A DNA stretch of 47,201 nucleotides from an uncultured Verrucomicrobiales bacterium. GTDB taxonomy: Bacteria; Verrucomicrobiota; Verrucomicrobiia; Limisphaerales; JAYPXF01. How positions within the stretch are numbered: the first letter of the stretch is position 1; every line of letters begins with the position of its first letter. The stretch is from NCBI GenBank assembly GCA_937893495.1, contig CALBIE010000591.1, positions 1 to 47,201 on the forward strand, written 5' to 3'. Of this stretch, positions 1 through 47,201 are shown in pieces. A program made the position numbers and the translations under genes. The notes beneath the pieces were generated by a model, which saw only the letters and a list, made by a program, of their open reading frames with translations, did no database searches and was not told the origin of the DNA.

Positions 1-1
1 T

Positions 2-490
2 GAGATTTACGTTCGCGAGGCGCGGCGACTGGAGGGACGCCATACAATCACGCAGCGCGATCTCATGCCCTTGCCCGGGTCCGTCAGAACGTCGGCTTAC
101 GCGGATGCCATCGCGATTACGGATTGGTACATGGATTCACACGCGGTCACACGGGGCAGAGCCCGTGGAAGCCTCGACGAAGGCAAGATGATGCTTCACG
201 CCGAAACCTGGCCGGGACAGATCCCTTATCGCTGCCTGTTGCCGAAGGACCTCGATAACTTGCTGGTGCCTGTTTGCCTTTCCGCCACTCACGTCGCCTG
301 GGGGGCAATTCGTCTGGAGCCAACCTGGATGCAAACCGGTGAAGCCGCTGGCTTCGCCGCCGCGCTGGCCTTGAAACAGGGCATTACGGTGGGGCAACTC
401 GATCCGGACGTGTTGGTCCGGAAACTGAAGCAGAACCAATTCCTCCTCAATTTTTACGAGCAGGCTGAAGTGTTTCGTTCACTTCCGTAA
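2..490 (+). CDS. FAD-dependent oxidoreductase, C-terminal part (5' end outside window)
   Basis: The reading frame is open from base 2, so the listed ATG at 65 is internal and the gene begins before the window. The visible 162 residues start with a segment like IYVREARRLEG and continue through PYRCLLPKDLDNLLVPVCLSATHVAWGAIRLEP to GEAAGFAAALALKQG. This layout is typical of the C-terminal end of the FAD-dependent oxidoreductase family (PF12831 type) common in Planctomycetes and Verrucomicrobia. There the last GEAAG stretch closes the FAD-binding fold. The N-terminal dinucleotide-binding motif is not in view, so neither cofactor nor substrate can be confirmed. The gene ends 92 bp before the DUF4105 gene on the same strand. 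Confidence 0.8.
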   Translation, partial: EIYVREARRLEGRHTITQRDLMPLPGSVRTSAYADAIAITDWYMDSHAVTRGRARGSLDEGKMMLHAETWPGQIPYRCLLPKDLDNLLVPVCLSATHVAWGAIRLEPTWMQTGEAAGFAAALALKQGITVGQLDPDVLVRKLKQNQFLLNFYEQAEVFRSLP

Positions 491-582
491 CCGAGTTACG
501 TGAAAATGTGTCGAGGTGCTCCCGGTGAAGCGATTTCGAGATAGAGATTGTTGTTCGCTGCGCGGAATCGCCATAATCCGGC

Positions 583-1629
583 ATGCCTTCTGAAGATTCC
601 GCCACCGGAATATCCGTGTCGATGAGGCCAAGGTTCAGCCTGTTCAAGTGGCTGTTGCTCCTTCCTGTTCGTCTGTTGATTCTGGTCGCCTGGTTGTGGG
701 CGGCGGCGGGTTGTTACTACTTCCCCGGACTTCCGCAGAAGGTTCAGATTGTGCTCTGCGCGGCACTCGGCCTGAGCACCATCGTCATCTTCATTGTCTC
801 GCGCGGCTTCTTTCGTTTCGTGCTCTTCACGATCGGATTCGTCGCACTCGGTTTCGCGCTGGAAAGCGGAAAGGCTTCCAATGAGCACCAATGGAACCCC
901 ATGCATGCGCGCAGCCCATCGATCGTTTTTGACGGAAACATCGTCACGATTAAAAACTTTCGGAACTTCAACTATCGATCTGTCTCCGACTTTGCAGAGC
1001 AGTGGGAAGAGCGGACGATTGATTTGAACACCGTCGAGGGAGTTGATTACGTCATCCAACCTTTCGCGAAATGGCGCGGGCTCGCGCATACCTTTGTCAC
1101 CTTTCGCTTCACCGGCGGCACCAATCTAACCATCTCGGTCGAGGCGCGCCGGGAATTGGACGAGGAATATCATCCCGTGGCCGGCCTGTTTCATCACTTC
1201 GAACTTCTGTACCTGATCGGCAGCGAGAAAGACCTGATCGGTTCACGGGCAAGTATTCGCGAATATCCGATCTACTTGTTTCCGACTCGAGCCACTTCTG
1301 CGGAAGCACGAACGCTGCTCAAGGAAATGCTCGAACGTGCTCAGGCTCTCACAGTATCACCCGAGTATTACCAGACGGCGTTTAAGAATTGCACGACGAC
1401 CGTGATCGGCCATGTGAACCAGCAACGAACAAACAAGATTCGCTTTGACTGGAGGGTCTATTTACCGGGTTACGTTGATGAACTCGCATTTGAATTGGGA
1501 CTAATCGACTTCAACGGTTCGCTAAAGGAGGCTCGCCCGAAATGTCGCATTTATCGGACTGGCGGAAACGAACTGGCTGAAGCCGAATGGTCAAAAATGC
1601 TGCGTGAGCAGATAGGCCGGGTTGAGTGA
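583..1629 (+). CDS. DUF4105 / Lnb N-terminal-domain-like membrane protein
   Basis: The 348-residue product has three hydrophobic stretches in its first 100 residues (about 20-45, 50-72 and 78-96), then a soluble domain. That domain contains LAHTFVTFRF (His169) and FKNCTTTVIGHVN (Cys270). The NCTT context and the His/Cys pair match the DUF4105 family (PF13387, Lnb N-terminal periplasmic domain), related to NlpC/P60-like thiol enzymes. Lnb in other bacteria transfers an acyl chain within lipoproteins. Whether this homologue does that is inference. ATG 583 is the longest start. An in-frame ATG at 622 would fit the membrane segment equally well, and neither has a clear ribosome site. The gene converges on the prepilin peptidase gene. 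Confidence 0.7.
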   Translation: MPSEDSATGISVSMRPRFSLFKWLLLLPVRLLILVAWLWAAAGCYYFPGLPQKVQIVLCAALGLSTIVIFIVSRGFFRFVLFTIGFVALGFALESGKASNEHQWNPMHARSPSIVFDGNIVTIKNFRNFNYRSVSDFAEQWEERTIDLNTVEGVDYVIQPFAKWRGLAHTFVTFRFTGGTNLTISVEARRELDEEYHPVAGLFHHFELLYLIGSEKDLIGSRASIREYPIYLFPTRATSAEARTLLKEMLERAQALTVSPEYYQTAFKNCTTTVIGHVNQQRTNKIRFDWRVYLPGYVDELAFELGLIDFNGSLKEARPKCRIYRTGGNELAEAEWSKMLREQIGRVE

Positions 1630-1736
1630 TCATGGCATTGCCCGATGGGGGGTGGATCCACCTTTGATTGAAGTTCATCCGCGCCGCGCCTGGGCGTGGA
1701 GCGCCGGGATCCGACAGATCGCTCTCACCGAATCCG

Positions 1737-2834
1737 CTACTTCGGCAATACCAGCCCAAGGACGTCTTCGCGCGCGAACATCCACACAATGGCCGCGAGT
1801 GCAATGTAGGGACCATAGGGCAGGCGACTGGACCATTCGCGTTTCCCCAGCACGATCAGTGTGACGCCGATGATGGAACCAATGACCGCGCTCAGCATCA
1901 GGCTGAAGAGCACGGCGTTCCAGCCGAGGAATGCGCCGATCGCGGCCATGAACTTCACATCGCCCAACCCCATGGCCTCGCGCGGGAGAATCATTTCGCT
2001 GGTGCGCGCCTCCATGAAATGCACTGACTCGGGATCGAAAACCTGGTCCGCGATTTTCAATCGTCTCGGGCTGAGTTCCACGTCCACGTCCCAGAAGCAG
2101 CGATCCACTGTCTCCAGCCGGTCGGCCCGGAACCGAATGGTGTCGGAATTGCGATAGAACACCTCCCCGTATGACCGGACTTCATCCGGGAGAAACAAAT
2201 CCGTCTCCGAAAACACGACGCGAGAACCGGACTCCAGTTCGAGTTGCTCGCGTCCAAACATCAGTTTGCCCAGGCGAAGAATCGCATACACCAGTCCTCC
2301 GCCAACCACGATTCCGTAAAAACTCTGCTCCATTCCCGTTGCGGCCTTCTCCACTCCGTGCAAAGCCGGCACCAGTGCCGAGGCGATAAAACCGGCGGCA
2401 ATTCCGCCGAGAGTGATCTCGTCCGGAATGATGAAATGTTCGAAATCAATAAACGTCGCCACAATCAATCCGCCAAAGAGGATTGAGTAAGCGATTGCGA
2501 TCCCGACTGAGATATCGCCAAAGGCCAACCAGCACGACATGAATGCCACGCCGGTCAGCAGCTCGACCAGAAAGTAGCGGGCTGAGATGGCCGCATTGCA
2601 GTTCGCGCATTTGCCGCCGAGCCAGAGCCACGTGAATATCGGGATATTAAGAACGGCGGGGATGGAATATTTGCACTCCGGGCAATGTGATCTTGGTTTC
2701 ACGATGCTCATTTCACGCGGCATGCGGTGAATGCACACGTTCAGGAAGCTTCCGGCGATGGCGCCATAGACGAAAAATACCACCGTCCAGAATTGAAACG
2801 GCATCTGCGTGTAGGGACTCACCTCAGTTTCCAT
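1737..2834 (-). CDS. Prepilin peptidase (type IV leader peptidase) with a large loop insertion
   Basis: This is an integral membrane aspartic protease that cleaves type IV prepilin/pseudopilin leaders and usually N-methylates the new end. The track ORF starts at 2975, but that extension lies inside aroE. ATG 2834, preceded by GGAAAG about 6 nt away, gives a 365-residue protein with normal N-terminal GSFLNVCIHR. The zinc-type cysteine pairs are C51-x-x-C54 and C76-x-x-C79. The catalytic aspartates fit D130 (ATFIDFEHFIIPDE) and D292 (GLGDVKFM). About 100 hydrophilic residues (roughly 185-285) sit between the two catalytic segments, where E. coli-type enzymes have a short loop. The gene overlaps the end of aroE by 11 bp, so the two are probably co-transcribed. 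No pilin gene is in the window. Confidence 0.93.
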   Translation of the reverse strand: METEVSPYTQMPFQFWTVVFFVYGAIAGSFLNVCIHRMPREMSIVKPRSHCPECKYSIPAVLNIPIFTWLWLGGKCANCNAAISARYFLVELLTGVAFMSCWLAFGDISVGIAIAYSILFGGLIVATFIDFEHFIIPDEITLGGIAAGFIASALVPALHGVEKAATGMEQSFYGIVVGGGLVYAILRLGKLMFGREQLELESGSRVVFSETDLFLPDEVRSYGEVFYRNSDTIRFRADRLETVDRCFWDVDVELSPRRLKIADQVFDPESVHFMEARTSEMILPREAMGLGDVKFMAAIGAFLGWNAVLFSLMLSAVIGSIIGVTLIVLGKREWSSRLPYGPYIALAAIVWMFAREDVLGLVLPK

Positions 2835-3750
2835 AAACTTCTTTCCGTAATGCCGCTCGCATGACTTCAACCGGCGCGATTCGCCCGGTCCAGATTTCCA
2901 GCGCCGCCGTGCCCTGATACAACAACATTCCCAGACCGTTGGCAGTTTGCGCGCCCGCTTCCCGCGCCCGGGCAAGGAATGGTGTTTCCGCCGGACGATA
3001 AATCATGTCGTAAACTTTCGGGGCGCCGTTGACGGAAAATCGCGATTCGTCGAGCGGTGATGCATCGCCATCTTTCAAGCCCAGCGACGTGGCGTTCAAC
3101 AGGATGTCCGCCTTTTGATCATCCGGATAGCCCGCCGTGGCGTTGACATCCGGATACGTTTCCCTGATTTCATTCTGCACCGCGACGGCTTTGCTTTCCG
3201 TACGGTTCACCAGCCGGATCGATTTCACACCCTCGGCAGCCAACCGTAAAGCAGCCACCCGTCCCGCGCCACCCGCACCCAGCAGAACCACAGTTGCTCC
3301 TTTCAATTCTGCTCCCAAATCCTCGCAGAGCGAACGAACGATTGCATCCGCATCGGTGTTGAAGCCCTTCGTTCGAATATCGCCTTCGTAATCGACCGGC
3401 AATTCTCCCAGCGAGACCCATTCACCTGCATCATCTTGCCCCTCAAAACGAATCGTGTTCACCGCTCCCCAGGTGCGGGCGCTCTCATCCAGTTCATCCA
3501 CCAGTTCATACGCCAGCAACTTGTGCGGCACGGTCAGGTTGAGGCCGATGTATTTCATCGCCTGCGCGCCGCGAATCGCCTCCGCCAGATCATCCGGATG
3601 AACGTCAAAAGCCAGGTAACGCCAGTTCAGTTCAAGCGCGACAATCCCGGCATTCTGCAGTGCCGGCGACGCCGAGTGCTTTACGGGATGTCCATATACG
3701 GCGCAAATGCGCGTCGTCGCGGAAATCGAGTTGGCAGGGCTACCGGGCAC
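2824..3750 (-). CDS. aroE: Shikimate dehydrogenase
   Basis: This enzyme reduces 3-dehydroshikimate to shikimate with NADPH in the cytoplasmic aromatic amino acid pathway. The 308-residue sequence shows the substrate-domain motifs GHPVKHSASPALQNAG and NLTVPHK (catalytic Lys). It also has the nucleotide-binding loop GAGGAGRVAALRLA, NATSLGLKDGD, and the C-terminal YDMIYRPAETPFL ... NGLGMLLYQG. Length is slightly above the usual 270-290 because of a short N-terminal extension and an EG-QDDAGEW insertion near residue 105. ATG 3750 is the track start and lies about 16 codons before the first conserved motif. It is translationally adjacent to the prepilin peptidase gene and divergent from the PHP-family gene at 3878. 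Confidence 0.95.
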   Translation of the reverse strand: MPGSPANSISATTRICAVYGHPVKHSASPALQNAGIVALELNWRYLAFDVHPDDLAEAIRGAQAMKYIGLNLTVPHKLLAYELVDELDESARTWGAVNTIRFEGQDDAGEWVSLGELPVDYEGDIRTKGFNTDADAIVRSLCEDLGAELKGATVVLLGAGGAGRVAALRLAAEGVKSIRLVNRTESKAVAVQNEIRETYPDVNATAGYPDDQKADILLNATSLGLKDGDASPLDESRFSVNGAPKVYDMIYRPAETPFLARAREAGAQTANGLGMLLYQGTAALEIWTGRIAPVEVMRAALRKEVYGN

Positions 3751-3877
3751 GCGCGGAAGTTAAAGGCAGCCGGAACTCCGTTCAAAGGTTTTGTTTTGAT
3801 CACTCGTCGCCGCCGATTCAGGTAGCGTGTGATTTCAATTTCTTGACGTGGCCATGGAGTAAGTGCTTAAAGGCACG

Positions 3878-6349
3878 ATGAAATCCCGCCTTACTGGCGT
3901 CTTTGTCGCCGTAGCGTTTCTCGGAACATTACTACCTGTTGAGGCGGCGGTTGTACCGATCGCTGGCAAAGCTTCATGGGCAACCGGTGTGGTCGAACCA
4001 CGTATTTCGCCGGACGGGCAATCCGTTGCGGGATCGTATCAGGGCTCGATCGCCGTAGTGTCGCTGAAGACCGGTGCCATGCGAATCCTGACACACGGGG
4101 AAGGATGGGATGTTTCCCCCGTATGGTCGCCTGATGGCAAACGCATTGCCTATATCAAGTCGCCAAACCATTCCGCCGGACGTCTGGCGATCCTTAACAC
4201 CGTCGATGGTTCTGAGGTGAAGTTGCCAGTTGCTGTTGGAACTCGAAGTCCCATCTGGTTTCACCCGGACGGTATGCGACTGCTTGGAAAACTGGCGACC
4301 CGCGGCCCCGCGGTCCGAATTTCATGGCTGGATCTCAAGACCGGCGAGGTTGAGGTTGTTAAAGGCATCGAGGACAGTTCGGGAACGCGACGGGCCACAT
4401 TCGCGCTCTCTTCGGATGGAAACTCGATATATTTCACTTCGCAATATGATCAGTCCGGCGAGCAAGGCGGCAACAATGGTCCGCAGGCCGATGTGTTTCG
4501 TATTTCGGCCGGCGGTGGTATTGCCGAGAAGCTCTTCCAATGGCCCGCCCGTATCTACAACTGCGCTGCGGCGGACAACGGGGCCGGCCTTTACATCGCG
4601 ACCGACCTTGGCACCACACACAACGACATCTGGTTTGTCCCATTTGATAAACCCAACGCGAACGCGAAAAAAATCTCCTTCGGTCAGGCCGACGAAGATT
4701 GGCCGTCGGTCTCCGTGAACGGTGACAAGATAGTCTTCACCGATAATCGCGATGGCGCGACCGGACTCGTCGTGGCGAATCCGAGAGAAAACCAGGAGGA
4801 GCGAGTCATGGTGCGTTCGATTGATTACGGGTCGGCCATCGGCAACATGCGCCTCAAGCTGGATGACCCACGCACCAGTGAGCCCTATGCCGCCCGGGTG
4901 TCCATCAAACGCAAGGACGGCAAATACTTCGCGCCGCCCGGCGCCATGTATCACATCACGGCCGGGCTCGGCTACTTCATCTCGCGCGGCGATGTCGCAA
5001 TGAGGATCCCCGTTGGCGTGTACGAAATTCGCGTCTTTCGTGGCACGGAATGGATTCCCGATCTGACGGAGGCAACCATCACAGCCAACGGCGGGCTGAC
5101 TGAACAGGTGTTTCATCCGGCCAACACCCGCTGGGTCCACATGGCAAACCGAGGCTGGTATTCCGGCGAGAATCACATCCACGCCAACTACGGTTACGGC
5201 CAGTGGTACAACACCCCGCAATCCATTCGTGACTGGGTGGAGGCCGAGGATTTGAACGTGGCGAACCTTGTCATTGGCAACTCGGACGGCGACTCGGTCT
5301 TTGACCGTTCATTCTTCCGCGGCGGCCCCGACCCGTTGTCCGATGCGGACACCATTCTCTGGTGGAACGAGGAGTTCCGCTCGACAAGTTGGGGTCACAT
5401 GACGCTGTTTCACCTGAAGCAACTCGTGGAACCCATCTTCACCGGCTTCAAAAACACGACCAACCCGCGCGACATTCCCGCCAACTACGAGATCCTGCGC
5501 CGCACGCGAATGCAGAATGGCGCGGCTGGCTACACTCATCCGACGAATAATCGCGAGGACTTTTATGACCAACCCTACTCGGCCAAGGGACTTCCGGTGG
5601 ATGTTGCGCTCGGTCTCGTCGATTGCGCGGACTTCATGGGCGTCGTTTATGAGAATGCGATTCCATACTGGTATGAACTGCTCAACGCCGGATTCCGCCT
5701 GCCCGCCTCGGCCGGCACCGATTGCTTTCTCAACCGCGCCAACTGCCTGCCGCCCGGCTGGGGCCGCGTCTATGTTCATCTGCCAGACGGACTGGACTAC
5801 GCGAAATGGGTCGAGGGCGTGAAGGCCGGCCGCTCGTTTGTGAGCAACGGCCCGGTGTTGGAATTCAGCGCGAACGCCGCTGCCATCGGCGACACCATCC
5901 GGCTCAAGCAGCCCGGCAAGGTCCGCGTCCGTGGCAAGGTCGAATCACAATTTCCGCTGGAGACACTGGAAGTCGTTCACAACGGAAAAGTCATCGCCAC
6001 CGTGAAACCCGGCCATGGACGCGCTACAACGATTGACCAGGATGTGGCCGTGACCGAAAGCGGCTGGCTGGCCGTGCGCGCCAGCGGCAAACCCGTGCGG
6101 TATTGGCCCGGTCGCTCACAAGGTGCGCATACGAATCCCATTTATTTGCAGGTCGCCGCCCAGCCGCAGAACACCAAAAAGAGCGCGGAGTATTTCCTCA
6201 AATGGATTGATCGGCTCGAAGCGCAGTTGAGGGAACGTGATCGTATTCCACCAAGCGAATGGGAAGACGTGAAGAAGCATCTGGATTTGGCGAGAGAAGT
6301 GTATCAAGGCAAGGTTTCAGCGGCGGCAAGATCCAGACTCGTCAGATGA
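3878..6349 (+). CDS. Secreted TolB-like propeller + CehA/McbA-type PHP metallohydrolase
   Basis: The 823-residue product starts with a Sec-type signal peptide (MKSRLTGVFVAVAFLGTLLPVEAA). For this reason ATG 3878 is preferred over the GTG at 3863. Residues about 30-300 carry TolB/WD40-like blades with repeated xSPDG strings (RISPDGQS, WSPDGKR, FHPDGMR, SSDGNS). After a beta-rich linker comes a PHP-like domain with ENHIHANYG (His433, His435), GYTHPT and ASAGTDCFLNR. These are metal-ligand motifs of the CehA_McbA family, named after carbamate and microcin-type hydrolases. The C-terminal 150 residues resemble a beta-sandwich followed by a helical tail. The substrate is unknown. The gene stands alone, divergent from aroE. 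Confidence 0.85.
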   Translation: MKSRLTGVFVAVAFLGTLLPVEAAVVPIAGKASWATGVVEPRISPDGQSVAGSYQGSIAVVSLKTGAMRILTHGEGWDVSPVWSPDGKRIAYIKSPNHSAGRLAILNTVDGSEVKLPVAVGTRSPIWFHPDGMRLLGKLATRGPAVRISWLDLKTGEVEVVKGIEDSSGTRRATFALSSDGNSIYFTSQYDQSGEQGGNNGPQADVFRISAGGGIAEKLFQWPARIYNCAAADNGAGLYIATDLGTTHNDIWFVPFDKPNANAKKISFGQADEDWPSVSVNGDKIVFTDNRDGATGLVVANPRENQEERVMVRSIDYGSAIGNMRLKLDDPRTSEPYAARVSIKRKDGKYFAPPGAMYHITAGLGYFISRGDVAMRIPVGVYEIRVFRGTEWIPDLTEATITANGGLTEQVFHPANTRWVHMANRGWYSGENHIHANYGYGQWYNTPQSIRDWVEAEDLNVANLVIGNSDGDSVFDRSFFRGGPDPLSDADTILWWNEEFRSTSWGHMTLFHLKQLVEPIFTGFKNTTNPRDIPANYEILRRTRMQNGAAGYTHPTNNREDFYDQPYSAKGLPVDVALGLVDCADFMGVVYENAIPYWYELLNAGFRLPASAGTDCFLNRANCLPPGWGRVYVHLPDGLDYAKWVEGVKAGRSFVSNGPVLEFSANAAAIGDTIRLKQPGKVRVRGKVESQFPLETLEVVHNGKVIATVKPGHGRATTIDQDVAVTESGWLAVRASGKPVRYWPGRSQGAHTNPIYLQVAAQPQNTKKSAEYFLKWIDRLEAQLRERDRIPPSEWEDVKKHLDLAREVYQGKVSAAARSRLVR

Positions 6350-6380
6350 CACTCCGAAACTCGGGGCAGAGGCACGAACG

Positions 6381-7111
6381 CTACGATTGGTCTGGCCATT
6401 GGCTGTCGGCAAAGCGAATCAGTTTATTCAGTCCGGAATCCTTCAATCTCTGGATTGGCACCAGGTCTTCCAAACGACAGGCCAGTTGCTTCAGAGCCTC
6501 TCTGACGCATCGGTCGAAGCGGAGATTTCGCAACAACTTGATTTCGTTGATGATGTCACGTTGACGGAGGAACTCCTTCCGGCCCTCGTCGATCAGGAAT
6601 TCGAGATAAGCGGGCAGGATTGAAACCAGAATTCGAAGATGTTTTTAATCCTGTCGGCCGGCCTGATTCAAGTTGATGAGATTGTGACATTTTCCCTTGA
6701 ACAGGAAGATTGGATCCATCACACGACACCGGTTGATTTCCAGACATCTCGCGCGAACCTTGCCGAGTTGGCTCACACCGATTCCCATTACGGAACCGAA
6801 AAGGTCCAGCGTCCTGGATGGGGTGCCACTGGTTTTGAAAACACCAACCTGCACATCCTCCGGCGACGTGGCGCGATGTAATCGTCCCGCAATCACCTTG
6901 TCGATGTTATCCAGGGTAGTCTTTGATACCCACAGGCACAATCCTTTGACGTGAACGGTAAAAACCGGTCGAGGCCGGAAACTCGGCCATGAAAAAACTC
7001 AGCCCACAAATTGACCGCCTGTCCGCCTTCAAGAAAATAGGGAAGGCCGGCTTCAGTCAGAGCCTGAAAACACTCCACATAATCCGCGGGAGACGTTGGT
7101 TGGGATTTCAC
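6381..7111 (-). pseudogene. Decayed nucleotidyltransferase-like protein gene (one frameshift, one in-frame stop)
   Basis: From GTG 7111 the frame reads ADYVECFQALTEAGLPYFLEGGQAVNLWAEFF ... LPFTSKDC, the N-terminal pattern of a nucleotidyltransferase-fold family (GGQAVN). The frame then breaks near 6932-6942. One missing base would restore SKDC-LWVSKTTLD and continue in the 6645-6941 frame through NRCRVMDPIFLFKGKCHNLINLNQAGRQD. A TAA at 6643-6645 then replaces what is probably a Glu codon. After it the same frame continues KHLRILVSILPAYLEFL to a TAG at 6381-6383. Together the pieces give about 243 residues, the expected size of the family. The GTG start overlaps the stop of a 62-codon ORF (GTGA). 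The two lesions argue for a dead gene. Confidence 0.75.
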
Positions 7112-7296
7112 CGGCCGACAGCCCGCCGCAAATTGCTGATCTTGGCTCCCTTGAAAAAGCCACCGCTAAAAACGGAATTCTCCCGTTGAATTCGACGGCC
7201 ATCGACGCCGCGCTCAATACGCAAGTCATCGGCCCGGCGCGAACGCCGCTTTTCCATCGCCCGCCCGGCCACCCAATTGTCTTTTGCTTCAGGCAT
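7108..7296 (-). CDS. Small basic ORF coupled to the nucleotidyltransferase-like pseudogene
   Basis: This 62-codon ORF ends in TGA overlapping the GTG start of the downstream pseudogene by four bases, the arrangement expected for translational coupling. The peptide is strongly basic (MEKRRSRRADDLRIERG). I recognise no domain. The true start may be the internal ATG giving MEKRRSRR. It may itself be a remnant of a partner gene. Confidence is low because its neighbours on both sides are broken. Confidence 0.25.
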   Translation of the reverse strand: MPEAKDNWVAGRAMEKRRSRRADDLRIERGVDGRRIQRENSVFSGGFFKGAKISNLRRAVGR

Positions 7297-7390
7297 TGCA
7301 GGTAAATCTAGCGCCTTGGATGGTGCCCGTCAATCCGGCAAGCCCGGCGCGGGACTGCACCAGCACGTTGGTGTCGATCACCACTCTCAT
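7289..7390 (-). pseudogene. PIN-domain toxin stub (5' fragment)
   Basis: ATG 7390 opens with MRVVIDTNVLV, the first strand and first catalytic Asp of PIN-domain ribonuclease toxins (VapC-like, COG1569-like). The frame diverges after about 12-25 residues and stops at 33 codons. The remaining 100 or so residues of a PIN domain are absent. It starts 2 bp after the stop of an antitoxin-like ORF, the usual antitoxin-then-toxin order. The call rests on one short but characteristic motif. Confidence 0.55.
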
Positions 7391-7392
7391 GC

Positions 7393-7554
7393 TCAACGAA
7401 AGGGATGCCTGGTGCGGTGCGCTTGAATGGCCGCGTCGATTTGTTCTGAATCCAGCTTCCCCGCGAGTCTATCCGCATTCGCCTCCTCGGCCATCTCGGC
7501 GAAAAGACTGCGCCGTTCGAACTCCCTCAGCAACTCATGCACCGCAGTCAACAC
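7393..7554 (-). CDS. Possible antitoxin partner of the PIN stub (may be decayed)
   Basis: This ORF is too short for the ORF track. From GTG 7554 it encodes about 53 residues: VLTAVHELLREFERRSLFAEMAEEANADRLAGKLDSEQIDAAIQAHRTRHPFR, given here as one run of short motifs such as HELLREF and DSEQIDAAIQAHR. The sequence is helical and charged and stops 2 bp before the ATG of the PIN stub. Composition and position suit an antitoxin that wraps its toxin. No DNA-binding domain is clear, and the 5' end runs into an imperfect duplication (GATTCTGTTCTCCGATTCTGT) near 7550-7575, so the start may be damaged. Confidence 0.35.
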   Translation of the reverse strand: MLTAVHELLREFERRSLFAEMAEEANADRLAGKLDSEQIDAAIQAHRTRHPFR

Positions 7555-7581
7555 AGAATCGGAGAACAGAATCCGATGACA

Positions 7582-7950
7582 TTAATATTTCCATTTCAGG
7601 CTCCAACCATAGTTGTGGCAAATCATGGCGAAAGAGATTACTGCAATCAAAATCCATGCGACCGGATGAAATCCCGCGGCCAGGTAATACACAAACGGAA
7701 AACTTGATTTTTCAATCCAACTCGGATGGACAAACATCGGATCCAACCCACGGCCCCATCTCGGCAACTGATAGCAAAGAGGAGCAATTGCAACCATTGA
7801 CACGAGCCAAAGAAGAAAATTGATCAAGATCTTCGGTGGTTGAGGGTCTGCTTCATCTTCCTTCATCAGTTCCAAAGTCCAGCGTTCGAAAATATCCCTG
7901 TGCACCGCTAAAGGCAACAAGTCAATATTCAGATAGCCCCCGCTTTCCAA
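7582..7950 (-). CDS. Small hypothetical membrane protein (TTG start)
   Basis: The 122-residue product has two hydrophobic segments (about 43-64, ILINFLLWLVSMVAIAPLCY, and 83-113). They follow a charged N-terminal stretch that includes a KEDEADPQ linker. The TTG at 7950 is preceded by AAGGA at an 8-nt spacing, a convincing ribosome site, and a stop lies upstream in frame. No family is recognised. Its stop is followed in the same frame by the antitoxin-like reading frame. It diverges from the yfhO-like operon, with only 49 bp between the two start codons, so any promoters overlap in that gap. Confidence 0.5.
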   Translation of the reverse strand: MESGGYLNIDLLPLAVHRDIFERWTLELMKEDEADPQPPKILINFLLWLVSMVAIAPLCYQLPRWGRGLDPMFVHPSWIEKSSFPFVYYLAAGFHPVAWILIAVISFAMICHNYGWSLKWKY

Positions 7951-7999
7951 TTTCTTTTTCCTTTGGATTCACGGAGGGCCTTTGAGACATTGACCGCCC

Positions 8000-10456
8000 G
8001 TGGGATTGGGCGAGAAAGATGTCGGGTCACAGACCCAGTTACCGGACGGATGGTTCACTCCATTTCGGTTCGGTCTGCTGCTGTTTGGATTCCTGTTCAC
8101 GGTGTATCCGGAGGTGATCCTGGGGAGTCACACGTTTTTCTTTCGCGATTTCGGGCACTTCGGATTTCCGGTTGCGCATTATCATCGGGAGAGTTTCTGG
8201 AATGGCGAAATCCCGCTGTGGAATCCGTACAGCACATGCGGCATTCCGTTCCTCGCGCAGTGGAACACGCTGGTGCTGTATCCCGGCTCGTTGATTTATC
8301 TGCTGCTGCCGGAGCCATGGGGGGTCGGATGGTTCTGCCTCGCGCATGTTCTGCTTGCCGGGCTGGGAATGTATCGATTGACGCATGAACTCACCGGCAG
8401 CCGGTTCGCGGCGTGCGTCGGCGGACTGCTCTTCGCCTTCAACGGCTTCACTCTTCACGCGGTCATGTGGCCGAACAACATCGCTGCCTGGGGCTGGCTG
8501 CCGTGGGTGTTGTGGTCCGTGCGTGGTGCGTGGCGCGACGGCGGAAAGGCGCTTGTTCCGGCCGTGCTGCTCGGTGGATTGCAGATGCTCTGCGGCGCGC
8601 CGGAAATCATTTTGTTCACCTGGCTGCTGATGGGCGTGTGGCTATTGGCGGAGGTGTGGCAAGGACGCGGAAAGAGAGTGCATAATTCGGGGCCTGCCGA
8701 GCCGGAGGCCGGCGCTCCGGGGGCATGGTCCGCCATTCGTCGATTCGTGTTGGTTGGCGTCATGGTTGCCGCCCTTTGCGCCGCGCAGTTGCTGCCTTTC
8801 CTTGAACTGGTCATTCACTCTCATCGCGAAGCCGGTTTCGATACCGATATGTATGCCCTCCCGGCCTGGGGTTGGGCCAATCTGCTGGTGCCGCTCTTTC
8901 GCGCCACGCCTTCGGCCACCGGGGTGTATTCGCATGTTGAGCAGCAATGGACGTCGTCTTTCTATCCGGGGATCACCGGGCTCGCATTGGCGATCTGGGT
9001 GATCGCGCGCGGACAGGATCGCGTCATGCGATGGCTGGCCGCATTTGGTCTGATGGGGCTGATTCTCGCTCTGGGCCAGAAGGCGTTTCTCCTGCCGTTG
9101 TTTCAACAGGTATTGCCCCTCTTCGATCTCATCCGGTTCCCGGTAAAGTATGTCGTGCCGATGTTGATCGTGACGCCGATATTGGCTGCGGCTGCGATTG
9201 CACATTGGGAAAGATTTTCCACCGATGACAGCCAACGCGAAGGCGTCGTTGCCGGGCGAATCTGGCTGCTGCTGCTGCTGGCGACAGGATTCATCTGTTA
9301 CGAAGCCTGGTGTCAACCCGGGTCCGATGAAGACGGGACAATGACCGTCGTCAACGGCGTCAGTCGGATGGCCTGGTTGATTCTGCTGGGCGTACTTTTA
9401 TTGCTTGGCCACCGGCATGACCTGCGGCGAATCAAAGCGCAAGCGGTCATCCCGTCCAACAAACAAGACGAGAAAGGCAAATGGCAACCGGGGAAAGGAT
9501 TCGCACAGAGTTTGCATGGCAACAGCGATCAAGATACGCCGAGACACGCGGGTTCTCCCGTCGTGACCGGGGCGTTTCTGCGAGGAGCCGTTTTACTGGT
9601 TATTGGTCTCGATATTCTGACGCATACACCGGAACAGAATCCGACCGTCGTGACGCAGGCCTATGAACCCGGTGTCGCCCGCTTGAACGCGATGCCCCGC
9701 CTCGGTGAAGGCCGTGCGATGGTCTCGCCGCGGATGGAACTGTTCCTGAGTCAGGCGGTAAATCCTGACGCCTTGAATTACTGCATCAGCATGCGACGGG
9801 CATTATTCACCGACTGGAATCTGCTGGAAGGCATTCCGAAGGTGAACGGCTTTTTCTCGATGTATCCGGCCGAGCATCAAGCCATCTGGCGGCGGTTGTA
9901 CGAATCTGGTGCCGTGCCGCCCGCGCCATTGATGAATTTTCTCGGGGTCTCGCGGATCTCCAACGAGGAAACCGTTTCGACCTTCAACTGGGATTCGCGA
10001 TCCGATGCTTTGCCGTTGATCATCGGTGGCCAGAAACCGTTGTTCGTGGAGGACAAACTAATTCCCGAATTGATGACCTCCGAAGAATTTGATCCCGAAC
10101 AGGTCGTGTTGCTCCCGGCGGAACTGGAATCCGCGAACCTTGGCAAGGAGTCGGCGGAGATTCGGATTGAGGCACAGTCATGGTCAACTCATCGAATCAC
10201 TTTTGATGTGGACGCGGCGGATGCCGGTTGGGTGGTAATCGCGCAGGGTTGGTATCCGCATTGGCGCGCATTCATTGATGGCGACTCAGTGCCGTTGTTT
10301 CGCGCTAATCACGCGTTTCAAGCCATTCAAGTTCCGGCCGGCCAACATGCGGTCGTGCTCGAGTATCGTGACCGGACTTTTCTGGTGAGCGGATTGATTT
10401 CCATTGCAACTTTGTTTGTATTGTTCGCCATGCACCGGATAATCCGCCGCCAGTGA
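8000..10456 (+). CDS. YfhO-family membrane protein, copy 1 (putative GT-C glycosyltransferase)
   Basis: The 818-residue protein has about 12 membrane segments and a C-terminal beta-rich domain. It is the first of four tandem homologues. YfhO relatives in Firmicutes are GT-C-fold enzymes that add sugars to surface polymers from lipid-linked donors. The first extracytoplasmic loop holds FFRDFGHFG, with the Asp expected for GT-C catalysis, then GEIPLWNP and LAQWNTLVLYPGS. The C-terminal domain has WVVIAQGWYPHWRA, FRANHAFQAIQVPAGQH and a final membrane helix. A hydrophilic insertion of about 45 residues (near 475-520, KQDEKGKWQPGKG) is absent from the other copies. GTG 8000 follows an in-frame stop and lacks a strong ribosome site. 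TTG 8006 is an alternative. Its TGA overlaps the next start by 4 bp. Confidence 0.85.
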   Translation: MGLGEKDVGSQTQLPDGWFTPFRFGLLLFGFLFTVYPEVILGSHTFFFRDFGHFGFPVAHYHRESFWNGEIPLWNPYSTCGIPFLAQWNTLVLYPGSLIYLLLPEPWGVGWFCLAHVLLAGLGMYRLTHELTGSRFAACVGGLLFAFNGFTLHAVMWPNNIAAWGWLPWVLWSVRGAWRDGGKALVPAVLLGGLQMLCGAPEIILFTWLLMGVWLLAEVWQGRGKRVHNSGPAEPEAGAPGAWSAIRRFVLVGVMVAALCAAQLLPFLELVIHSHREAGFDTDMYALPAWGWANLLVPLFRATPSATGVYSHVEQQWTSSFYPGITGLALAIWVIARGQDRVMRWLAAFGLMGLILALGQKAFLLPLFQQVLPLFDLIRFPVKYVVPMLIVTPILAAAAIAHWERFSTDDSQREGVVAGRIWLLLLLATGFICYEAWCQPGSDEDGTMTVVNGVSRMAWLILLGVLLLLGHRHDLRRIKAQAVIPSNKQDEKGKWQPGKGFAQSLHGNSDQDTPRHAGSPVVTGAFLRGAVLLVIGLDILTHTPEQNPTVVTQAYEPGVARLNAMPRLGEGRAMVSPRMELFLSQAVNPDALNYCISMRRALFTDWNLLEGIPKVNGFFSMYPAEHQAIWRRLYESGAVPPAPLMNFLGVSRISNEETVSTFNWDSRSDALPLIIGGQKPLFVEDKLIPELMTSEEFDPEQVVLLPAELESANLGKESAEIRIEAQSWSTHRITFDVDAADAGWVVIAQGWYPHWRAFIDGDSVPLFRANHAFQAIQVPAGQHAVVLEYRDRTFLVSGLISIATLFVLFAMHRIIRRQ

Positions 10457-13020
10457 TCGATTCCCAATCGTCAATCGCAGACACGACGTTGCCAACGGAT
10501 ACAGAGAACGCATTGGCCGACTGTTTTCGTCCAGTGCGATTTGCTCTGTTGCTCGGATTGCTCGTGGTGGTTTCATGGCCGGCGGTGGTGTTCGGGACTC
10601 AGTCGTTTGTCCTGCGGGATTTCAGTGTGTTTGGATATCCCATCGCCCATTACGCGCGGGAGAGTTTTTGGAACGGTGAAATTCCCCTTTGGAATCCGCT
10701 CAACAACTGCGGTCTGCCCTTTCTCGCGCAATGGAATACGATGGTGCTGTATCCGCCGTCGCTCATCTATCTGCTGCTGCCATTGCCCTGGTCACTTTGT
10801 CTCTTCTGTCTGTTGCATCTCTATGGCGGTGGACTCGGGATGTATTTCCTCGCGCGCCGATGGACGGCCAACAATTTCGCCGCGGCCATCGCCGGCGTGG
10901 CCTACGCATTCAATGGGTTGACACAAACGGCGTTGATGTGGCCGAACAACATAGCCGCGCTCGGGTGTTTGCCGTGGGTGGTGCTGTGCGCCCAACTTGG
11001 ATGGCGCGAGGGGGGTAAATGGTTCACCCGCGCCGCGCTCGTTGGCGCGCTGCAAATGCTGACGGGCGCGCCGGAAATCATTCTGCTCACCTGGGTTTTC
11101 ATTGGTGTGCTTTGGCTGGCGGATTTGGTGGCGGGGAAAGAGCACGCGGTCCGAAGTGCTCGCGGATGCACCTTCGCACCCGGGATCCCTATCGCTCCAT
11201 CCCTGTCAGGGAACCCAGACGCCCCCTCATTCCATCCCTCTCCCCCAGTGGGGGAGAGGGTGCCCGAAGCGCCGGGTCAGGGGACCCGGCCTACAATTTG
11301 TAGGCCCGGTGCCCTCACCGGGCTTCCCTCGTTTCGGGAGGTTTATGGAGAGAGCTCCCGAGGGTTGGAGAAAGAGGATTCGGGGCGAGGTGAAGGCTTG
11401 TTTTCCGTGATCGTCCGACTGCCGTTGCTCGTCGTGGTCATTGCCGGGTTGTCGGCGGCGCAATTGCTGCCGTTCCTGGATCTGCTGGCGCATTCTCAAC
11501 GTGGAGAGGAGTTTGGCGGGCAGGTGTGGTCCGCATCGCAGTTCGCCTGGGTGAATTTCCTGGTTCCGCTTTTTCGCACCATTCGTGCATCGTCGGGTGT
11601 TTACCTGCAGGCGGATCAACTGTGGGCGCTGTCATTCTACGCCGGAGTGGGGACCTTGTTGCTGTCCGTCATGGCCGGTTGGCGACTCCACCGTTCCGGG
11701 CTGCTCGTATTGATCGCACTCGGCTCGCTTGGCCTGGCGATGGGTGCCGCCGGGGTTTTGTTTCCCATCGCCGACCGATTCGCACCACTGGGTTTCATGC
11801 GTTATCCCGCGAAGTTCATGGTTTTAACGGCCATTGTCATCCCGCTGTTGGCGGCCGTGGGACTGAAACGATTCCTGGATTCGAAGGACGGTGAATCATC
11901 GAATTCGTTCAGCTTTGCCGTGATGGCGTTGCTTGGATTGTTCGGCACTGGTTTTTGGTTGATCGGTCTTGTCCCGGTCGATGGAGAAATGATGGACCCG
12001 GTCTATCAAAGCGCGTCGGTGCGATTGGCGTTTCTGCTTTGTGTCGTCGGGTTGTTGTTCGGACTCAAAAAGGTCACCGAAGCGCGGCGGCGTTCGCTAA
12101 TCGCCTTCGCGCTGATCGCGGTTGTCTGGTTTGACCTGAAGACACACCTGCCCAATCTGACTGCGACTGTTTCGCCGGCGTTGATGGTGGACCGATTGCC
12201 GCTGCTCCAGGACCTTAAGCCCAGGCCTGCGCTTGAAAACGGCAGGGCAATGCTCACGGCGAACGCGTTGTTGGAGTTTAAACACAAGTCGCTGCCCGAC
12301 ATGGGGCAAACGCTCGTGCTCCAACGCGTCGGTATGTTCGACAATTTCAATCTGCTCGAAGGCCTGGCCAAGATGGACGGCATCTGGTCGCTCTATTTAC
12401 GGGAGCAGTTCGAGATCGAAATGCGGCTCTATGCGAGTGAGACGAATATTCAGCCGGCGCTGGGCGATTTTCTCGCCGTCAATCAGGTGTCTTCGCCCAC
12501 GAACATTTTTCAATGGATACCTCGTCCGACTGCGATGCCTGTCATCACCGCGGGACAGCAACCCGTTTTTGTTCAGTTCTCGAATATTTTTCGCGTGTTG
12601 CTCGCCAGGAATTTCGACCCACGCGAGGTCGTATACTTCAACGAGGACAGCACTGAACTGATGTCAACCAATCGGGTCCGTGACGCGCGCATTCGGCAGT
12701 CGTCAATTTCCGCTCACCGCGTTGCCTTTGACATCGAAACACCGACGCCGACGGTGGCCGTCATTGCGCAATCCTATCATCGCGGGTGGGAGGCGACGGT
12801 GAATGAACAACCGGCCAGGGTGTATCGGGTAAATCACGGATTCCAAGCGGTGCGGATTCCCGCCGGCAGGCATCATGTCGAACTGCGGTATCGCGATCGA
12901 AAATTCATGGCAGGATCTTTCATTTCGCTGGGGACTTTGTTTGCATTGTTCGGTTTCAAGCGAATTGAAAAACTGGTGATAAAGAGCGGGAACAAGGGCA
13001 AAAATGCAGAAACACCATGA
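10453..13020 (+). CDS. YfhO-family membrane protein, copy 2, carrying an in-frame palindromic-repeat insertion
   Basis: This 855-residue paralogue has the same layout as copy 1: VLRDFSVFGYP in the first outer loop, GEIPLWNP, LAQWNTMVLYPPS, and the C-terminal VIAQSYHRGWEA ... VNHGFQAVRIPAGRH. It is longest because residues about 237-315 are an insertion rich in Pro, Gly and Ser. The other copies have only 5-20 residues between LTW...LA and the ...AAQLLPF helix at that place. The inserted DNA consists of nested palindromes (separate entry), yet the frame stays open. It starts at GTG 10453 in a GTGA overlap and ends in an ATGA overlap with copy 3, so the operon is translationally coupled. Substrate unknown. 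Confidence 0.85.
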   Translation: MIDSQSSIADTTLPTDTENALADCFRPVRFALLLGLLVVVSWPAVVFGTQSFVLRDFSVFGYPIAHYARESFWNGEIPLWNPLNNCGLPFLAQWNTMVLYPPSLIYLLLPLPWSLCLFCLLHLYGGGLGMYFLARRWTANNFAAAIAGVAYAFNGLTQTALMWPNNIAALGCLPWVVLCAQLGWREGGKWFTRAALVGALQMLTGAPEIILLTWVFIGVLWLADLVAGKEHAVRSARGCTFAPGIPIAPSLSGNPDAPSFHPSPPVGERVPEAPGQGTRPTICRPGALTGLPSFREVYGESSRGLEKEDSGRGEGLFSVIVRLPLLVVVIAGLSAAQLLPFLDLLAHSQRGEEFGGQVWSASQFAWVNFLVPLFRTIRASSGVYLQADQLWALSFYAGVGTLLLSVMAGWRLHRSGLLVLIALGSLGLAMGAAGVLFPIADRFAPLGFMRYPAKFMVLTAIVIPLLAAVGLKRFLDSKDGESSNSFSFAVMALLGLFGTGFWLIGLVPVDGEMMDPVYQSASVRLAFLLCVVGLLFGLKKVTEARRRSLIAFALIAVVWFDLKTHLPNLTATVSPALMVDRLPLLQDLKPRPALENGRAMLTANALLEFKHKSLPDMGQTLVLQRVGMFDNFNLLEGLAKMDGIWSLYLREQFEIEMRLYASETNIQPALGDFLAVNQVSSPTNIFQWIPRPTAMPVITAGQQPVFVQFSNIFRVLLARNFDPREVVYFNEDSTELMSTNRVRDARIRQSSISAHRVAFDIETPTPTVAVIAQSYHRGWEATVNEQPARVYRVNHGFQAVRIPAGRHHVELRYRDRKFMAGSFISLGTLFALFGFKRIEKLVIKSGNKGKNAETP
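11236..11323. repeat. Nested palindromic repeat inside the copy-2 yfhO-like gene
   Basis: Four inverted repeats lie in tandem. They are CCCTCTCCCCC-AGT-GGGGGAGAGGG (11236-11260), CCGGGTC-AGGG-GACCCGG (11272-11289), GGCCTACAA-T-TTGTAGGCC (11288-11306) and GCCCGGTG-CCCT-CACCGGGC (11304-11323). The block is translated within the 855-residue protein and its length keeps the frame. Such GC-rich hairpin strings normally sit between genes as dispersed palindromic repeats. The flanking stretch 11160-11395 is also absent from the paralogues, so the inserted unit is probably larger than the hairpins. Confidence 0.75.
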
Positions 13021-15356
13021 CTGCTGACGGCAAAAATGATGACCCTTCGTCGGACGCGGAAGGTCCAATTGAATGGCTGTCGTCCACGCGTTTCGCCGGG
13101 TTGCTTGCGCTCGTTTTCATCGGTTCATTTTTCGGAGTGTTTATTGGATCGGAAACGTTTTTTCGATCGGACTACGGCGTCATCGGTTACCCTTCGACGT
13201 TCTACTTTCGGCAGAGCGTGCTGGCGGGTGAACTGCCGCTTTGGAATCCGTTGAGCAATTGCGGCGCGCCGTTTCTCGCGCAATGGGGAACGATGTGTCT
13301 CTACCCCGGCGCGTTGTTCTACGTTCTCTTTCCCATGCCGTGGTCGTTGGGGGTGTTCAGCCTCGGGCACCTGTGGTTTGGTGGCGTGGGAATGTTTTTC
13401 CTCGCGCGTCGCTGGACGAACGACCCGTTCGCGGCGTCATTCGCCGGATTCTCATTTGGCTTAAGCGGGGCCGTATTGGCGTGCCTAATCTGGCCTAACT
13501 ACTGCGTCGCACTGGGATGGATGCCGTGGGTTGTTCTCACTACACAAATCGCCTGGCGGGACGGCGGTCGCAAGATTCCCATCGCGGCTTTGGCCGGGAC
13601 CATGCAGATGTTGACTGGCGCGCCTGAACTGGTGTTGCTGACCTGGCTGCTGCTGCTGGTTCTTGGGTGCGCCGAAATCTGCTCAATCTCGAATCGCGTG
13701 ATGCTGGTTGTTCGCTTTGGGTTGGTAATTGGAATAATCGCAGCGCTTTCAGCAATTCAGTTATTACCGTTTTTTGAATTGCTGGAACACTCCCAACGCG
13801 ACGCATCGTTTCGTGATTCCCGCTGGCCAATGCCCATTTGGGGTTGGGCGAATCTGTGGGTGCCATTCTTTCACTACGGTATCACCGATCAGGGGCTGTA
13901 TGTGCAGCAGGGGCAATACTTCCTCACCTCATACTATCCCGGTGTTATTGTTTTGGCTCTGGCTGTTTTGGCTGCGTGGCGGGTGCGTCATCGGAACGTG
14001 ACGATATTTATCGTCCTTTCGATTTTTGGCCTCCTCATGGCCCTTGGTGAGGGCGGATTGATTTTCCCGGCACTCAAACAACTGCTGCCGGGTGGGGGCA
14101 TGGCGCGATATCCCATCAAGTTTGTTTTTCTTGCCGCGTTCCTGTTTCCGCTGCTGGCGGCCTACGGGCTCAAGCGACTGGCCGAAGACAAGGCTGCCAA
14201 TTTGGCGAGTCAGAACCGCGATGCGCTCCGGATCGGAGTTGCGACTGTCGTCGTCATGCTGATCCTCCTGGCGCTGGCCCACGTATTCGCCAATCCGTTT
14301 GACCAGCTTGCCCAGACGCGCGCCAACACCGGCGCCCGGTTGATGTTGTTTGGGTTTGTCGGATTCGCGCTGATGCGATCGACGGAGAATTCAGCGCCGG
14401 TGCGACAAAAGCGCCTGTGGCAGATGTTGACGCTTTTATTCCTCGCGACCGATCTGCTGACGCATCTGCCCCGCCAGAATCCCCGCGTTCCCGCCGCGTT
14501 GTATGCGGCCAATCAACTTCAATCGACGTTGAAGCTCTATCCGCCCCCGATTCATGGAAAGGCGCGGGTCATGATTCTGCCGGAGACGGATCATCGATTG
14601 AACCTCAGTCTGCCGCCGCGACTTGAACGTGACTACGCGGAGAAACGTTTGAACGCCTGGTCGCACCTCAACCTGCTCGATGGCTACGCCAAGGTGAACG
14701 GCTCCTCCACGCTTCGAATTCGTGAGCAGGATGAATTGGAGCGGTTGCTTTATCCCAAAACCATCACCAATGCGCCGTCAGCGAAGCCGATCACGGATTT
14801 CCTTGGCGTGGCGCATATTTCTGCAACGACGATCTCAAATCTGTGGGAGCCGCGGTTCAGTTTCATGCCGTTCGTCACCGGTGGTCAACGGCCCGTCTTC
14901 GCGGACCCGTCAACCACGCTCAGTAATCTGGTCGGCACTAATGTGAGTCTCCGTGAAGTGGTTTTTCTCAGTCCGGACGACCGCGATAAAGTCGGTGAAC
15001 TGGCCGCCTCGAAACCGCGAATTGAATTACAGTCGGTTCGCGCGCATGAAATTCGTTTCACGGTTGAGGCGGAATCGCCGGCTCTCATCGTCATTGCCCA
15101 ATCGCATTACCCGGCGTGGCGGGCAACCGTGAATGGCAGCGCGGCTGACATTCTGCGGGCCAACCATGCGTTTCAGGCCGTCAAGGTGGAGAAAGGAAAT
15201 TCCGAGGTGCGCCTTTACTACCGAGACCAACAATTTCGAACGGGTTCAATCATTTCCGGAATCGCGTTTGCCGTTTGTCTTGTCTGGCTGATTCCGGTAT
15301 CCCGAAAGAAATCCGTGCTGAATGGAAATGAGCAGTCAGACGAATCCAATGACTGA
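13017..15356 (+). CDS. YfhO-family membrane protein, copy 3
   Basis: The 779-residue copy starts at ATG 13017 within ATGA. In the first outer loop it reads FFRSDYGVIGYP. The Asp is kept, but the preceding Arg seen in the other three is displaced by Ser, and RESFW becomes RQSVL. GELPLWNP and LAQWGTMCLYPG follow. The C-terminal beta domain has LIVIAQSHYPAWRA, LRANHAFQAVKVEKG and a last membrane helix. It has no large loop insertion. These differences suggest that copy 3 has drifted in donor or acceptor choice. This is inference from the alignment of the four visible paralogues. Confidence 0.85.
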   Translation: MTADGKNDDPSSDAEGPIEWLSSTRFAGLLALVFIGSFFGVFIGSETFFRSDYGVIGYPSTFYFRQSVLAGELPLWNPLSNCGAPFLAQWGTMCLYPGALFYVLFPMPWSLGVFSLGHLWFGGVGMFFLARRWTNDPFAASFAGFSFGLSGAVLACLIWPNYCVALGWMPWVVLTTQIAWRDGGRKIPIAALAGTMQMLTGAPELVLLTWLLLLVLGCAEICSISNRVMLVVRFGLVIGIIAALSAIQLLPFFELLEHSQRDASFRDSRWPMPIWGWANLWVPFFHYGITDQGLYVQQGQYFLTSYYPGVIVLALAVLAAWRVRHRNVTIFIVLSIFGLLMALGEGGLIFPALKQLLPGGGMARYPIKFVFLAAFLFPLLAAYGLKRLAEDKAANLASQNRDALRIGVATVVVMLILLALAHVFANPFDQLAQTRANTGARLMLFGFVGFALMRSTENSAPVRQKRLWQMLTLLFLATDLLTHLPRQNPRVPAALYAANQLQSTLKLYPPPIHGKARVMILPETDHRLNLSLPPRLERDYAEKRLNAWSHLNLLDGYAKVNGSSTLRIREQDELERLLYPKTITNAPSAKPITDFLGVAHISATTISNLWEPRFSFMPFVTGGQRPVFADPSTTLSNLVGTNVSLREVVFLSPDDRDKVGELAASKPRIELQSVRAHEIRFTVEAESPALIVIAQSHYPAWRATVNGSAADILRANHAFQAVKVEKGNSEVRLYYRDQQFRTGSIISGIAFAVCLVWLIPVSRKKSVLNGNEQSDESND

Positions 15357-17664
15357 GACGAGACTTTCGGAGCGCAGGTTTATCGGCCTCCTCGGGGTGT
15401 TGTTGTTGCTGACCTTTTATCCGGTCCTGCTTGGCGGGCAGGCGTTGTTTTATCGTGACTACGGATTCCTGGGTTACCCGTTTGCGCACTTTCACCGCGA
15501 GATGTTCTGGAGCGGGGAAATTCCGTTTTGGAATTCCCTGATTCACTGTGGTGTGCCGTTTTTCGCGCAGTGGAACACGATGGTGTTTTATCCGGGGTCC
15601 TTGATCTATCTCATCTTTCCGCTGCCGGTTTCGCTGGCGTGGTTTTGCGTATTGCACATCTTCCTTGGCGGCGTCGGGATGCGGCGACTGGCGCTGTGCT
15701 GGACGGGTTCGGATTTTGGGGCGGCGGTCGCGGGTGTCTCTTTTGCAGTCGGTGGTATGATGCTTGGATCGGTGATCTACCCGAACTATCTCGTCGCATT
15801 TGGGTGGCTGCCATGGGTGTTCCTGTTTGCGGAAAAGGCGTGGACGCATGGCGGGCGAAACCTCGCGCTGGCGGCGCTGGCTGGTAGTATGCAAATGCTC
15901 AGCGGCGCGCCGGAATTGATCCTGATGACCTGGATGCTTCTGGGTGTTGTTGGCGTCAGCCGAATTGCTTTTGATGCCACCGCTCCTGAAGCCCTGCCGC
16001 GCCGGTTTGTCTTTGTGGTTCTACTCATTGCCGGAATCTGTGCGTTTCAACTGCTCCCGTTTTTTGAACTGCTGCATCACTCCCAGCGGGACGCCGGTTC
16101 CGCATCTGGATTCTGGGCTTTGCCCGCGTGGGGATGGGTGAACTTTTTTGTGCCGCTCTATTCGCATTTCAAGACTGAACAGGGCGTTTATGTTCAAGCC
16201 GGACAATCGTTTTTGCCGACGTATTACCTCGGCATCGTTCCGCTGTGGCTCGCGGTGGTTGCCATCTGGCAGCAACGCAATTGGCGCACGGTGGCACTGG
16301 CGTTTGCGGGATTTGGCGCGCTGTTGATCGCGATGGGCGAGCAGTCGCCGGTTTACGGAATGCTGAAGTCCGTGTTTCCCGTCGGCTTTGCCCGGTTCCC
16401 GGTCAAGGCGGTTTTGATCATTGGATTCATCGGTCCCGCGCTCGCGGCCCATGCGATCGCCTGTTGGGAGAAACATCCTGCCACCGGCAGTGAATCGATT
16501 CTTCGGCGATTGGCTCAAAGCGCGGGCGTGATGGCGTTGGTCATTGCGGGCATCGGCGGTTTCTCACGCATGAAGCCGCTCTTTCCGAATCCGGACGACC
16601 TGACGGTTTCGAACGGAATGGTTCGACTGGTTTTCCTTGTGGCCGCGATGGCTGCGCTGGTCTGCTGGCGAAGGCTGTCCGACGCTTTGCGGCGCGTCGT
16701 GCCGATGGGGTTTCTCGTCCTGATCTGGCTGGACGTGATGACTCACACGCCGGTGTTGAATCCCACCATTGACGCGGGAGCGTTTCAGTCGAATCTCGCG
16801 CGCGCCTATCAGCAACAGCAGGGTGTTGAGTTTCCCGAATTGAAGAACGGGCGGGTGATGCTCCGTCCCGAAGCTGAACTGGCGCTCCACACGCGGATGG
16901 TGCCGAAGTTTTTTGACGATTTCATCGGTCAGCGACTGGCGATGTGGGGCAATCTCAATCTGCTCGACAATGTCGCCAAGGTGAACGGCGCCGCCACACT
17001 TCGACCCGCTTGGTGGAACTCCATTGAGAGTGCACTCTACACGAGCACCAATCTCGCCCACACCAACCTCATTCGCTTTCTCGGGGTAACCCATGTGACC
17101 CGGACCGGGGAATTGATGCAATGGCAGGCGCTCTCCACCAGCATGCATCGGGTCACCGCCGGGCAAACCCTTAAGTCTGTGCCGCGCGGTGCCCCGTCTA
17201 TCTGGGAGAGCCCGCTTTGGAATCCACGCACCGAAGCCTTCACCGGCGACGTGGTTGATGCGGAATTGACGAATTTGCCGGCGGTCAGCGCATCCGTTTC
17301 AGAAATTGTCCATGGGAATGGGCGCCTGCAATTTGTCGTGGACGCACCGTCCGCGACGATTGCCGTGATTTCTGAAACATTTTATCCGGGCTGGAAGGCG
17401 ATCGTGAATGGCGATTCGGCCCGGGTGATTCCCATGAACCACGCTTTCATGGCCGTGCCGGTGAATGCCGGGAAAAGTGTCGTGCAATTGAACTATTCGG
17501 AGCCGCGTTTTGGAATCGGAATCGGGATTACATTTTTGTCGTTGGTAGTCTGTGGCTGGCTCTGGCGGCGGCCCGACGAAGAGGACGTTGAACCCGGCCT
17601 GGATTATGTCGAAAGCGGATCGCTGACCGCCCACCTGATGGGCATGACGGGTGGCGAGATTTAA
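15322..17664 (+). CDS. YfhO-family membrane protein, copy 4
   Basis: The 780-residue copy has the first-loop motif FYRDYGFLGYP, then GEIPFWNS, FAQWNTMVFYPGS, a dozen membrane helices and the C-terminal domain with IAVISETFYPGWKA and MNHAFMAVPVNAGK. The track start at 15322 overlaps copy 3 by 35 bp. ATG 15349, in frame nine codons on, would overlap by only 8 bp and resembles the other junctions. No ribosome site decides between them. The C-terminus extends about 35 residues past the final helix (EEDVEPGLDYVESG...). It is the last gene of the operon and is followed by a repeat element. Confidence 0.85.
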   Translation: MEMSSQTNPMTETRLSERRFIGLLGVLLLLTFYPVLLGGQALFYRDYGFLGYPFAHFHREMFWSGEIPFWNSLIHCGVPFFAQWNTMVFYPGSLIYLIFPLPVSLAWFCVLHIFLGGVGMRRLALCWTGSDFGAAVAGVSFAVGGMMLGSVIYPNYLVAFGWLPWVFLFAEKAWTHGGRNLALAALAGSMQMLSGAPELILMTWMLLGVVGVSRIAFDATAPEALPRRFVFVVLLIAGICAFQLLPFFELLHHSQRDAGSASGFWALPAWGWVNFFVPLYSHFKTEQGVYVQAGQSFLPTYYLGIVPLWLAVVAIWQQRNWRTVALAFAGFGALLIAMGEQSPVYGMLKSVFPVGFARFPVKAVLIIGFIGPALAAHAIACWEKHPATGSESILRRLAQSAGVMALVIAGIGGFSRMKPLFPNPDDLTVSNGMVRLVFLVAAMAALVCWRRLSDALRRVVPMGFLVLIWLDVMTHTPVLNPTIDAGAFQSNLARAYQQQQGVEFPELKNGRVMLRPEAELALHTRMVPKFFDDFIGQRLAMWGNLNLLDNVAKVNGAATLRPAWWNSIESALYTSTNLAHTNLIRFLGVTHVTRTGELMQWQALSTSMHRVTAGQTLKSVPRGAPSIWESPLWNPRTEAFTGDVVDAELTNLPAVSASVSEIVHGNGRLQFVVDAPSATIAVISETFYPGWKAIVNGDSARVIPMNHAFMAVPVNAGKSVVQLNYSEPRFGIGIGITFLSLVVCGWLWRRPDEEDVEPGLDYVESGSLTAHLMGMTGGEI

Positions 17665-17733
17665 GAGAGGCAGCCTGGCACCAACGGCAGTGAGCAACCA
17701 GCTAACGGGCCTGCTGACCCCGTTTTCCTTCAA

Positions 17734-17822
17734 CGCAGAGGACGCCGAGGCGCAGAGAACCGCGGAGAACAAAAGGGGAGCACAGGCCGCCGGCCTGTCG
17801 TGTCTGGCGGCCCGCCAGACAC
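17734..17822. repeat. Compound repeat: imperfect 9-mer tandem plus two hairpins, downstream of the yfhO-like operon
   Basis: The stretch 17734-17770 contains degenerate copies of a CGCAGAGGA-like unit (CGCAGAGGA, CGCCGAGG, CGCAGAGAA, CCGCGGAGAA). Then follow two palindromes: ACAGGCC-GCC-GGCCTGT (17782-17798) and GTGTCTGGCGG-C-CCGCCAGACAC (17800-17822). It lies 70-160 bp after the last yfhO-like stop. The second hairpin could end or stabilise the operon transcript, but no T-run follows, so it is called a repeat and not a terminator. The remaining 17823-17962 bases hold nothing I can support. Confidence 0.6.
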
Positions 17823-17962
17823 AGGTGAGGAGCGCGGTCGCTGAAAACCGATTCAAATTACCGATCGGTTGACGAACGTTCCGATCATTTTTTTGGTCGC
17901 CAAAGTCCGAAGCCGGACTGGTCATCAGTCGGGCCTGCTGTGCTCCCTAAGGCATAGCTTTG

Positions 17963-18367
17963 TTAGGCCGCAGTCGTGTCGCTGTGTAGCAGCCCTGAAT
18001 ACGTCCCGTCTTCAATGCGAGCTACGACATCGCGGATGGGCTGTGACGAAATGAAACATGCTGTCTGCGTCCGAACCTCGTCAGTCCGGTGGCGATAAAC
18101 TGCGAGTAGTCCCTCGACGCCAGAGTGGCCAGAGGCCGATAGCCCGAGCAGTGCATACAACTGGCCCGGCAAAGTGGCGCGTTCCAACAACTCACACAAA
18201 GTACCTGTCGCTCGCTCAGACAATAGAAGCGTGAGAGCGCGCTGGGCTGATGAATTCCGCGCCGACGCCCCGATGAGACCTACGGCGAACACGTCAGCAC
18301 GCAGCAAGGTCAGGTAAGCGCGTCCACTCGCTGTGGTCATCTTCGAGATTGTGTCGAGGAGTGGCAT
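17963..18367 (-). CDS. Small conserved-type hypothetical protein (helical)
   Basis: The 134-residue product reads as soluble alpha-helix. Its patterns are SAQRALTLLLSERATGTLCELLERATLPGQLYALLGL, here quoted in short as RALTLLLSE and GQLYALLGL, followed by a Cys (QTACF) and VVARIEDGTYSG. The GQLYAL.GL and V..I..G.Y spacing resembles short HEAT-like hypothetical proteins found in Verrucomicrobia. I cannot name the family. ATG 18367 has no good ribosome site. It stands alone between the repeat region and a small membrane protein on the same strand. Confidence 0.5.
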   Translation of the reverse strand: MPLLDTISKMTTASGRAYLTLLRADVFAVGLIGASARNSSAQRALTLLLSERATGTLCELLERATLPGQLYALLGLSASGHSGVEGLLAVYRHRTDEVRTQTACFISSQPIRDVVARIEDGTYSGLLHSDTTAA

Positions 18368-18498
18368 GGTGTGTGGTGCGGCCTATATTCTTAGGCCAAA
18401 CTTAGTTTGGCCCAGCATGGCAAGCATTGGCCCTTGGCATTGTATTTTAGCCAGTGAATACAGGCTTTTCATTTGCTTGGCATGCTGTCAAGTCCAGC

Positions 18499-18708
18499 CT
18501 AACCGTCATCCCGTCGCTCTTTGCGACCTGACCTGAACAGGCTTATCGCACCCGTGGCACTGGAGATGCACGCGATGATGTATCCGATGAGCCAACCGGT
18601 GTGGATGGGGCTGCCCTTCGTCGGTTCGAGACTCGCCATCGCCCCGAACACGCAAAACAATGCAAAGAGAGTCAGGAGGATTCCTCCGATTATTCGGATT
18701 GGTTTCAT
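18499..18708 (-). CDS. Small two-helix membrane protein
   Basis: From ATG 18708 the C-terminal 69 codons of the longer track ORF (18499-19056) encode MKPIRIIGGILLTLFALFCVF, a loop (ASLEPTKGSPIHT), a second helix (GWLIGYIIACISSATGAISLF) and a basic end (RSGRKERRDD). The upstream part of the track ORF is a shadow of the hydrolase gene, so the ATG at 18708 is chosen. No family is recognised. It lies 56 bp after the hydrolase gene on the same strand. Confidence 0.5.
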   Translation of the reverse strand: MKPIRIIGGILLTLFALFCVFGAMASLEPTKGSPIHTGWLIGYIIACISSATGAISLFRSGRKERRDDG

Positions 18709-18764
18709 GCTGTCGATTATCTTGCGGCGGATCGCAATCCTCTGACATGGCCAGGCGGCCTTGT

Positions 18765-20942
18765 TCAGTTCTTTAGTAACCAATCGACTGCCTGCTGCGG
18801 ATTTGCTTTGCCGCCTTTTTCGATGGAGATGGATTTTTGCGCGTTTGCTGATTTGTAAATCTTCGTGACGAGCGCGAGGTCGCTGGCGGTTTCGCCAAAG
18901 ACATGTGTGCTGGCGGGCGCGTTGAGCGCGAGCAGGCCGGGCGTGTCGCCATACTTTGCCGCTCCCGGAATGAAAAAGGGATCGTGGAAATCCTTGAGTG
19001 CCAGAAAGCGAAAGCCGGCGGTGTTGCAGGCGAGATGCTTGACTTCGTCGCGACAAAACGCGCGTGCGGCGGCGGCAATGACGCCAGTCTGATCCAGCGC
19101 GACGAGATCAAGTTGACGGTTCTGGTGGCGTGGATAAGTGGTGATGAACTTGACGAGCGTCATCACGTCGTGGACGCGCCGAGCGAAGAGTGTGGTGTTG
19201 TAACCGAAAGTGAATCCGGCGAATTCGCGTGGGTTGGCCACCTTGCGGGTTTTTTCGGACGCCTTTCCATCCTTGAGAAACTCACCTTGATCCAACAAAT
19301 CGACACCCACGACGGTGATATTTTCATCGAGCAGCTTCTGCACACCTGTCTGCGGTTTTCCATTCGCATCAAACAAGCCGTCCTTACCCTGTTCGCTGAG
19401 CCAGACGACGGTACGGCCGGACCAGTTCTTCGGGTAGAGCCAGGTCACCGGCAATTCCTCGTGTTGCGTCGTGTTGCGGACCAGGCCGATCATTTCGAGA
19501 TAACCACCGCAGTCGTGTTTGGATTTCAGGTCCCATTCCGTTTCGCCGGTTTCGGCGTAGGTGCGACCGAGCGCGACTTCCCATCCGGTCCCATAGACGT
19601 CGCGAAGTTTCCCGACTGATTGCTGGGCGGGTTTCAGTTGTTTCGCAATGTCCCGAGTCAGGCTGGCAACCAGCTTTCGTTCGAATTCGTCACCTCCCTT
19701 GGGCTGAGGATGTTCATCGTTCCACACCGTCATTTCGGCCTTGGGCCGGAAGTGGAAATCTTCTTCCACAATGGGATCCTTGAAGCCGAGTTTAAAATGG
19801 CGGTTGATCCACGAATACATCTGAGCACGGGTGACGTAGTTGTAGTTGTGCTTGAAATGCTCGCCGCGAATGAGGCGGACGTTGTCCTTCTTGCCCATGA
19901 CGCCGTAGAGCTTCTGGATATCGGGGAAGCCTTTGGTTGCCAATTCCCGCGTCCAGTCGTCGGCGCAGTTCATAATCTGCGGCTTGGGTGCGAAAAGCGC
20001 GGCGAACTCGATGTTACCGGTGGCGACGCGCAGCAGGCTCGAGTTTTCACAGGTGCAACCGCCTTGCATGGATGTCGAGACCATCACCATCGGCATGCTG
20101 AGAGCAACGCGATCATCCACTGCGGCAAGTAACATGGTCTGCGTGCCTCCGCCGCTCGCGCCCGTTACCGCGATGCGCCTGGAATCCACCTCGGGCAACG
20201 AAAGCAGAAAATCGAGCGCGCGCATATTGTTCCAGGTCTGCAGGCCCATGACGTTCTGTAAATGTGACTCGGCCGGTGGGCTGAAGAATCCCCAATCTGC
20301 CGGCGTATTCATCTCGGGTCGTTGCTTGGCGAAGCGATGCACGAGTTCATAGCTGAGCTGTCCGCTATCCGCGTAACCAATCATGTCGATGGCAAACGCG
20401 ACGCAACCCATGCGCGCCAGTTGCACGCAGCGCGCCTGGATGTGGTTGCGTCCGCCGTCTTCGAATCGTTCGGCGCCAATGGTGATATCCTGTCGGACGC
20501 GTGCCTGATGATCGTAATAGCGACCATCCTTCCAGTGACCATGCGGACAAAGCACGGCGGGGACTTTTCCAGATCTGCCTTTCGGCCGATAAAGGCTGCC
20601 GGTCACGTAGAATCCGGGCACACTCTCGAAGTACACCTTTTCAATCGTGAATTCCTTTTCCTCAACCTTGCCGTGCAGAACGGGATTGAGAGGAGTGCGG
20701 GTCGGTAGTGGCCAGAGCCCCTGGGAGACGAGGATTCGCTTTTTCACCTGGGCGGCCCGTTCCTGCCATACGCCCTTCGAGGTGGGTGGTGTAAATGGAA
20801 AATAGCCGTTCAAGTCCTTGAGCGGTTGAATGCGGGCGTCGTCAGGAATAGCGCCGGCGGGCAAGGCTCGTTCGGCCGCGAAGGCCGGGGTGCCGGGCAT
20901 GACTGAAACGGATGCGAGAAGGATGAGCGTTCGGAGCTTCAT
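18765..20942 (-). CDS. Secreted alpha/beta hydrolase (acetyl xylan esterase/dienelactone-hydrolase-like)
   Basis: The 725-residue product begins with a signal peptide (MKLRTLILLASVSVMPGTPAFAAE). This favours ATG 20942 over the track ATG at 20975. An N-terminal alpha/beta-hydrolase domain shows VPAVLCPHGHWKDG (oxyanion-side His-Gly) and the nucleophile elbow VTGASGGGTQTM. After about residue 420 a second, hydrolase-like half follows (TWLYPKNWSGRTVVWLSEQGK, VVGVDLLDQG, LVALDQTG) without an obvious GxSxG. Two-domain proteins of this kind are common in Planctomycetes and Verrucomicrobia and are generally predicted carbohydrate esterases. Catalytic Ser is supported, substrate is not. It is divergent from the EPS locus with 210 bp between. 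Confidence 0.8.
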   Translation of the reverse strand: MKLRTLILLASVSVMPGTPAFAAERALPAGAIPDDARIQPLKDLNGYFPFTPPTSKGVWQERAAQVKKRILVSQGLWPLPTRTPLNPVLHGKVEEKEFTIEKVYFESVPGFYVTGSLYRPKGRSGKVPAVLCPHGHWKDGRYYDHQARVRQDITIGAERFEDGGRNHIQARCVQLARMGCVAFAIDMIGYADSGQLSYELVHRFAKQRPEMNTPADWGFFSPPAESHLQNVMGLQTWNNMRALDFLLSLPEVDSRRIAVTGASGGGTQTMLLAAVDDRVALSMPMVMVSTSMQGGCTCENSSLLRVATGNIEFAALFAPKPQIMNCADDWTRELATKGFPDIQKLYGVMGKKDNVRLIRGEHFKHNYNYVTRAQMYSWINRHFKLGFKDPIVEEDFHFRPKAEMTVWNDEHPQPKGGDEFERKLVASLTRDIAKQLKPAQQSVGKLRDVYGTGWEVALGRTYAETGETEWDLKSKHDCGGYLEMIGLVRNTTQHEELPVTWLYPKNWSGRTVVWLSEQGKDGLFDANGKPQTGVQKLLDENITVVGVDLLDQGEFLKDGKASEKTRKVANPREFAGFTFGYNTTLFARRVHDVMTLVKFITTYPRHQNRQLDLVALDQTGVIAAAARAFCRDEVKHLACNTAGFRFLALKDFHDPFFIPGAAKYGDTPGLLALNAPASTHVFGETASDLALVTKIYKSANAQKSISIEKGGKANPQQAVDWLLKN

Positions 20943-21152
20943 AAGGGTTTTACAAGGGATATCGTACGGGACCATAAAAGGGGCAGGCGCAAAGTGAAAG
21001 GCTTTTTGAGTTGTGAATTCAGACCCAAGCGTTTAAACCAGACGCGTTAATGCGCGTTCGGTGCTGTCGGTGGCGAAAATTTGTCTCGCCGGGCGAGATT
21101 GGTATGGGCACGGATTGACCGACGGCACAGCCTGGGCAAACCATCAAATCAA

Positions 21153-21437
21153 ATGACGGATTTATTAAACAATTTCAGTGTCGATGCCATCAAGCTGAAC
21201 TGGCAAACGATCACGTGTGCCATCATTTTGTGGTTTACCACTTTGTACTGCGGGATCTGGAGTATCAACCAACAGCCGTTCAATCGTCGCGAGCGGATGT
21301 TCTGGACTGTGATTGTCATCGCGATACCGCTGTTTGGTCTGCTCGGCTACCTGCCCAAGGCCTGGTACAACTCAGCGACGGGTGCCCTGTCCTTCTGGAA
21401 GAAACCCAAGAAACAAAAAAAGTTTTACGGCTACTGA
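21153..21437 (+). CDS. Small membrane protein, PLDc_N-like, at the head of the EPS locus
   Basis: The 94 codons from ATG 21153 give an amphipathic start, one helix (TITCAIILWFTTLYCGIWSI), a polar loop with RRER, a second helix (FWTVIVIAIPLFGLLGYLP) and a Lys-rich tail (KKPKKQKK). The W.V.V...P..GLL.Y pattern resembles the two-helix PLDc_N module. The track ATG at 21081 would add 24 residues without hydrophobic or conserved content. It is the first plus-strand gene before the barrel gene, 198 bp away. A role in the EPS machine is inferred from position only. Confidence 0.55.
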   Translation: MTDLLNNFSVDAIKLNWQTITCAIILWFTTLYCGIWSINQQPFNRRERMFWTVIVIAIPLFGLLGYLPKAWYNSATGALSFWKKPKKQKKFYGY

Positions 21438-21635
21438 TTCGCGATGGGATCGGATGCTGGCATCTACCCGGCCGGGGATGCCGCGAGCAGGCAATACGCT
21501 GGATGATTCGACCGTGAACGACGTGGATCAGGTTGCTGTGAAAGAGACAGCTGGCATCAAACGGGCGAACCGCCCCGACCGAAGACTCTCAGGCCATCGG
21601 GTGGCCGGGAGACTTACTGATCAAGGACTTGCGGC
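21438..21635 (+). promoter_or_regulatory. Leader of the beta-barrel gene with two GC-rich hairpins
   Basis: The region contains hairpins GGGCG-AAC-CGCCC (21563-21575) and GGCCA-TCGGG-TGGCC (21592-21606), and then AAGGA 8 nt before the ATG at 21636. The string CGGGTGGCCGGG (21598-21609) recurs in the leader of the downstream SLBB gene. No known riboswitch fold could be assigned. Confidence 0.25.
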
Positions 21636-23321
21636 ATGAGGAGGATTCAGCGGCGACTCAAATGGATAGGACTGGTGGCGGCCATTTGTCTGGTGGGTTT
21701 CACAGCGCGGTCGCAGGTGGGATCGGGTGTGACGCAGGGGGGGATTCCAATCACGACCCAGATACGCGTGGGTCCCAGCTATCGCATCTGGAATGCCGAC
21801 AACTCGATTCGCACGCAGCCTCAGGGCGATCCGCTCGGTGGTGCCGGCACTACTGATTCCAGCCTCGTCAAGGACGCTGATGCGGTGCAGGACAAAATTT
21901 TCCGCACATTGAGCGAAGGCTGGTTGCGCACTCCGAAGATTGGTGGGACACAAGGGTCGCTCCATACCACGGCTCCTCTGTTCAAAAACGCGAATTTTTC
22001 CCTGCTTACGTGGGAAGACAAGCCGGAGGACGCCGAATTGAAGATCGGTCGCTTGTATCTGGATTTGCTGGCGATTTCCGGGACTGTACTTTACAGCGAT
22101 AATGTTTTTCAGGTGGAGAAGGGTACCGATGGGGAAGCCTTTGCCATCATGACTCTACGAGGAGCGATTATTTTTCAGTTTTCGGAGACGATGCGTCTGG
22201 CCGCGGGGGGCGCGTTCGGGTGGCTGCCATTTACCAATGAGATCGGCTTTCAGGACCCGGTGGCGGCGTACTCGGCTGACGTGGCACCGGCCTTCACCAC
22301 ACGATTCAACTACGATATTCCGTTCGGCAAGAACTCGACATTGTTTATTTTTGACAGCTTCGACATTGCTTCCTCGGGCATTGGTGGGGGAGAGACGTTT
22401 GATCTGCTTAACCGCGATGTGTCCGATCTTGAAGATACCGAGGGGAACCACGGGTTCCGTTTTTTTCAGTCAACAGACCGGCAGCGCCGGACGACCAAAC
22501 AGAATTTCACTTACTTCAATACGGTTGGCGTCTCGTTCACCTCGCTGCTGCCAACCGTCACAAGACTGACGACCGGATACACCCACAATAATGTCTGGTT
22601 TGACGATGCCGTGGACGGCCAACCCTCGTCCTTCGATACGATTGGGATCAACTTCGCCTCCGAACGTGAGAATATGCGTTTCAAGCCCTCGCTTGGTTAC
22701 ACGGCGACCCATATCAACAACAAGTTTGGATTCGATCAGTCATTGTCTATCGGTGTTCGTGGACCGATTACTGATAGAATGGAATTCCTCGGTCGCTGGG
22801 GACTGACCTGGTTTGGCGATCGAAATGACAAATCGTTGCTGTGGTCATTCGGGATTGCGCATCAACCCCGTGAAAGCACGCGCTACCAGTTGACGTGGGA
22901 TCGCACGACGGCATTCCCGGCGGCGGAATTTGCGACCTCGATTCGATTTCAGATTCAACAGATTTTGAGCCCGGTTCTGACCGTTGATGCGGTGTATGCG
23001 CAAACGGATTTTGAACCTCTCGACAATCCGAACACTTTTTTTGGCTCCAAGCTGGATGTCGCCGCGGGTAACCTGAATATCGTGCTGGGTGACCGGGTTA
23101 CCTGTCAGATGGGTTACGCGTGGACTCACGACATTCAACGTGGCCCGGCGCCGCGCCCGGCGATCGACACCCATACCGTAAAGATGGACCTGGTAGTGCG
23201 CCATACGACTATTACCGATTCGCGGATTGGGTATCGGTTCAATCGGCGTGAGTCCAATCGCCTGCTCGACAGTTTTGACGAGAACGTCGTCTTTTACACG
23301 CTCACTCGGCAGTTCCCCTGA
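21636..23321 (+). CDS. Outer-membrane beta-barrel protein of the EPS locus
   Basis: The 561-residue product has a signal peptide (MRRIQRRLKWIGLVAAICLVGFTARSQ), a short periplasmic lead and then alternating amphipathic beta-strands ending in an aromatic residue near the C-terminus (VVFYTLTRQFP). Examples are FSLLTWEDKPE, YSDNVFQVEKG and LTWDRTTAFP. This is the profile of an outer-membrane barrel with perhaps 16-18 strands. The gene starts the export block barrel-OPX-Wzc. It therefore probably forms the outer-membrane pore for the polysaccharide, as proposed for Wzp-type barrels of Myxococcus that pair with OPX proteins lacking their own membrane helix. A stand-alone porin is the main alternative. 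AAGGA with 8-nt spacing supports ATG 21636. Confidence 0.75.
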   Translation: MRRIQRRLKWIGLVAAICLVGFTARSQVGSGVTQGGIPITTQIRVGPSYRIWNADNSIRTQPQGDPLGGAGTTDSSLVKDADAVQDKIFRTLSEGWLRTPKIGGTQGSLHTTAPLFKNANFSLLTWEDKPEDAELKIGRLYLDLLAISGTVLYSDNVFQVEKGTDGEAFAIMTLRGAIIFQFSETMRLAAGGAFGWLPFTNEIGFQDPVAAYSADVAPAFTTRFNYDIPFGKNSTLFIFDSFDIASSGIGGGETFDLLNRDVSDLEDTEGNHGFRFFQSTDRQRRTTKQNFTYFNTVGVSFTSLLPTVTRLTTGYTHNNVWFDDAVDGQPSSFDTIGINFASERENMRFKPSLGYTATHINNKFGFDQSLSIGVRGPITDRMEFLGRWGLTWFGDRNDKSLLWSFGIAHQPRESTRYQLTWDRTTAFPAAEFATSIRFQIQQILSPVLTVDAVYAQTDFEPLDNPNTFFGSKLDVAAGNLNIVLGDRVTCQMGYAWTHDIQRGPAPRPAIDTHTVKMDLVVRHTTITDSRIGYRFNRRESNRLLDSFDENVVFYTLTRQFP

Positions 23322-23569
23322 TGCATGGAACCTTTTGGGCCTATTGTCAAAGTGGTGTCGGTCTTGACCAATGCAAGGCTTGTTCAGCAGGCTGAGAATC
23401 AGGTCCTGTCGAGTGACGCTTGTTGCCATTCGAATATCGGCCGCGTCCGGGTGGCCGGGCGTACAAATCGCCTTCTACTGTGAAAGTCGGCGGTAAATGG
23501 GCGCGGATCTGATTGATTATCAGATGGTTCGGAAAAAAATGTTTTTGCCTAATGCACAGGATCTGTGGC
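23322..23569 (+). promoter_or_regulatory. Leader of the OPX/SLBB gene
   Basis: This 248-bp gap holds the CGGCC...GGCCG hairpin (23438-23457), with the 12-mer CGGGTGGCCGGG (23448-23459) shared with the leader of the barrel gene. Next come an AT-rich stretch (GGAAAAAAATGTTTTTGCC) and AGGA placed 8 nt before ATG 23570. No coding sequence is supported. Confidence 0.25.
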
Positions 23570-25804
23570 ATGAACAAGCGTCCGGACCGGGTCATCCTGT
23601 CTCCGGGCGGCTCGTTTGATTACAATTCAGTGAAACACTGGGAAAAATCGTTGAACTTGTTTTTCGCCATCGCCGTGATGTTTGCGGCGATGTTTTTTTG
23701 TTGCACTGTCCGCGCAGACAGTGCCGCAGAGGCTCAGCTTGAAATCCTGACTCAGCGAAAATCGAGCTTGGAATCCGAAATGGAAACCACGCAAAGAGAG
23801 TTTAATCGGGCCCAGAAGCAGTATACCGACGCCCTGAAACAGGGAAATTCCACGGAGATTTCGCGCGCCAACGATGAGTGGACATCGTGGTATAACAAGC
23901 AGGTCGAAATTCAGGCCCAGATTAAATCAGTCGAGCGCCAGAGTGCCGATTTGCTGGGTAGCGGCAGGTTGCCTGCGCCTCCGGTGAACACTCCCGTAAC
24001 ACCGTCCATGGCGTTCGGGACAGATCAGGGGAGATATACCAGCACGAGCGAGCCGATTGGCGGTCGCACCCCTCCAGCAGTGATTCAACTACAAGCGGCT
24101 CAGGCCGAGTTGGCCGGACTGGAGGAATTCCGCTCCGCCGAGAGCATGATTGGGCGATATGGCGGTTCGTCTCTGGACAACTTGGGCAAGGCCGAAATGT
24201 CCTCCATCAAGCGCGAAATGACGCAGGCTGCCAGCGGAACTCTTCCATCGGGGGGCGCATTTACTTCCACTCCCAGTTCTGGTTTTTCGGCGAACCCGAA
24301 GGGGGTGACGGCAACGACGACCGCTTCCCCGCCGACGATTTCCGCGCCCATCGGTGTTTCTGCACCGGTGACGGTTTCCACCTCCGCGACGGTAATCGCT
24401 TCACCCTCCACGCCCCCAACTCCCGTGTATTCTTCCCGTCTGGAGGCCGAGACGGCCGCCGCCAAAAAATTTGAACCCGAGCCAACCGGCAGAGAGACGG
24501 GTTCGTCGGTGATTTCCTCTTCATTTCCGGGCGCGGCACCGATGGCCATGAATGTTGCCAGCCTCCCGCCGGAATTTGCCACCTCAGCTTCGACAACGGG
24601 GCCGCGATTACCTTCGGACACAGGCGGGCTCGGGTATACCGATTCGAAACGCGCTCCACCAATGACGGGCACTCAGAAAATGGACCTGGAGCGGTTGACT
24701 AACCGCAAGGAAATCCTGTTGAGCCAGTATGAAGAATCGCAACGGAAGTTTCAGTACAATACGCGCCAGATGCATGCGGCCGCTCGCGCAGGCTCGACCA
24801 CAGAATTGGCCAAGCTGGAAGAGGACGTCAGGAAGTATGGTGGGGAATATCAGTCGTTGTTGAGGGAGATTGCGGTCATCGATGGGAAAATAAACGAACT
24901 GTTGGAAGAAACCGGGCAACTGCCCGGTCGCCAGCAAGCTGTCGGGCCATACTCGGATGCTGACATAGTTGAAGACGACGGAAGCATTCGGCCCGGTGAT
25001 GGTTTGCAATTGATCGTCACGGAAGATCCGGACTTTAACGGCATTCATCAGGTCAAGGTCGGAGGGTACATCATGTTGCCGCGAATCGGGCGGGTATTTG
25101 TACGTGGGAAGCAGCCCATGGAAGCCGAGCAAATTATCAAGGATGTGCTGGAAAAGACCCAGTTACGGGTTGCGACCGTGACTGTGGAAAGAATTTCTAT
25201 GGCTCCGCGGCGGTCGCCAGACGGGATTGGTATCGATAGAGTCGGGCCGCCGCCTCCGGAACCAAAACTGATTATCTACCTCGCCGGCGAATTCATTACG
25301 CCCGGCCCGTTGGTCATTCCGGTTGGCTTCAAGCCCACGTTGATGACGACCATCATTCGTTCGGGCGGTATCACCCCTTCGGGCGATTTGACGCGCGTCA
25401 AGCTGTTGCGAATTGTCGAAGGACGCGGTGCAGTCGAGGAAATAAACGTCAGCGGAATCCTCTCGGGCCAGATTCCGCCCGCGGATATTGAATTGCAGGC
25501 CGGGGACATCATCGTGATTCCACCGTTCGCGCCGATTGTCTATGTCACTGGCAACGTGCTGAAACCGGGCACGCTGAGACTATTTCAGGACGAGACGCTT
25601 ACGGCCTACGCGGCGATTTTACGAGCGGGCGGATTCGCCCGGTTTGCCAATCTGAAGAAAGTGTATGTCGTGCGTGACCTTGGTAATGGTGAAAAGGTGA
25701 GAATGCCGGTCAATATTCGGGAAGTTCAACATGGGACGATGCCCGACGTCATGCTTCAGGGCAAAGATATCGTCGTTGTGCCGGAACGTTTTTTCAGTTT
25801 CTAG
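23570..25804 (+). CDS. Polysaccharide export protein (OPX, Poly_export + SLBB) with coiled-coil repeats
   Basis: ATG 23570 (AGGA, 8-nt spacing) gives 744 residues and a signal segment (LNLFFAIAVMFAAMFFCCTVRADS). No classical lipobox is present. A coiled coil at about 47-115 (LTQRKSSLESEMETTQREF) and a second at about 373-450 (LTNRKEILLSQYEESQRKF) are similar to each other and flank a Pro/Ser/Thr-rich spacer. Next comes the Poly_export domain (SIRPGDGLQLIV ... GGYIMLPRIGRVFVRGK), then two SLBB-type beta-grasp domains (IYLAGEFITPGPLVIPVG, VYVTGNVLKPGTLRLFQD). The protein stops at PERFFSF, without the C-terminal amphipathic helix with which Wza crosses the outer membrane. It probably works as the periplasmic channel between the Wzc-like protein and the barrel. 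Confidence 0.9.
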   Translation: MNKRPDRVILSPGGSFDYNSVKHWEKSLNLFFAIAVMFAAMFFCCTVRADSAAEAQLEILTQRKSSLESEMETTQREFNRAQKQYTDALKQGNSTEISRANDEWTSWYNKQVEIQAQIKSVERQSADLLGSGRLPAPPVNTPVTPSMAFGTDQGRYTSTSEPIGGRTPPAVIQLQAAQAELAGLEEFRSAESMIGRYGGSSLDNLGKAEMSSIKREMTQAASGTLPSGGAFTSTPSSGFSANPKGVTATTTASPPTISAPIGVSAPVTVSTSATVIASPSTPPTPVYSSRLEAETAAAKKFEPEPTGRETGSSVISSSFPGAAPMAMNVASLPPEFATSASTTGPRLPSDTGGLGYTDSKRAPPMTGTQKMDLERLTNRKEILLSQYEESQRKFQYNTRQMHAAARAGSTTELAKLEEDVRKYGGEYQSLLREIAVIDGKINELLEETGQLPGRQQAVGPYSDADIVEDDGSIRPGDGLQLIVTEDPDFNGIHQVKVGGYIMLPRIGRVFVRGKQPMEAEQIIKDVLEKTQLRVATVTVERISMAPRRSPDGIGIDRVGPPPPEPKLIIYLAGEFITPGPLVIPVGFKPTLMTTIIRSGGITPSGDLTRVKLLRIVEGRGAVEEINVSGILSGQIPPADIELQAGDIIVIPPFAPIVYVTGNVLKPGTLRLFQDETLTAYAAILRAGGFARFANLKKVYVVRDLGNGEKVRMPVNIREVQHGTMPDVMLQGKDIVVVPERFFSF

Positions 25805-25911
25805 CGTGTGATGTTTCTTTACCCGAAGCGCGGTGGAATTTGCGGTGTTGAATGGGTCGGCTGCACGCTGTTGAAGAACAGGCCTCGCGTCTGTCGCAGA
25901 ATTAGTCGCTT

Positions 25912-28152
25912 ATGATGCCGGGTTCGAAAAAGCGAAAGATAGATTTTACCGATGTCGTGTTTTACGTCGCAATCGCGACGAAACATGCTCGGTTGATGGT
26001 GTTGTTGATGGCCATGTCTCTGACCGCCGGGCTGGTTTACTACATTTATGCCCGACCGCTCTATCGCGCCACGGCACTGGTCCATTATCAGGAGTTTAAG
26101 CAGCAAATCGATCGGGATGATGTCGAAAAGAAGCGGTTTGCACCCTTCATGGTCCTGGACGAGTTGACTGCCTCCCACATCGTCGGGCGGGTGATGGTGC
26201 GACTCGGCTACGTTGAAACGCCCGGTGTGACGGAGAAGCCGATGATTAAGAAAATCTCCGCATCCTTTGATTCGGAGAAAAACATTCTCGTTGACCTGTT
26301 TACGTTTAAAGCCGAATGGGCTAGACCCTTTTGCGAGCTGCTGGTCGCGGAGTTCAAGGCGGACCGCGAGCAGAAGACGGAGCAGACGCGTGCTTTGTGG
26401 GAGCGAAAAATCAAGGCGGAATTGGATCGATTGGAGATTGAAATCCAGAAACAGCACTACCTCGACTACCAGTTGAGCACCAATTTCAATCCGCAGCAGT
26501 TGACGATCGAGGTGGATCAACTAAGGAGCGTCCCCCGCGAATTGGCGGAAGTGTCCCAGAAACTGGCACTGGTCGAGCGAATCCAAAGCAAACTGGCGAC
26601 CACCAGGGACTTGACGGTGATGGAAAAGCTGACTCTGTATTCCTCAGTGGACGCCGGTTTGCGTCCCGGGCAATTGGTACCCGCGACGCCGGGCCAGGGA
26701 GCGCGTGAACTCAACAACAATGACAACGGTGCCGGGATTCGGTCGGACGACGGTAACTTCATTTCACGAGGTTCCCCTCCGGCGAATCGCTCGAACGGCT
26801 CGCGTATTGTGCCCCTGGGTCAAAGACAGATCAACGAATCGCTCTGGGAAAACCTCGTGCGGCAGCGTCTGCAACTGGAGAAACAGGTCGCCGACGCCAG
26901 TCGGATTTATCTTCCCAGGCACCCGAAAATGATCACCCTGCAACGGGCGATGGATGCCGTTGACCGGCAGTTGCAGGACGAACTACTGACTGCGGCGGCG
27001 CGTTTTGACCTGAACGTGAATTATCTTCTGAGCCGGAAAAATCAGTTGAATTCGTTGCTGCCGACGTTCTCGGAGAAATACAAGAGGCTCGAACGATATG
27101 AGAACGAAAAGCGATTACTGAAAGGATCGCAGCCCGACTGGGAAGGTGCCTATAAGCGCGCCAACATGCGCCTGGAGGAGATGCGCCTCGCTCTCGACAA
27201 CGAGCGGGTGAATCTTCAGTACGTTACCAATAAGCGAGTGCGCGATAAAATTCCCGTGTCCCCCAGCCGAGTGAAGCTGGTGCTTCTTTCATTTCTGCTT
27301 GGTCTCGCCCTGGCGGTCGGTGTTCCGTTCCTGCTCGAATTCATGGACCAGACGGTGACCAACATGGACAAACTTGAGGAAGAGACGGGAATGCGCGGAC
27401 TGGGAATTGTGCCGGACTTTGAGGAAACGCTCGCGGAATCCTATCCGCTGCTTGGGTCTGAGACGATGACTGATCCGGATATGCTGGAGAACTTCAGGGT
27501 CATTCGCACCAACTTGATATCCAGTGCGGCGACTTCAAAATATCCGCAAGTCATTCTGGTCACGAGCACGGGGCCCAAAGAGGGCAAGACAGTTGTCGCG
27601 TCGAATCTGGCAATCTCCTTCGCGCAGATGGGTGAAAAGACCCTTGTCATTGATTGCAACCTCCGGCGTGGCCTGATGCATCATCTCTTCAGCAGCCGAT
27701 CCAGCCCGGGATTGAGCAACGCGCTTGTTGAGAAGCTGGAAGTCGCGGATGCAATTCGGCCCACGGCGACGGAAAATCTTTCCTTGCTCCCCTGCGGCGA
27801 ACATCTGGAGGGAGACATCGAAATGCTCGGCTCCACGCGCATGCAGCAAATCATCGAAGAGTTGCGCGGCAAGTTTCAGCGAATCGTCATCGATGCTCCG
27901 CCAGTGTTGGGACTTTCCGAAACTTCCGTGCTGCAAGCCAATGTGGACGGCTCGATTATGGTCATTTGGAGCGCATTTACCTCGACGCGACAAATTCGGA
28001 TTGCCATGGAGATGCTGAAGGACAATCACGCTAATTTCTACGGCTTCGTACTGAATCGATTGGACCTGGCGGCGACGATGAATCGGTTCCATTACTACTA
28101 CTACTCCAATCACTACTACAATCGTTACCAGTCAATGACGCGGACCAGCTAG
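25912..28152 (+). CDS. Wzz/Wzc-like chain-length regulator and tyrosine autokinase
   Basis: The 746 residues start with an N-terminal membrane helix (LMVLLMAMSLTAGLVYYIYA) and a Wzz domain. A long coiled-coil region follows, then a second helix near 455-475 (LVLLSFLLGLALAVGVPFLL). A BY-kinase domain comes last. Walker A is TGPKEGKT (Lys559), Walker A' is VIDCNLRRG (Asp581, Asn583) and Walker B is RIVIDAPP (Asp661). The C-terminus is a Tyr cluster (HYYYYSNHYYNRYQ), the usual autophosphorylation site. It would set chain length and drive assembly of the export complex at the inner membrane. The second Walker A' Asp of Wzc/CapB-type kinases is Asn here, so activity may be reduced. The gene follows the OPX gene by 107 bp. 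Confidence 0.9.
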   Translation: MMPGSKKRKIDFTDVVFYVAIATKHARLMVLLMAMSLTAGLVYYIYARPLYRATALVHYQEFKQQIDRDDVEKKRFAPFMVLDELTASHIVGRVMVRLGYVETPGVTEKPMIKKISASFDSEKNILVDLFTFKAEWARPFCELLVAEFKADREQKTEQTRALWERKIKAELDRLEIEIQKQHYLDYQLSTNFNPQQLTIEVDQLRSVPRELAEVSQKLALVERIQSKLATTRDLTVMEKLTLYSSVDAGLRPGQLVPATPGQGARELNNNDNGAGIRSDDGNFISRGSPPANRSNGSRIVPLGQRQINESLWENLVRQRLQLEKQVADASRIYLPRHPKMITLQRAMDAVDRQLQDELLTAAARFDLNVNYLLSRKNQLNSLLPTFSEKYKRLERYENEKRLLKGSQPDWEGAYKRANMRLEEMRLALDNERVNLQYVTNKRVRDKIPVSPSRVKLVLLSFLLGLALAVGVPFLLEFMDQTVTNMDKLEEETGMRGLGIVPDFEETLAESYPLLGSETMTDPDMLENFRVIRTNLISSAATSKYPQVILVTSTGPKEGKTVVASNLAISFAQMGEKTLVIDCNLRRGLMHHLFSSRSSPGLSNALVEKLEVADAIRPTATENLSLLPCGEHLEGDIEMLGSTRMQQIIEELRGKFQRIVIDAPPVLGLSETSVLQANVDGSIMVIWSAFTSTRQIRIAMEMLKDNHANFYGFVLNRLDLAATMNRFHYYYYSNHYYNRYQSMTRTS

Positions 28153-28231
28153 TCGGCGTCCGGGAAACATGGGGTTACGATTCTCCGGAGAATGACATTG
28201 GCGCGGAATTGAAACCCGCTGAACGGGATCT

Positions 28232-29194
28232 ATGGACGAAACGAAGGGCATGAAAGATGAGGAACTCCCAGGTGTTTCAGTCGTCATTCCGGCCTACAAC
28301 TACGCCCGTTTTCTTCCCTTTGCCGTTGAGTCCGCCCGGAGTCAGGATTATCCGAAGTTCGAGGTCGTGGTGATCGATGACGGTTCCAAAGACAACACGG
28401 CGGAGGTGATGAAGCAGTTCTCCTCACCGGTTCGCTACGTCTATCAGGACAACGTTGGCTTGTCTGCGGCGCGCAATAGCGGAATCCGGGAGGCGAAATA
28501 CGATTTCGTGGCTTTTCTAGATGCCGATGATGAGTTTCGCCCTGGTTTGCTGCGGGAGGGCATGTCGCGGTTTGCGGAATTGGTTGATGAATATGGGTTG
28601 GTTGCCTGCGCTGGTGAGCAGATTGATGTGGACGGAAAACCGCTTTACACCCGGAAACACGTTCCCGAAACGCCTCGCGAAGTTCGGGTTGAGGAGATTG
28701 TGATGCGGACCCGGTTCATGCCGACCGGTGTCATTTGCCGGAAACATGTCTTTGATAGCTGCGGCGGGTTTGACACGCAATTGAAGAGTACGGAGGATCG
28801 GGACATGTGGATTCGGATTGCCGCGCGGCACCGGGTCTTTCACCAGGGCAAGGTGCTGGCCAATATCCGGAAACACGGCGACAACATGAGCAACAACGCG
28901 GATCAGCAGCAGCGCAACATGTCGATCGTGTTAAAGAAATCGTGGCGCAATGGTGTTGTTCCGCGCGTCCGATTCTGGTTCTGGCTGCAGGTCTTTTCGT
29001 ATCGGCGATATCAGGCAGCCCTCATCTACAACGGCATCAAGCGCCCATGGCCGGCTTTCCGCGACCTGCTCGTCAGCATTCTTTACTGGCCTGTGTTTTT
29101 CAATCCCGCCTCCACGGGTGATCGTTTTATGTTCCGCTGTCGCCAGTTGGTTCGCTTTACCCTGAACGCCTTGCGGGGCGAAGTGAAACGCTGA
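28232..29194 (+). CDS. Family 2 glycosyltransferase
   Basis: The 320-residue soluble enzyme has the GT-A fold signature VSVVIPAYNYARFL, VVVIDDGSKDNT and the metal-binding FLDADDEF. Next come a region with TRFMPTGVICRKHVFDSCGGFD and STEDRDMWIRIA, the usual acceptor side ED motif. It would add one sugar to the growing lipid-linked repeat unit on the cytoplasmic face. The donor cannot be read from the sequence. An in-frame ATG at 28250 could be the true start. It lies 79 bp after the Wzc-like gene. Confidence 0.9.
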   Translation: MDETKGMKDEELPGVSVVIPAYNYARFLPFAVESARSQDYPKFEVVVIDDGSKDNTAEVMKQFSSPVRYVYQDNVGLSAARNSGIREAKYDFVAFLDADDEFRPGLLREGMSRFAELVDEYGLVACAGEQIDVDGKPLYTRKHVPETPREVRVEEIVMRTRFMPTGVICRKHVFDSCGGFDTQLKSTEDRDMWIRIAARHRVFHQGKVLANIRKHGDNMSNNADQQQRNMSIVLKKSWRNGVVPRVRFWFWLQVFSYRRYQAALIYNGIKRPWPAFRDLLVSILYWPVFFNPASTGDRFMFRCRQLVRFTLNALRGEVKR

Positions 29195-29218
29195 CGCAAT
29201 TTCATTGATCGATCGGCC

Positions 29219-30343
29219 ATGCGCAAAGCCAGACGTCTCCGCGTCCTGCACGTGAATCTTTCCCTCGAACCCGGAGGGATGGAGAACGGGATTGTCAACG
29301 TCGCCAATCGATTGCCGGAGGATGAGTTCGAGCTGTTTTTTTGCTGCCTTGAAACAGGCGGCGCATTTGTCGAGCGATTGAATCACCCCGAGAATGTTTT
29401 TGCCTTCAGTAAGGCGCCGGGATTTTCGCTGAGCACGGTCTGGAATGTGATGAAGACTGTGGCGAGGACATCACCGGATGTAGTGCATCCGCACAACCTC
29501 GCCCCCTTGACTTACGCCACGCTTGGTACGTTTCTGGGATTTTGGAAACCCTTACTACAGGGGGAGCACGGGGTATTTCAGGGCGAGCAGGGTTCGGCCC
29601 GACGATTGCTCCAACGGCGGCGGCTGTATCATTGCTGTCGGAAAGTCCACACGGTTTCCGAAGGGTTGCGACAATACCTGATTGCTCAGGGCTTTCCGGG
29701 GAACAAGATCGTCTCCGTTGTCAATGGTGTGGATACCGCCCGGTTTGTTCCGGCTGACCGCGTGGCGATCCGCCGCCAAATCAATCTCCCGCCCGAGGCA
29801 ACCGTTTTGGGAATCGTGGGACGATTTGATCCGAACAAAAAGCACCTGCTTCTGCTGGAGGCATTTCACCGGATAGCGGAGGGGCATCCTTCCGTCCATT
29901 TTTTGATCCTGGGCGACAACGGCAGCGAACGGGAGAACATTCTGGCCGCTGTGGAGGCCAGTCCGTGCCGATCCCGCATTCATTTGGCGGGATTTCAGGC
30001 CGATCCATTGCCCTGGTATCAGGCCATGGATCTACTGGTAATGCCCTCGCCGTTCGAGGGTCTGTCCAACGCGGTGCTCGAGGCGATGGCCTGCGCAGTG
30101 CCTGTGCTGGGGAACGTGGCTTGTGGCAATGCCGAAGTGATCGAGCATGGCGTCGATGGCGTGCTTGCAGGACTGGATTCGGTTGATACCCTTGCCGTTG
30201 AAATTGCTCGATTGCTCGATGCCCCAAAAAAGGTGCGGCAACTGGCCGAAGCAGCTCGTCGAAAGATGGTTGAACGGTTTTCCATCAACGCCATGGTGGA
30301 TCGCTATGCGGCGCTCTACCGGGAAGTGGCCGGCTGGGGTTGA
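29219..30343 (+). CDS. Family 4 glycosyltransferase
   Basis: The 374-residue GT-B enzyme starts RVLHVNLSLEPGGMENG, a typical N-terminal nucleotide-fold loop. The C-terminal domain carries VLGIVGRFDPNKKHLLLLEAF, HLAGFQADPLPWYQAMDLLVMPSPFEG and the donor-binding EX7E stretch EGLSNAVLEAMACAVPVLG. These mark a retaining GT4 enzyme acting on nucleotide sugars. The gene lies 24 bp after the GT2 gene and before the polymerase, so it probably builds the EPS repeat unit. Confidence 0.92.
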   Translation: MRKARRLRVLHVNLSLEPGGMENGIVNVANRLPEDEFELFFCCLETGGAFVERLNHPENVFAFSKAPGFSLSTVWNVMKTVARTSPDVVHPHNLAPLTYATLGTFLGFWKPLLQGEHGVFQGEQGSARRLLQRRRLYHCCRKVHTVSEGLRQYLIAQGFPGNKIVSVVNGVDTARFVPADRVAIRRQINLPPEATVLGIVGRFDPNKKHLLLLEAFHRIAEGHPSVHFLILGDNGSERENILAAVEASPCRSRIHLAGFQADPLPWYQAMDLLVMPSPFEGLSNAVLEAMACAVPVLGNVACGNAEVIEHGVDGVLAGLDSVDTLAVEIARLLDAPKKVRQLAEAARRKMVERFSINAMVDRYAALYREVAGWG

Positions 30344-30404
30344 TCCCGGCCCGTTAATTCGGAATTTGAATTTGAGCCGGGAAATCAGATAGAGTGTCTC
30401 TGTC

Positions 30405-31952
30405 ATGGATTTTGTATCCATCGCGCTATTTACGATTCTGCTTTACGTGCGCCCGCAGGAAATCTTCGGATTCCTCGAGGCGTTGCGGCCCGCATTTGTT
30501 GTCATGGCCATGGGGTTTGTGGCGCTCCTGGTAAGGCCCGGCGGGTTGAATCCAAAGACGATTCTGCGCACGCCGCACGACTGGTTGATGGCGGCTTACT
30601 TTCTCTGGATTATCTTCACCAACGAAGCGGAGTACGAGACCTGGAAAAAGATTTATCCGTTCGTCGGCTTCTACTTTATCTCGGTGCAGGCGCTGACCAG
30701 CGTGGAGAGGATTTACCAACTGCTCTACGTCCTGTTGGGTTGCATCATGTTCATCGCCATCATGGCCCTGGCGCAACTGATCGGCATTGATCCCGTCGGC
30801 TCAGCGGGCGTGACGGAGGGCTCTAACGGCCGACTGGTTTTCAATACGGGCCTGTTTAACAACGCCAATGCGCTCGGGCATAGCGTCATTGTGGCGATTC
30901 CTTTGACCTACTTCCTGATGGTCTGGAAACGTGAGATCTTCGTCAAGGAAGTCGCCATCCCGATGTTCGGAATTGCACTGTGGTGCGTATATCTGACGGA
31001 ATCCAAGGGCTCCTTTATCTCGGGGTTTGGTGCCGTGCTCGCGACGTTGACGTTTGGGCGTCCCAAGTGGATTCAGGCGATTATTCTCACGCTGGCGCTG
31101 ACAGTTGGATGGGGCGCGATGGCTGCCCTTCCGCGATTCGGCGAGCTGCAAGCCAGCAAGGCCAGTAAGGACGAGGCGATTCAAGGCCGCGTCCGGGCGT
31201 TTGTATTTGGAAGGTGGGCTACGGACACCTTGCAATACGGTGTGGGATACGGAAATTTCGTCGATGCCATGGCTCGCAAGGAAGGCGAAGAGGCAGCCAT
31301 CGCCTCGCACTCGTCCTACAACCAGATCAGCGCCGAGCTGGGCAAAGGTGGTTTGTTCCTTTTCGTCGGCCTGATGTACGTGGCAATGCGGACCTTGGTT
31401 CAGGCGAAGACAGCCAATGTTCAGGAGGAACGGATTCGACGCGCCATGTTTTGTCTGGTGTTGGGGTATGGTGTGTCGTCGTGGATGATCGACTTCGGGT
31501 TTCGCGCGCTGTTTTTTCTTATGATCGCCATGGTCGGGGCGTTTCATCGAATGCTTCAGACGCGTACCGGTGTGGTCGGGGCTGAGCAGGACCTGGAGCA
31601 GGCTTTACAGCGTGAGAGCAATCCCCTCCACGGAATGGCTGCTGCCGGTGCAACGGGCGCGCAGACCTATATGGCGCAAATGAAACAGATTCGCGGTGCC
31701 GCCCGTCGGGGGATGGGGACGGCGATGTCCGCTGTCGCGCCCATTGCCCCATTGTCCGGGTCAGCCACGATTCAGGCCTCTAATGCTTACGCCCCTGCTG
31801 CGATTGAACCCGGAATTGCGTTGCCGACGGGAGCGTCCAGTTTCATGCCCTGGGCCCGGTTGGGTTGGCTTGATTTTGTCCTCATGTATGCCTTGCTGCG
31901 TTTGGCCCTGTATATCCGCGTTTACGCCATTGAAGACCTATTTGCGGGGTAG
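30405..31952 (+). CDS. O-antigen ligase / Wzy-like polymerase
   Basis: The 515-residue protein has about 11-12 hydrophobic segments and a large loop with the hallmarks of the Wzy_C family: NTGLFNNANALGHSVIV, then GRVRAFVFGRW ... GVGYGNFVD ... HSSYNQISAELGKGGLFLFV. The His and the Arg pairs in these loops are the residues thought to handle undecaprenyl-linked glycans. In this setting polymerisation of repeat units is likelier than ligation to lipid A. The last 120 residues are an unusual Ala/Gly/Pro-rich segment before a final hydrophobic stretch (LGWLDFVLMYALLRLALYI). A weak TTGAAT-N18-TAGAGT upstream could be a promoter. Confidence 0.85.
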   Translation: MDFVSIALFTILLYVRPQEIFGFLEALRPAFVVMAMGFVALLVRPGGLNPKTILRTPHDWLMAAYFLWIIFTNEAEYETWKKIYPFVGFYFISVQALTSVERIYQLLYVLLGCIMFIAIMALAQLIGIDPVGSAGVTEGSNGRLVFNTGLFNNANALGHSVIVAIPLTYFLMVWKREIFVKEVAIPMFGIALWCVYLTESKGSFISGFGAVLATLTFGRPKWIQAIILTLALTVGWGAMAALPRFGELQASKASKDEAIQGRVRAFVFGRWATDTLQYGVGYGNFVDAMARKEGEEAAIASHSSYNQISAELGKGGLFLFVGLMYVAMRTLVQAKTANVQEERIRRAMFCLVLGYGVSSWMIDFGFRALFFLMIAMVGAFHRMLQTRTGVVGAEQDLEQALQRESNPLHGMAAAGATGAQTYMAQMKQIRGAARRGMGTAMSAVAPIAPLSGSATIQASNAYAPAAIEPGIALPTGASSFMPWARLGWLDFVLMYALLRLALYIRVYAIEDLFAG

Positions 31953-31975
31953 TGGTGTTTACTACCCGTCATTGA

Positions 31976-33115
31976 ATGGAACTCAATCAACCTTGCCATT
32001 GGTTCTTCTGGGGTAGTTTCGTGGCGCTTGGTTATACCTTTGTCGGGTACCCGATCGTGATTGGCACTTTGGCGCGGCTTTTCCCTCGTCCAATTAACAA
32101 ATCAAAGCCGGTAGTCTGGCCGCACGTGTCGGTGGTCATTGTTGCCTATAATGAAGCTGCCCGAATTCGTGATCGGATTGAGAATCTTTTTGCTGCGGAC
32201 TATCCGGAGGAACGGCTGCGGGTCATCGTCGTGACCGACGGCTCCGATGACGGCACGTCGCAGTTGTTGAAAGACCTGAAACATCCCCGTCTTGACCTGA
32301 TTGAGCGAGCAGCGCGCAGTGGTAAGTCGGCCTGTGTCAACGCGGGAATCGCCCATGCAGACAGCGAGTTGGTGGTATTGTGCGATGCCCGACAGCGATT
32401 CGAGTCAGAGACAATTCGGGAACTGGTGCAAAATTTTTCAGATGATCGCGTTGGCGCTGTCAGTGGCGAGTTGTTGATCGAAGGCGCTTCCACGAGCATC
32501 GGCGGTGGGGTGGATCTCTACTGGCGACTGGAAAAGTTCATTCGCGCCGCTGAATCACGCTTTCGATCCGTCATCGGGGTTACGGGTGCGGTTTACGCGA
32601 TTCGGAGGGAACTCTTTGTGCCGATTCCGGAGGATACTTTGCTGGATGACGTGGTGATTCCGATGCAGATTGTTCTACGGGGTTATCGTGTAGGATTTGA
32701 CGCGGACGCCCGGGCGTATGATCCACAGATGACTGATCCCGCGCGGGAGAAACGACGCAAGCTCCGCACGCTGGCCGGCAATTACCAGATGTTTTTCCGC
32801 TACCCGGGATGGATGATGCCGTGGCGAACCGCATTGTGGTGGCAGTTGATCTCGCATAAATACTCGCGAATCCTGGCACCATTCCTTATGATCATACAGC
32901 TCGTGTCCAATGTCATACTGCATGAACAGCCGGGATATCGGCAGTTGCTGATTGCGCACGCCGGGTTTTACCTTCTGGCCCTGCTCGGGACTCTGATGTC
33001 GGGTTTCAAAGTGCGCCTGATCTCCGTGCCGGCGGGTTTTGTATTTCTGAACATGATGGTGATGGGCGGCTTTTGGAATTTCCTGCGCGGGAGTTACCGG
33101 CAGGGAAAATGGTAG
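31976..33115 (+). CDS. Membrane-associated family 2 glycosyltransferase
   Basis: The 379-residue protein has an N-terminal helix (FWGSFVALGYTFVGYPIVIG), a GT2 catalytic domain and two or three C-terminal helices. Motifs are VSVVIVAYNEAARI, VVTDGSDDGT, a DxD-like CDARQRF, and LLDDVVIPMQIVLRGYRV in the acceptor/base position. QxxRW is replaced by a basic KRRKLRTLAGNYQ stretch. This layout resembles processive-type synthases, but the altered QxxRW argues for a single-step enzyme. It starts 23 bp after the polymerase gene. Confidence 0.88.
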   Translation: MELNQPCHWFFWGSFVALGYTFVGYPIVIGTLARLFPRPINKSKPVVWPHVSVVIVAYNEAARIRDRIENLFAADYPEERLRVIVVTDGSDDGTSQLLKDLKHPRLDLIERAARSGKSACVNAGIAHADSELVVLCDARQRFESETIRELVQNFSDDRVGAVSGELLIEGASTSIGGGVDLYWRLEKFIRAAESRFRSVIGVTGAVYAIRRELFVPIPEDTLLDDVVIPMQIVLRGYRVGFDADARAYDPQMTDPAREKRRKLRTLAGNYQMFFRYPGWMMPWRTALWWQLISHKYSRILAPFLMIIQLVSNVILHEQPGYRQLLIAHAGFYLLALLGTLMSGFKVRLISVPAGFVFLNMMVMGGFWNFLRGSYRQGKW

Positions 33116-33127
33116 GACGTGTGGCGT

Positions 33128-33889
33128 ATGCTCAGCTTTGCTTTTCATTCTTCCCGGCTGGCCGGCTGGCCGGTCTGGCATCGATGGTTGGCACCTCGGG
33201 CGCGGCCTGCCGATGCGTTCGGCTTCGCGATGTACTACCATTGCCGAAGCACTCGCCGCGTGCCGGGCTTTGTCCGTAAAGTCAAACACACCAAGCTGAT
33301 TGACCTGACTCGCTCCGAGGATGAGATATTTGGTGACTTCAACAAGAACGCGAAGCAGAAGCTAAAACGCGCGGTGGCGGACAGCCTGCGTTTTACGACC
33401 GACAACACCCTGGAGGAACTGCGCGAAGTCTATAACGCGTTTGCCGGGGCGAAAGGACTGCCATTGGTGGAAGACCGGGTGCTGGAGGCCTACTGGCCGA
33501 AGCTGGTGGTCACAAAGCTGTCGTCAGACAATCAGACGCTGATCATGCACAGTTACATGTTGGACGAAGCCGCGAAATATGCCTGTCAAATTCAAGCCGC
33601 ATCCATGTTCCGTGTGCTGGACATCCCGGATGCCAACGCCTTTTTCGGCCGTGCCAACCGGTATTTGCATTATCTGGATATGCTGCTTTTGAAGGAGCGG
33701 GGTTATCAGACGTTTGATATTGGCGGTGTCGCGGTGGACACGGAGGACCCGGTGCTGAAGGAAGTGAATGCCTTCAAGGACAGTTTTGGCGGCGAATTGG
33801 TGGAAATGAGCACCTATCTTTCTCTGCCGCTGTGGCTCGGACGCAAACTGTCCGATTGGTTCGGGCGCGAGAAAAAACCCCGGGACTAG
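33128..33889 (+). CDS. FemAB/GNAT-like transferase of the EPS locus
   Basis: The product of about 253 residues contains the FemAB-like core FGDFNKNAKQKLKRAVADSLRF followed by EELREVYNAFAGAKGLP. Later come AKYACQIQAASMFRVL, ANRYLHYLDMLLLKERGYQTFDIGGV and a conserved C-terminal FKDSFGGELVEM. FemAB relatives transfer aminoacyl or acyl groups. A FemAB member is a standard part of exosortase-associated EPS clusters. Here it may modify an amino sugar of the polymer. GTG 33119 (track start) has AGGA only 1 nt away. ATG 33128 has it at 10 nt and is preferred. Substrate unknown. Confidence 0.7.
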   Translation: MLSFAFHSSRLAGWPVWHRWLAPRARPADAFGFAMYYHCRSTRRVPGFVRKVKHTKLIDLTRSEDEIFGDFNKNAKQKLKRAVADSLRFTTDNTLEELREVYNAFAGAKGLPLVEDRVLEAYWPKLVVTKLSSDNQTLIMHSYMLDEAAKYACQIQAASMFRVLDIPDANAFFGRANRYLHYLDMLLLKERGYQTFDIGGVAVDTEDPVLKEVNAFKDSFGGELVEMSTYLSLPLWLGRKLSDWFGREKKPRD

Positions 33890-34061
33890 CTTGGGCTTCG
33901 GGCCCCCGTTCCTGCCGCCGAACTGTTCTTGTGCGTCTGGTCCGGTCGAAATAACATTTTTATCCGCAGTTGGCCCGCGACCGACGAATCCAAAGTATTG
34001 CGGAGAATTGGAACGGCACCATCAGTTGTCGGGCAGAGACTGCATTATCAACAACGGTCAA

Positions 34062-35003
34062 ATGTACAGACTCAAGATCATGCTTGCACGCCTGGCGCAG
34101 TTCATTGCGCATTATTCCGGTGTGTCCACGCGCCGTGCGGGCGCGGGCAGTGGTGGTCGAATTCTGATGTACCATGGCGTCGGTGTAGCGGACTGTCGAG
34201 CGGATGTTTTCGAAAGCCAGATTCGTTTTCTCACGGAACATTTTCAGATTGTGTCGCTCAGCGACATGGTCACGGGTGTGCAAAAGCAGCCGGAGGAACT
34301 GGATGGCAAGATCGCGCTGACCTTCGACGATGGCTTGCGCAACAATTTTACGGTGGCGTATCCGGTGCTCAAAAAGTACCGTGCTCCGGCGACTTTTTTC
34401 ATATGTCCCGGCCTGATCGACAGGGGCGCCTGGCTCTGGAACGTGGAAGCGCGTTGTCGGATGAAGAGTTTGGCTGCCGGCGAACTTTCTCGCCTCGCTG
34501 ATGGGCTGGGTCGTTTCGGTGCCTCGCCGAACCAAGTGGTGGATTGGATGAAAACGCTGCCGTTCGAATCGCGGCGGCATGTGGAGGAAGTCATTCGGCG
34601 GGAGACTCGAACATTTACGCCCGGCGAGCGACTCAGGAGCGAGAATGATCTGATGAGCTGGGACGAAGTCCGACAACTGGATCCGGCATTGATCAGTATC
34701 GGTGCCCACACCACCAATCATCCGATTCTCAAACATTGTACGCCGGAGGAGTTGACGGCCGAAGTGAGCGAATGCGGTCAACGAATCGAGGATCATATTC
34801 ATCGGCCGGTCGAGCATTTCTGTTACCCGAACGGGGATTTCAACGAGACCGTCGTGCGTTATACCGAGAAGAACTACCGTGCGGCCGTCACGACGCAGCC
34901 GGGTTATGTCCGCGGAGGCGCGTCGGTTCATCAATTGCCTCGCATTGGTTCGACCCACAATCTTACCTATCTTTCCTGGCGACTGCACCGGCCGTTTTCC
35001 TGA
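34062..35003 (+). CDS. Polysaccharide deacetylase (NodB-like, CE4)
   Basis: ATG 34062 gives 313 residues. The track start at 33891 adds 57 residues of no recognisable content. The NodB motifs are present: GRILMYHGV, IALTFDDGLRNNF (catalytic base Asp and metal Asp), ATFFICPGLIDRG, SIGAHTTNHPIL (metal His pair) and FCYPNGDFNE. No signal peptide is clear, though the first 20 residues (MLARLAQFIAHYSGV) are mildly hydrophobic. The enzyme would remove acetyl groups from N-acetylated sugars of the polymer or an intermediate. It precedes a conserved NodB-like gene by 3 bp, so the two act as a pair. Confidence 0.9.
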   Translation: MYRLKIMLARLAQFIAHYSGVSTRRAGAGSGGRILMYHGVGVADCRADVFESQIRFLTEHFQIVSLSDMVTGVQKQPEELDGKIALTFDDGLRNNFTVAYPVLKKYRAPATFFICPGLIDRGAWLWNVEARCRMKSLAAGELSRLADGLGRFGASPNQVVDWMKTLPFESRRHVEEVIRRETRTFTPGERLRSENDLMSWDEVRQLDPALISIGAHTTNHPILKHCTPEELTAEVSECGQRIEDHIHRPVEHFCYPNGDFNETVVRYTEKNYRAAVTTQPGYVRGGASVHQLPRIGSTHNLTYLSWRLHRPFS

Positions 35004-35006
35004 GGC

Positions 35007-36131
35007 ATGATCGATTACCTGAAGACCGCCCGATACTGGCTTCCCACTTATCTTCGGCAGCCGGTCGATCCACTTCCCTCCGGGATGAAGGACGTGATGG
35101 TTTGCGTCTGCGATCACTTCGAACCTCTGCACGGCGCGAACAAACCTGAAGCGCGCGCGCGCCTGGTTCGGTGGAAGAAGAAGTTTCCTGAGAATATCGC
35201 TCCTTTCAAAGATGCCGATGGGATTCATCCCCGACACACGCTGTTCTACCCGGTGGAGCAGTACGATTCTGACCTGCTTTGCGAAATTGAGGAACTGGTG
35301 GCTGCGAGCGGCGCCGAGGTTGAGTTGCATCTGCATCACGATAACGAAAACAGTGAACGATTCCGTCGCCATATCGTGGAGGGGATTGAAAACTTTCGAA
35401 AGCACGGCTTTCTCTCTTCTGATCGATCAGGGAAAACCCGTTACGGATTCGTGCATGGCGATTGGGCTTTGGACAACTCGCATCCGCTGGGGATCAATTG
35501 CGGCGTCGATGACGAAATCCGGTTGCTGCGGGAAACGGGTTGTTATGCCGATTTCACGCTTCCTTCCGCGCCGGATGCCGCTCAGACGAGCACTATCAAT
35601 CGCATCTATTACGCCATGGACAGCCTTCGTTCCAAATCACACGACACGGGTGTGGCGGCGCGGGTTATGTCCGATGAACCCGAACCGCGGGCGATTGACA
35701 CGCCCCGATTCGGAGACCTGTTGCTCGTGCAGGGCCCCCTCGGATTGAATTGGGAGTGTCGCAAGTTCGGGTTTCTTCCGCGCGTTGATAATGCGGACCT
35801 GACGAAAGTGAATCCGCCGACTGAGTCTCGGTTGCGGCTCTGGTTGCGATTGCACATTCACGTCGTGGGGCGTCCGGAGTGGACATTCATCAAACTGCAT
35901 TGTCACGGTGCCCCGCCGCCCAACTCGGAGGTTTTTCTGGGCGACCCTTATCGTCAATTTCACGAACACCTGGCCGCGGAATTGACCGGGGCAAAAAACT
36001 GGCGGCTCCATTATGTGACGGCCCGCGAGCTGGTTAACATCGTGCATGCGGCCGAGGATGGTCACTCGGGAAATGCCGGCGAGTTTCGTGATTATCGTTA
36101 CCGGCTGAATAACTCGAAGGGCGAGGCGTGA
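35007..36131 (+). CDS. Conserved EPS-locus protein with divergent NodB-like motifs
   Basis: The 374-residue protein has no family I can name. It shows an acid/His pattern comparable with, but not equal to, CE4 deacetylases: MVCVCDHFEP, EVELHLHHDNEN, RYGFVHGDWALDNSHP, CYADFTLPSAP, and HIHVVGRPEWTFIKLHCHG near the end. These five regions could form a metal site. The gene begins 3 bp after the deacetylase stop and overlaps the next GT4 start by 4 bp (GTGA). This tight coupling suggests a shared pathway step. A polysaccharide hydrolase or second deacetylase is the best guess. No signal peptide is seen. Confidence 0.7.
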   Translation: MIDYLKTARYWLPTYLRQPVDPLPSGMKDVMVCVCDHFEPLHGANKPEARARLVRWKKKFPENIAPFKDADGIHPRHTLFYPVEQYDSDLLCEIEELVAASGAEVELHLHHDNENSERFRRHIVEGIENFRKHGFLSSDRSGKTRYGFVHGDWALDNSHPLGINCGVDDEIRLLRETGCYADFTLPSAPDAAQTSTINRIYYAMDSLRSKSHDTGVAARVMSDEPEPRAIDTPRFGDLLLVQGPLGLNWECRKFGFLPRVDNADLTKVNPPTESRLRLWLRLHIHVVGRPEWTFIKLHCHGAPPPNSEVFLGDPYRQFHEHLAAELTGAKNWRLHYVTARELVNIVHAAEDGHSGNAGEFRDYRYRLNNSKGEA

Positions 36132-37294
36132 AAATTCTCTTCGTATCCAATCTGTTTCCCGATTCCGACCATCCGGTCTGGGGACAAATCAACGCGACCT
36201 TGCTCCATCATCTGGCGAAGCGTTGCGAGGTACGGGTGCTGGCGTTGCGTTCAACCTTGCCGATGCTGGGCTTTAAGGTCCGGCGATTAAAGCCGCGAGC
36301 GGAGGATGAATTATTGAAACCCGCCTACGCGCCGGTCTGGTACCTCCCGAAAGTTGGCAGCCGCTTCAATCACCGACTAATTGGAGCCGGCGCATTGCCA
36401 GTCCTTAGACGTCTGCGCAAGGAGTTTAATTACGATGTGATTCTCTGTTCCTGGCTGTACCCGGATGTGTGTGGCCTTGCGCGCGTGTTGCCACGATTGG
36501 GTGTCCCGATGGTGGCTATCTCGCAGGGGACGGACGTCCATGTCTATCTGGATATTCCAGTGCGGCGAAAACTCATTGTGGATACGGTTTCCCGATTGCC
36601 CGGCACGATTACGCGCAGCAAAGATCTGGCGAAACGGCTGGTGGATGCTGGCGTGCCGGAAAGCCGATTGCATCCGATTTACAATGGCGTGGATCAGGAA
36701 GTGTTTCAGCCAGGCGATCGTGCGGCGGCCCGACGGGAATTAAAAATTCCAGCGGATGACAAGGTCATTCTCTATGTTGGCAATTTTCTGCCCATCAAAA
36801 ATCCATTGCTTCTGGTAAGGGCGCTCTCGGAGGTAAAGGCGGATTCGCGAACCGCCAATTGTCGGTTGATCATGATTGGCGCCGGGCCTCTGCTGGAAAC
36901 CGCGAAGGCCGAGGCTGCGGCCATGGAGACGTCAGAACAAATCGATTTTGTTGGCCGCAAATCATCTGGCGAAGTAGCACGCTATATGCAGGCGGCAAAT
37001 GTGCTTTGTATTCCGAGCAACAACGAAGGCGTGCCCAATGTCGCCTTTGAAGCGATGGCGTGCGGATTGCCGATTGTCGGAACGAAGGTGGGCGGCATTC
37101 CAGAGGTGGTATGCGAAGATTTTCTGGGTCGCCTCGTAGGCAAAGGGGATCAGGGTGCGCTGACTGTGGCGTTGAAGGATTTGTTGACCGAACCGGCTGA
37201 TTCCCGGCGGATTACCGACTACGCAAGACAGTTCTCTTGGGAAAAGACCGTTGACGCCTATCTCGAGGTTCTGCAACGGGCGGTATCGAGTTAG
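36128..37294 (+). CDS. Family 4 glycosyltransferase
   Basis: The 388-residue GT-B enzyme starts at GTG 36128, overlapping the previous stop. Features are MKILFVSNLFPDSDHPVWGQ, VVAISQGTDVHVY-like substrate-side loop (VPMVAISQGTDVHVY), PIYNGVDQEVFQPGD, ILYVGNFLPIKNPLLLV and the EX7E donor motif NNEGVPNVAFEAMACGLPIV followed by GGIPEVV. It is the last gene of the EPS locus. No membrane segment is seen. Confidence 0.92.
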   Translation: MKILFVSNLFPDSDHPVWGQINATLLHHLAKRCEVRVLALRSTLPMLGFKVRRLKPRAEDELLKPAYAPVWYLPKVGSRFNHRLIGAGALPVLRRLRKEFNYDVILCSWLYPDVCGLARVLPRLGVPMVAISQGTDVHVYLDIPVRRKLIVDTVSRLPGTITRSKDLAKRLVDAGVPESRLHPIYNGVDQEVFQPGDRAAARRELKIPADDKVILYVGNFLPIKNPLLLVRALSEVKADSRTANCRLIMIGAGPLLETAKAEAAAMETSEQIDFVGRKSSGEVARYMQAANVLCIPSNNEGVPNVAFEAMACGLPIVGTKVGGIPEVVCEDFLGRLVGKGDQGALTVALKDLLTEPADSRRITDYARQFSWEKTVDAYLEVLQRAVSS

Positions 37295-37330
37295 AAGTGG
37301 TTTGCGCGGTGTCTGATTTGCCAGCGTCCA

Positions 37331-37359
37331 TTGAGAATCTTGCCTGAAATGATTACAAT
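37331..37359 (+). promoter_or_regulatory. Sigma70-like promoter for the sulfatase gene
   Basis: TTGAGA (37331-37336) and TACAAT (37354-37359) are separated by exactly 17 bp. This is the best match in the gap after the EPS locus. It lies just before the GTG at 37369, so the predicted transcript start (about 37366) leaves almost no leader. Confidence 0.45.
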
Positions 37360-37368
37360 TTTGTCCAC

Positions 37369-39069
37369 GTGAAAAGAGTTTTACTTGTTCTTCTGTTAAC
37401 GGGATTCAGCTTGTCTACGAGTTGGTATCGCCTTGGTGCTGCCGAGCGTCCGAACATCATCCTCGTGCTCGCGGATGATCAGGGCATTGGTGACGTGGGT
37501 GTGCATGGAAATATGCATTTGCGGACGCCGAATCTCGACAAGTTTGCCCAGTTCGGTACGCGATTCACGCGGTTTTATGTCGAGCCGGTCTGTGCGCCGA
37601 CGCGCGCGGCCATCATGACCGGACGCTACTACTATCGGACGGGGGTCATTCATACGTCGAGGGGGGGCGCAAAGATGCACGGCGACGAATTCACGCTGGC
37701 CGAGATGTTGAAGCGTGGTGGATATCGCACGGGAATCTTCGGCAAATGGCACCTCGGCGATAATTATCCCATGCGACCCCAGGATCAGGGCTTTGACGAA
37801 ACGCTTGTCCATCGCTCGGGCGGAATCGGACAGCCACCGGACAAGCCCAATGGCTACTTCAATCCGATCCTGTGGCACAACGGTCGGCGCATCAAAGCGC
37901 AGGGATATTGCACGGACGTTTTCTTCGATGCGGCGCTGGATTACATCGACCGGATGAAAGGCGAACGATTCTTCGTTTATCTGCCCCTCAATGCACCCCA
38001 CACGCCGTTGGAGATCGGTGACCGATACCTGAAAAACTATCGCGCCATGGGCCTCGATGAGACAACCGCGCGGGTTTACGGCATGGTCGAAAACATTGAC
38101 GACAATTTTGGACATCTGCTCGACAGGCTCGACGAATTGGATTTGCGCCGAAACACCGTGCTCATTTTCATGACGGACAACGGCGCGCAGCAGAATCGGT
38201 TCAATGCCGGTTTTCGAGGCCGCAAATCATGGACGTATGAAGGCGGCGTGCGGGTGCCGTTCTTTGTGCAGTGGCCCGAGCAGATGCGACCGGGCAAAAC
38301 TGTTGATCGTGTAGCCGCGCACATTGACTTGATGCCGACTTTTGCGGAACTGGCTGGAATCGAGTTCGGTCAAGCCCCCGCTTTTGATGGACGCAGTCTG
38401 GTTCCGTTGATGATGGGCAGCAGTTCAAAGTGGTCTGATCGAATGGTTTTTCTGCAATGTCATCGTGGGTTGACGCCAAAGGCATTCCAGAACAGCGCGG
38501 TAGTGACGCAGCGTTACAAGCTGGTTGGTCATCCGGGAACTTTCGGGAAAGAGGACTTGAATCAGGGAGGGGAGCCAGAGCTTGAACTGTACGATCTGGA
38601 AAATGATCCAGGCGAGGCAAAGGATTTGGCGAAGAGCCAACCCCAAGTCACCAGTCACTTGCGGGCGGGTTATGAGCAGTGGTTCGCCAATATGCGCGCG
38701 GCGCGGAATTTTCGGCCCGGGGTTATTCACCTTGGCAACGCGCGGGAGCCGGCGGCGACACTGTGCCGTTATCAGGATTCTACTTTTGTGGACGGCAAAC
38801 CCACCGGTTGGCCGGTGAAAATCGAGAAAGGGGGTCGCTATCGCATTGTGGTCAAACGTAGCGACTCAGATGCATCGGGCCGGTTGTTCGTGAAGTGGCT
38901 TGGCAAAGTGCAGTCGCGTCCCCTGTTGTTCGGCGGCAGTTCCGCAACTGTTCGTCTCGATGCTGGTAGTGGTGAAGTTGACATCTGGCTTCAGGAAGAT
39001 GGCAAGCCGAGATTCGTGATATCCGACAACAGCCCTCTTGGTGACGTGGCGATTCAATTGCTCGACTGA
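37369..39069 (+). CDS. Secreted sulfatase (formylglycine type)
   Basis: The 566-residue product has a signal peptide (MKRVLLVLLLTGFSLSTSWYRLGAAE). The sulfatase core begins RPNIILVLADDQGIGDVG (metal Asp pair) and holds the modification motif CAPTRAAIMTGR, with Cys75 as the residue to be converted to formylglycine. GIFGKWHLGD (Lys/His), FVYLPLNAPHTPLE and MTDNGAQQNRFN complete the site. About 125 C-terminal residues form an extra beta domain seen in planctomycete and verrucomicrobial sulfatases. It hydrolyses sulfate esters, probably from polysaccharides. No maturase gene (FGE/anSME) is in the window. GTG 37369 is the only start that keeps the signal peptide. Confidence 0.93.
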   Translation: MKRVLLVLLLTGFSLSTSWYRLGAAERPNIILVLADDQGIGDVGVHGNMHLRTPNLDKFAQFGTRFTRFYVEPVCAPTRAAIMTGRYYYRTGVIHTSRGGAKMHGDEFTLAEMLKRGGYRTGIFGKWHLGDNYPMRPQDQGFDETLVHRSGGIGQPPDKPNGYFNPILWHNGRRIKAQGYCTDVFFDAALDYIDRMKGERFFVYLPLNAPHTPLEIGDRYLKNYRAMGLDETTARVYGMVENIDDNFGHLLDRLDELDLRRNTVLIFMTDNGAQQNRFNAGFRGRKSWTYEGGVRVPFFVQWPEQMRPGKTVDRVAAHIDLMPTFAELAGIEFGQAPAFDGRSLVPLMMGSSSKWSDRMVFLQCHRGLTPKAFQNSAVVTQRYKLVGHPGTFGKEDLNQGGEPELELYDLENDPGEAKDLAKSQPQVTSHLRAGYEQWFANMRAARNFRPGVIHLGNAREPAATLCRYQDSTFVDGKPTGWPVKIEKGGRYRIVVKRSDSDASGRLFVKWLGKVQSRPLLFGGSSATVRLDAGSGEVDIWLQEDGKPRFVISDNSPLGDVAIQLLD

Positions 39070-39107
39070 GCGGGGACGACATTCGTGTTTGGGCCGTTAC
39101 CGTATAT

Positions 39108-40268
39108 TTAAAAGTTGAGCATACTGAGCCCTGCACCGATCGCTGCGAACGATAATACCAGGACGAGAATGGGTGGACGTTTCCAGTGGATGAGGGCGAA
39201 GCCGCCGATTGCAATTCCAAAATCGATCCAATCACTAACCGCACTTACGAAAACAGGTTGGTAGAGCGCTGCCGCGAGAAGTCCTACGACGGCCGCATTA
39301 ATACCCGCGGCGGCTCCGGCGATCTTCGGTTGCGTAGCGAATTGTTCCCAGGCTCCCCGCAATCCGAGCAGCAGCAGGAATCCGGGAAGAAAGATTCCGA
39401 TTGTCGCGATCGTTGCGCCGGCCAAAGAGTTGCCCGGCGTCAGTTCCGCGCCAAGATAGGTTGCCAGCGTGAACATGGGTCCAGGAATTCCCTGTGCACC
39501 GGCATATCCGAGGAGAAATCGATCGGGCGTAACGGCATTTCCAAGTTCGCCTTGAAGTAATGGCAACACGACATGGCCGCCGCCAAACACCAGGCTTCCG
39601 GTCTGATAGAACTGGTTGAATGTCTTCAGAGTATCCGAGTGGATTGCCAGAACCGGCAGTCCGATTAATAGAAATGAGAATGCCACAAGAGGCAGTAACG
39701 CAATGCGACCATCGCTTGAAATTGCCGTGGTGTTTGGACGAATCTGCCAGGCACCAATCAGGGCTGCGATTCCCAGTGCCGTGAATTGGGCGGTCATTCC
39801 GGGAAGAATGATTTGTCCGGAAACCGTCGCCGCAAACAACACGATGGGCAGTGCCGATTTGCAGAAGCTGCGGAACATGCCGAGCGTGGCGGTCGCCACC
39901 ACGACTACGGCGAGCAGTTTTAGACCATGAACCGTACCTTGAAAAATGTCGCTCCCGGCAACCGATCCACTCACGACGGCCAGTGCGTACATCAGGACGA
40001 ATGATGGAAGAGTGAATCCGATGAATGCCGCCATACCGCCGAACACGCCCGCCCGGTGACAACCGATGCCGAAGCCGACCTGACTTGATCCGGGTCCGGG
40101 CAGGAATTGACTCAAAGCGATCAGGCGCGCGTAGCCGACGTCATCAAGCCAGTGCAGCTTATCGACGAAGACCGTCCGAAAGTAACCCAGATGCGCAGCC
40201 GGTCCGCCAAAGCTGGTGCAGCCCAACACCAGAAAACGCCAGAATATCTCGGCCACGCTGTGCATCAA
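39108..40268 (-). CDS. chrA: Chromate transporter, long-chain CHR type
   Basis: The 386-residue protein contains two homologous CHR halves, each with about five membrane segments. The first has the signature FGGPAAHLGYFR and LSQFLPGPGSSQVGFGIG. The second has VFGGGHVVLPLLQGEL and GAQGIPGPMFTLATYLG. This fits the bidomain ChrA family that exports chromate or related oxyanions in proton-linked fashion. In organisms without chromate exposure the true substrate is often uncertain. ATG 40268 begins MMHSVAEIFW. The 39070-39107 gap to the sulfatase gene contains no clear terminator. Confidence 0.9.
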   Translation of the reverse strand: MMHSVAEIFWRFLVLGCTSFGGPAAHLGYFRTVFVDKLHWLDDVGYARLIALSQFLPGPGSSQVGFGIGCHRAGVFGGMAAFIGFTLPSFVLMYALAVVSGSVAGSDIFQGTVHGLKLLAVVVVATATLGMFRSFCKSALPIVLFAATVSGQIILPGMTAQFTALGIAALIGAWQIRPNTTAISSDGRIALLPLVAFSFLLIGLPVLAIHSDTLKTFNQFYQTGSLVFGGGHVVLPLLQGELGNAVTPDRFLLGYAGAQGIPGPMFTLATYLGAELTPGNSLAGATIATIGIFLPGFLLLLGLRGAWEQFATQPKIAGAAAGINAAVVGLLAAALYQPVFVSAVSDWIDFGIAIGGFALIHWKRPPILVLVLSFAAIGAGLSMLNF

Positions 40269-40422
40269 TGTCAGGTCGAAGAATAATGACTGTCGCGGAA
40301 GTTGCCACGCTTGATCTCGCGACTCAGAATCAATGGCGGGTTCTTTTTTTCTACCTCGCCGTCTGCATGCCGGGTTGTTCGAGGTAAGCCATCAGTAAAA
40401 AAGTTTTCCCGTATTCTCCGCG

Positions 40423-40857
40423 TTACTCCCGATCGTCCGTGCTCTCAGTCCACAAGTCCGTGCTGTTCCGCAACTTATCGAGTAACCGCGCGTCGGCGGC
40501 GGGGAATTCGTAATCTCCCAACTGTTCCCGGGTAATCCACGCTAAATCCTGGCAGTCGTGTGGTTGTGGTTCGTTACTGATCCACTCGCACTGAAAGAAT
40601 TTCAGGTGAACAGACTTTTCCGGGTAGTCGTGGATAATGGACTCGACGATGTTCCCGACGCGAACTTCAATGCCCAGTTCTTCGTTGAGTTCGCGGACGA
40701 GTGCCTGCTCAAACGACTCGCCCGGCTCGACTTTTCCCCCGGGGAATTCCCACAACCCGCCCAGATGGGCATCGTCGTGGCGTTGGGCGATCAACACTCG
40801 GCCAGCGCGAAAGACGAGACCGGCGGCGACATCAATTGTTTGGTGAACTTCGGGCAT
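40423..40857 (-). CDS. NUDIX hydrolase, MutT type
   Basis: The 144-residue enzyme carries the full NUDIX box in GGKVEPGESFEQALVRELNEELGIEV (GX5EX7REUXEEXGU), preceded by GLWEFPGG as in MutT. Length and context match 8-oxo-dGTP diphosphatases, which clean the nucleotide pool. Other small nucleotides are possible substrates. It lies 59 bp after the UDP-glucose dehydrogenase gene, in the same direction. The 154 bp between it and chrA hold nothing I can support. Confidence 0.88.
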   Translation of the reverse strand: MPEVHQTIDVAAGLVFRAGRVLIAQRHDDAHLGGLWEFPGGKVEPGESFEQALVRELNEELGIEVRVGNIVESIIHDYPEKSVHLKFFQCEWISNEPQPHDCQDLAWITREQLGDYEFPAADARLLDKLRNSTDLWTESTDDRE

Positions 40858-40916
40858 GGCGGTTCTGAAGTGCGCCGACTTGATTGCACCGCAGTTTACG
40901 AAAATCGGCCGGGCAT

Positions 40917-42221
40917 CTACCGTCCAACACTTTTATAGATGAAGCCGAGTTCCTCCATCCGCTTCGGGTCGAACAGATTCCTGCCGTCGAAGAGGATGGG
41001 ATGCGAAAGGTCCTTGCGCGCTTTTTCAAGGTCGAGTTCCTTGAACTCCGGCCATTCGGTCGCGATGATGATGGCATCGCAGCCTTCACCGATGGCGTTC
41101 ATGTCATCGACGTAGGTTACCTGAGCTCCGGCGGGCAGAAAGTCTTTCGCCTTTTCCATCGCCTTGGGATCGTAAACACGCAACTCCGCGCCCTCCTTGA
41201 CCAGTCGCTGACACAACTCGATGGCGGGTGACATCCGGACGTCGTCGGTGTTCTGCTTGAAGGCCAGGCCCAGCACACCGAGTTTTTTCTCCTTCAATAC
41301 CCAGATTGTTTCTTCAATCTTCTTGATGAAGCGGTCCATCTGCCCGGCATTGATGTGCTGCACTTCTTTGAGCAGGTCAAATTTGTAACCCAGCTGCTCG
41401 GCGATCTTGATGAAGGCACTGAGGTCTTTGGGAAAACAACTGCCACCGAAGCCAAGGCCGGCATTGAGAAAACGTCGGCCAATGCGATCGTCCAATCCGA
41501 TACCGGTCGCGACTTCCTCGACGTTGGCCCCGGAGGCTTCGCAGACAATCGACACCGCGTTGATGTAGGAAATTTTGAGCGCGAGAAACGAATTGGCTGC
41601 GTGCTTGATCAGTTCCGCCGAATTGATATCGGTGATGATGATGGGGGCCTTGAACGGCTCGTAAACTTCGCGCATGGCCCGCACCGGACGTTCCGAGGTG
41701 GTGCCGACGACAACGCGATCCGGGTTCATCAAATCTTCGACGGCAAAACCTTCGCGCAGAAATTCCGGATTGCTGACCACGTCAAAATCGACGTTGCCTT
41801 TGTTGTAGCGCTTAATCGTCTCGGCAACCTTCTCACCCGTCTTGACCGGCACCGTGCTCTTGTCCACGACAATCTTGTACTCCGTCATGGCGTCGGCGAT
41901 TTCCCGCGCGACCTTTTCAATAAAACTGAGATCCACCGACCCGTCGTCCTGCGGAGGGGTAGGAACAGCAATGAAAATAATATCGGAATTTTTGACGCCA
42001 TCGGACGTACTGGCGGTGAATTTCAGGCGACCTTCGCTGACATTCTTTTTGACCATTTCCTCGAGGCCCGGTTCGTAAATCGGGATGCCCCCGGCCTGCA
42101 ACATCTTGACCTTGTCGATGTTGTTATCAACGCAGGTGACCTGATGGCCCACTTCGGCGAAGCAGGTTCCCGTGACCAATCCGACGTAGCCGGTGCCGAT
42201 AATTGTAATTCTAGATGCCAT
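40917..42221 (-). CDS. ugd: UDP-glucose 6-dehydrogenase
   Basis: The 434-residue cytoplasmic enzyme oxidises UDP-glucose to UDP-glucuronate with two NAD+. It starts with the Rossmann motif ITIIGTGYVGLVTGTCFAEVGHQV. It has the hinge segment SAELIKHAANSFLALKISYIN, the catalytic Cys262 in FGGSCFPKD, and LGLAFKQNTDDVRMSPAI. UDP-glucuronate is a common building block of acidic exopolysaccharide, so this gene may supply the locus at 21-37 kb, although it is 3.6 kb away on the other strand. Related UDP-sugar dehydrogenases have similar motifs, so the exact substrate is probable and not proven. Confidence 0.93.
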   Translation of the reverse strand: MASRITIIGTGYVGLVTGTCFAEVGHQVTCVDNNIDKVKMLQAGGIPIYEPGLEEMVKKNVSEGRLKFTASTSDGVKNSDIIFIAVPTPPQDDGSVDLSFIEKVAREIADAMTEYKIVVDKSTVPVKTGEKVAETIKRYNKGNVDFDVVSNPEFLREGFAVEDLMNPDRVVVGTTSERPVRAMREVYEPFKAPIIITDINSAELIKHAANSFLALKISYINAVSIVCEASGANVEEVATGIGLDDRIGRRFLNAGLGFGGSCFPKDLSAFIKIAEQLGYKFDLLKEVQHINAGQMDRFIKKIEETIWVLKEKKLGVLGLAFKQNTDDVRMSPAIELCQRLVKEGAELRVYDPKAMEKAKDFLPAGAQVTYVDDMNAIGEGCDAIIIATEWPEFKELDLEKARKDLSHPILFDGRNLFDPKRMEELGFIYKSVGR

Positions 42222-42376
42222 TTGAATCGGGAATGAAAGTGCCTTTCCGATGCGAAAGGATCAAGCCTCGTTCGCGGTTGGTTACGCGAGTAACCGGGGA
42301 GATGCTGATGAGGACGATGAGTGAAGTTCCGGCAAATTCCACCAGAGCCCCCTTCGTGAACGGGGCGTTCATTCCG

Positions 42377-43147
42377 TCACTTACGGGCCGCCGGATTCGT
42401 GTTCGGGCTGGGAGCCGCGTTCGTCAAGTTGATCAAAGGTGTCGGAATGGCAGGCAGCGCAGCCGGGCTGCCGGGCGTGAGTTGGGGATTGCGGCTGAGC
42501 AGTTCTTCGCGGCGCATTGAGGCTTCGGTTCGCCAGATGGTCGGGGGATTGGCACGGATCAATTCGTCGTAATATTTCAATGCCTTGTCCGGTTGCCGCT
42601 TGGATTCATAGAGCAGAGAGACTGCGATCTTCGCCTGGTTCGCTTCGGAAACTCCCGGATGCGACGTGATGATCTGCTCGTAGCCGCTGATGGCCGGATC
42701 GATCTGGTTTTGCGCATCGAGGCAGGCGGCGACGCCGAGCCGGGCGACGGCGGTTTTGTCGCTGGTCGGATACTTCGACATGAATTCCTCAAAACGCGTC
42801 TTGGCTTCCGGGTATTTGTTCTCGGAAAATAACTGCCCGGCCGCCAGCAACATGGCTCGCTCCGCAACGCTGGTGCTTTGGTATTGTTGCGCAATCTTCA
42901 GGTATTCGGTGGCTGCGACTTTGATTTCGGCCCCATCCCCCCTTGGCTGATTCAGGACGAATATCGCGGCATTCGCGTTGGCTTCCTTCCGGGCCTGCAG
43001 GTGGTCCTGAGTATAAACGGCGAAAATAATTACGAGCAAACCAAGGCCCGCAAAGCCGGTCTCCGTCTTATGGGTATCCAACCAACCCAATAAATTCAGC
43101 CAGACGAGTGACTCGTGTTTTTCTTCCGTATTTTCCGGTTCGGCCAT
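42377..43147 (-). CDS. Membrane-anchored TPR protein (YfgM/Tol-Pal-type)
   Basis: ATG 43147 gives 256 residues. The track start at 43237 adds 30 residues of no clear value. A single N-terminal helix (ETGFAGLGLLVIIFAVYTQ) is followed by TPR-like helical repeats (YLKIAQQYQSTSVAERAMLLAAGQLF, EFMSKYPTSDKTAVARLGVA, YEQIITSHPGVSEANQAKIAV, YYDELIRANPP). A Pro/Asn/Ala-rich tail ends it. The topology suits a periplasmic adaptor anchored in the inner membrane. Its partners are unknown. It lies upstream of ugd on the same strand with a 155-bp gap. Confidence 0.75.
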   Translation of the reverse strand: MAEPENTEEKHESLVWLNLLGWLDTHKTETGFAGLGLLVIIFAVYTQDHLQARKEANANAAIFVLNQPRGDGAEIKVAATEYLKIAQQYQSTSVAERAMLLAAGQLFSENKYPEAKTRFEEFMSKYPTSDKTAVARLGVAACLDAQNQIDPAISGYEQIITSHPGVSEANQAKIAVSLLYESKRQPDKALKYYDELIRANPPTIWRTEASMRREELLSRNPQLTPGSPAALPAIPTPLINLTNAAPSPNTNPAARK

Positions 43148-43710
43148 AAGAGGGGGCAGATCATTAGGTTGGTCGGCGAAAACGCAAGCCCGAAATCGGA
43201 GATTTGCGGGGAATCCCTGCGAATCGGTCGAAGACACTGCTCCGTGCGTAAGCGCCAGCAGTAGATATCCGGCGGCGGTATTGTGCGGCTACGGTCTCTC
43301 CAGTTGTCGCGATGTCGTTCGAATACTGGGGTTGCTGTTCGTTGTGCCGGAGAGCGATCCGGTGAACATGATGGCGATGTTACTCAAATCCTGTAGAATT
43401 TGAATTTGAACGAAGTTGACCCAACTCGAACCCAGATTCGAACTATCGCCGGCGGAAGTGAAACCAATACCGACTGCCTGAGTTCGAAGCAGGTGATCGC
43501 CGTCTGAACGCTTGGTCGTCGCAAGGGATATATCGGTTTTCAGCTCTCGGGTTCCTTGATTATAGAGATATTCCCTTGCGATAGACGGGTTAAACACCGC
43601 CAAAAATGATTGGTCATCAGGATGGGTTTTCAGTTTACTCGACCCTTGCCCGGAACCGGGACAAACTCTGGTTTGGAAGGTTATGTGGCGAAAGTGTCAC
43701 CGCAAATTCG
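43148..43710. other. Divergent intergenic region (563 bp), no supported gene
   Basis: The stretch separates the divergent TPR and cysteine desulfurase genes. A 104-codon minus-strand ORF (43289-43603, TTG start, no ribosome site) reads as a polar sequence without a domain and is not annotated as a gene. No clear promoter pair stood out by eye. Confidence 0.5.
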
Positions 43711-44904
43711 ATGAATCAGGAACGCATCTACTATTTTGACAACAACGCCACGACTCGCGTCGCGCCGGAGGTGTTGGAGTCAATGATGCCATTCCTGACC
43801 GAGCATTGGGGCAACGCGTCTTCCGCCTATCGCTTCGGCAATCACGTCGCTCGTGAAATCAAGGTTGCCCGAGCCAAGGTCGCATCCTTGATCAATGCCG
43901 ACCCGAACGAAGTCATCTTTACTGGTTGCGGGACGGAGAGCAACAACGCCGCCTGGCAGAGTGCGCTGCTCACCCAACCGGACAAGCGCCACATTCTCAC
44001 CACGTCGGTGGAGCATTCCGCCAACATGAAGTTTGGTGAAGAGCTGCGTCGGCGGGGTTACGAAGTTACGTTTCTTCCGGTCGAGTCCGACGGCTCGCTG
44101 GACATTCACCTGCTGGAGAAAAGTATTCGACCCGACACTGCCCTGGCGTCAGTCATGTTTGCGAATAATGAGACGGGGGTGTTGTTTCCGATCGACGAAA
44201 TCTCGGCTATCTGCCGTTCGCGCGGGGCGCTCTTTCACACCGATGCCGTGCAGGTCGCCGGCAAGTTGCCGATCGACGTCAGAGATTCGCGCATCGATTA
44301 CCTGTCACTTTCCGCGCACAAGTTGCATGCGCCCAAGGGTATTGGCGTGTTGTTCGTCCGCAAGGGGGCTCCGTTTACTCCGTACCTGGTCGGAGGCGGG
44401 CAGGAAAAGGGGCGTCGCGGTGGAACGGAGAATGTTCCCTACATCGTTGGCTTCGGCCGCGCGGCGGAACTGGCGATTGAATCTCTACCGGTCGAGCGCA
44501 ATGAAGTGCGCAAGTTACGCAATCATCTTGAAGAAACGATTCTGGTGACCATTCCCCGGACCAGTCGCAACGGCGCGCGCGCAAATCGTCTGCCGAATAC
44601 CTGCAACCTCGCGTTCGAGGGGGTCGAGGCGGAAGCCGTTTTGCTCCTGCTGGATCAAGCCGGCATCTGCGCTTCGAGCGGTTCGGCCTGCAAAACGGGA
44701 TCGCTCGAGCCTTCACATGTCCTGACGGCGATGGGATTACCGGCGACACTTTCCCGGGCTTCGATTCGGTTCAGTCTCGGCATTTACAACACTGCGGAAG
44801 AAGTGGAGCACGTGCTTCGCGAACTGCCGCTGATCATCTCTCGCCTCCGCGCTGCCGATCAACCTGTCGCCGCCGATCGGGAAGCAGCGGGCGTGACCGC
44901 CTAG
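43711..44904 (+). CDS. Cysteine desulfurase (NifS/IscS class)
   Basis: The 397-residue PLP enzyme moves sulfur from cysteine to a carrier for Fe-S clusters or tRNA thiolation. The track ORF starts at 43606, but ATG 43711 begins the family N-terminus MNQERIYYFDNNATT. The PLP lysine is Lys204 in LSLSAHKLHAPKG. The persulfide Cys is Cys327 in CASSGSACKTGSLEPSHVL. The class I active loop and GGGQEKGRRGGTENVP are intact. No iscU, iscR or suf gene is adjacent, so its partner is unclear. Confidence 0.93.
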   Translation: MNQERIYYFDNNATTRVAPEVLESMMPFLTEHWGNASSAYRFGNHVAREIKVARAKVASLINADPNEVIFTGCGTESNNAAWQSALLTQPDKRHILTTSVEHSANMKFGEELRRRGYEVTFLPVESDGSLDIHLLEKSIRPDTALASVMFANNETGVLFPIDEISAICRSRGALFHTDAVQVAGKLPIDVRDSRIDYLSLSAHKLHAPKGIGVLFVRKGAPFTPYLVGGGQEKGRRGGTENVPYIVGFGRAAELAIESLPVERNEVRKLRNHLEETILVTIPRTSRNGARANRLPNTCNLAFEGVEAEAVLLLLDQAGICASSGSACKTGSLEPSHVLTAMGLPATLSRASIRFSLGIYNTAEEVEHVLRELPLIISRLRAADQPVAADREAAGVTA

Positions 44905-44947
44905 CGCTTGTCTTCCGAGCATCCCGTGCCATCCTGAGGCCCTCGCC

Positions 44948-46273
44948 ATGGCGATTCGCATACTCATCGGTCTGTTCGTGCTGTTACTGGTCTGCTTCTA
45001 TCTCGGCTACGGCCTGGCTGATCGGCGATCCGATCGGGTGCTGACCGTGCAGCGGCAGTTATGGGAGGACGAATTGAGCCAGCGGACCGCCGGTCTGAAA
45101 ACCGCACTCGAACGAGCCCGAACTGAATCCGTCCCGGTAAAACTGCCATCGCCTTCGGAATTTGAAACCGGACTTTCACCCGTTTTACCGTCTCCGGCGG
45201 AGGCTCTCGATGAACTCTTGAGAATCAGGATGCCCGAAGGTGAGGCGCGCCGGCAAGTGACGCGGAGAGTTGTATTCCTGCTGGAAACGTTAGCGGTTCA
45301 TCGGGAGAAATCCCTTCCGCTGATCGAGGCCTTTCTGTCTCTCAATCAGGATGTGGAGTATGCGCCGCCGGCAACCGGCCGTCTTCCCTTGCGCGATCGC
45401 GCGGGACCAAACCGGCGAGGAGCAGGACGGGGCTTGCCCTCCCAATCCGATCAGCGCGGGCCGTTGCTCGCGACGGAGTTTGTATTGCCGCCTTCACTGC
45501 GGCTGGGCCTGTTCTCTGTGGTGCGGGACATCGCGCTGCCGGCATCGGAGACAATCCTGGCCGAAGCCGTTGGCCGAGCCGGGCGGGGAGTCGAATTAGC
45601 GGTGCTGGCAGACCATCTTGAGGATCTCGCGCCCGGGCGGCATCGCGAGCCCATTCTGTCTGCCGTGCGTGAATTGCTCTCCCATCCGCTGGACATCAAC
45701 AGCCCGACGCGGCTTGACGATTTGTCGCGCGGTTACCTCTTCGCCGTACTCGAACGATTCGGCGACCGGGGGTATCGTGACGAAGCATTGAAGCAAGTCC
45801 TCGGTGAGGAGAATCGAATGATCCCGGCCGTTGTCCGCTATCTTGTTTCCCTGGTTGGCGAGGAGGCTCTTCCCGGCCTGGTCAAAATATATCGCGAAGC
45901 GACTATTCCTGATCGCTGGGATCGCCTCGTCCTGGGCATGGAGATCCTCCAGTTTTCCGGTAAAAACGGCAGTGCCGATGAACTATTTGGGATGATCGCC
46001 GCCAATGACGGTGATGCGGCAGCTCGCGCGTTGCTCGTTTGCTCCCTCGTCGGCGGCGAAGTGGGGCCTTACCAGTTGAAAACAATCGACGACGCGGCGG
46101 TTATTGCCAGACGCCTTGGGCTGGTCGAAGCGGCGCTGAAGCAGGTCGATACGCCGCAGATGGTTGAGGCATTGGAGCATACCCGGTCGAATCTCAAGAA
46201 CCTGCTCGCTGGCAAGGAGCCGGTGGCATTTGTCCCGCTGCGCAATCGACCACGACGTTCCCTCGCCCCGTAG
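44948..46273 (+). CDS. Hypothetical membrane-anchored helical-repeat protein
   Basis: The 441-residue protein starts with a membrane helix (IRILIGLFVLLLVCFYLGYGLA), then a charged coiled coil (TVQRQLWEDELSQRTAGLKTALERAR) and a short linker. The rest is helical, with HEAT-like pairs (REPILSAVRELLSHPLDI, GYLFAVLERFGDRGYRDEALKQVL, PAVVRYLVSLVGEEALPGLVKI). A basic low-complexity stretch sits at about 150-175. No known family is recognised. The stop codon TAG 46271-46273 lies in the left arm of an inverted repeat, so the C-terminus (PRRSLAP) could be set by that element. Confidence 0.6.
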   Translation: MAIRILIGLFVLLLVCFYLGYGLADRRSDRVLTVQRQLWEDELSQRTAGLKTALERARTESVPVKLPSPSEFETGLSPVLPSPAEALDELLRIRMPEGEARRQVTRRVVFLLETLAVHREKSLPLIEAFLSLNQDVEYAPPATGRLPLRDRAGPNRRGAGRGLPSQSDQRGPLLATEFVLPPSLRLGLFSVVRDIALPASETILAEAVGRAGRGVELAVLADHLEDLAPGRHREPILSAVRELLSHPLDINSPTRLDDLSRGYLFAVLERFGDRGYRDEALKQVLGEENRMIPAVVRYLVSLVGEEALPGLVKIYREATIPDRWDRLVLGMEILQFSGKNGSADELFGMIAANDGDAAARALLVCSLVGGEVGPYQLKTIDDAAVIARRLGLVEAALKQVDTPQMVEALEHTRSNLKNLLAGKEPVAFVPLRNRPRRSLAP

Positions 46274-46386
46274 CGCAGGCTTCCAGCCTGTATGAGGCGT
46301 TCGCCAGACCCGGACAGCCGAGGGTAATCGGACGCATGATTTGGCAATTGGCGCGGATCTGCAGGCGAAACGCCTGCGCTACGGGG
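46266..46386. repeat. 121-bp element with 15-bp perfect inverted terminal repeats
   Basis: CCCCGTAGCGCAGGC (46266-46280) is the exact reverse complement of GCCTGCGCTACGGGG (46372-46386). Inside are smaller hairpins: CAGGCT-TCC-AGCCTG (46276-46290) and GCAGGCG-AAA-CGCCTGC (46361-46377). The size and ends suit a dispersed palindromic or MITE-like unit. It starts within the last codons of the upstream gene and provides its stop codon. The remaining bases to 46531 hold nothing more I can support. Confidence 0.65.
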
Positions 46387-46531
46387 GCAGCCCGGATGTG
46401 CCGGTGGCGTCCATTCGGGAACTTTCCCGTTGACAGCTCTACCGCCTGACGCTGTCATTCCCGCCGTTTTCCGGCTCTCTGCCCGCAACAGGGAGTCTTG
46501 TCGTCTCGATTTCGGGACGGTCACGAAAGAC

Positions 46532-47201
46532 ATGAGCGATAAAAAATTTAATGTGGCAATTGTCGGGCTGGGTTTCGGCGCGGAATTCATCCCGATTCAC
46601 CAGGCTCATCCCAATGCCAACCTCGTGGCCGTCTGCCGTCGCAACGAGGCCGAGATGAACAAGATTGCCGATCACTTCGACATTCCCAAGCGGTTCACCG
46701 ACTACGACGAATTGCTCAAGGATCCGGAGATTGACGCCGTACACATCAATTCCCCGATCCCCGACCACGCGCCGCAATCGCTCAAGGCTCTCCGCGCGGG
46801 CAAGCACGTTATGTGTACGGTGCCAATGGCCACGACCATTGAGGAGTGCGAACAGATTTGCAAAGCCGTCAAGGAAACCGGCCTCAAGTACATGATGGCC
46901 GAGACCGTCGTTTACAGTCGCGAATTCCTTTTCATCAAAGAACTCTACGACAAGGGCGAACTCGGCAAGCTGCAATACTTGGCCGCCAGTCACCCGCAGG
47001 ACATGGACGGCTGGCCGTCGTATTGGGAAAAAATGATTCCCATGCACTACGCCACCCACGTTGTCAGCCCGTGCCTTGGCATGGTCGATGGCAAGGCGGA
47101 ATACGTGAGTTGCTTCGGGAGCGGCACCGTGCGGGATGACATTGCCAAAAAAAGCGGCAACAAGTTCGCCGTCGAAACCTGCCACATTAAAATCAAGGAC
47201 T
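46532..47201 (+). CDS. Gfo/Idh/MocA family oxidoreductase, N-terminal part (3' end outside window)
   Basis: The frame is open from ATG 46532 to the window end (223 residues) and is absent from the track because it has no stop. The Rossmann fold is VAIVGLGFGAEFIPIHQAHP, followed by DYDELLKDPEIDAVHINSPIPDHAPQSL. The usual catalytic-Lys EKP motif is replaced: GKHVMCTVPMATTIEE has Val97 where most family members have Lys. MAETVVYSREFLFIKEL follows in the substrate domain. The family oxidises or rearranges sugars and inositols with NAD(P). Without the Lys the chemistry may differ. The context gives no substrate. Confidence 0.88.
   Translation, partial: MSDKKFNVAIVGLGFGAEFIPIHQAHPNANLVAVCRRNEAEMNKIADHFDIPKRFTDYDELLKDPEIDAVHINSPIPDHAPQSLKALRAGKHVMCTVPMATTIEECEQICKAVKETGLKYMMAETVVYSREFLFIKELYDKGELGKLQYLAASHPQDMDGWPSYWEKMIPMHYATHVVSPCLGMVDGKAEYVSCFGSGTVRDDIAKKSGNKFAVETCHIKIKD

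Follow-up and report, generated by a model that had tools for sequence, protein, structure and literature searches.

A composite of two dispersed palindromic repeats lies in frame in a YfhO-like gene of a Limisphaerales bacterium, in a loop that holds unrelated palindromes in other members of the order

How does a stretch of hairpin-forming DNA come to lie, with the reading frame intact, inside a gene for a membrane protein whose neighboring paralogues lack it? The window, that is, the whole 47,201-nt stretch of DNA that we analyzed, is contig C591 of a metagenome-derived assembly (8.0 Mb in 900 contigs, 88% complete, 6.7% contamination) of an uncultured Verrucomicrobiales bacterium, and it carries four YfhO-like genes in a tandem array with short overlaps (8000-17664). 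The second of these, P0001 (10453-13020, plus strand, 855 aa), overlaps the preceding P0002 (8000-10456) by 4 nt and is followed by P0003 (13017-15356) and P0004 (15322-17664); these three paralogues, all on the plus strand, are without the repeat, and P0002 has a short loop extension only. The Pfam family PF09586 (YfhO) matched the C-terminal end of P0001 above the cut-off, and a Foldseek search with its AlphaFold2 model (42-sequence alignment, mean pLDDT 87) returned the GT-C enzymes AftD (8.1e-06) and ArnT (9.4e-05). By these comparisons, P0001 is a YfhO-like protein with a predicted GT-C fold and a putative glycosyltransferase. After the YfhO cluster, the window contains a polysaccharide-type region (28232-39069) with family 2 and group 1 glycosyltransferases and a sulfatase.

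The segment between two conserved helices measures 145 residues in P0001, as against 77, 60, and 61 in P0002, P0003, and P0004, respectively. P0001 thus has ∼80 residues that its three tandem paralogues lack, in agreement with the ∼79 counted in a preliminary description of this locus. The inserted loop, residues 236-312 (11158-11388, plus strand), was delimited by pLDDT and by its absence from the paralogues and most homologues; it is the sole interior segment of P0001 with a pLDDT below 50, is predicted to be disordered, and is flanked in the model by helices 207-236 and 317-333. From the N-terminal helix count under a GT-C topology, the loop probably faces the cytoplasm. All 855 codons of the open reading frame are open, so the view that the frame is unbroken held, and the insert is predicted to form a protein loop. 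The hairpins reported in the insert were also recovered, as a perfect inverted repeat with 12-nt arms (11236-11260) and a second with 26-nt arms at 85% (11271-11323). Folding of the RNA from 11205 to 11365 gave -92.1 kcal/mol (z = -4.98), and none of 200 shuffles folded as low. The limits 11160-11395 proposed earlier fit the insert as a whole and not the repeat core, since alignment to other genomic copies identified 11210-11352 as the clearly repeat-derived DNA, and the extra sequence on either side (11140-11209 and 11353-11400) showed no significant similarity to repeat A or B in the alignment. The core is 143 nt long, which is not a multiple of three, and the flanking extra sequence therefore had to restore the frame.

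We found that this core is a fusion of two dispersed repeats. Repeat A (11210-11283, plus strand, defined by alignment) is the left part of a dispersed CCCTCTCCCC/GGGGAGAGGG palindrome whose hairpin lies at 11236-11260 and whose consensus is TGAACCGGGACGCCCCCTCACCCCATCCCTCTCCCCC-AGT-GGGGGAGAGGGTGCCCGAAGGGCGGGTGAGGGGG...GGTTCATGG. Repeat B (11263-11352, plus strand, also defined by alignment) is a dispersed element that reads TGAACCCGAAGCGCCGGGTCAGGGGACCCGGCCTACAACTTGTAGGCCCGGTGCCCTCACCGGGCGTCCCTCG...GGTTCATGG, and a CCCGAAG/GCGGGT stretch is common to both repeats at their junction. According to the sequence and an inverted-repeat scan, B contains an inverted pair of GTAG-tagged REP hairpins, the first being GTAG GCCGGGTC CCCT GACCCGGC on the minus strand (11271-11294) and the second GTAG GCCCGGTG CCCT CACCGGGC on the plus strand (11300-11323). 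Each unit forms an 8-bp stem closed by a CCCT loop, within the range of GTAG REPs (hairpins of 20-40 nt with stems of ∼6-9 bp), and GTAG stands at the hairpin foot in each unit of the window copy, as it does in the large majority of copies; as expected of REPs, B occurs in many dispersed copies, often as inverted dimers. The copy alignment revealed no GTAG at the foot of the A hairpin, and we therefore file A only as a dispersed palindrome. Alignment scores were 109 for A (shuffle maximum, 28) and 150 for B (shuffle maximum, 27), and other genomic copies of B were 80-94% identical. A search of the same genome, which the preliminary description had suggested as a check on a repeat origin, matched A or B at no fewer than ∼44 other places, a lower bound because 40 of the 177 candidates were scored. 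Related sequences were present in 23 of 40 genomes of the order.

It is likely that a composite of two dispersed palindromic repeats entered this YfhO-like gene and survived in a permissive loop. In this scheme, two GTAG REPs in inverted orientation, together with the second palindrome to which they are joined, would have entered the P0001 coding sequence, with the copies presumably spreading by way of single-stranded DNA on which a RAYT-type (TnpA-REP) enzyme acts. The insert would have survived because the frame stayed open and because the loop that received it, which connects two transmembrane helices and probably lies in the cytoplasm, is permissive; the P0001 protein may still work, and the loop may add no function. 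More generally, surviving inserts would be in frame and in loops because lineages in which the frame was disrupted or the fold impaired were lost. The evidence supports a tolerated in-frame insertion and nothing further, and the term "exapted," which implies a gained function, was too strong.

We compared 62 loci from a contig scan of genomes, which with further relatives gave 92 open reading frames of at least 600 residues. Nearly all records that yielded P0001 homologues were named Verrucomicrobiota, and many of these belonged to Limisphaerales or subdivision 3. Most of the ∼100 homologues were without an insert at this site (hereafter loop 1), with no palindrome there in 65 of 92, and the best-matching genes in two genomes of the same family (L035/L086 and L037) had no such insert; the orthologues do not share the P0001 loop. 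Given also the dispersed copies, neither half of the refutation proposed in the preliminary description holds. A homologue tree built without the loops showed that the four genes of the window are one-to-one orthologous to the four-gene clusters of L085 and L115, and partly to those of L081, L088, and L117. In those clusters every orthologue seen has a palindrome in loop 1, and its family varies. GGCAAAA-type arms were present in L085 (four genes), L088 (two genes), L117, and L121, and CGTAAAACGG/TTACGCATTACG arms in all four genes of L115 and in L091 and L131. GTTCAGT/ACTGAAC arms occurred in two genes of L081 and in L117, and GTCCAAA arms in both L081 and L088. Elsewhere, the arms are GTTCAAA/CACGTTT in L134, two A-like hairpins occupy the loop in L032, and GC-rich hairpins do so in L110, L129, L109, L092, L084, and L082. 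In total, at least eight unrelated palindrome families lie in frame in loop 1 among the ∼100 homologues, contrary to the statement that such inserts are rare in a membrane glycosyltransferase. Orthologues bearing different palindromes are 60-81% identical, the tree requires a minimum of 12 changes for presence and 21 for type, and all three of the families that we searched for recur at many places in their own genomes. Judged by these sequence comparisons, unrelated palindromes have repeatedly landed in loop 1 across the order. In L084, loop 1 of the open reading frame from 4299 contains a hairpin-bearing unit of ∼110 nt that is duplicated in tandem almost exactly. The YfhO-like genes of L082, L121, L088, L085, and L117 group with Verrucomicrobia, and the titles of their records give Akkermansia muciniphila, Klebsiella pneumoniae, or Proteobacteria; these records may be mislabelled.

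With a threshold score of at least 12, the 8.0 kb of loop 1 sequence yielded 16 inverted repeats versus 23 in 219 kb elsewhere, although these counts are phylogenetically non-independent and independent events are better gauged from the number of unrelated families. Inverted repeats this strong occurred at 0.05 per gene in codon-shuffled genes. The inverted repeats counted outside loop 1 cluster in three further loops (consensus positions 389-398, 455-461, and 656-668) and before the start codon. A single hot spot was rejected, as palindromes occupy at least three further loops; loop 1 is thus the most used site and not the only one. The partial open reading frames in the set either run off the end of a contig or locus or are interrupted at other places, and none breaks at loop 1. 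In loops of the GTTCAGT and TTACGCA types, the coding frame is free of stops, and nearly all other frames contain one to four. In one genome (G044), all four coding copies of the TTACGCA type, a small sample, read CGGAAA where several intergenic copies read CGTAAA. Because seven is coprime to three, a seven-base arm specifies one and the same heptapeptide repeat whichever frame is read, and a stop-free arm consequently stays open in any register.

In the likely scheme given above for P0001, loop 1 would also have taken up unrelated palindromes repeatedly in other Limisphaerales. A broader and more tentative proposal, to which we give somewhat less than an even chance, is that Limisphaerales harbor many protein-invading palindrome families, including a class with seven-base arms, and that certain loops are refilled repeatedly as the dominant repeat family of the genome changes. 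A serious alternative for the sister clade, though on balance unlikely, is that an older loop palindrome was overwritten by newer families, either through insertion into it or by conversion, so that occupancy was inherited and the sequence changed along with the repeats current in the genome. Independent insertions by themselves hardly account for a clade in which every gene seen has a palindrome in loop 1, and the presence of a single family per genome in L085 and L115, with differing families in orthologues that are 60-81% identical, also fits replacement. However, only one of the four paralogues in the window's genome has the repeat, the loop is short in most other lineages, and no trace of an older palindrome is left in A or B of P0001.

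Selection for a function, with the RNA hairpin or the encoded loop acting, for example, as a ribosome pause between two membrane modules, is improbable. The RNA hairpin is indeed stable, and the palindromes are strongly clustered in one loop, where the well conserved N-terminal part gives way to the variable remainder of the protein; yet three of the four paralogues here and the majority of the homologues do without a palindrome at this site, and palindromes also occur in the further loops and in unrelated proteins. The joining of two contig pieces at a multi-copy repeat, which a metagenome assembly this fragmented and contaminated might suggest, is very unlikely indeed, because both halves of P0001 best match one orthologue group (71 and 42% to L085+5001), relatives keep the gene order, and the frame runs through.

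In other bacteria, GTAG hairpins are the substrate of TnpA-REP enzymes (PMC8266576). The window's genome, which is ∼88% complete, gave 25 Y1_Tnp matches, with GTAG hairpins of another family beside three of them, and no RAYT gene adjoined by B-type hairpins was found among the 25. In L229, L230, and L232 of this genome, Y1 transposase genes have GTAGCGCAGGCGTC-type GTAG hairpins alongside in a REPtron-like arrangement. The best Y1 match, on C756 (L213), is a 154-aa open reading frame that we read as an IS200-type transposase and not as a RAYT.

Rickettsia palindromic elements are the classical in-frame case (reviewed in PMC10969869), and the parallel drawn with them earlier fits the behavior, namely palindromic repeats in frame in unrelated genes that encode an extra peptide. 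The likeness meant here is one of behavior; the phylum differs, and the units here are shorter and bear a GTAG tag. The closest relatives, however, are GTAG REPs, which were catalogued within genes in 2013, with the verrucomicrobium Opitutus terrae having the most intragenic GTAG repeats (PMC3733652). The same study described intragenic GTAG REPs in both uvrA genes of O. terrae and, in the recB genes of two Xanthomonas, differing REPs at nearly matching positions (PMC3733652). B resembles those elements in its tagged 8-bp hairpins, inverted pairs, dispersal over the genome, and occasional in-frame position in genes; it differs from them in that the REP pair is joined to another palindrome, which is untagged, and lies in a YfhO-like membrane protein, and in that many unrelated families have refilled a single loop in several orthologue groups. 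As in REP doublets of the TnpA-REP system (PMC8266576), GTAG hairpins form inverted pairs in a genome with Y1 transposase genes, but no RAYT gene with an adjoining B hairpin was found here. The coding palindromes of nematomorph mitochondria (PMC6649704) are likewise inverted repeats in coding sequence that are gained and lost between species, but they are perfect and up to 284 bp long, whereas the present ones are imperfect members of dispersed repeat families. Since in-frame REPs are known from Rickettsia and O. terrae, the P0001 insert alone is one more case of a known phenomenon. In the open-access literature, we found no report that palindromes at a single loop turn over repeatedly in several orthologue groups, or that conserved proteins contain heptamer-armed palindromes, and these two aspects look new. 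Until now, in-frame palindromes were known for the most part from isolated examples in Rickettsia and in a small number of REP-rich genomes. Four syntenic orthologue groups with different palindromes per genome in the same loop form a natural replicate series, which makes it possible to ask whether such insertions are tolerated, selected, or overwritten and at what rate proteins gain sequence from intergenic repeats. It also calls for caution, as loops of metagenome-derived proteins may be translated repeats without family signal.

Palindromes of the GTTCAGT type also lie in frame within conserved genes of two other genomes, G042 and G046. In a UvrA (L202, G042:C458:54692-57723), residues 497-536 fall between aligned blocks that end at residue 443 and start at residue 445 of a solved UvrA, indicating that ∼40 residues are inserted. 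A PheT (L195, G042:C44:11810-14840) has a GTTCAGT-type left arm at about residues 271-281, where the alignment is otherwise continuous, and this supports an insertion less strongly than the UvrA case does. In the same two genomes, a GTTCAGT-type palindrome is in frame in PSCyt2/PSD1 (DUF1549/DUF1553) proteins (L196, L198, L201, L205, L207, L209, L210, and L211). The GTTCAGT palindrome copies of L193-L212 have common arms and differing spacers, unlike copies of one transposed unit.

In the window's genome, long open reading frames over other A or B copies (L014, L020, L027, L028, and L029) were set aside, as the repeats apparently lie upstream of the true start. An SRREEA...LLTSAAT element is repeated in this genome and also occurs in loop 2 of the YfhO-like genes L115+7348 and L081+3214. 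A 566-aa open reading frame with this element (L023, G000:C718:8843-10540) may be a second in-frame case; we did not accept this candidate as established, as its conserved part stops at the start of the repeat and nothing beyond matched relatives. Finally, a TTTTGCC heptamer arm was observed near position 1501 in an extracellular solute-binding-like protein of L171 (G041:C10:49019-52050) and L150 (G043:C160:3329-6360), where it seems to encode the hydrophobic core of a putative lipoprotein signal peptide (AFCLLPFAFCLLLLGC).

Follow-up and report, generated by a model that had tools for sequence, protein, structure and literature searches.

A barrel gene paired with a hairpin-bearing OPX gene in an uncultured Verrucomicrobiales bacterium: a probable composite polysaccharide translocon

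Described export systems and the locus

The composite OPX/β-barrel translocon, in D1D2 and D1D2D2 versions and with a wide spread, was published in 2022 (PMC9601211; PMC9603273 as Wzp/class 3 OPX). In Myxococcus xanthus, adjacent genes encode EpsX and EpsY (WzpX/WzaX), the former an outer-membrane barrel and the latter an OPX protein that lacks a membrane-spanning helix; the pathway also includes a co-polymerase (PMC9601211, PMC9603273). Direct interaction and mutual stabilisation have been reported for this pair (PMC9601211), and class 3 OPX proteins are described with Wzp (PMC9603273). The literature searched contained no solved structure of a barrel and an OPX protein assembled together.

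The DNA stretch analysed here, referred to as the window, comprises 47,201 nucleotides (contig C591 of a metagenome-type assembly) from an uncultured Verrucomicrobiales bacterium and contains a barrel gene and an OPX gene arranged as in EpsX/EpsY and accompanied by a co-polymerase and glycosyltransferases (Table 1). A composite translocon is recognised by an OPX protein that combines D1 (PES/Poly_export) with one or two SLBB domains and lacks a C-terminal membrane helix, and by a barrel gene no more than five genes away. The window OPX protein has exactly this make-up, and the two genes are adjacent. At 763 aa (~410 aa in other relatives) it exceeds the empirical 280 aa cut-off that the authors applied to short OPX proteins; this limit served their survey and is not a mechanistic feature. 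The window protein also carries N-terminal hairpins and has no lipobox, whereas the myxobacterial OPX partners are nearly all predicted lipoproteins.

The locus resembles the XrtA/PEP-CTERM exopolysaccharide genes in having distant relatives of the TIGR03016 barrel, the TIGR03027 OPX protein and the TIGR03018 kinase. Unlike in those systems, all three scores lie under the curated cut-offs, and the only exosortase gene of the genome is found on a different contig from the cluster, for which reason an exosortase link of the pair was rejected. With Wza-Wzc of E. coli the locus shares D1 and SLBB-type ring domains as well as a tyrosine-kinase co-polymerase (PMC12881504), but in contrast to Wza, a class 1 OPX protein, the window protein has neither the C-terminal helix barrel nor a lipobox, and a separate barrel protein is present instead. 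A long helical segment has also been added to α-proteobacterial OPX proteins, where it is central and follows the N-terminal α/β part, whereas the window hairpin precedes D1 (PMC2850547). Finally, prmC and prmD of freshwater Sphingomonas, which belongs to a different phylum, are consecutive barrel and SLBB-type OPX genes followed by a co-polymerase and a kinase, and both are required: without either gene the polymer is lost (PMC11340318).

The first-pass annotation had suggested that the pair could represent, in this lineage, a secretion architecture of its own. This has to be given up, as the same architecture was already published as a widespread third translocon type. What is new is an OPX protein that bears additional helical hairpins and lacks a lipid anchor. 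No description of an OPX/barrel pair with such an OPX protein was found in the open-licence literature, and an earlier one may exist elsewhere.

Table 1. Features of the barrel-OPX locus and the genes that follow it (positions in the window).
Feature	Position	Strand	Details and evidence
Outer-membrane β-barrel gene, Wzp/EpsX-like partner	21636..23321	+	561 aa; ORF, AlphaFold barrel, fold matches, weak TIGR03016
Pre-barrel segment, residues ~64-132	21825..22031	+	consensus GG.GT...FR.L..G...PK.G; low model confidence
β-barrel domain, residues 135-560	22038..23315	+	AlphaFold model
OPX gene	23513..25804	+	763 aa from TTG 23513; later starts ATG 23552 / ATG 23570 possible
Helical hairpin 1, residues 69-149	23717..23959	+	model; duplicate of hairpin 2
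Ser/Ala/Thr/Pro/Gly-rich linker, residues 150-380 (~230 residues)	23960..24652	+	composition and model
Helical hairpin 2, residues 386-466, adjoining D1	24668..24910	+	model, orthologue alignments
Poly_export domain (D1), residues 489-561	24977..25195	+	profile match (residues 489-559) and AlphaFold model
SLBB domain 1 (D2), residues ~586-669	25268..25519	+	profile match and model
SLBB domain 2, residues ~675-756, plus conserved FFSF tail closing the protein	25535..25801	+	profile, alignment, model
Wzc-like polysaccharide co-polymerase with fused tyrosine autokinase	25912..28152	+	profiles; conserved third gene
Remaining polysaccharide cluster	28232..37294	+	GT2, GT4, Wzy/O-ligase-like, GT2, ORF 33119-33889, deacetylase, ORF 35007-36131, GT4

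The barrel protein, the OPX core and the surrounding cluster

The barrel protein has a signal-like helix at its N-terminus and a C-terminal Phe that is conserved in the homologue alignment. AlphaFold predicts an antiparallel fold of ~20 strands (compared to 18 in EpsX) in a medium-confidence model with a mean pLDDT of 64, which rises to ~85 across residues 290-560 and is lower upstream. The fold matches listed from the PDB are outer-membrane barrels, including AlgE, all with low TM-scores; among PDB sequences there was no meaningful match. The TIGR03016 profile matches only the C-terminal part with 21.8 bits and does not reach the curated cut-off of 90.85 bits, but weak matches to the same profile are seen in 16 of 20 barrel family members. 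Judged by these profile scores, the protein is a distant relative of TIGR03016, an outer-membrane protein of the PEP-CTERM system. The segment preceding the barrel is a candidate for periplasmic contacts.

Profile searches of the OPX protein identified a Poly_export domain followed by two SLBB_2 stretches, the second of which reaches residue 756, and gave no match to membrane-fusion-protein families. The last structural element of the AlphaFold model is the strand 753-756, a few residues before the C-terminus (...VVVPERFFSF-stop), and no Wza-type C-terminal helix is present in the model. The signal peptide (...AMFFCCTVRA, followed by DS) contains no lipobox. The first-pass annotation had therefore been right that the protein ends directly after its second SLBB domain and that both a classical lipobox and a Wza-type helix are absent, the former according to a pattern scan. 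The D1-D2-D2 core of ~270 aa is the most conserved part of the protein in the homologue alignment. The OPX protein matches, by fold as well as by sequence, Wza and the class 3 protein WzaB of M. xanthus, for which a crystal structure is found in the PDB (9n9a).

The same annotation had proposed that the preceding gene encodes an outer-membrane barrel, which agrees with the predicted model and its fold matches, and that this barrel is the pore and the OPX protein the periplasmic channel. This is still the best reading, based on the neighbouring genes, the D1-D2-D2 protein without a membrane domain and the EpsX/EpsY precedent, and we consider it very probable that the pair is a composite OPX/β-barrel translocon through which a polysaccharide is secreted. 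The barrel might instead act in surface attachment or processing, as does Wzi, a capsule-cluster barrel with 18 strands that is dispensable for export (discussed in PMC9601211), while the OPX ring exports through another outer-membrane partner. The window barrel matches no Pfam family, which leaves room for such a role, but we regard it as very unlikely: the OPX protein has no membrane domain of its own, no second outer-membrane candidate was found among the cluster genes, and a barrel gene directly adjoins most of the short OPX genes elsewhere in the order.

Upstream of the cluster, the window contains four tandem paralogues of a YfhO-type membrane protein (8000-17664, +), which are mutually 31-55% identical over BLAST segments.

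Conservation of the barrel-OPX pairing

Close OPX orthologues (E about 1e-80 or better) were present in 11 of the 58 genomes surveyed from the order, and 10 of these 11 also have a barrel homologue, while no barrel matches were seen in the genomes of the set that have no close OPX orthologue. The two genes are neighbours in nine of the 11 genomes, counting G001, whose barrel frame is a fragment of just 192 aa. In G051 they share a contig but lie ~18 kb apart, and in G025 (83% complete) the OPX gene is present and the barrel was not found.

Scanning named genomes with the barrel sequence gave 20 loci, at least six of which come from genomes already in the 58-genome set. An OPX gene lies downstream of the barrel in all of them and is the next gene in 18, with two inserted genes in L070 and L071. 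The named barrel homologues belong mostly to Verrucomicrobiota. Four records under the names Akkermansia muciniphila, Klebsiella pneumoniae or Proteobacteria (L066, L069, L070, L072) also contain clear copies of the cluster; probably these titles are wrong or the bins are contaminated.

The barrel is upstream of the OPX gene in each of 15 additional loci from the phylum (the L117 barrel being judged by inspection only), several with an intervening gene. Short OPX genes of the order, which encode different proteins, have an adjacent barrel in roughly 25 of 32 cases (counted by eye in 1.5 kb flanks). The gene order barrel-OPX-co-polymerase is conserved across the homologous loci. The pairing thus recurs in tens of loci and is beyond chance. 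Strict co-occurrence, as expected in the first-pass annotation, is too strong a description given G025 and G051, although the association itself is strong. OPX genes commonly standing without a barrel, which would have spoken against the proposal, were not what we saw in the homologous loci surveyed.

Loci from one family of the class have a conserved gene, for a protein of ~280-340 aa, between the barrel and the lipobox-type or short OPX gene (L105:10472-11323, L106:8118-9149, L109:8592-9440), and its product is possibly a third component. The genome of the window itself has a second, short OPX gene with its own adjacent barrel gene on contig C451 (L059:24-2132, -). A pairing special to the lineage was rejected, because barrels accompany most short OPX genes across the order and the phylum, and this genome contains a second pair.

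The two genes could also be neighbours simply through operon order in a polysaccharide cluster, without their products touching. In a distance-matrix (mirror-tree) comparison of the barrel, OPX, co-polymerase and GT2 genes, the barrel distances correlate as well with GT2 (r=0.94) as with OPX (r=0.90), so that no barrel-OPX signal stands out above other cluster genes, which favours this explanation. However, in other families the cases seen show the same pairing for short OPX genes and different barrels, and EpsX and EpsY are reported to interact directly (PMC9601211). We find an explanation by operon order alone very unlikely indeed.

Helical hairpins and the predicted export path

The N-terminal half of the OPX protein, which consists of two hairpins and a disordered linker, was overlooked in the first-pass annotation. 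The hairpins are homologous to each other, with an alignment score of 89 compared to a maximum of 67 in 2000 class-preserving shuffles. The linker between them is mostly of low confidence in the AlphaFold model, except for a helix at residues 188-210. Relatives near the window have OPX proteins of 564-826 aa, while others have ~410 aa and a single hairpin. No lipobox was found within a signal peptide when the hairpin-bearing orthologues were scanned for the pattern, and the sole match (L052/L078) sits in an N-terminus that is probably too long. In a different family of the class, short OPX proteins (L105, L106, L108, L110) have a lipobox and no hairpin. Hairpin and lipobox therefore appear to be mutually exclusive in this small sample, as far as a simple pattern scan can tell.

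Cassettes of hairpin and D1 are also found in giant proteins. A 1745-aa frame on contig C79 of the same genome (L056:7832-13066, -) contains a cassette 67% identical to the window OPX protein, and the two close homologues examined have no cassette at that place. A 1648-aa protein of G051 with VWA and YfbK_C domains (L057:4413-9356, +) contains one that is 71% identical to the OPX protein of G051. In the tree, each cassette groups as sister with the OPX protein encoded in the same genome (97/96 and 100/100), which points to two separate captures. Pfam detects no SLBB domain in either protein, and one possibility is that these two unrelated giant proteins join the export ring via the cassette. 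A further frame of 1037 aa on contig C260 of the window genome (L058:57-3167) has a Poly_export domain and no Pfam SLBB match.

It may be that the hairpins have no role in export and represent a tolerated, lineage-specific coiled-coil, for instance a spacer or a peptidoglycan contact, in a translocon that works exactly as EpsX/EpsY does. The great length variation of the first hairpin and linker among relatives would fit this, as would the better conservation of D1-D2-D2, but the ~80-residue hairpin directly before D1 is retained across close orthologues and has been copied along with D1 into two giant proteins. We consider the absence of an export role somewhat unlikely. A far-reaching role, in which the hairpin has replaced the lipid anchor in this verrucomicrobial branch, forms an additional periplasmic sleeve or brace between co-polymerase and ring, and as a module with D1 lets giant proteins join or cap the ring, is speculative and in our view unlikely.

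For the composite translocon that we favour, the OPX ring, its docking and the path of the polymer are taken from the EpsX/EpsY precedent. The OPX protein would form a ring (an octamer in the precedent), with its final SLBB layer and FFSF tail below the rim of the barrel on the periplasmic side, while D1 would face the helical arms of the co-polymerase, and the polymer would pass from the co-polymerase through the ring and into the barrel. As the E. coli complex shows contact between the D1 domain of Wza and the Wzc helical arm (PMC12881504), a hairpin located just before D1 would be well placed to extend or brace this contact. More tentatively, it may lengthen the ring toward the inner membrane or brace it from the outside, and might help to keep a ring without a lipid anchor in place.

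How a polysaccharide crosses the outer membrane with an OPX protein that does not span it was answered only in 2022, for Myxococcus. A conserved pair with the FFSF tail, the pre-barrel segment and the D1-proximal hairpin as contact candidates allows docking to be tested in a second phylum, and the hairpin-bearing proteins suggest that neither lipid anchoring nor short length is required in such pairs.
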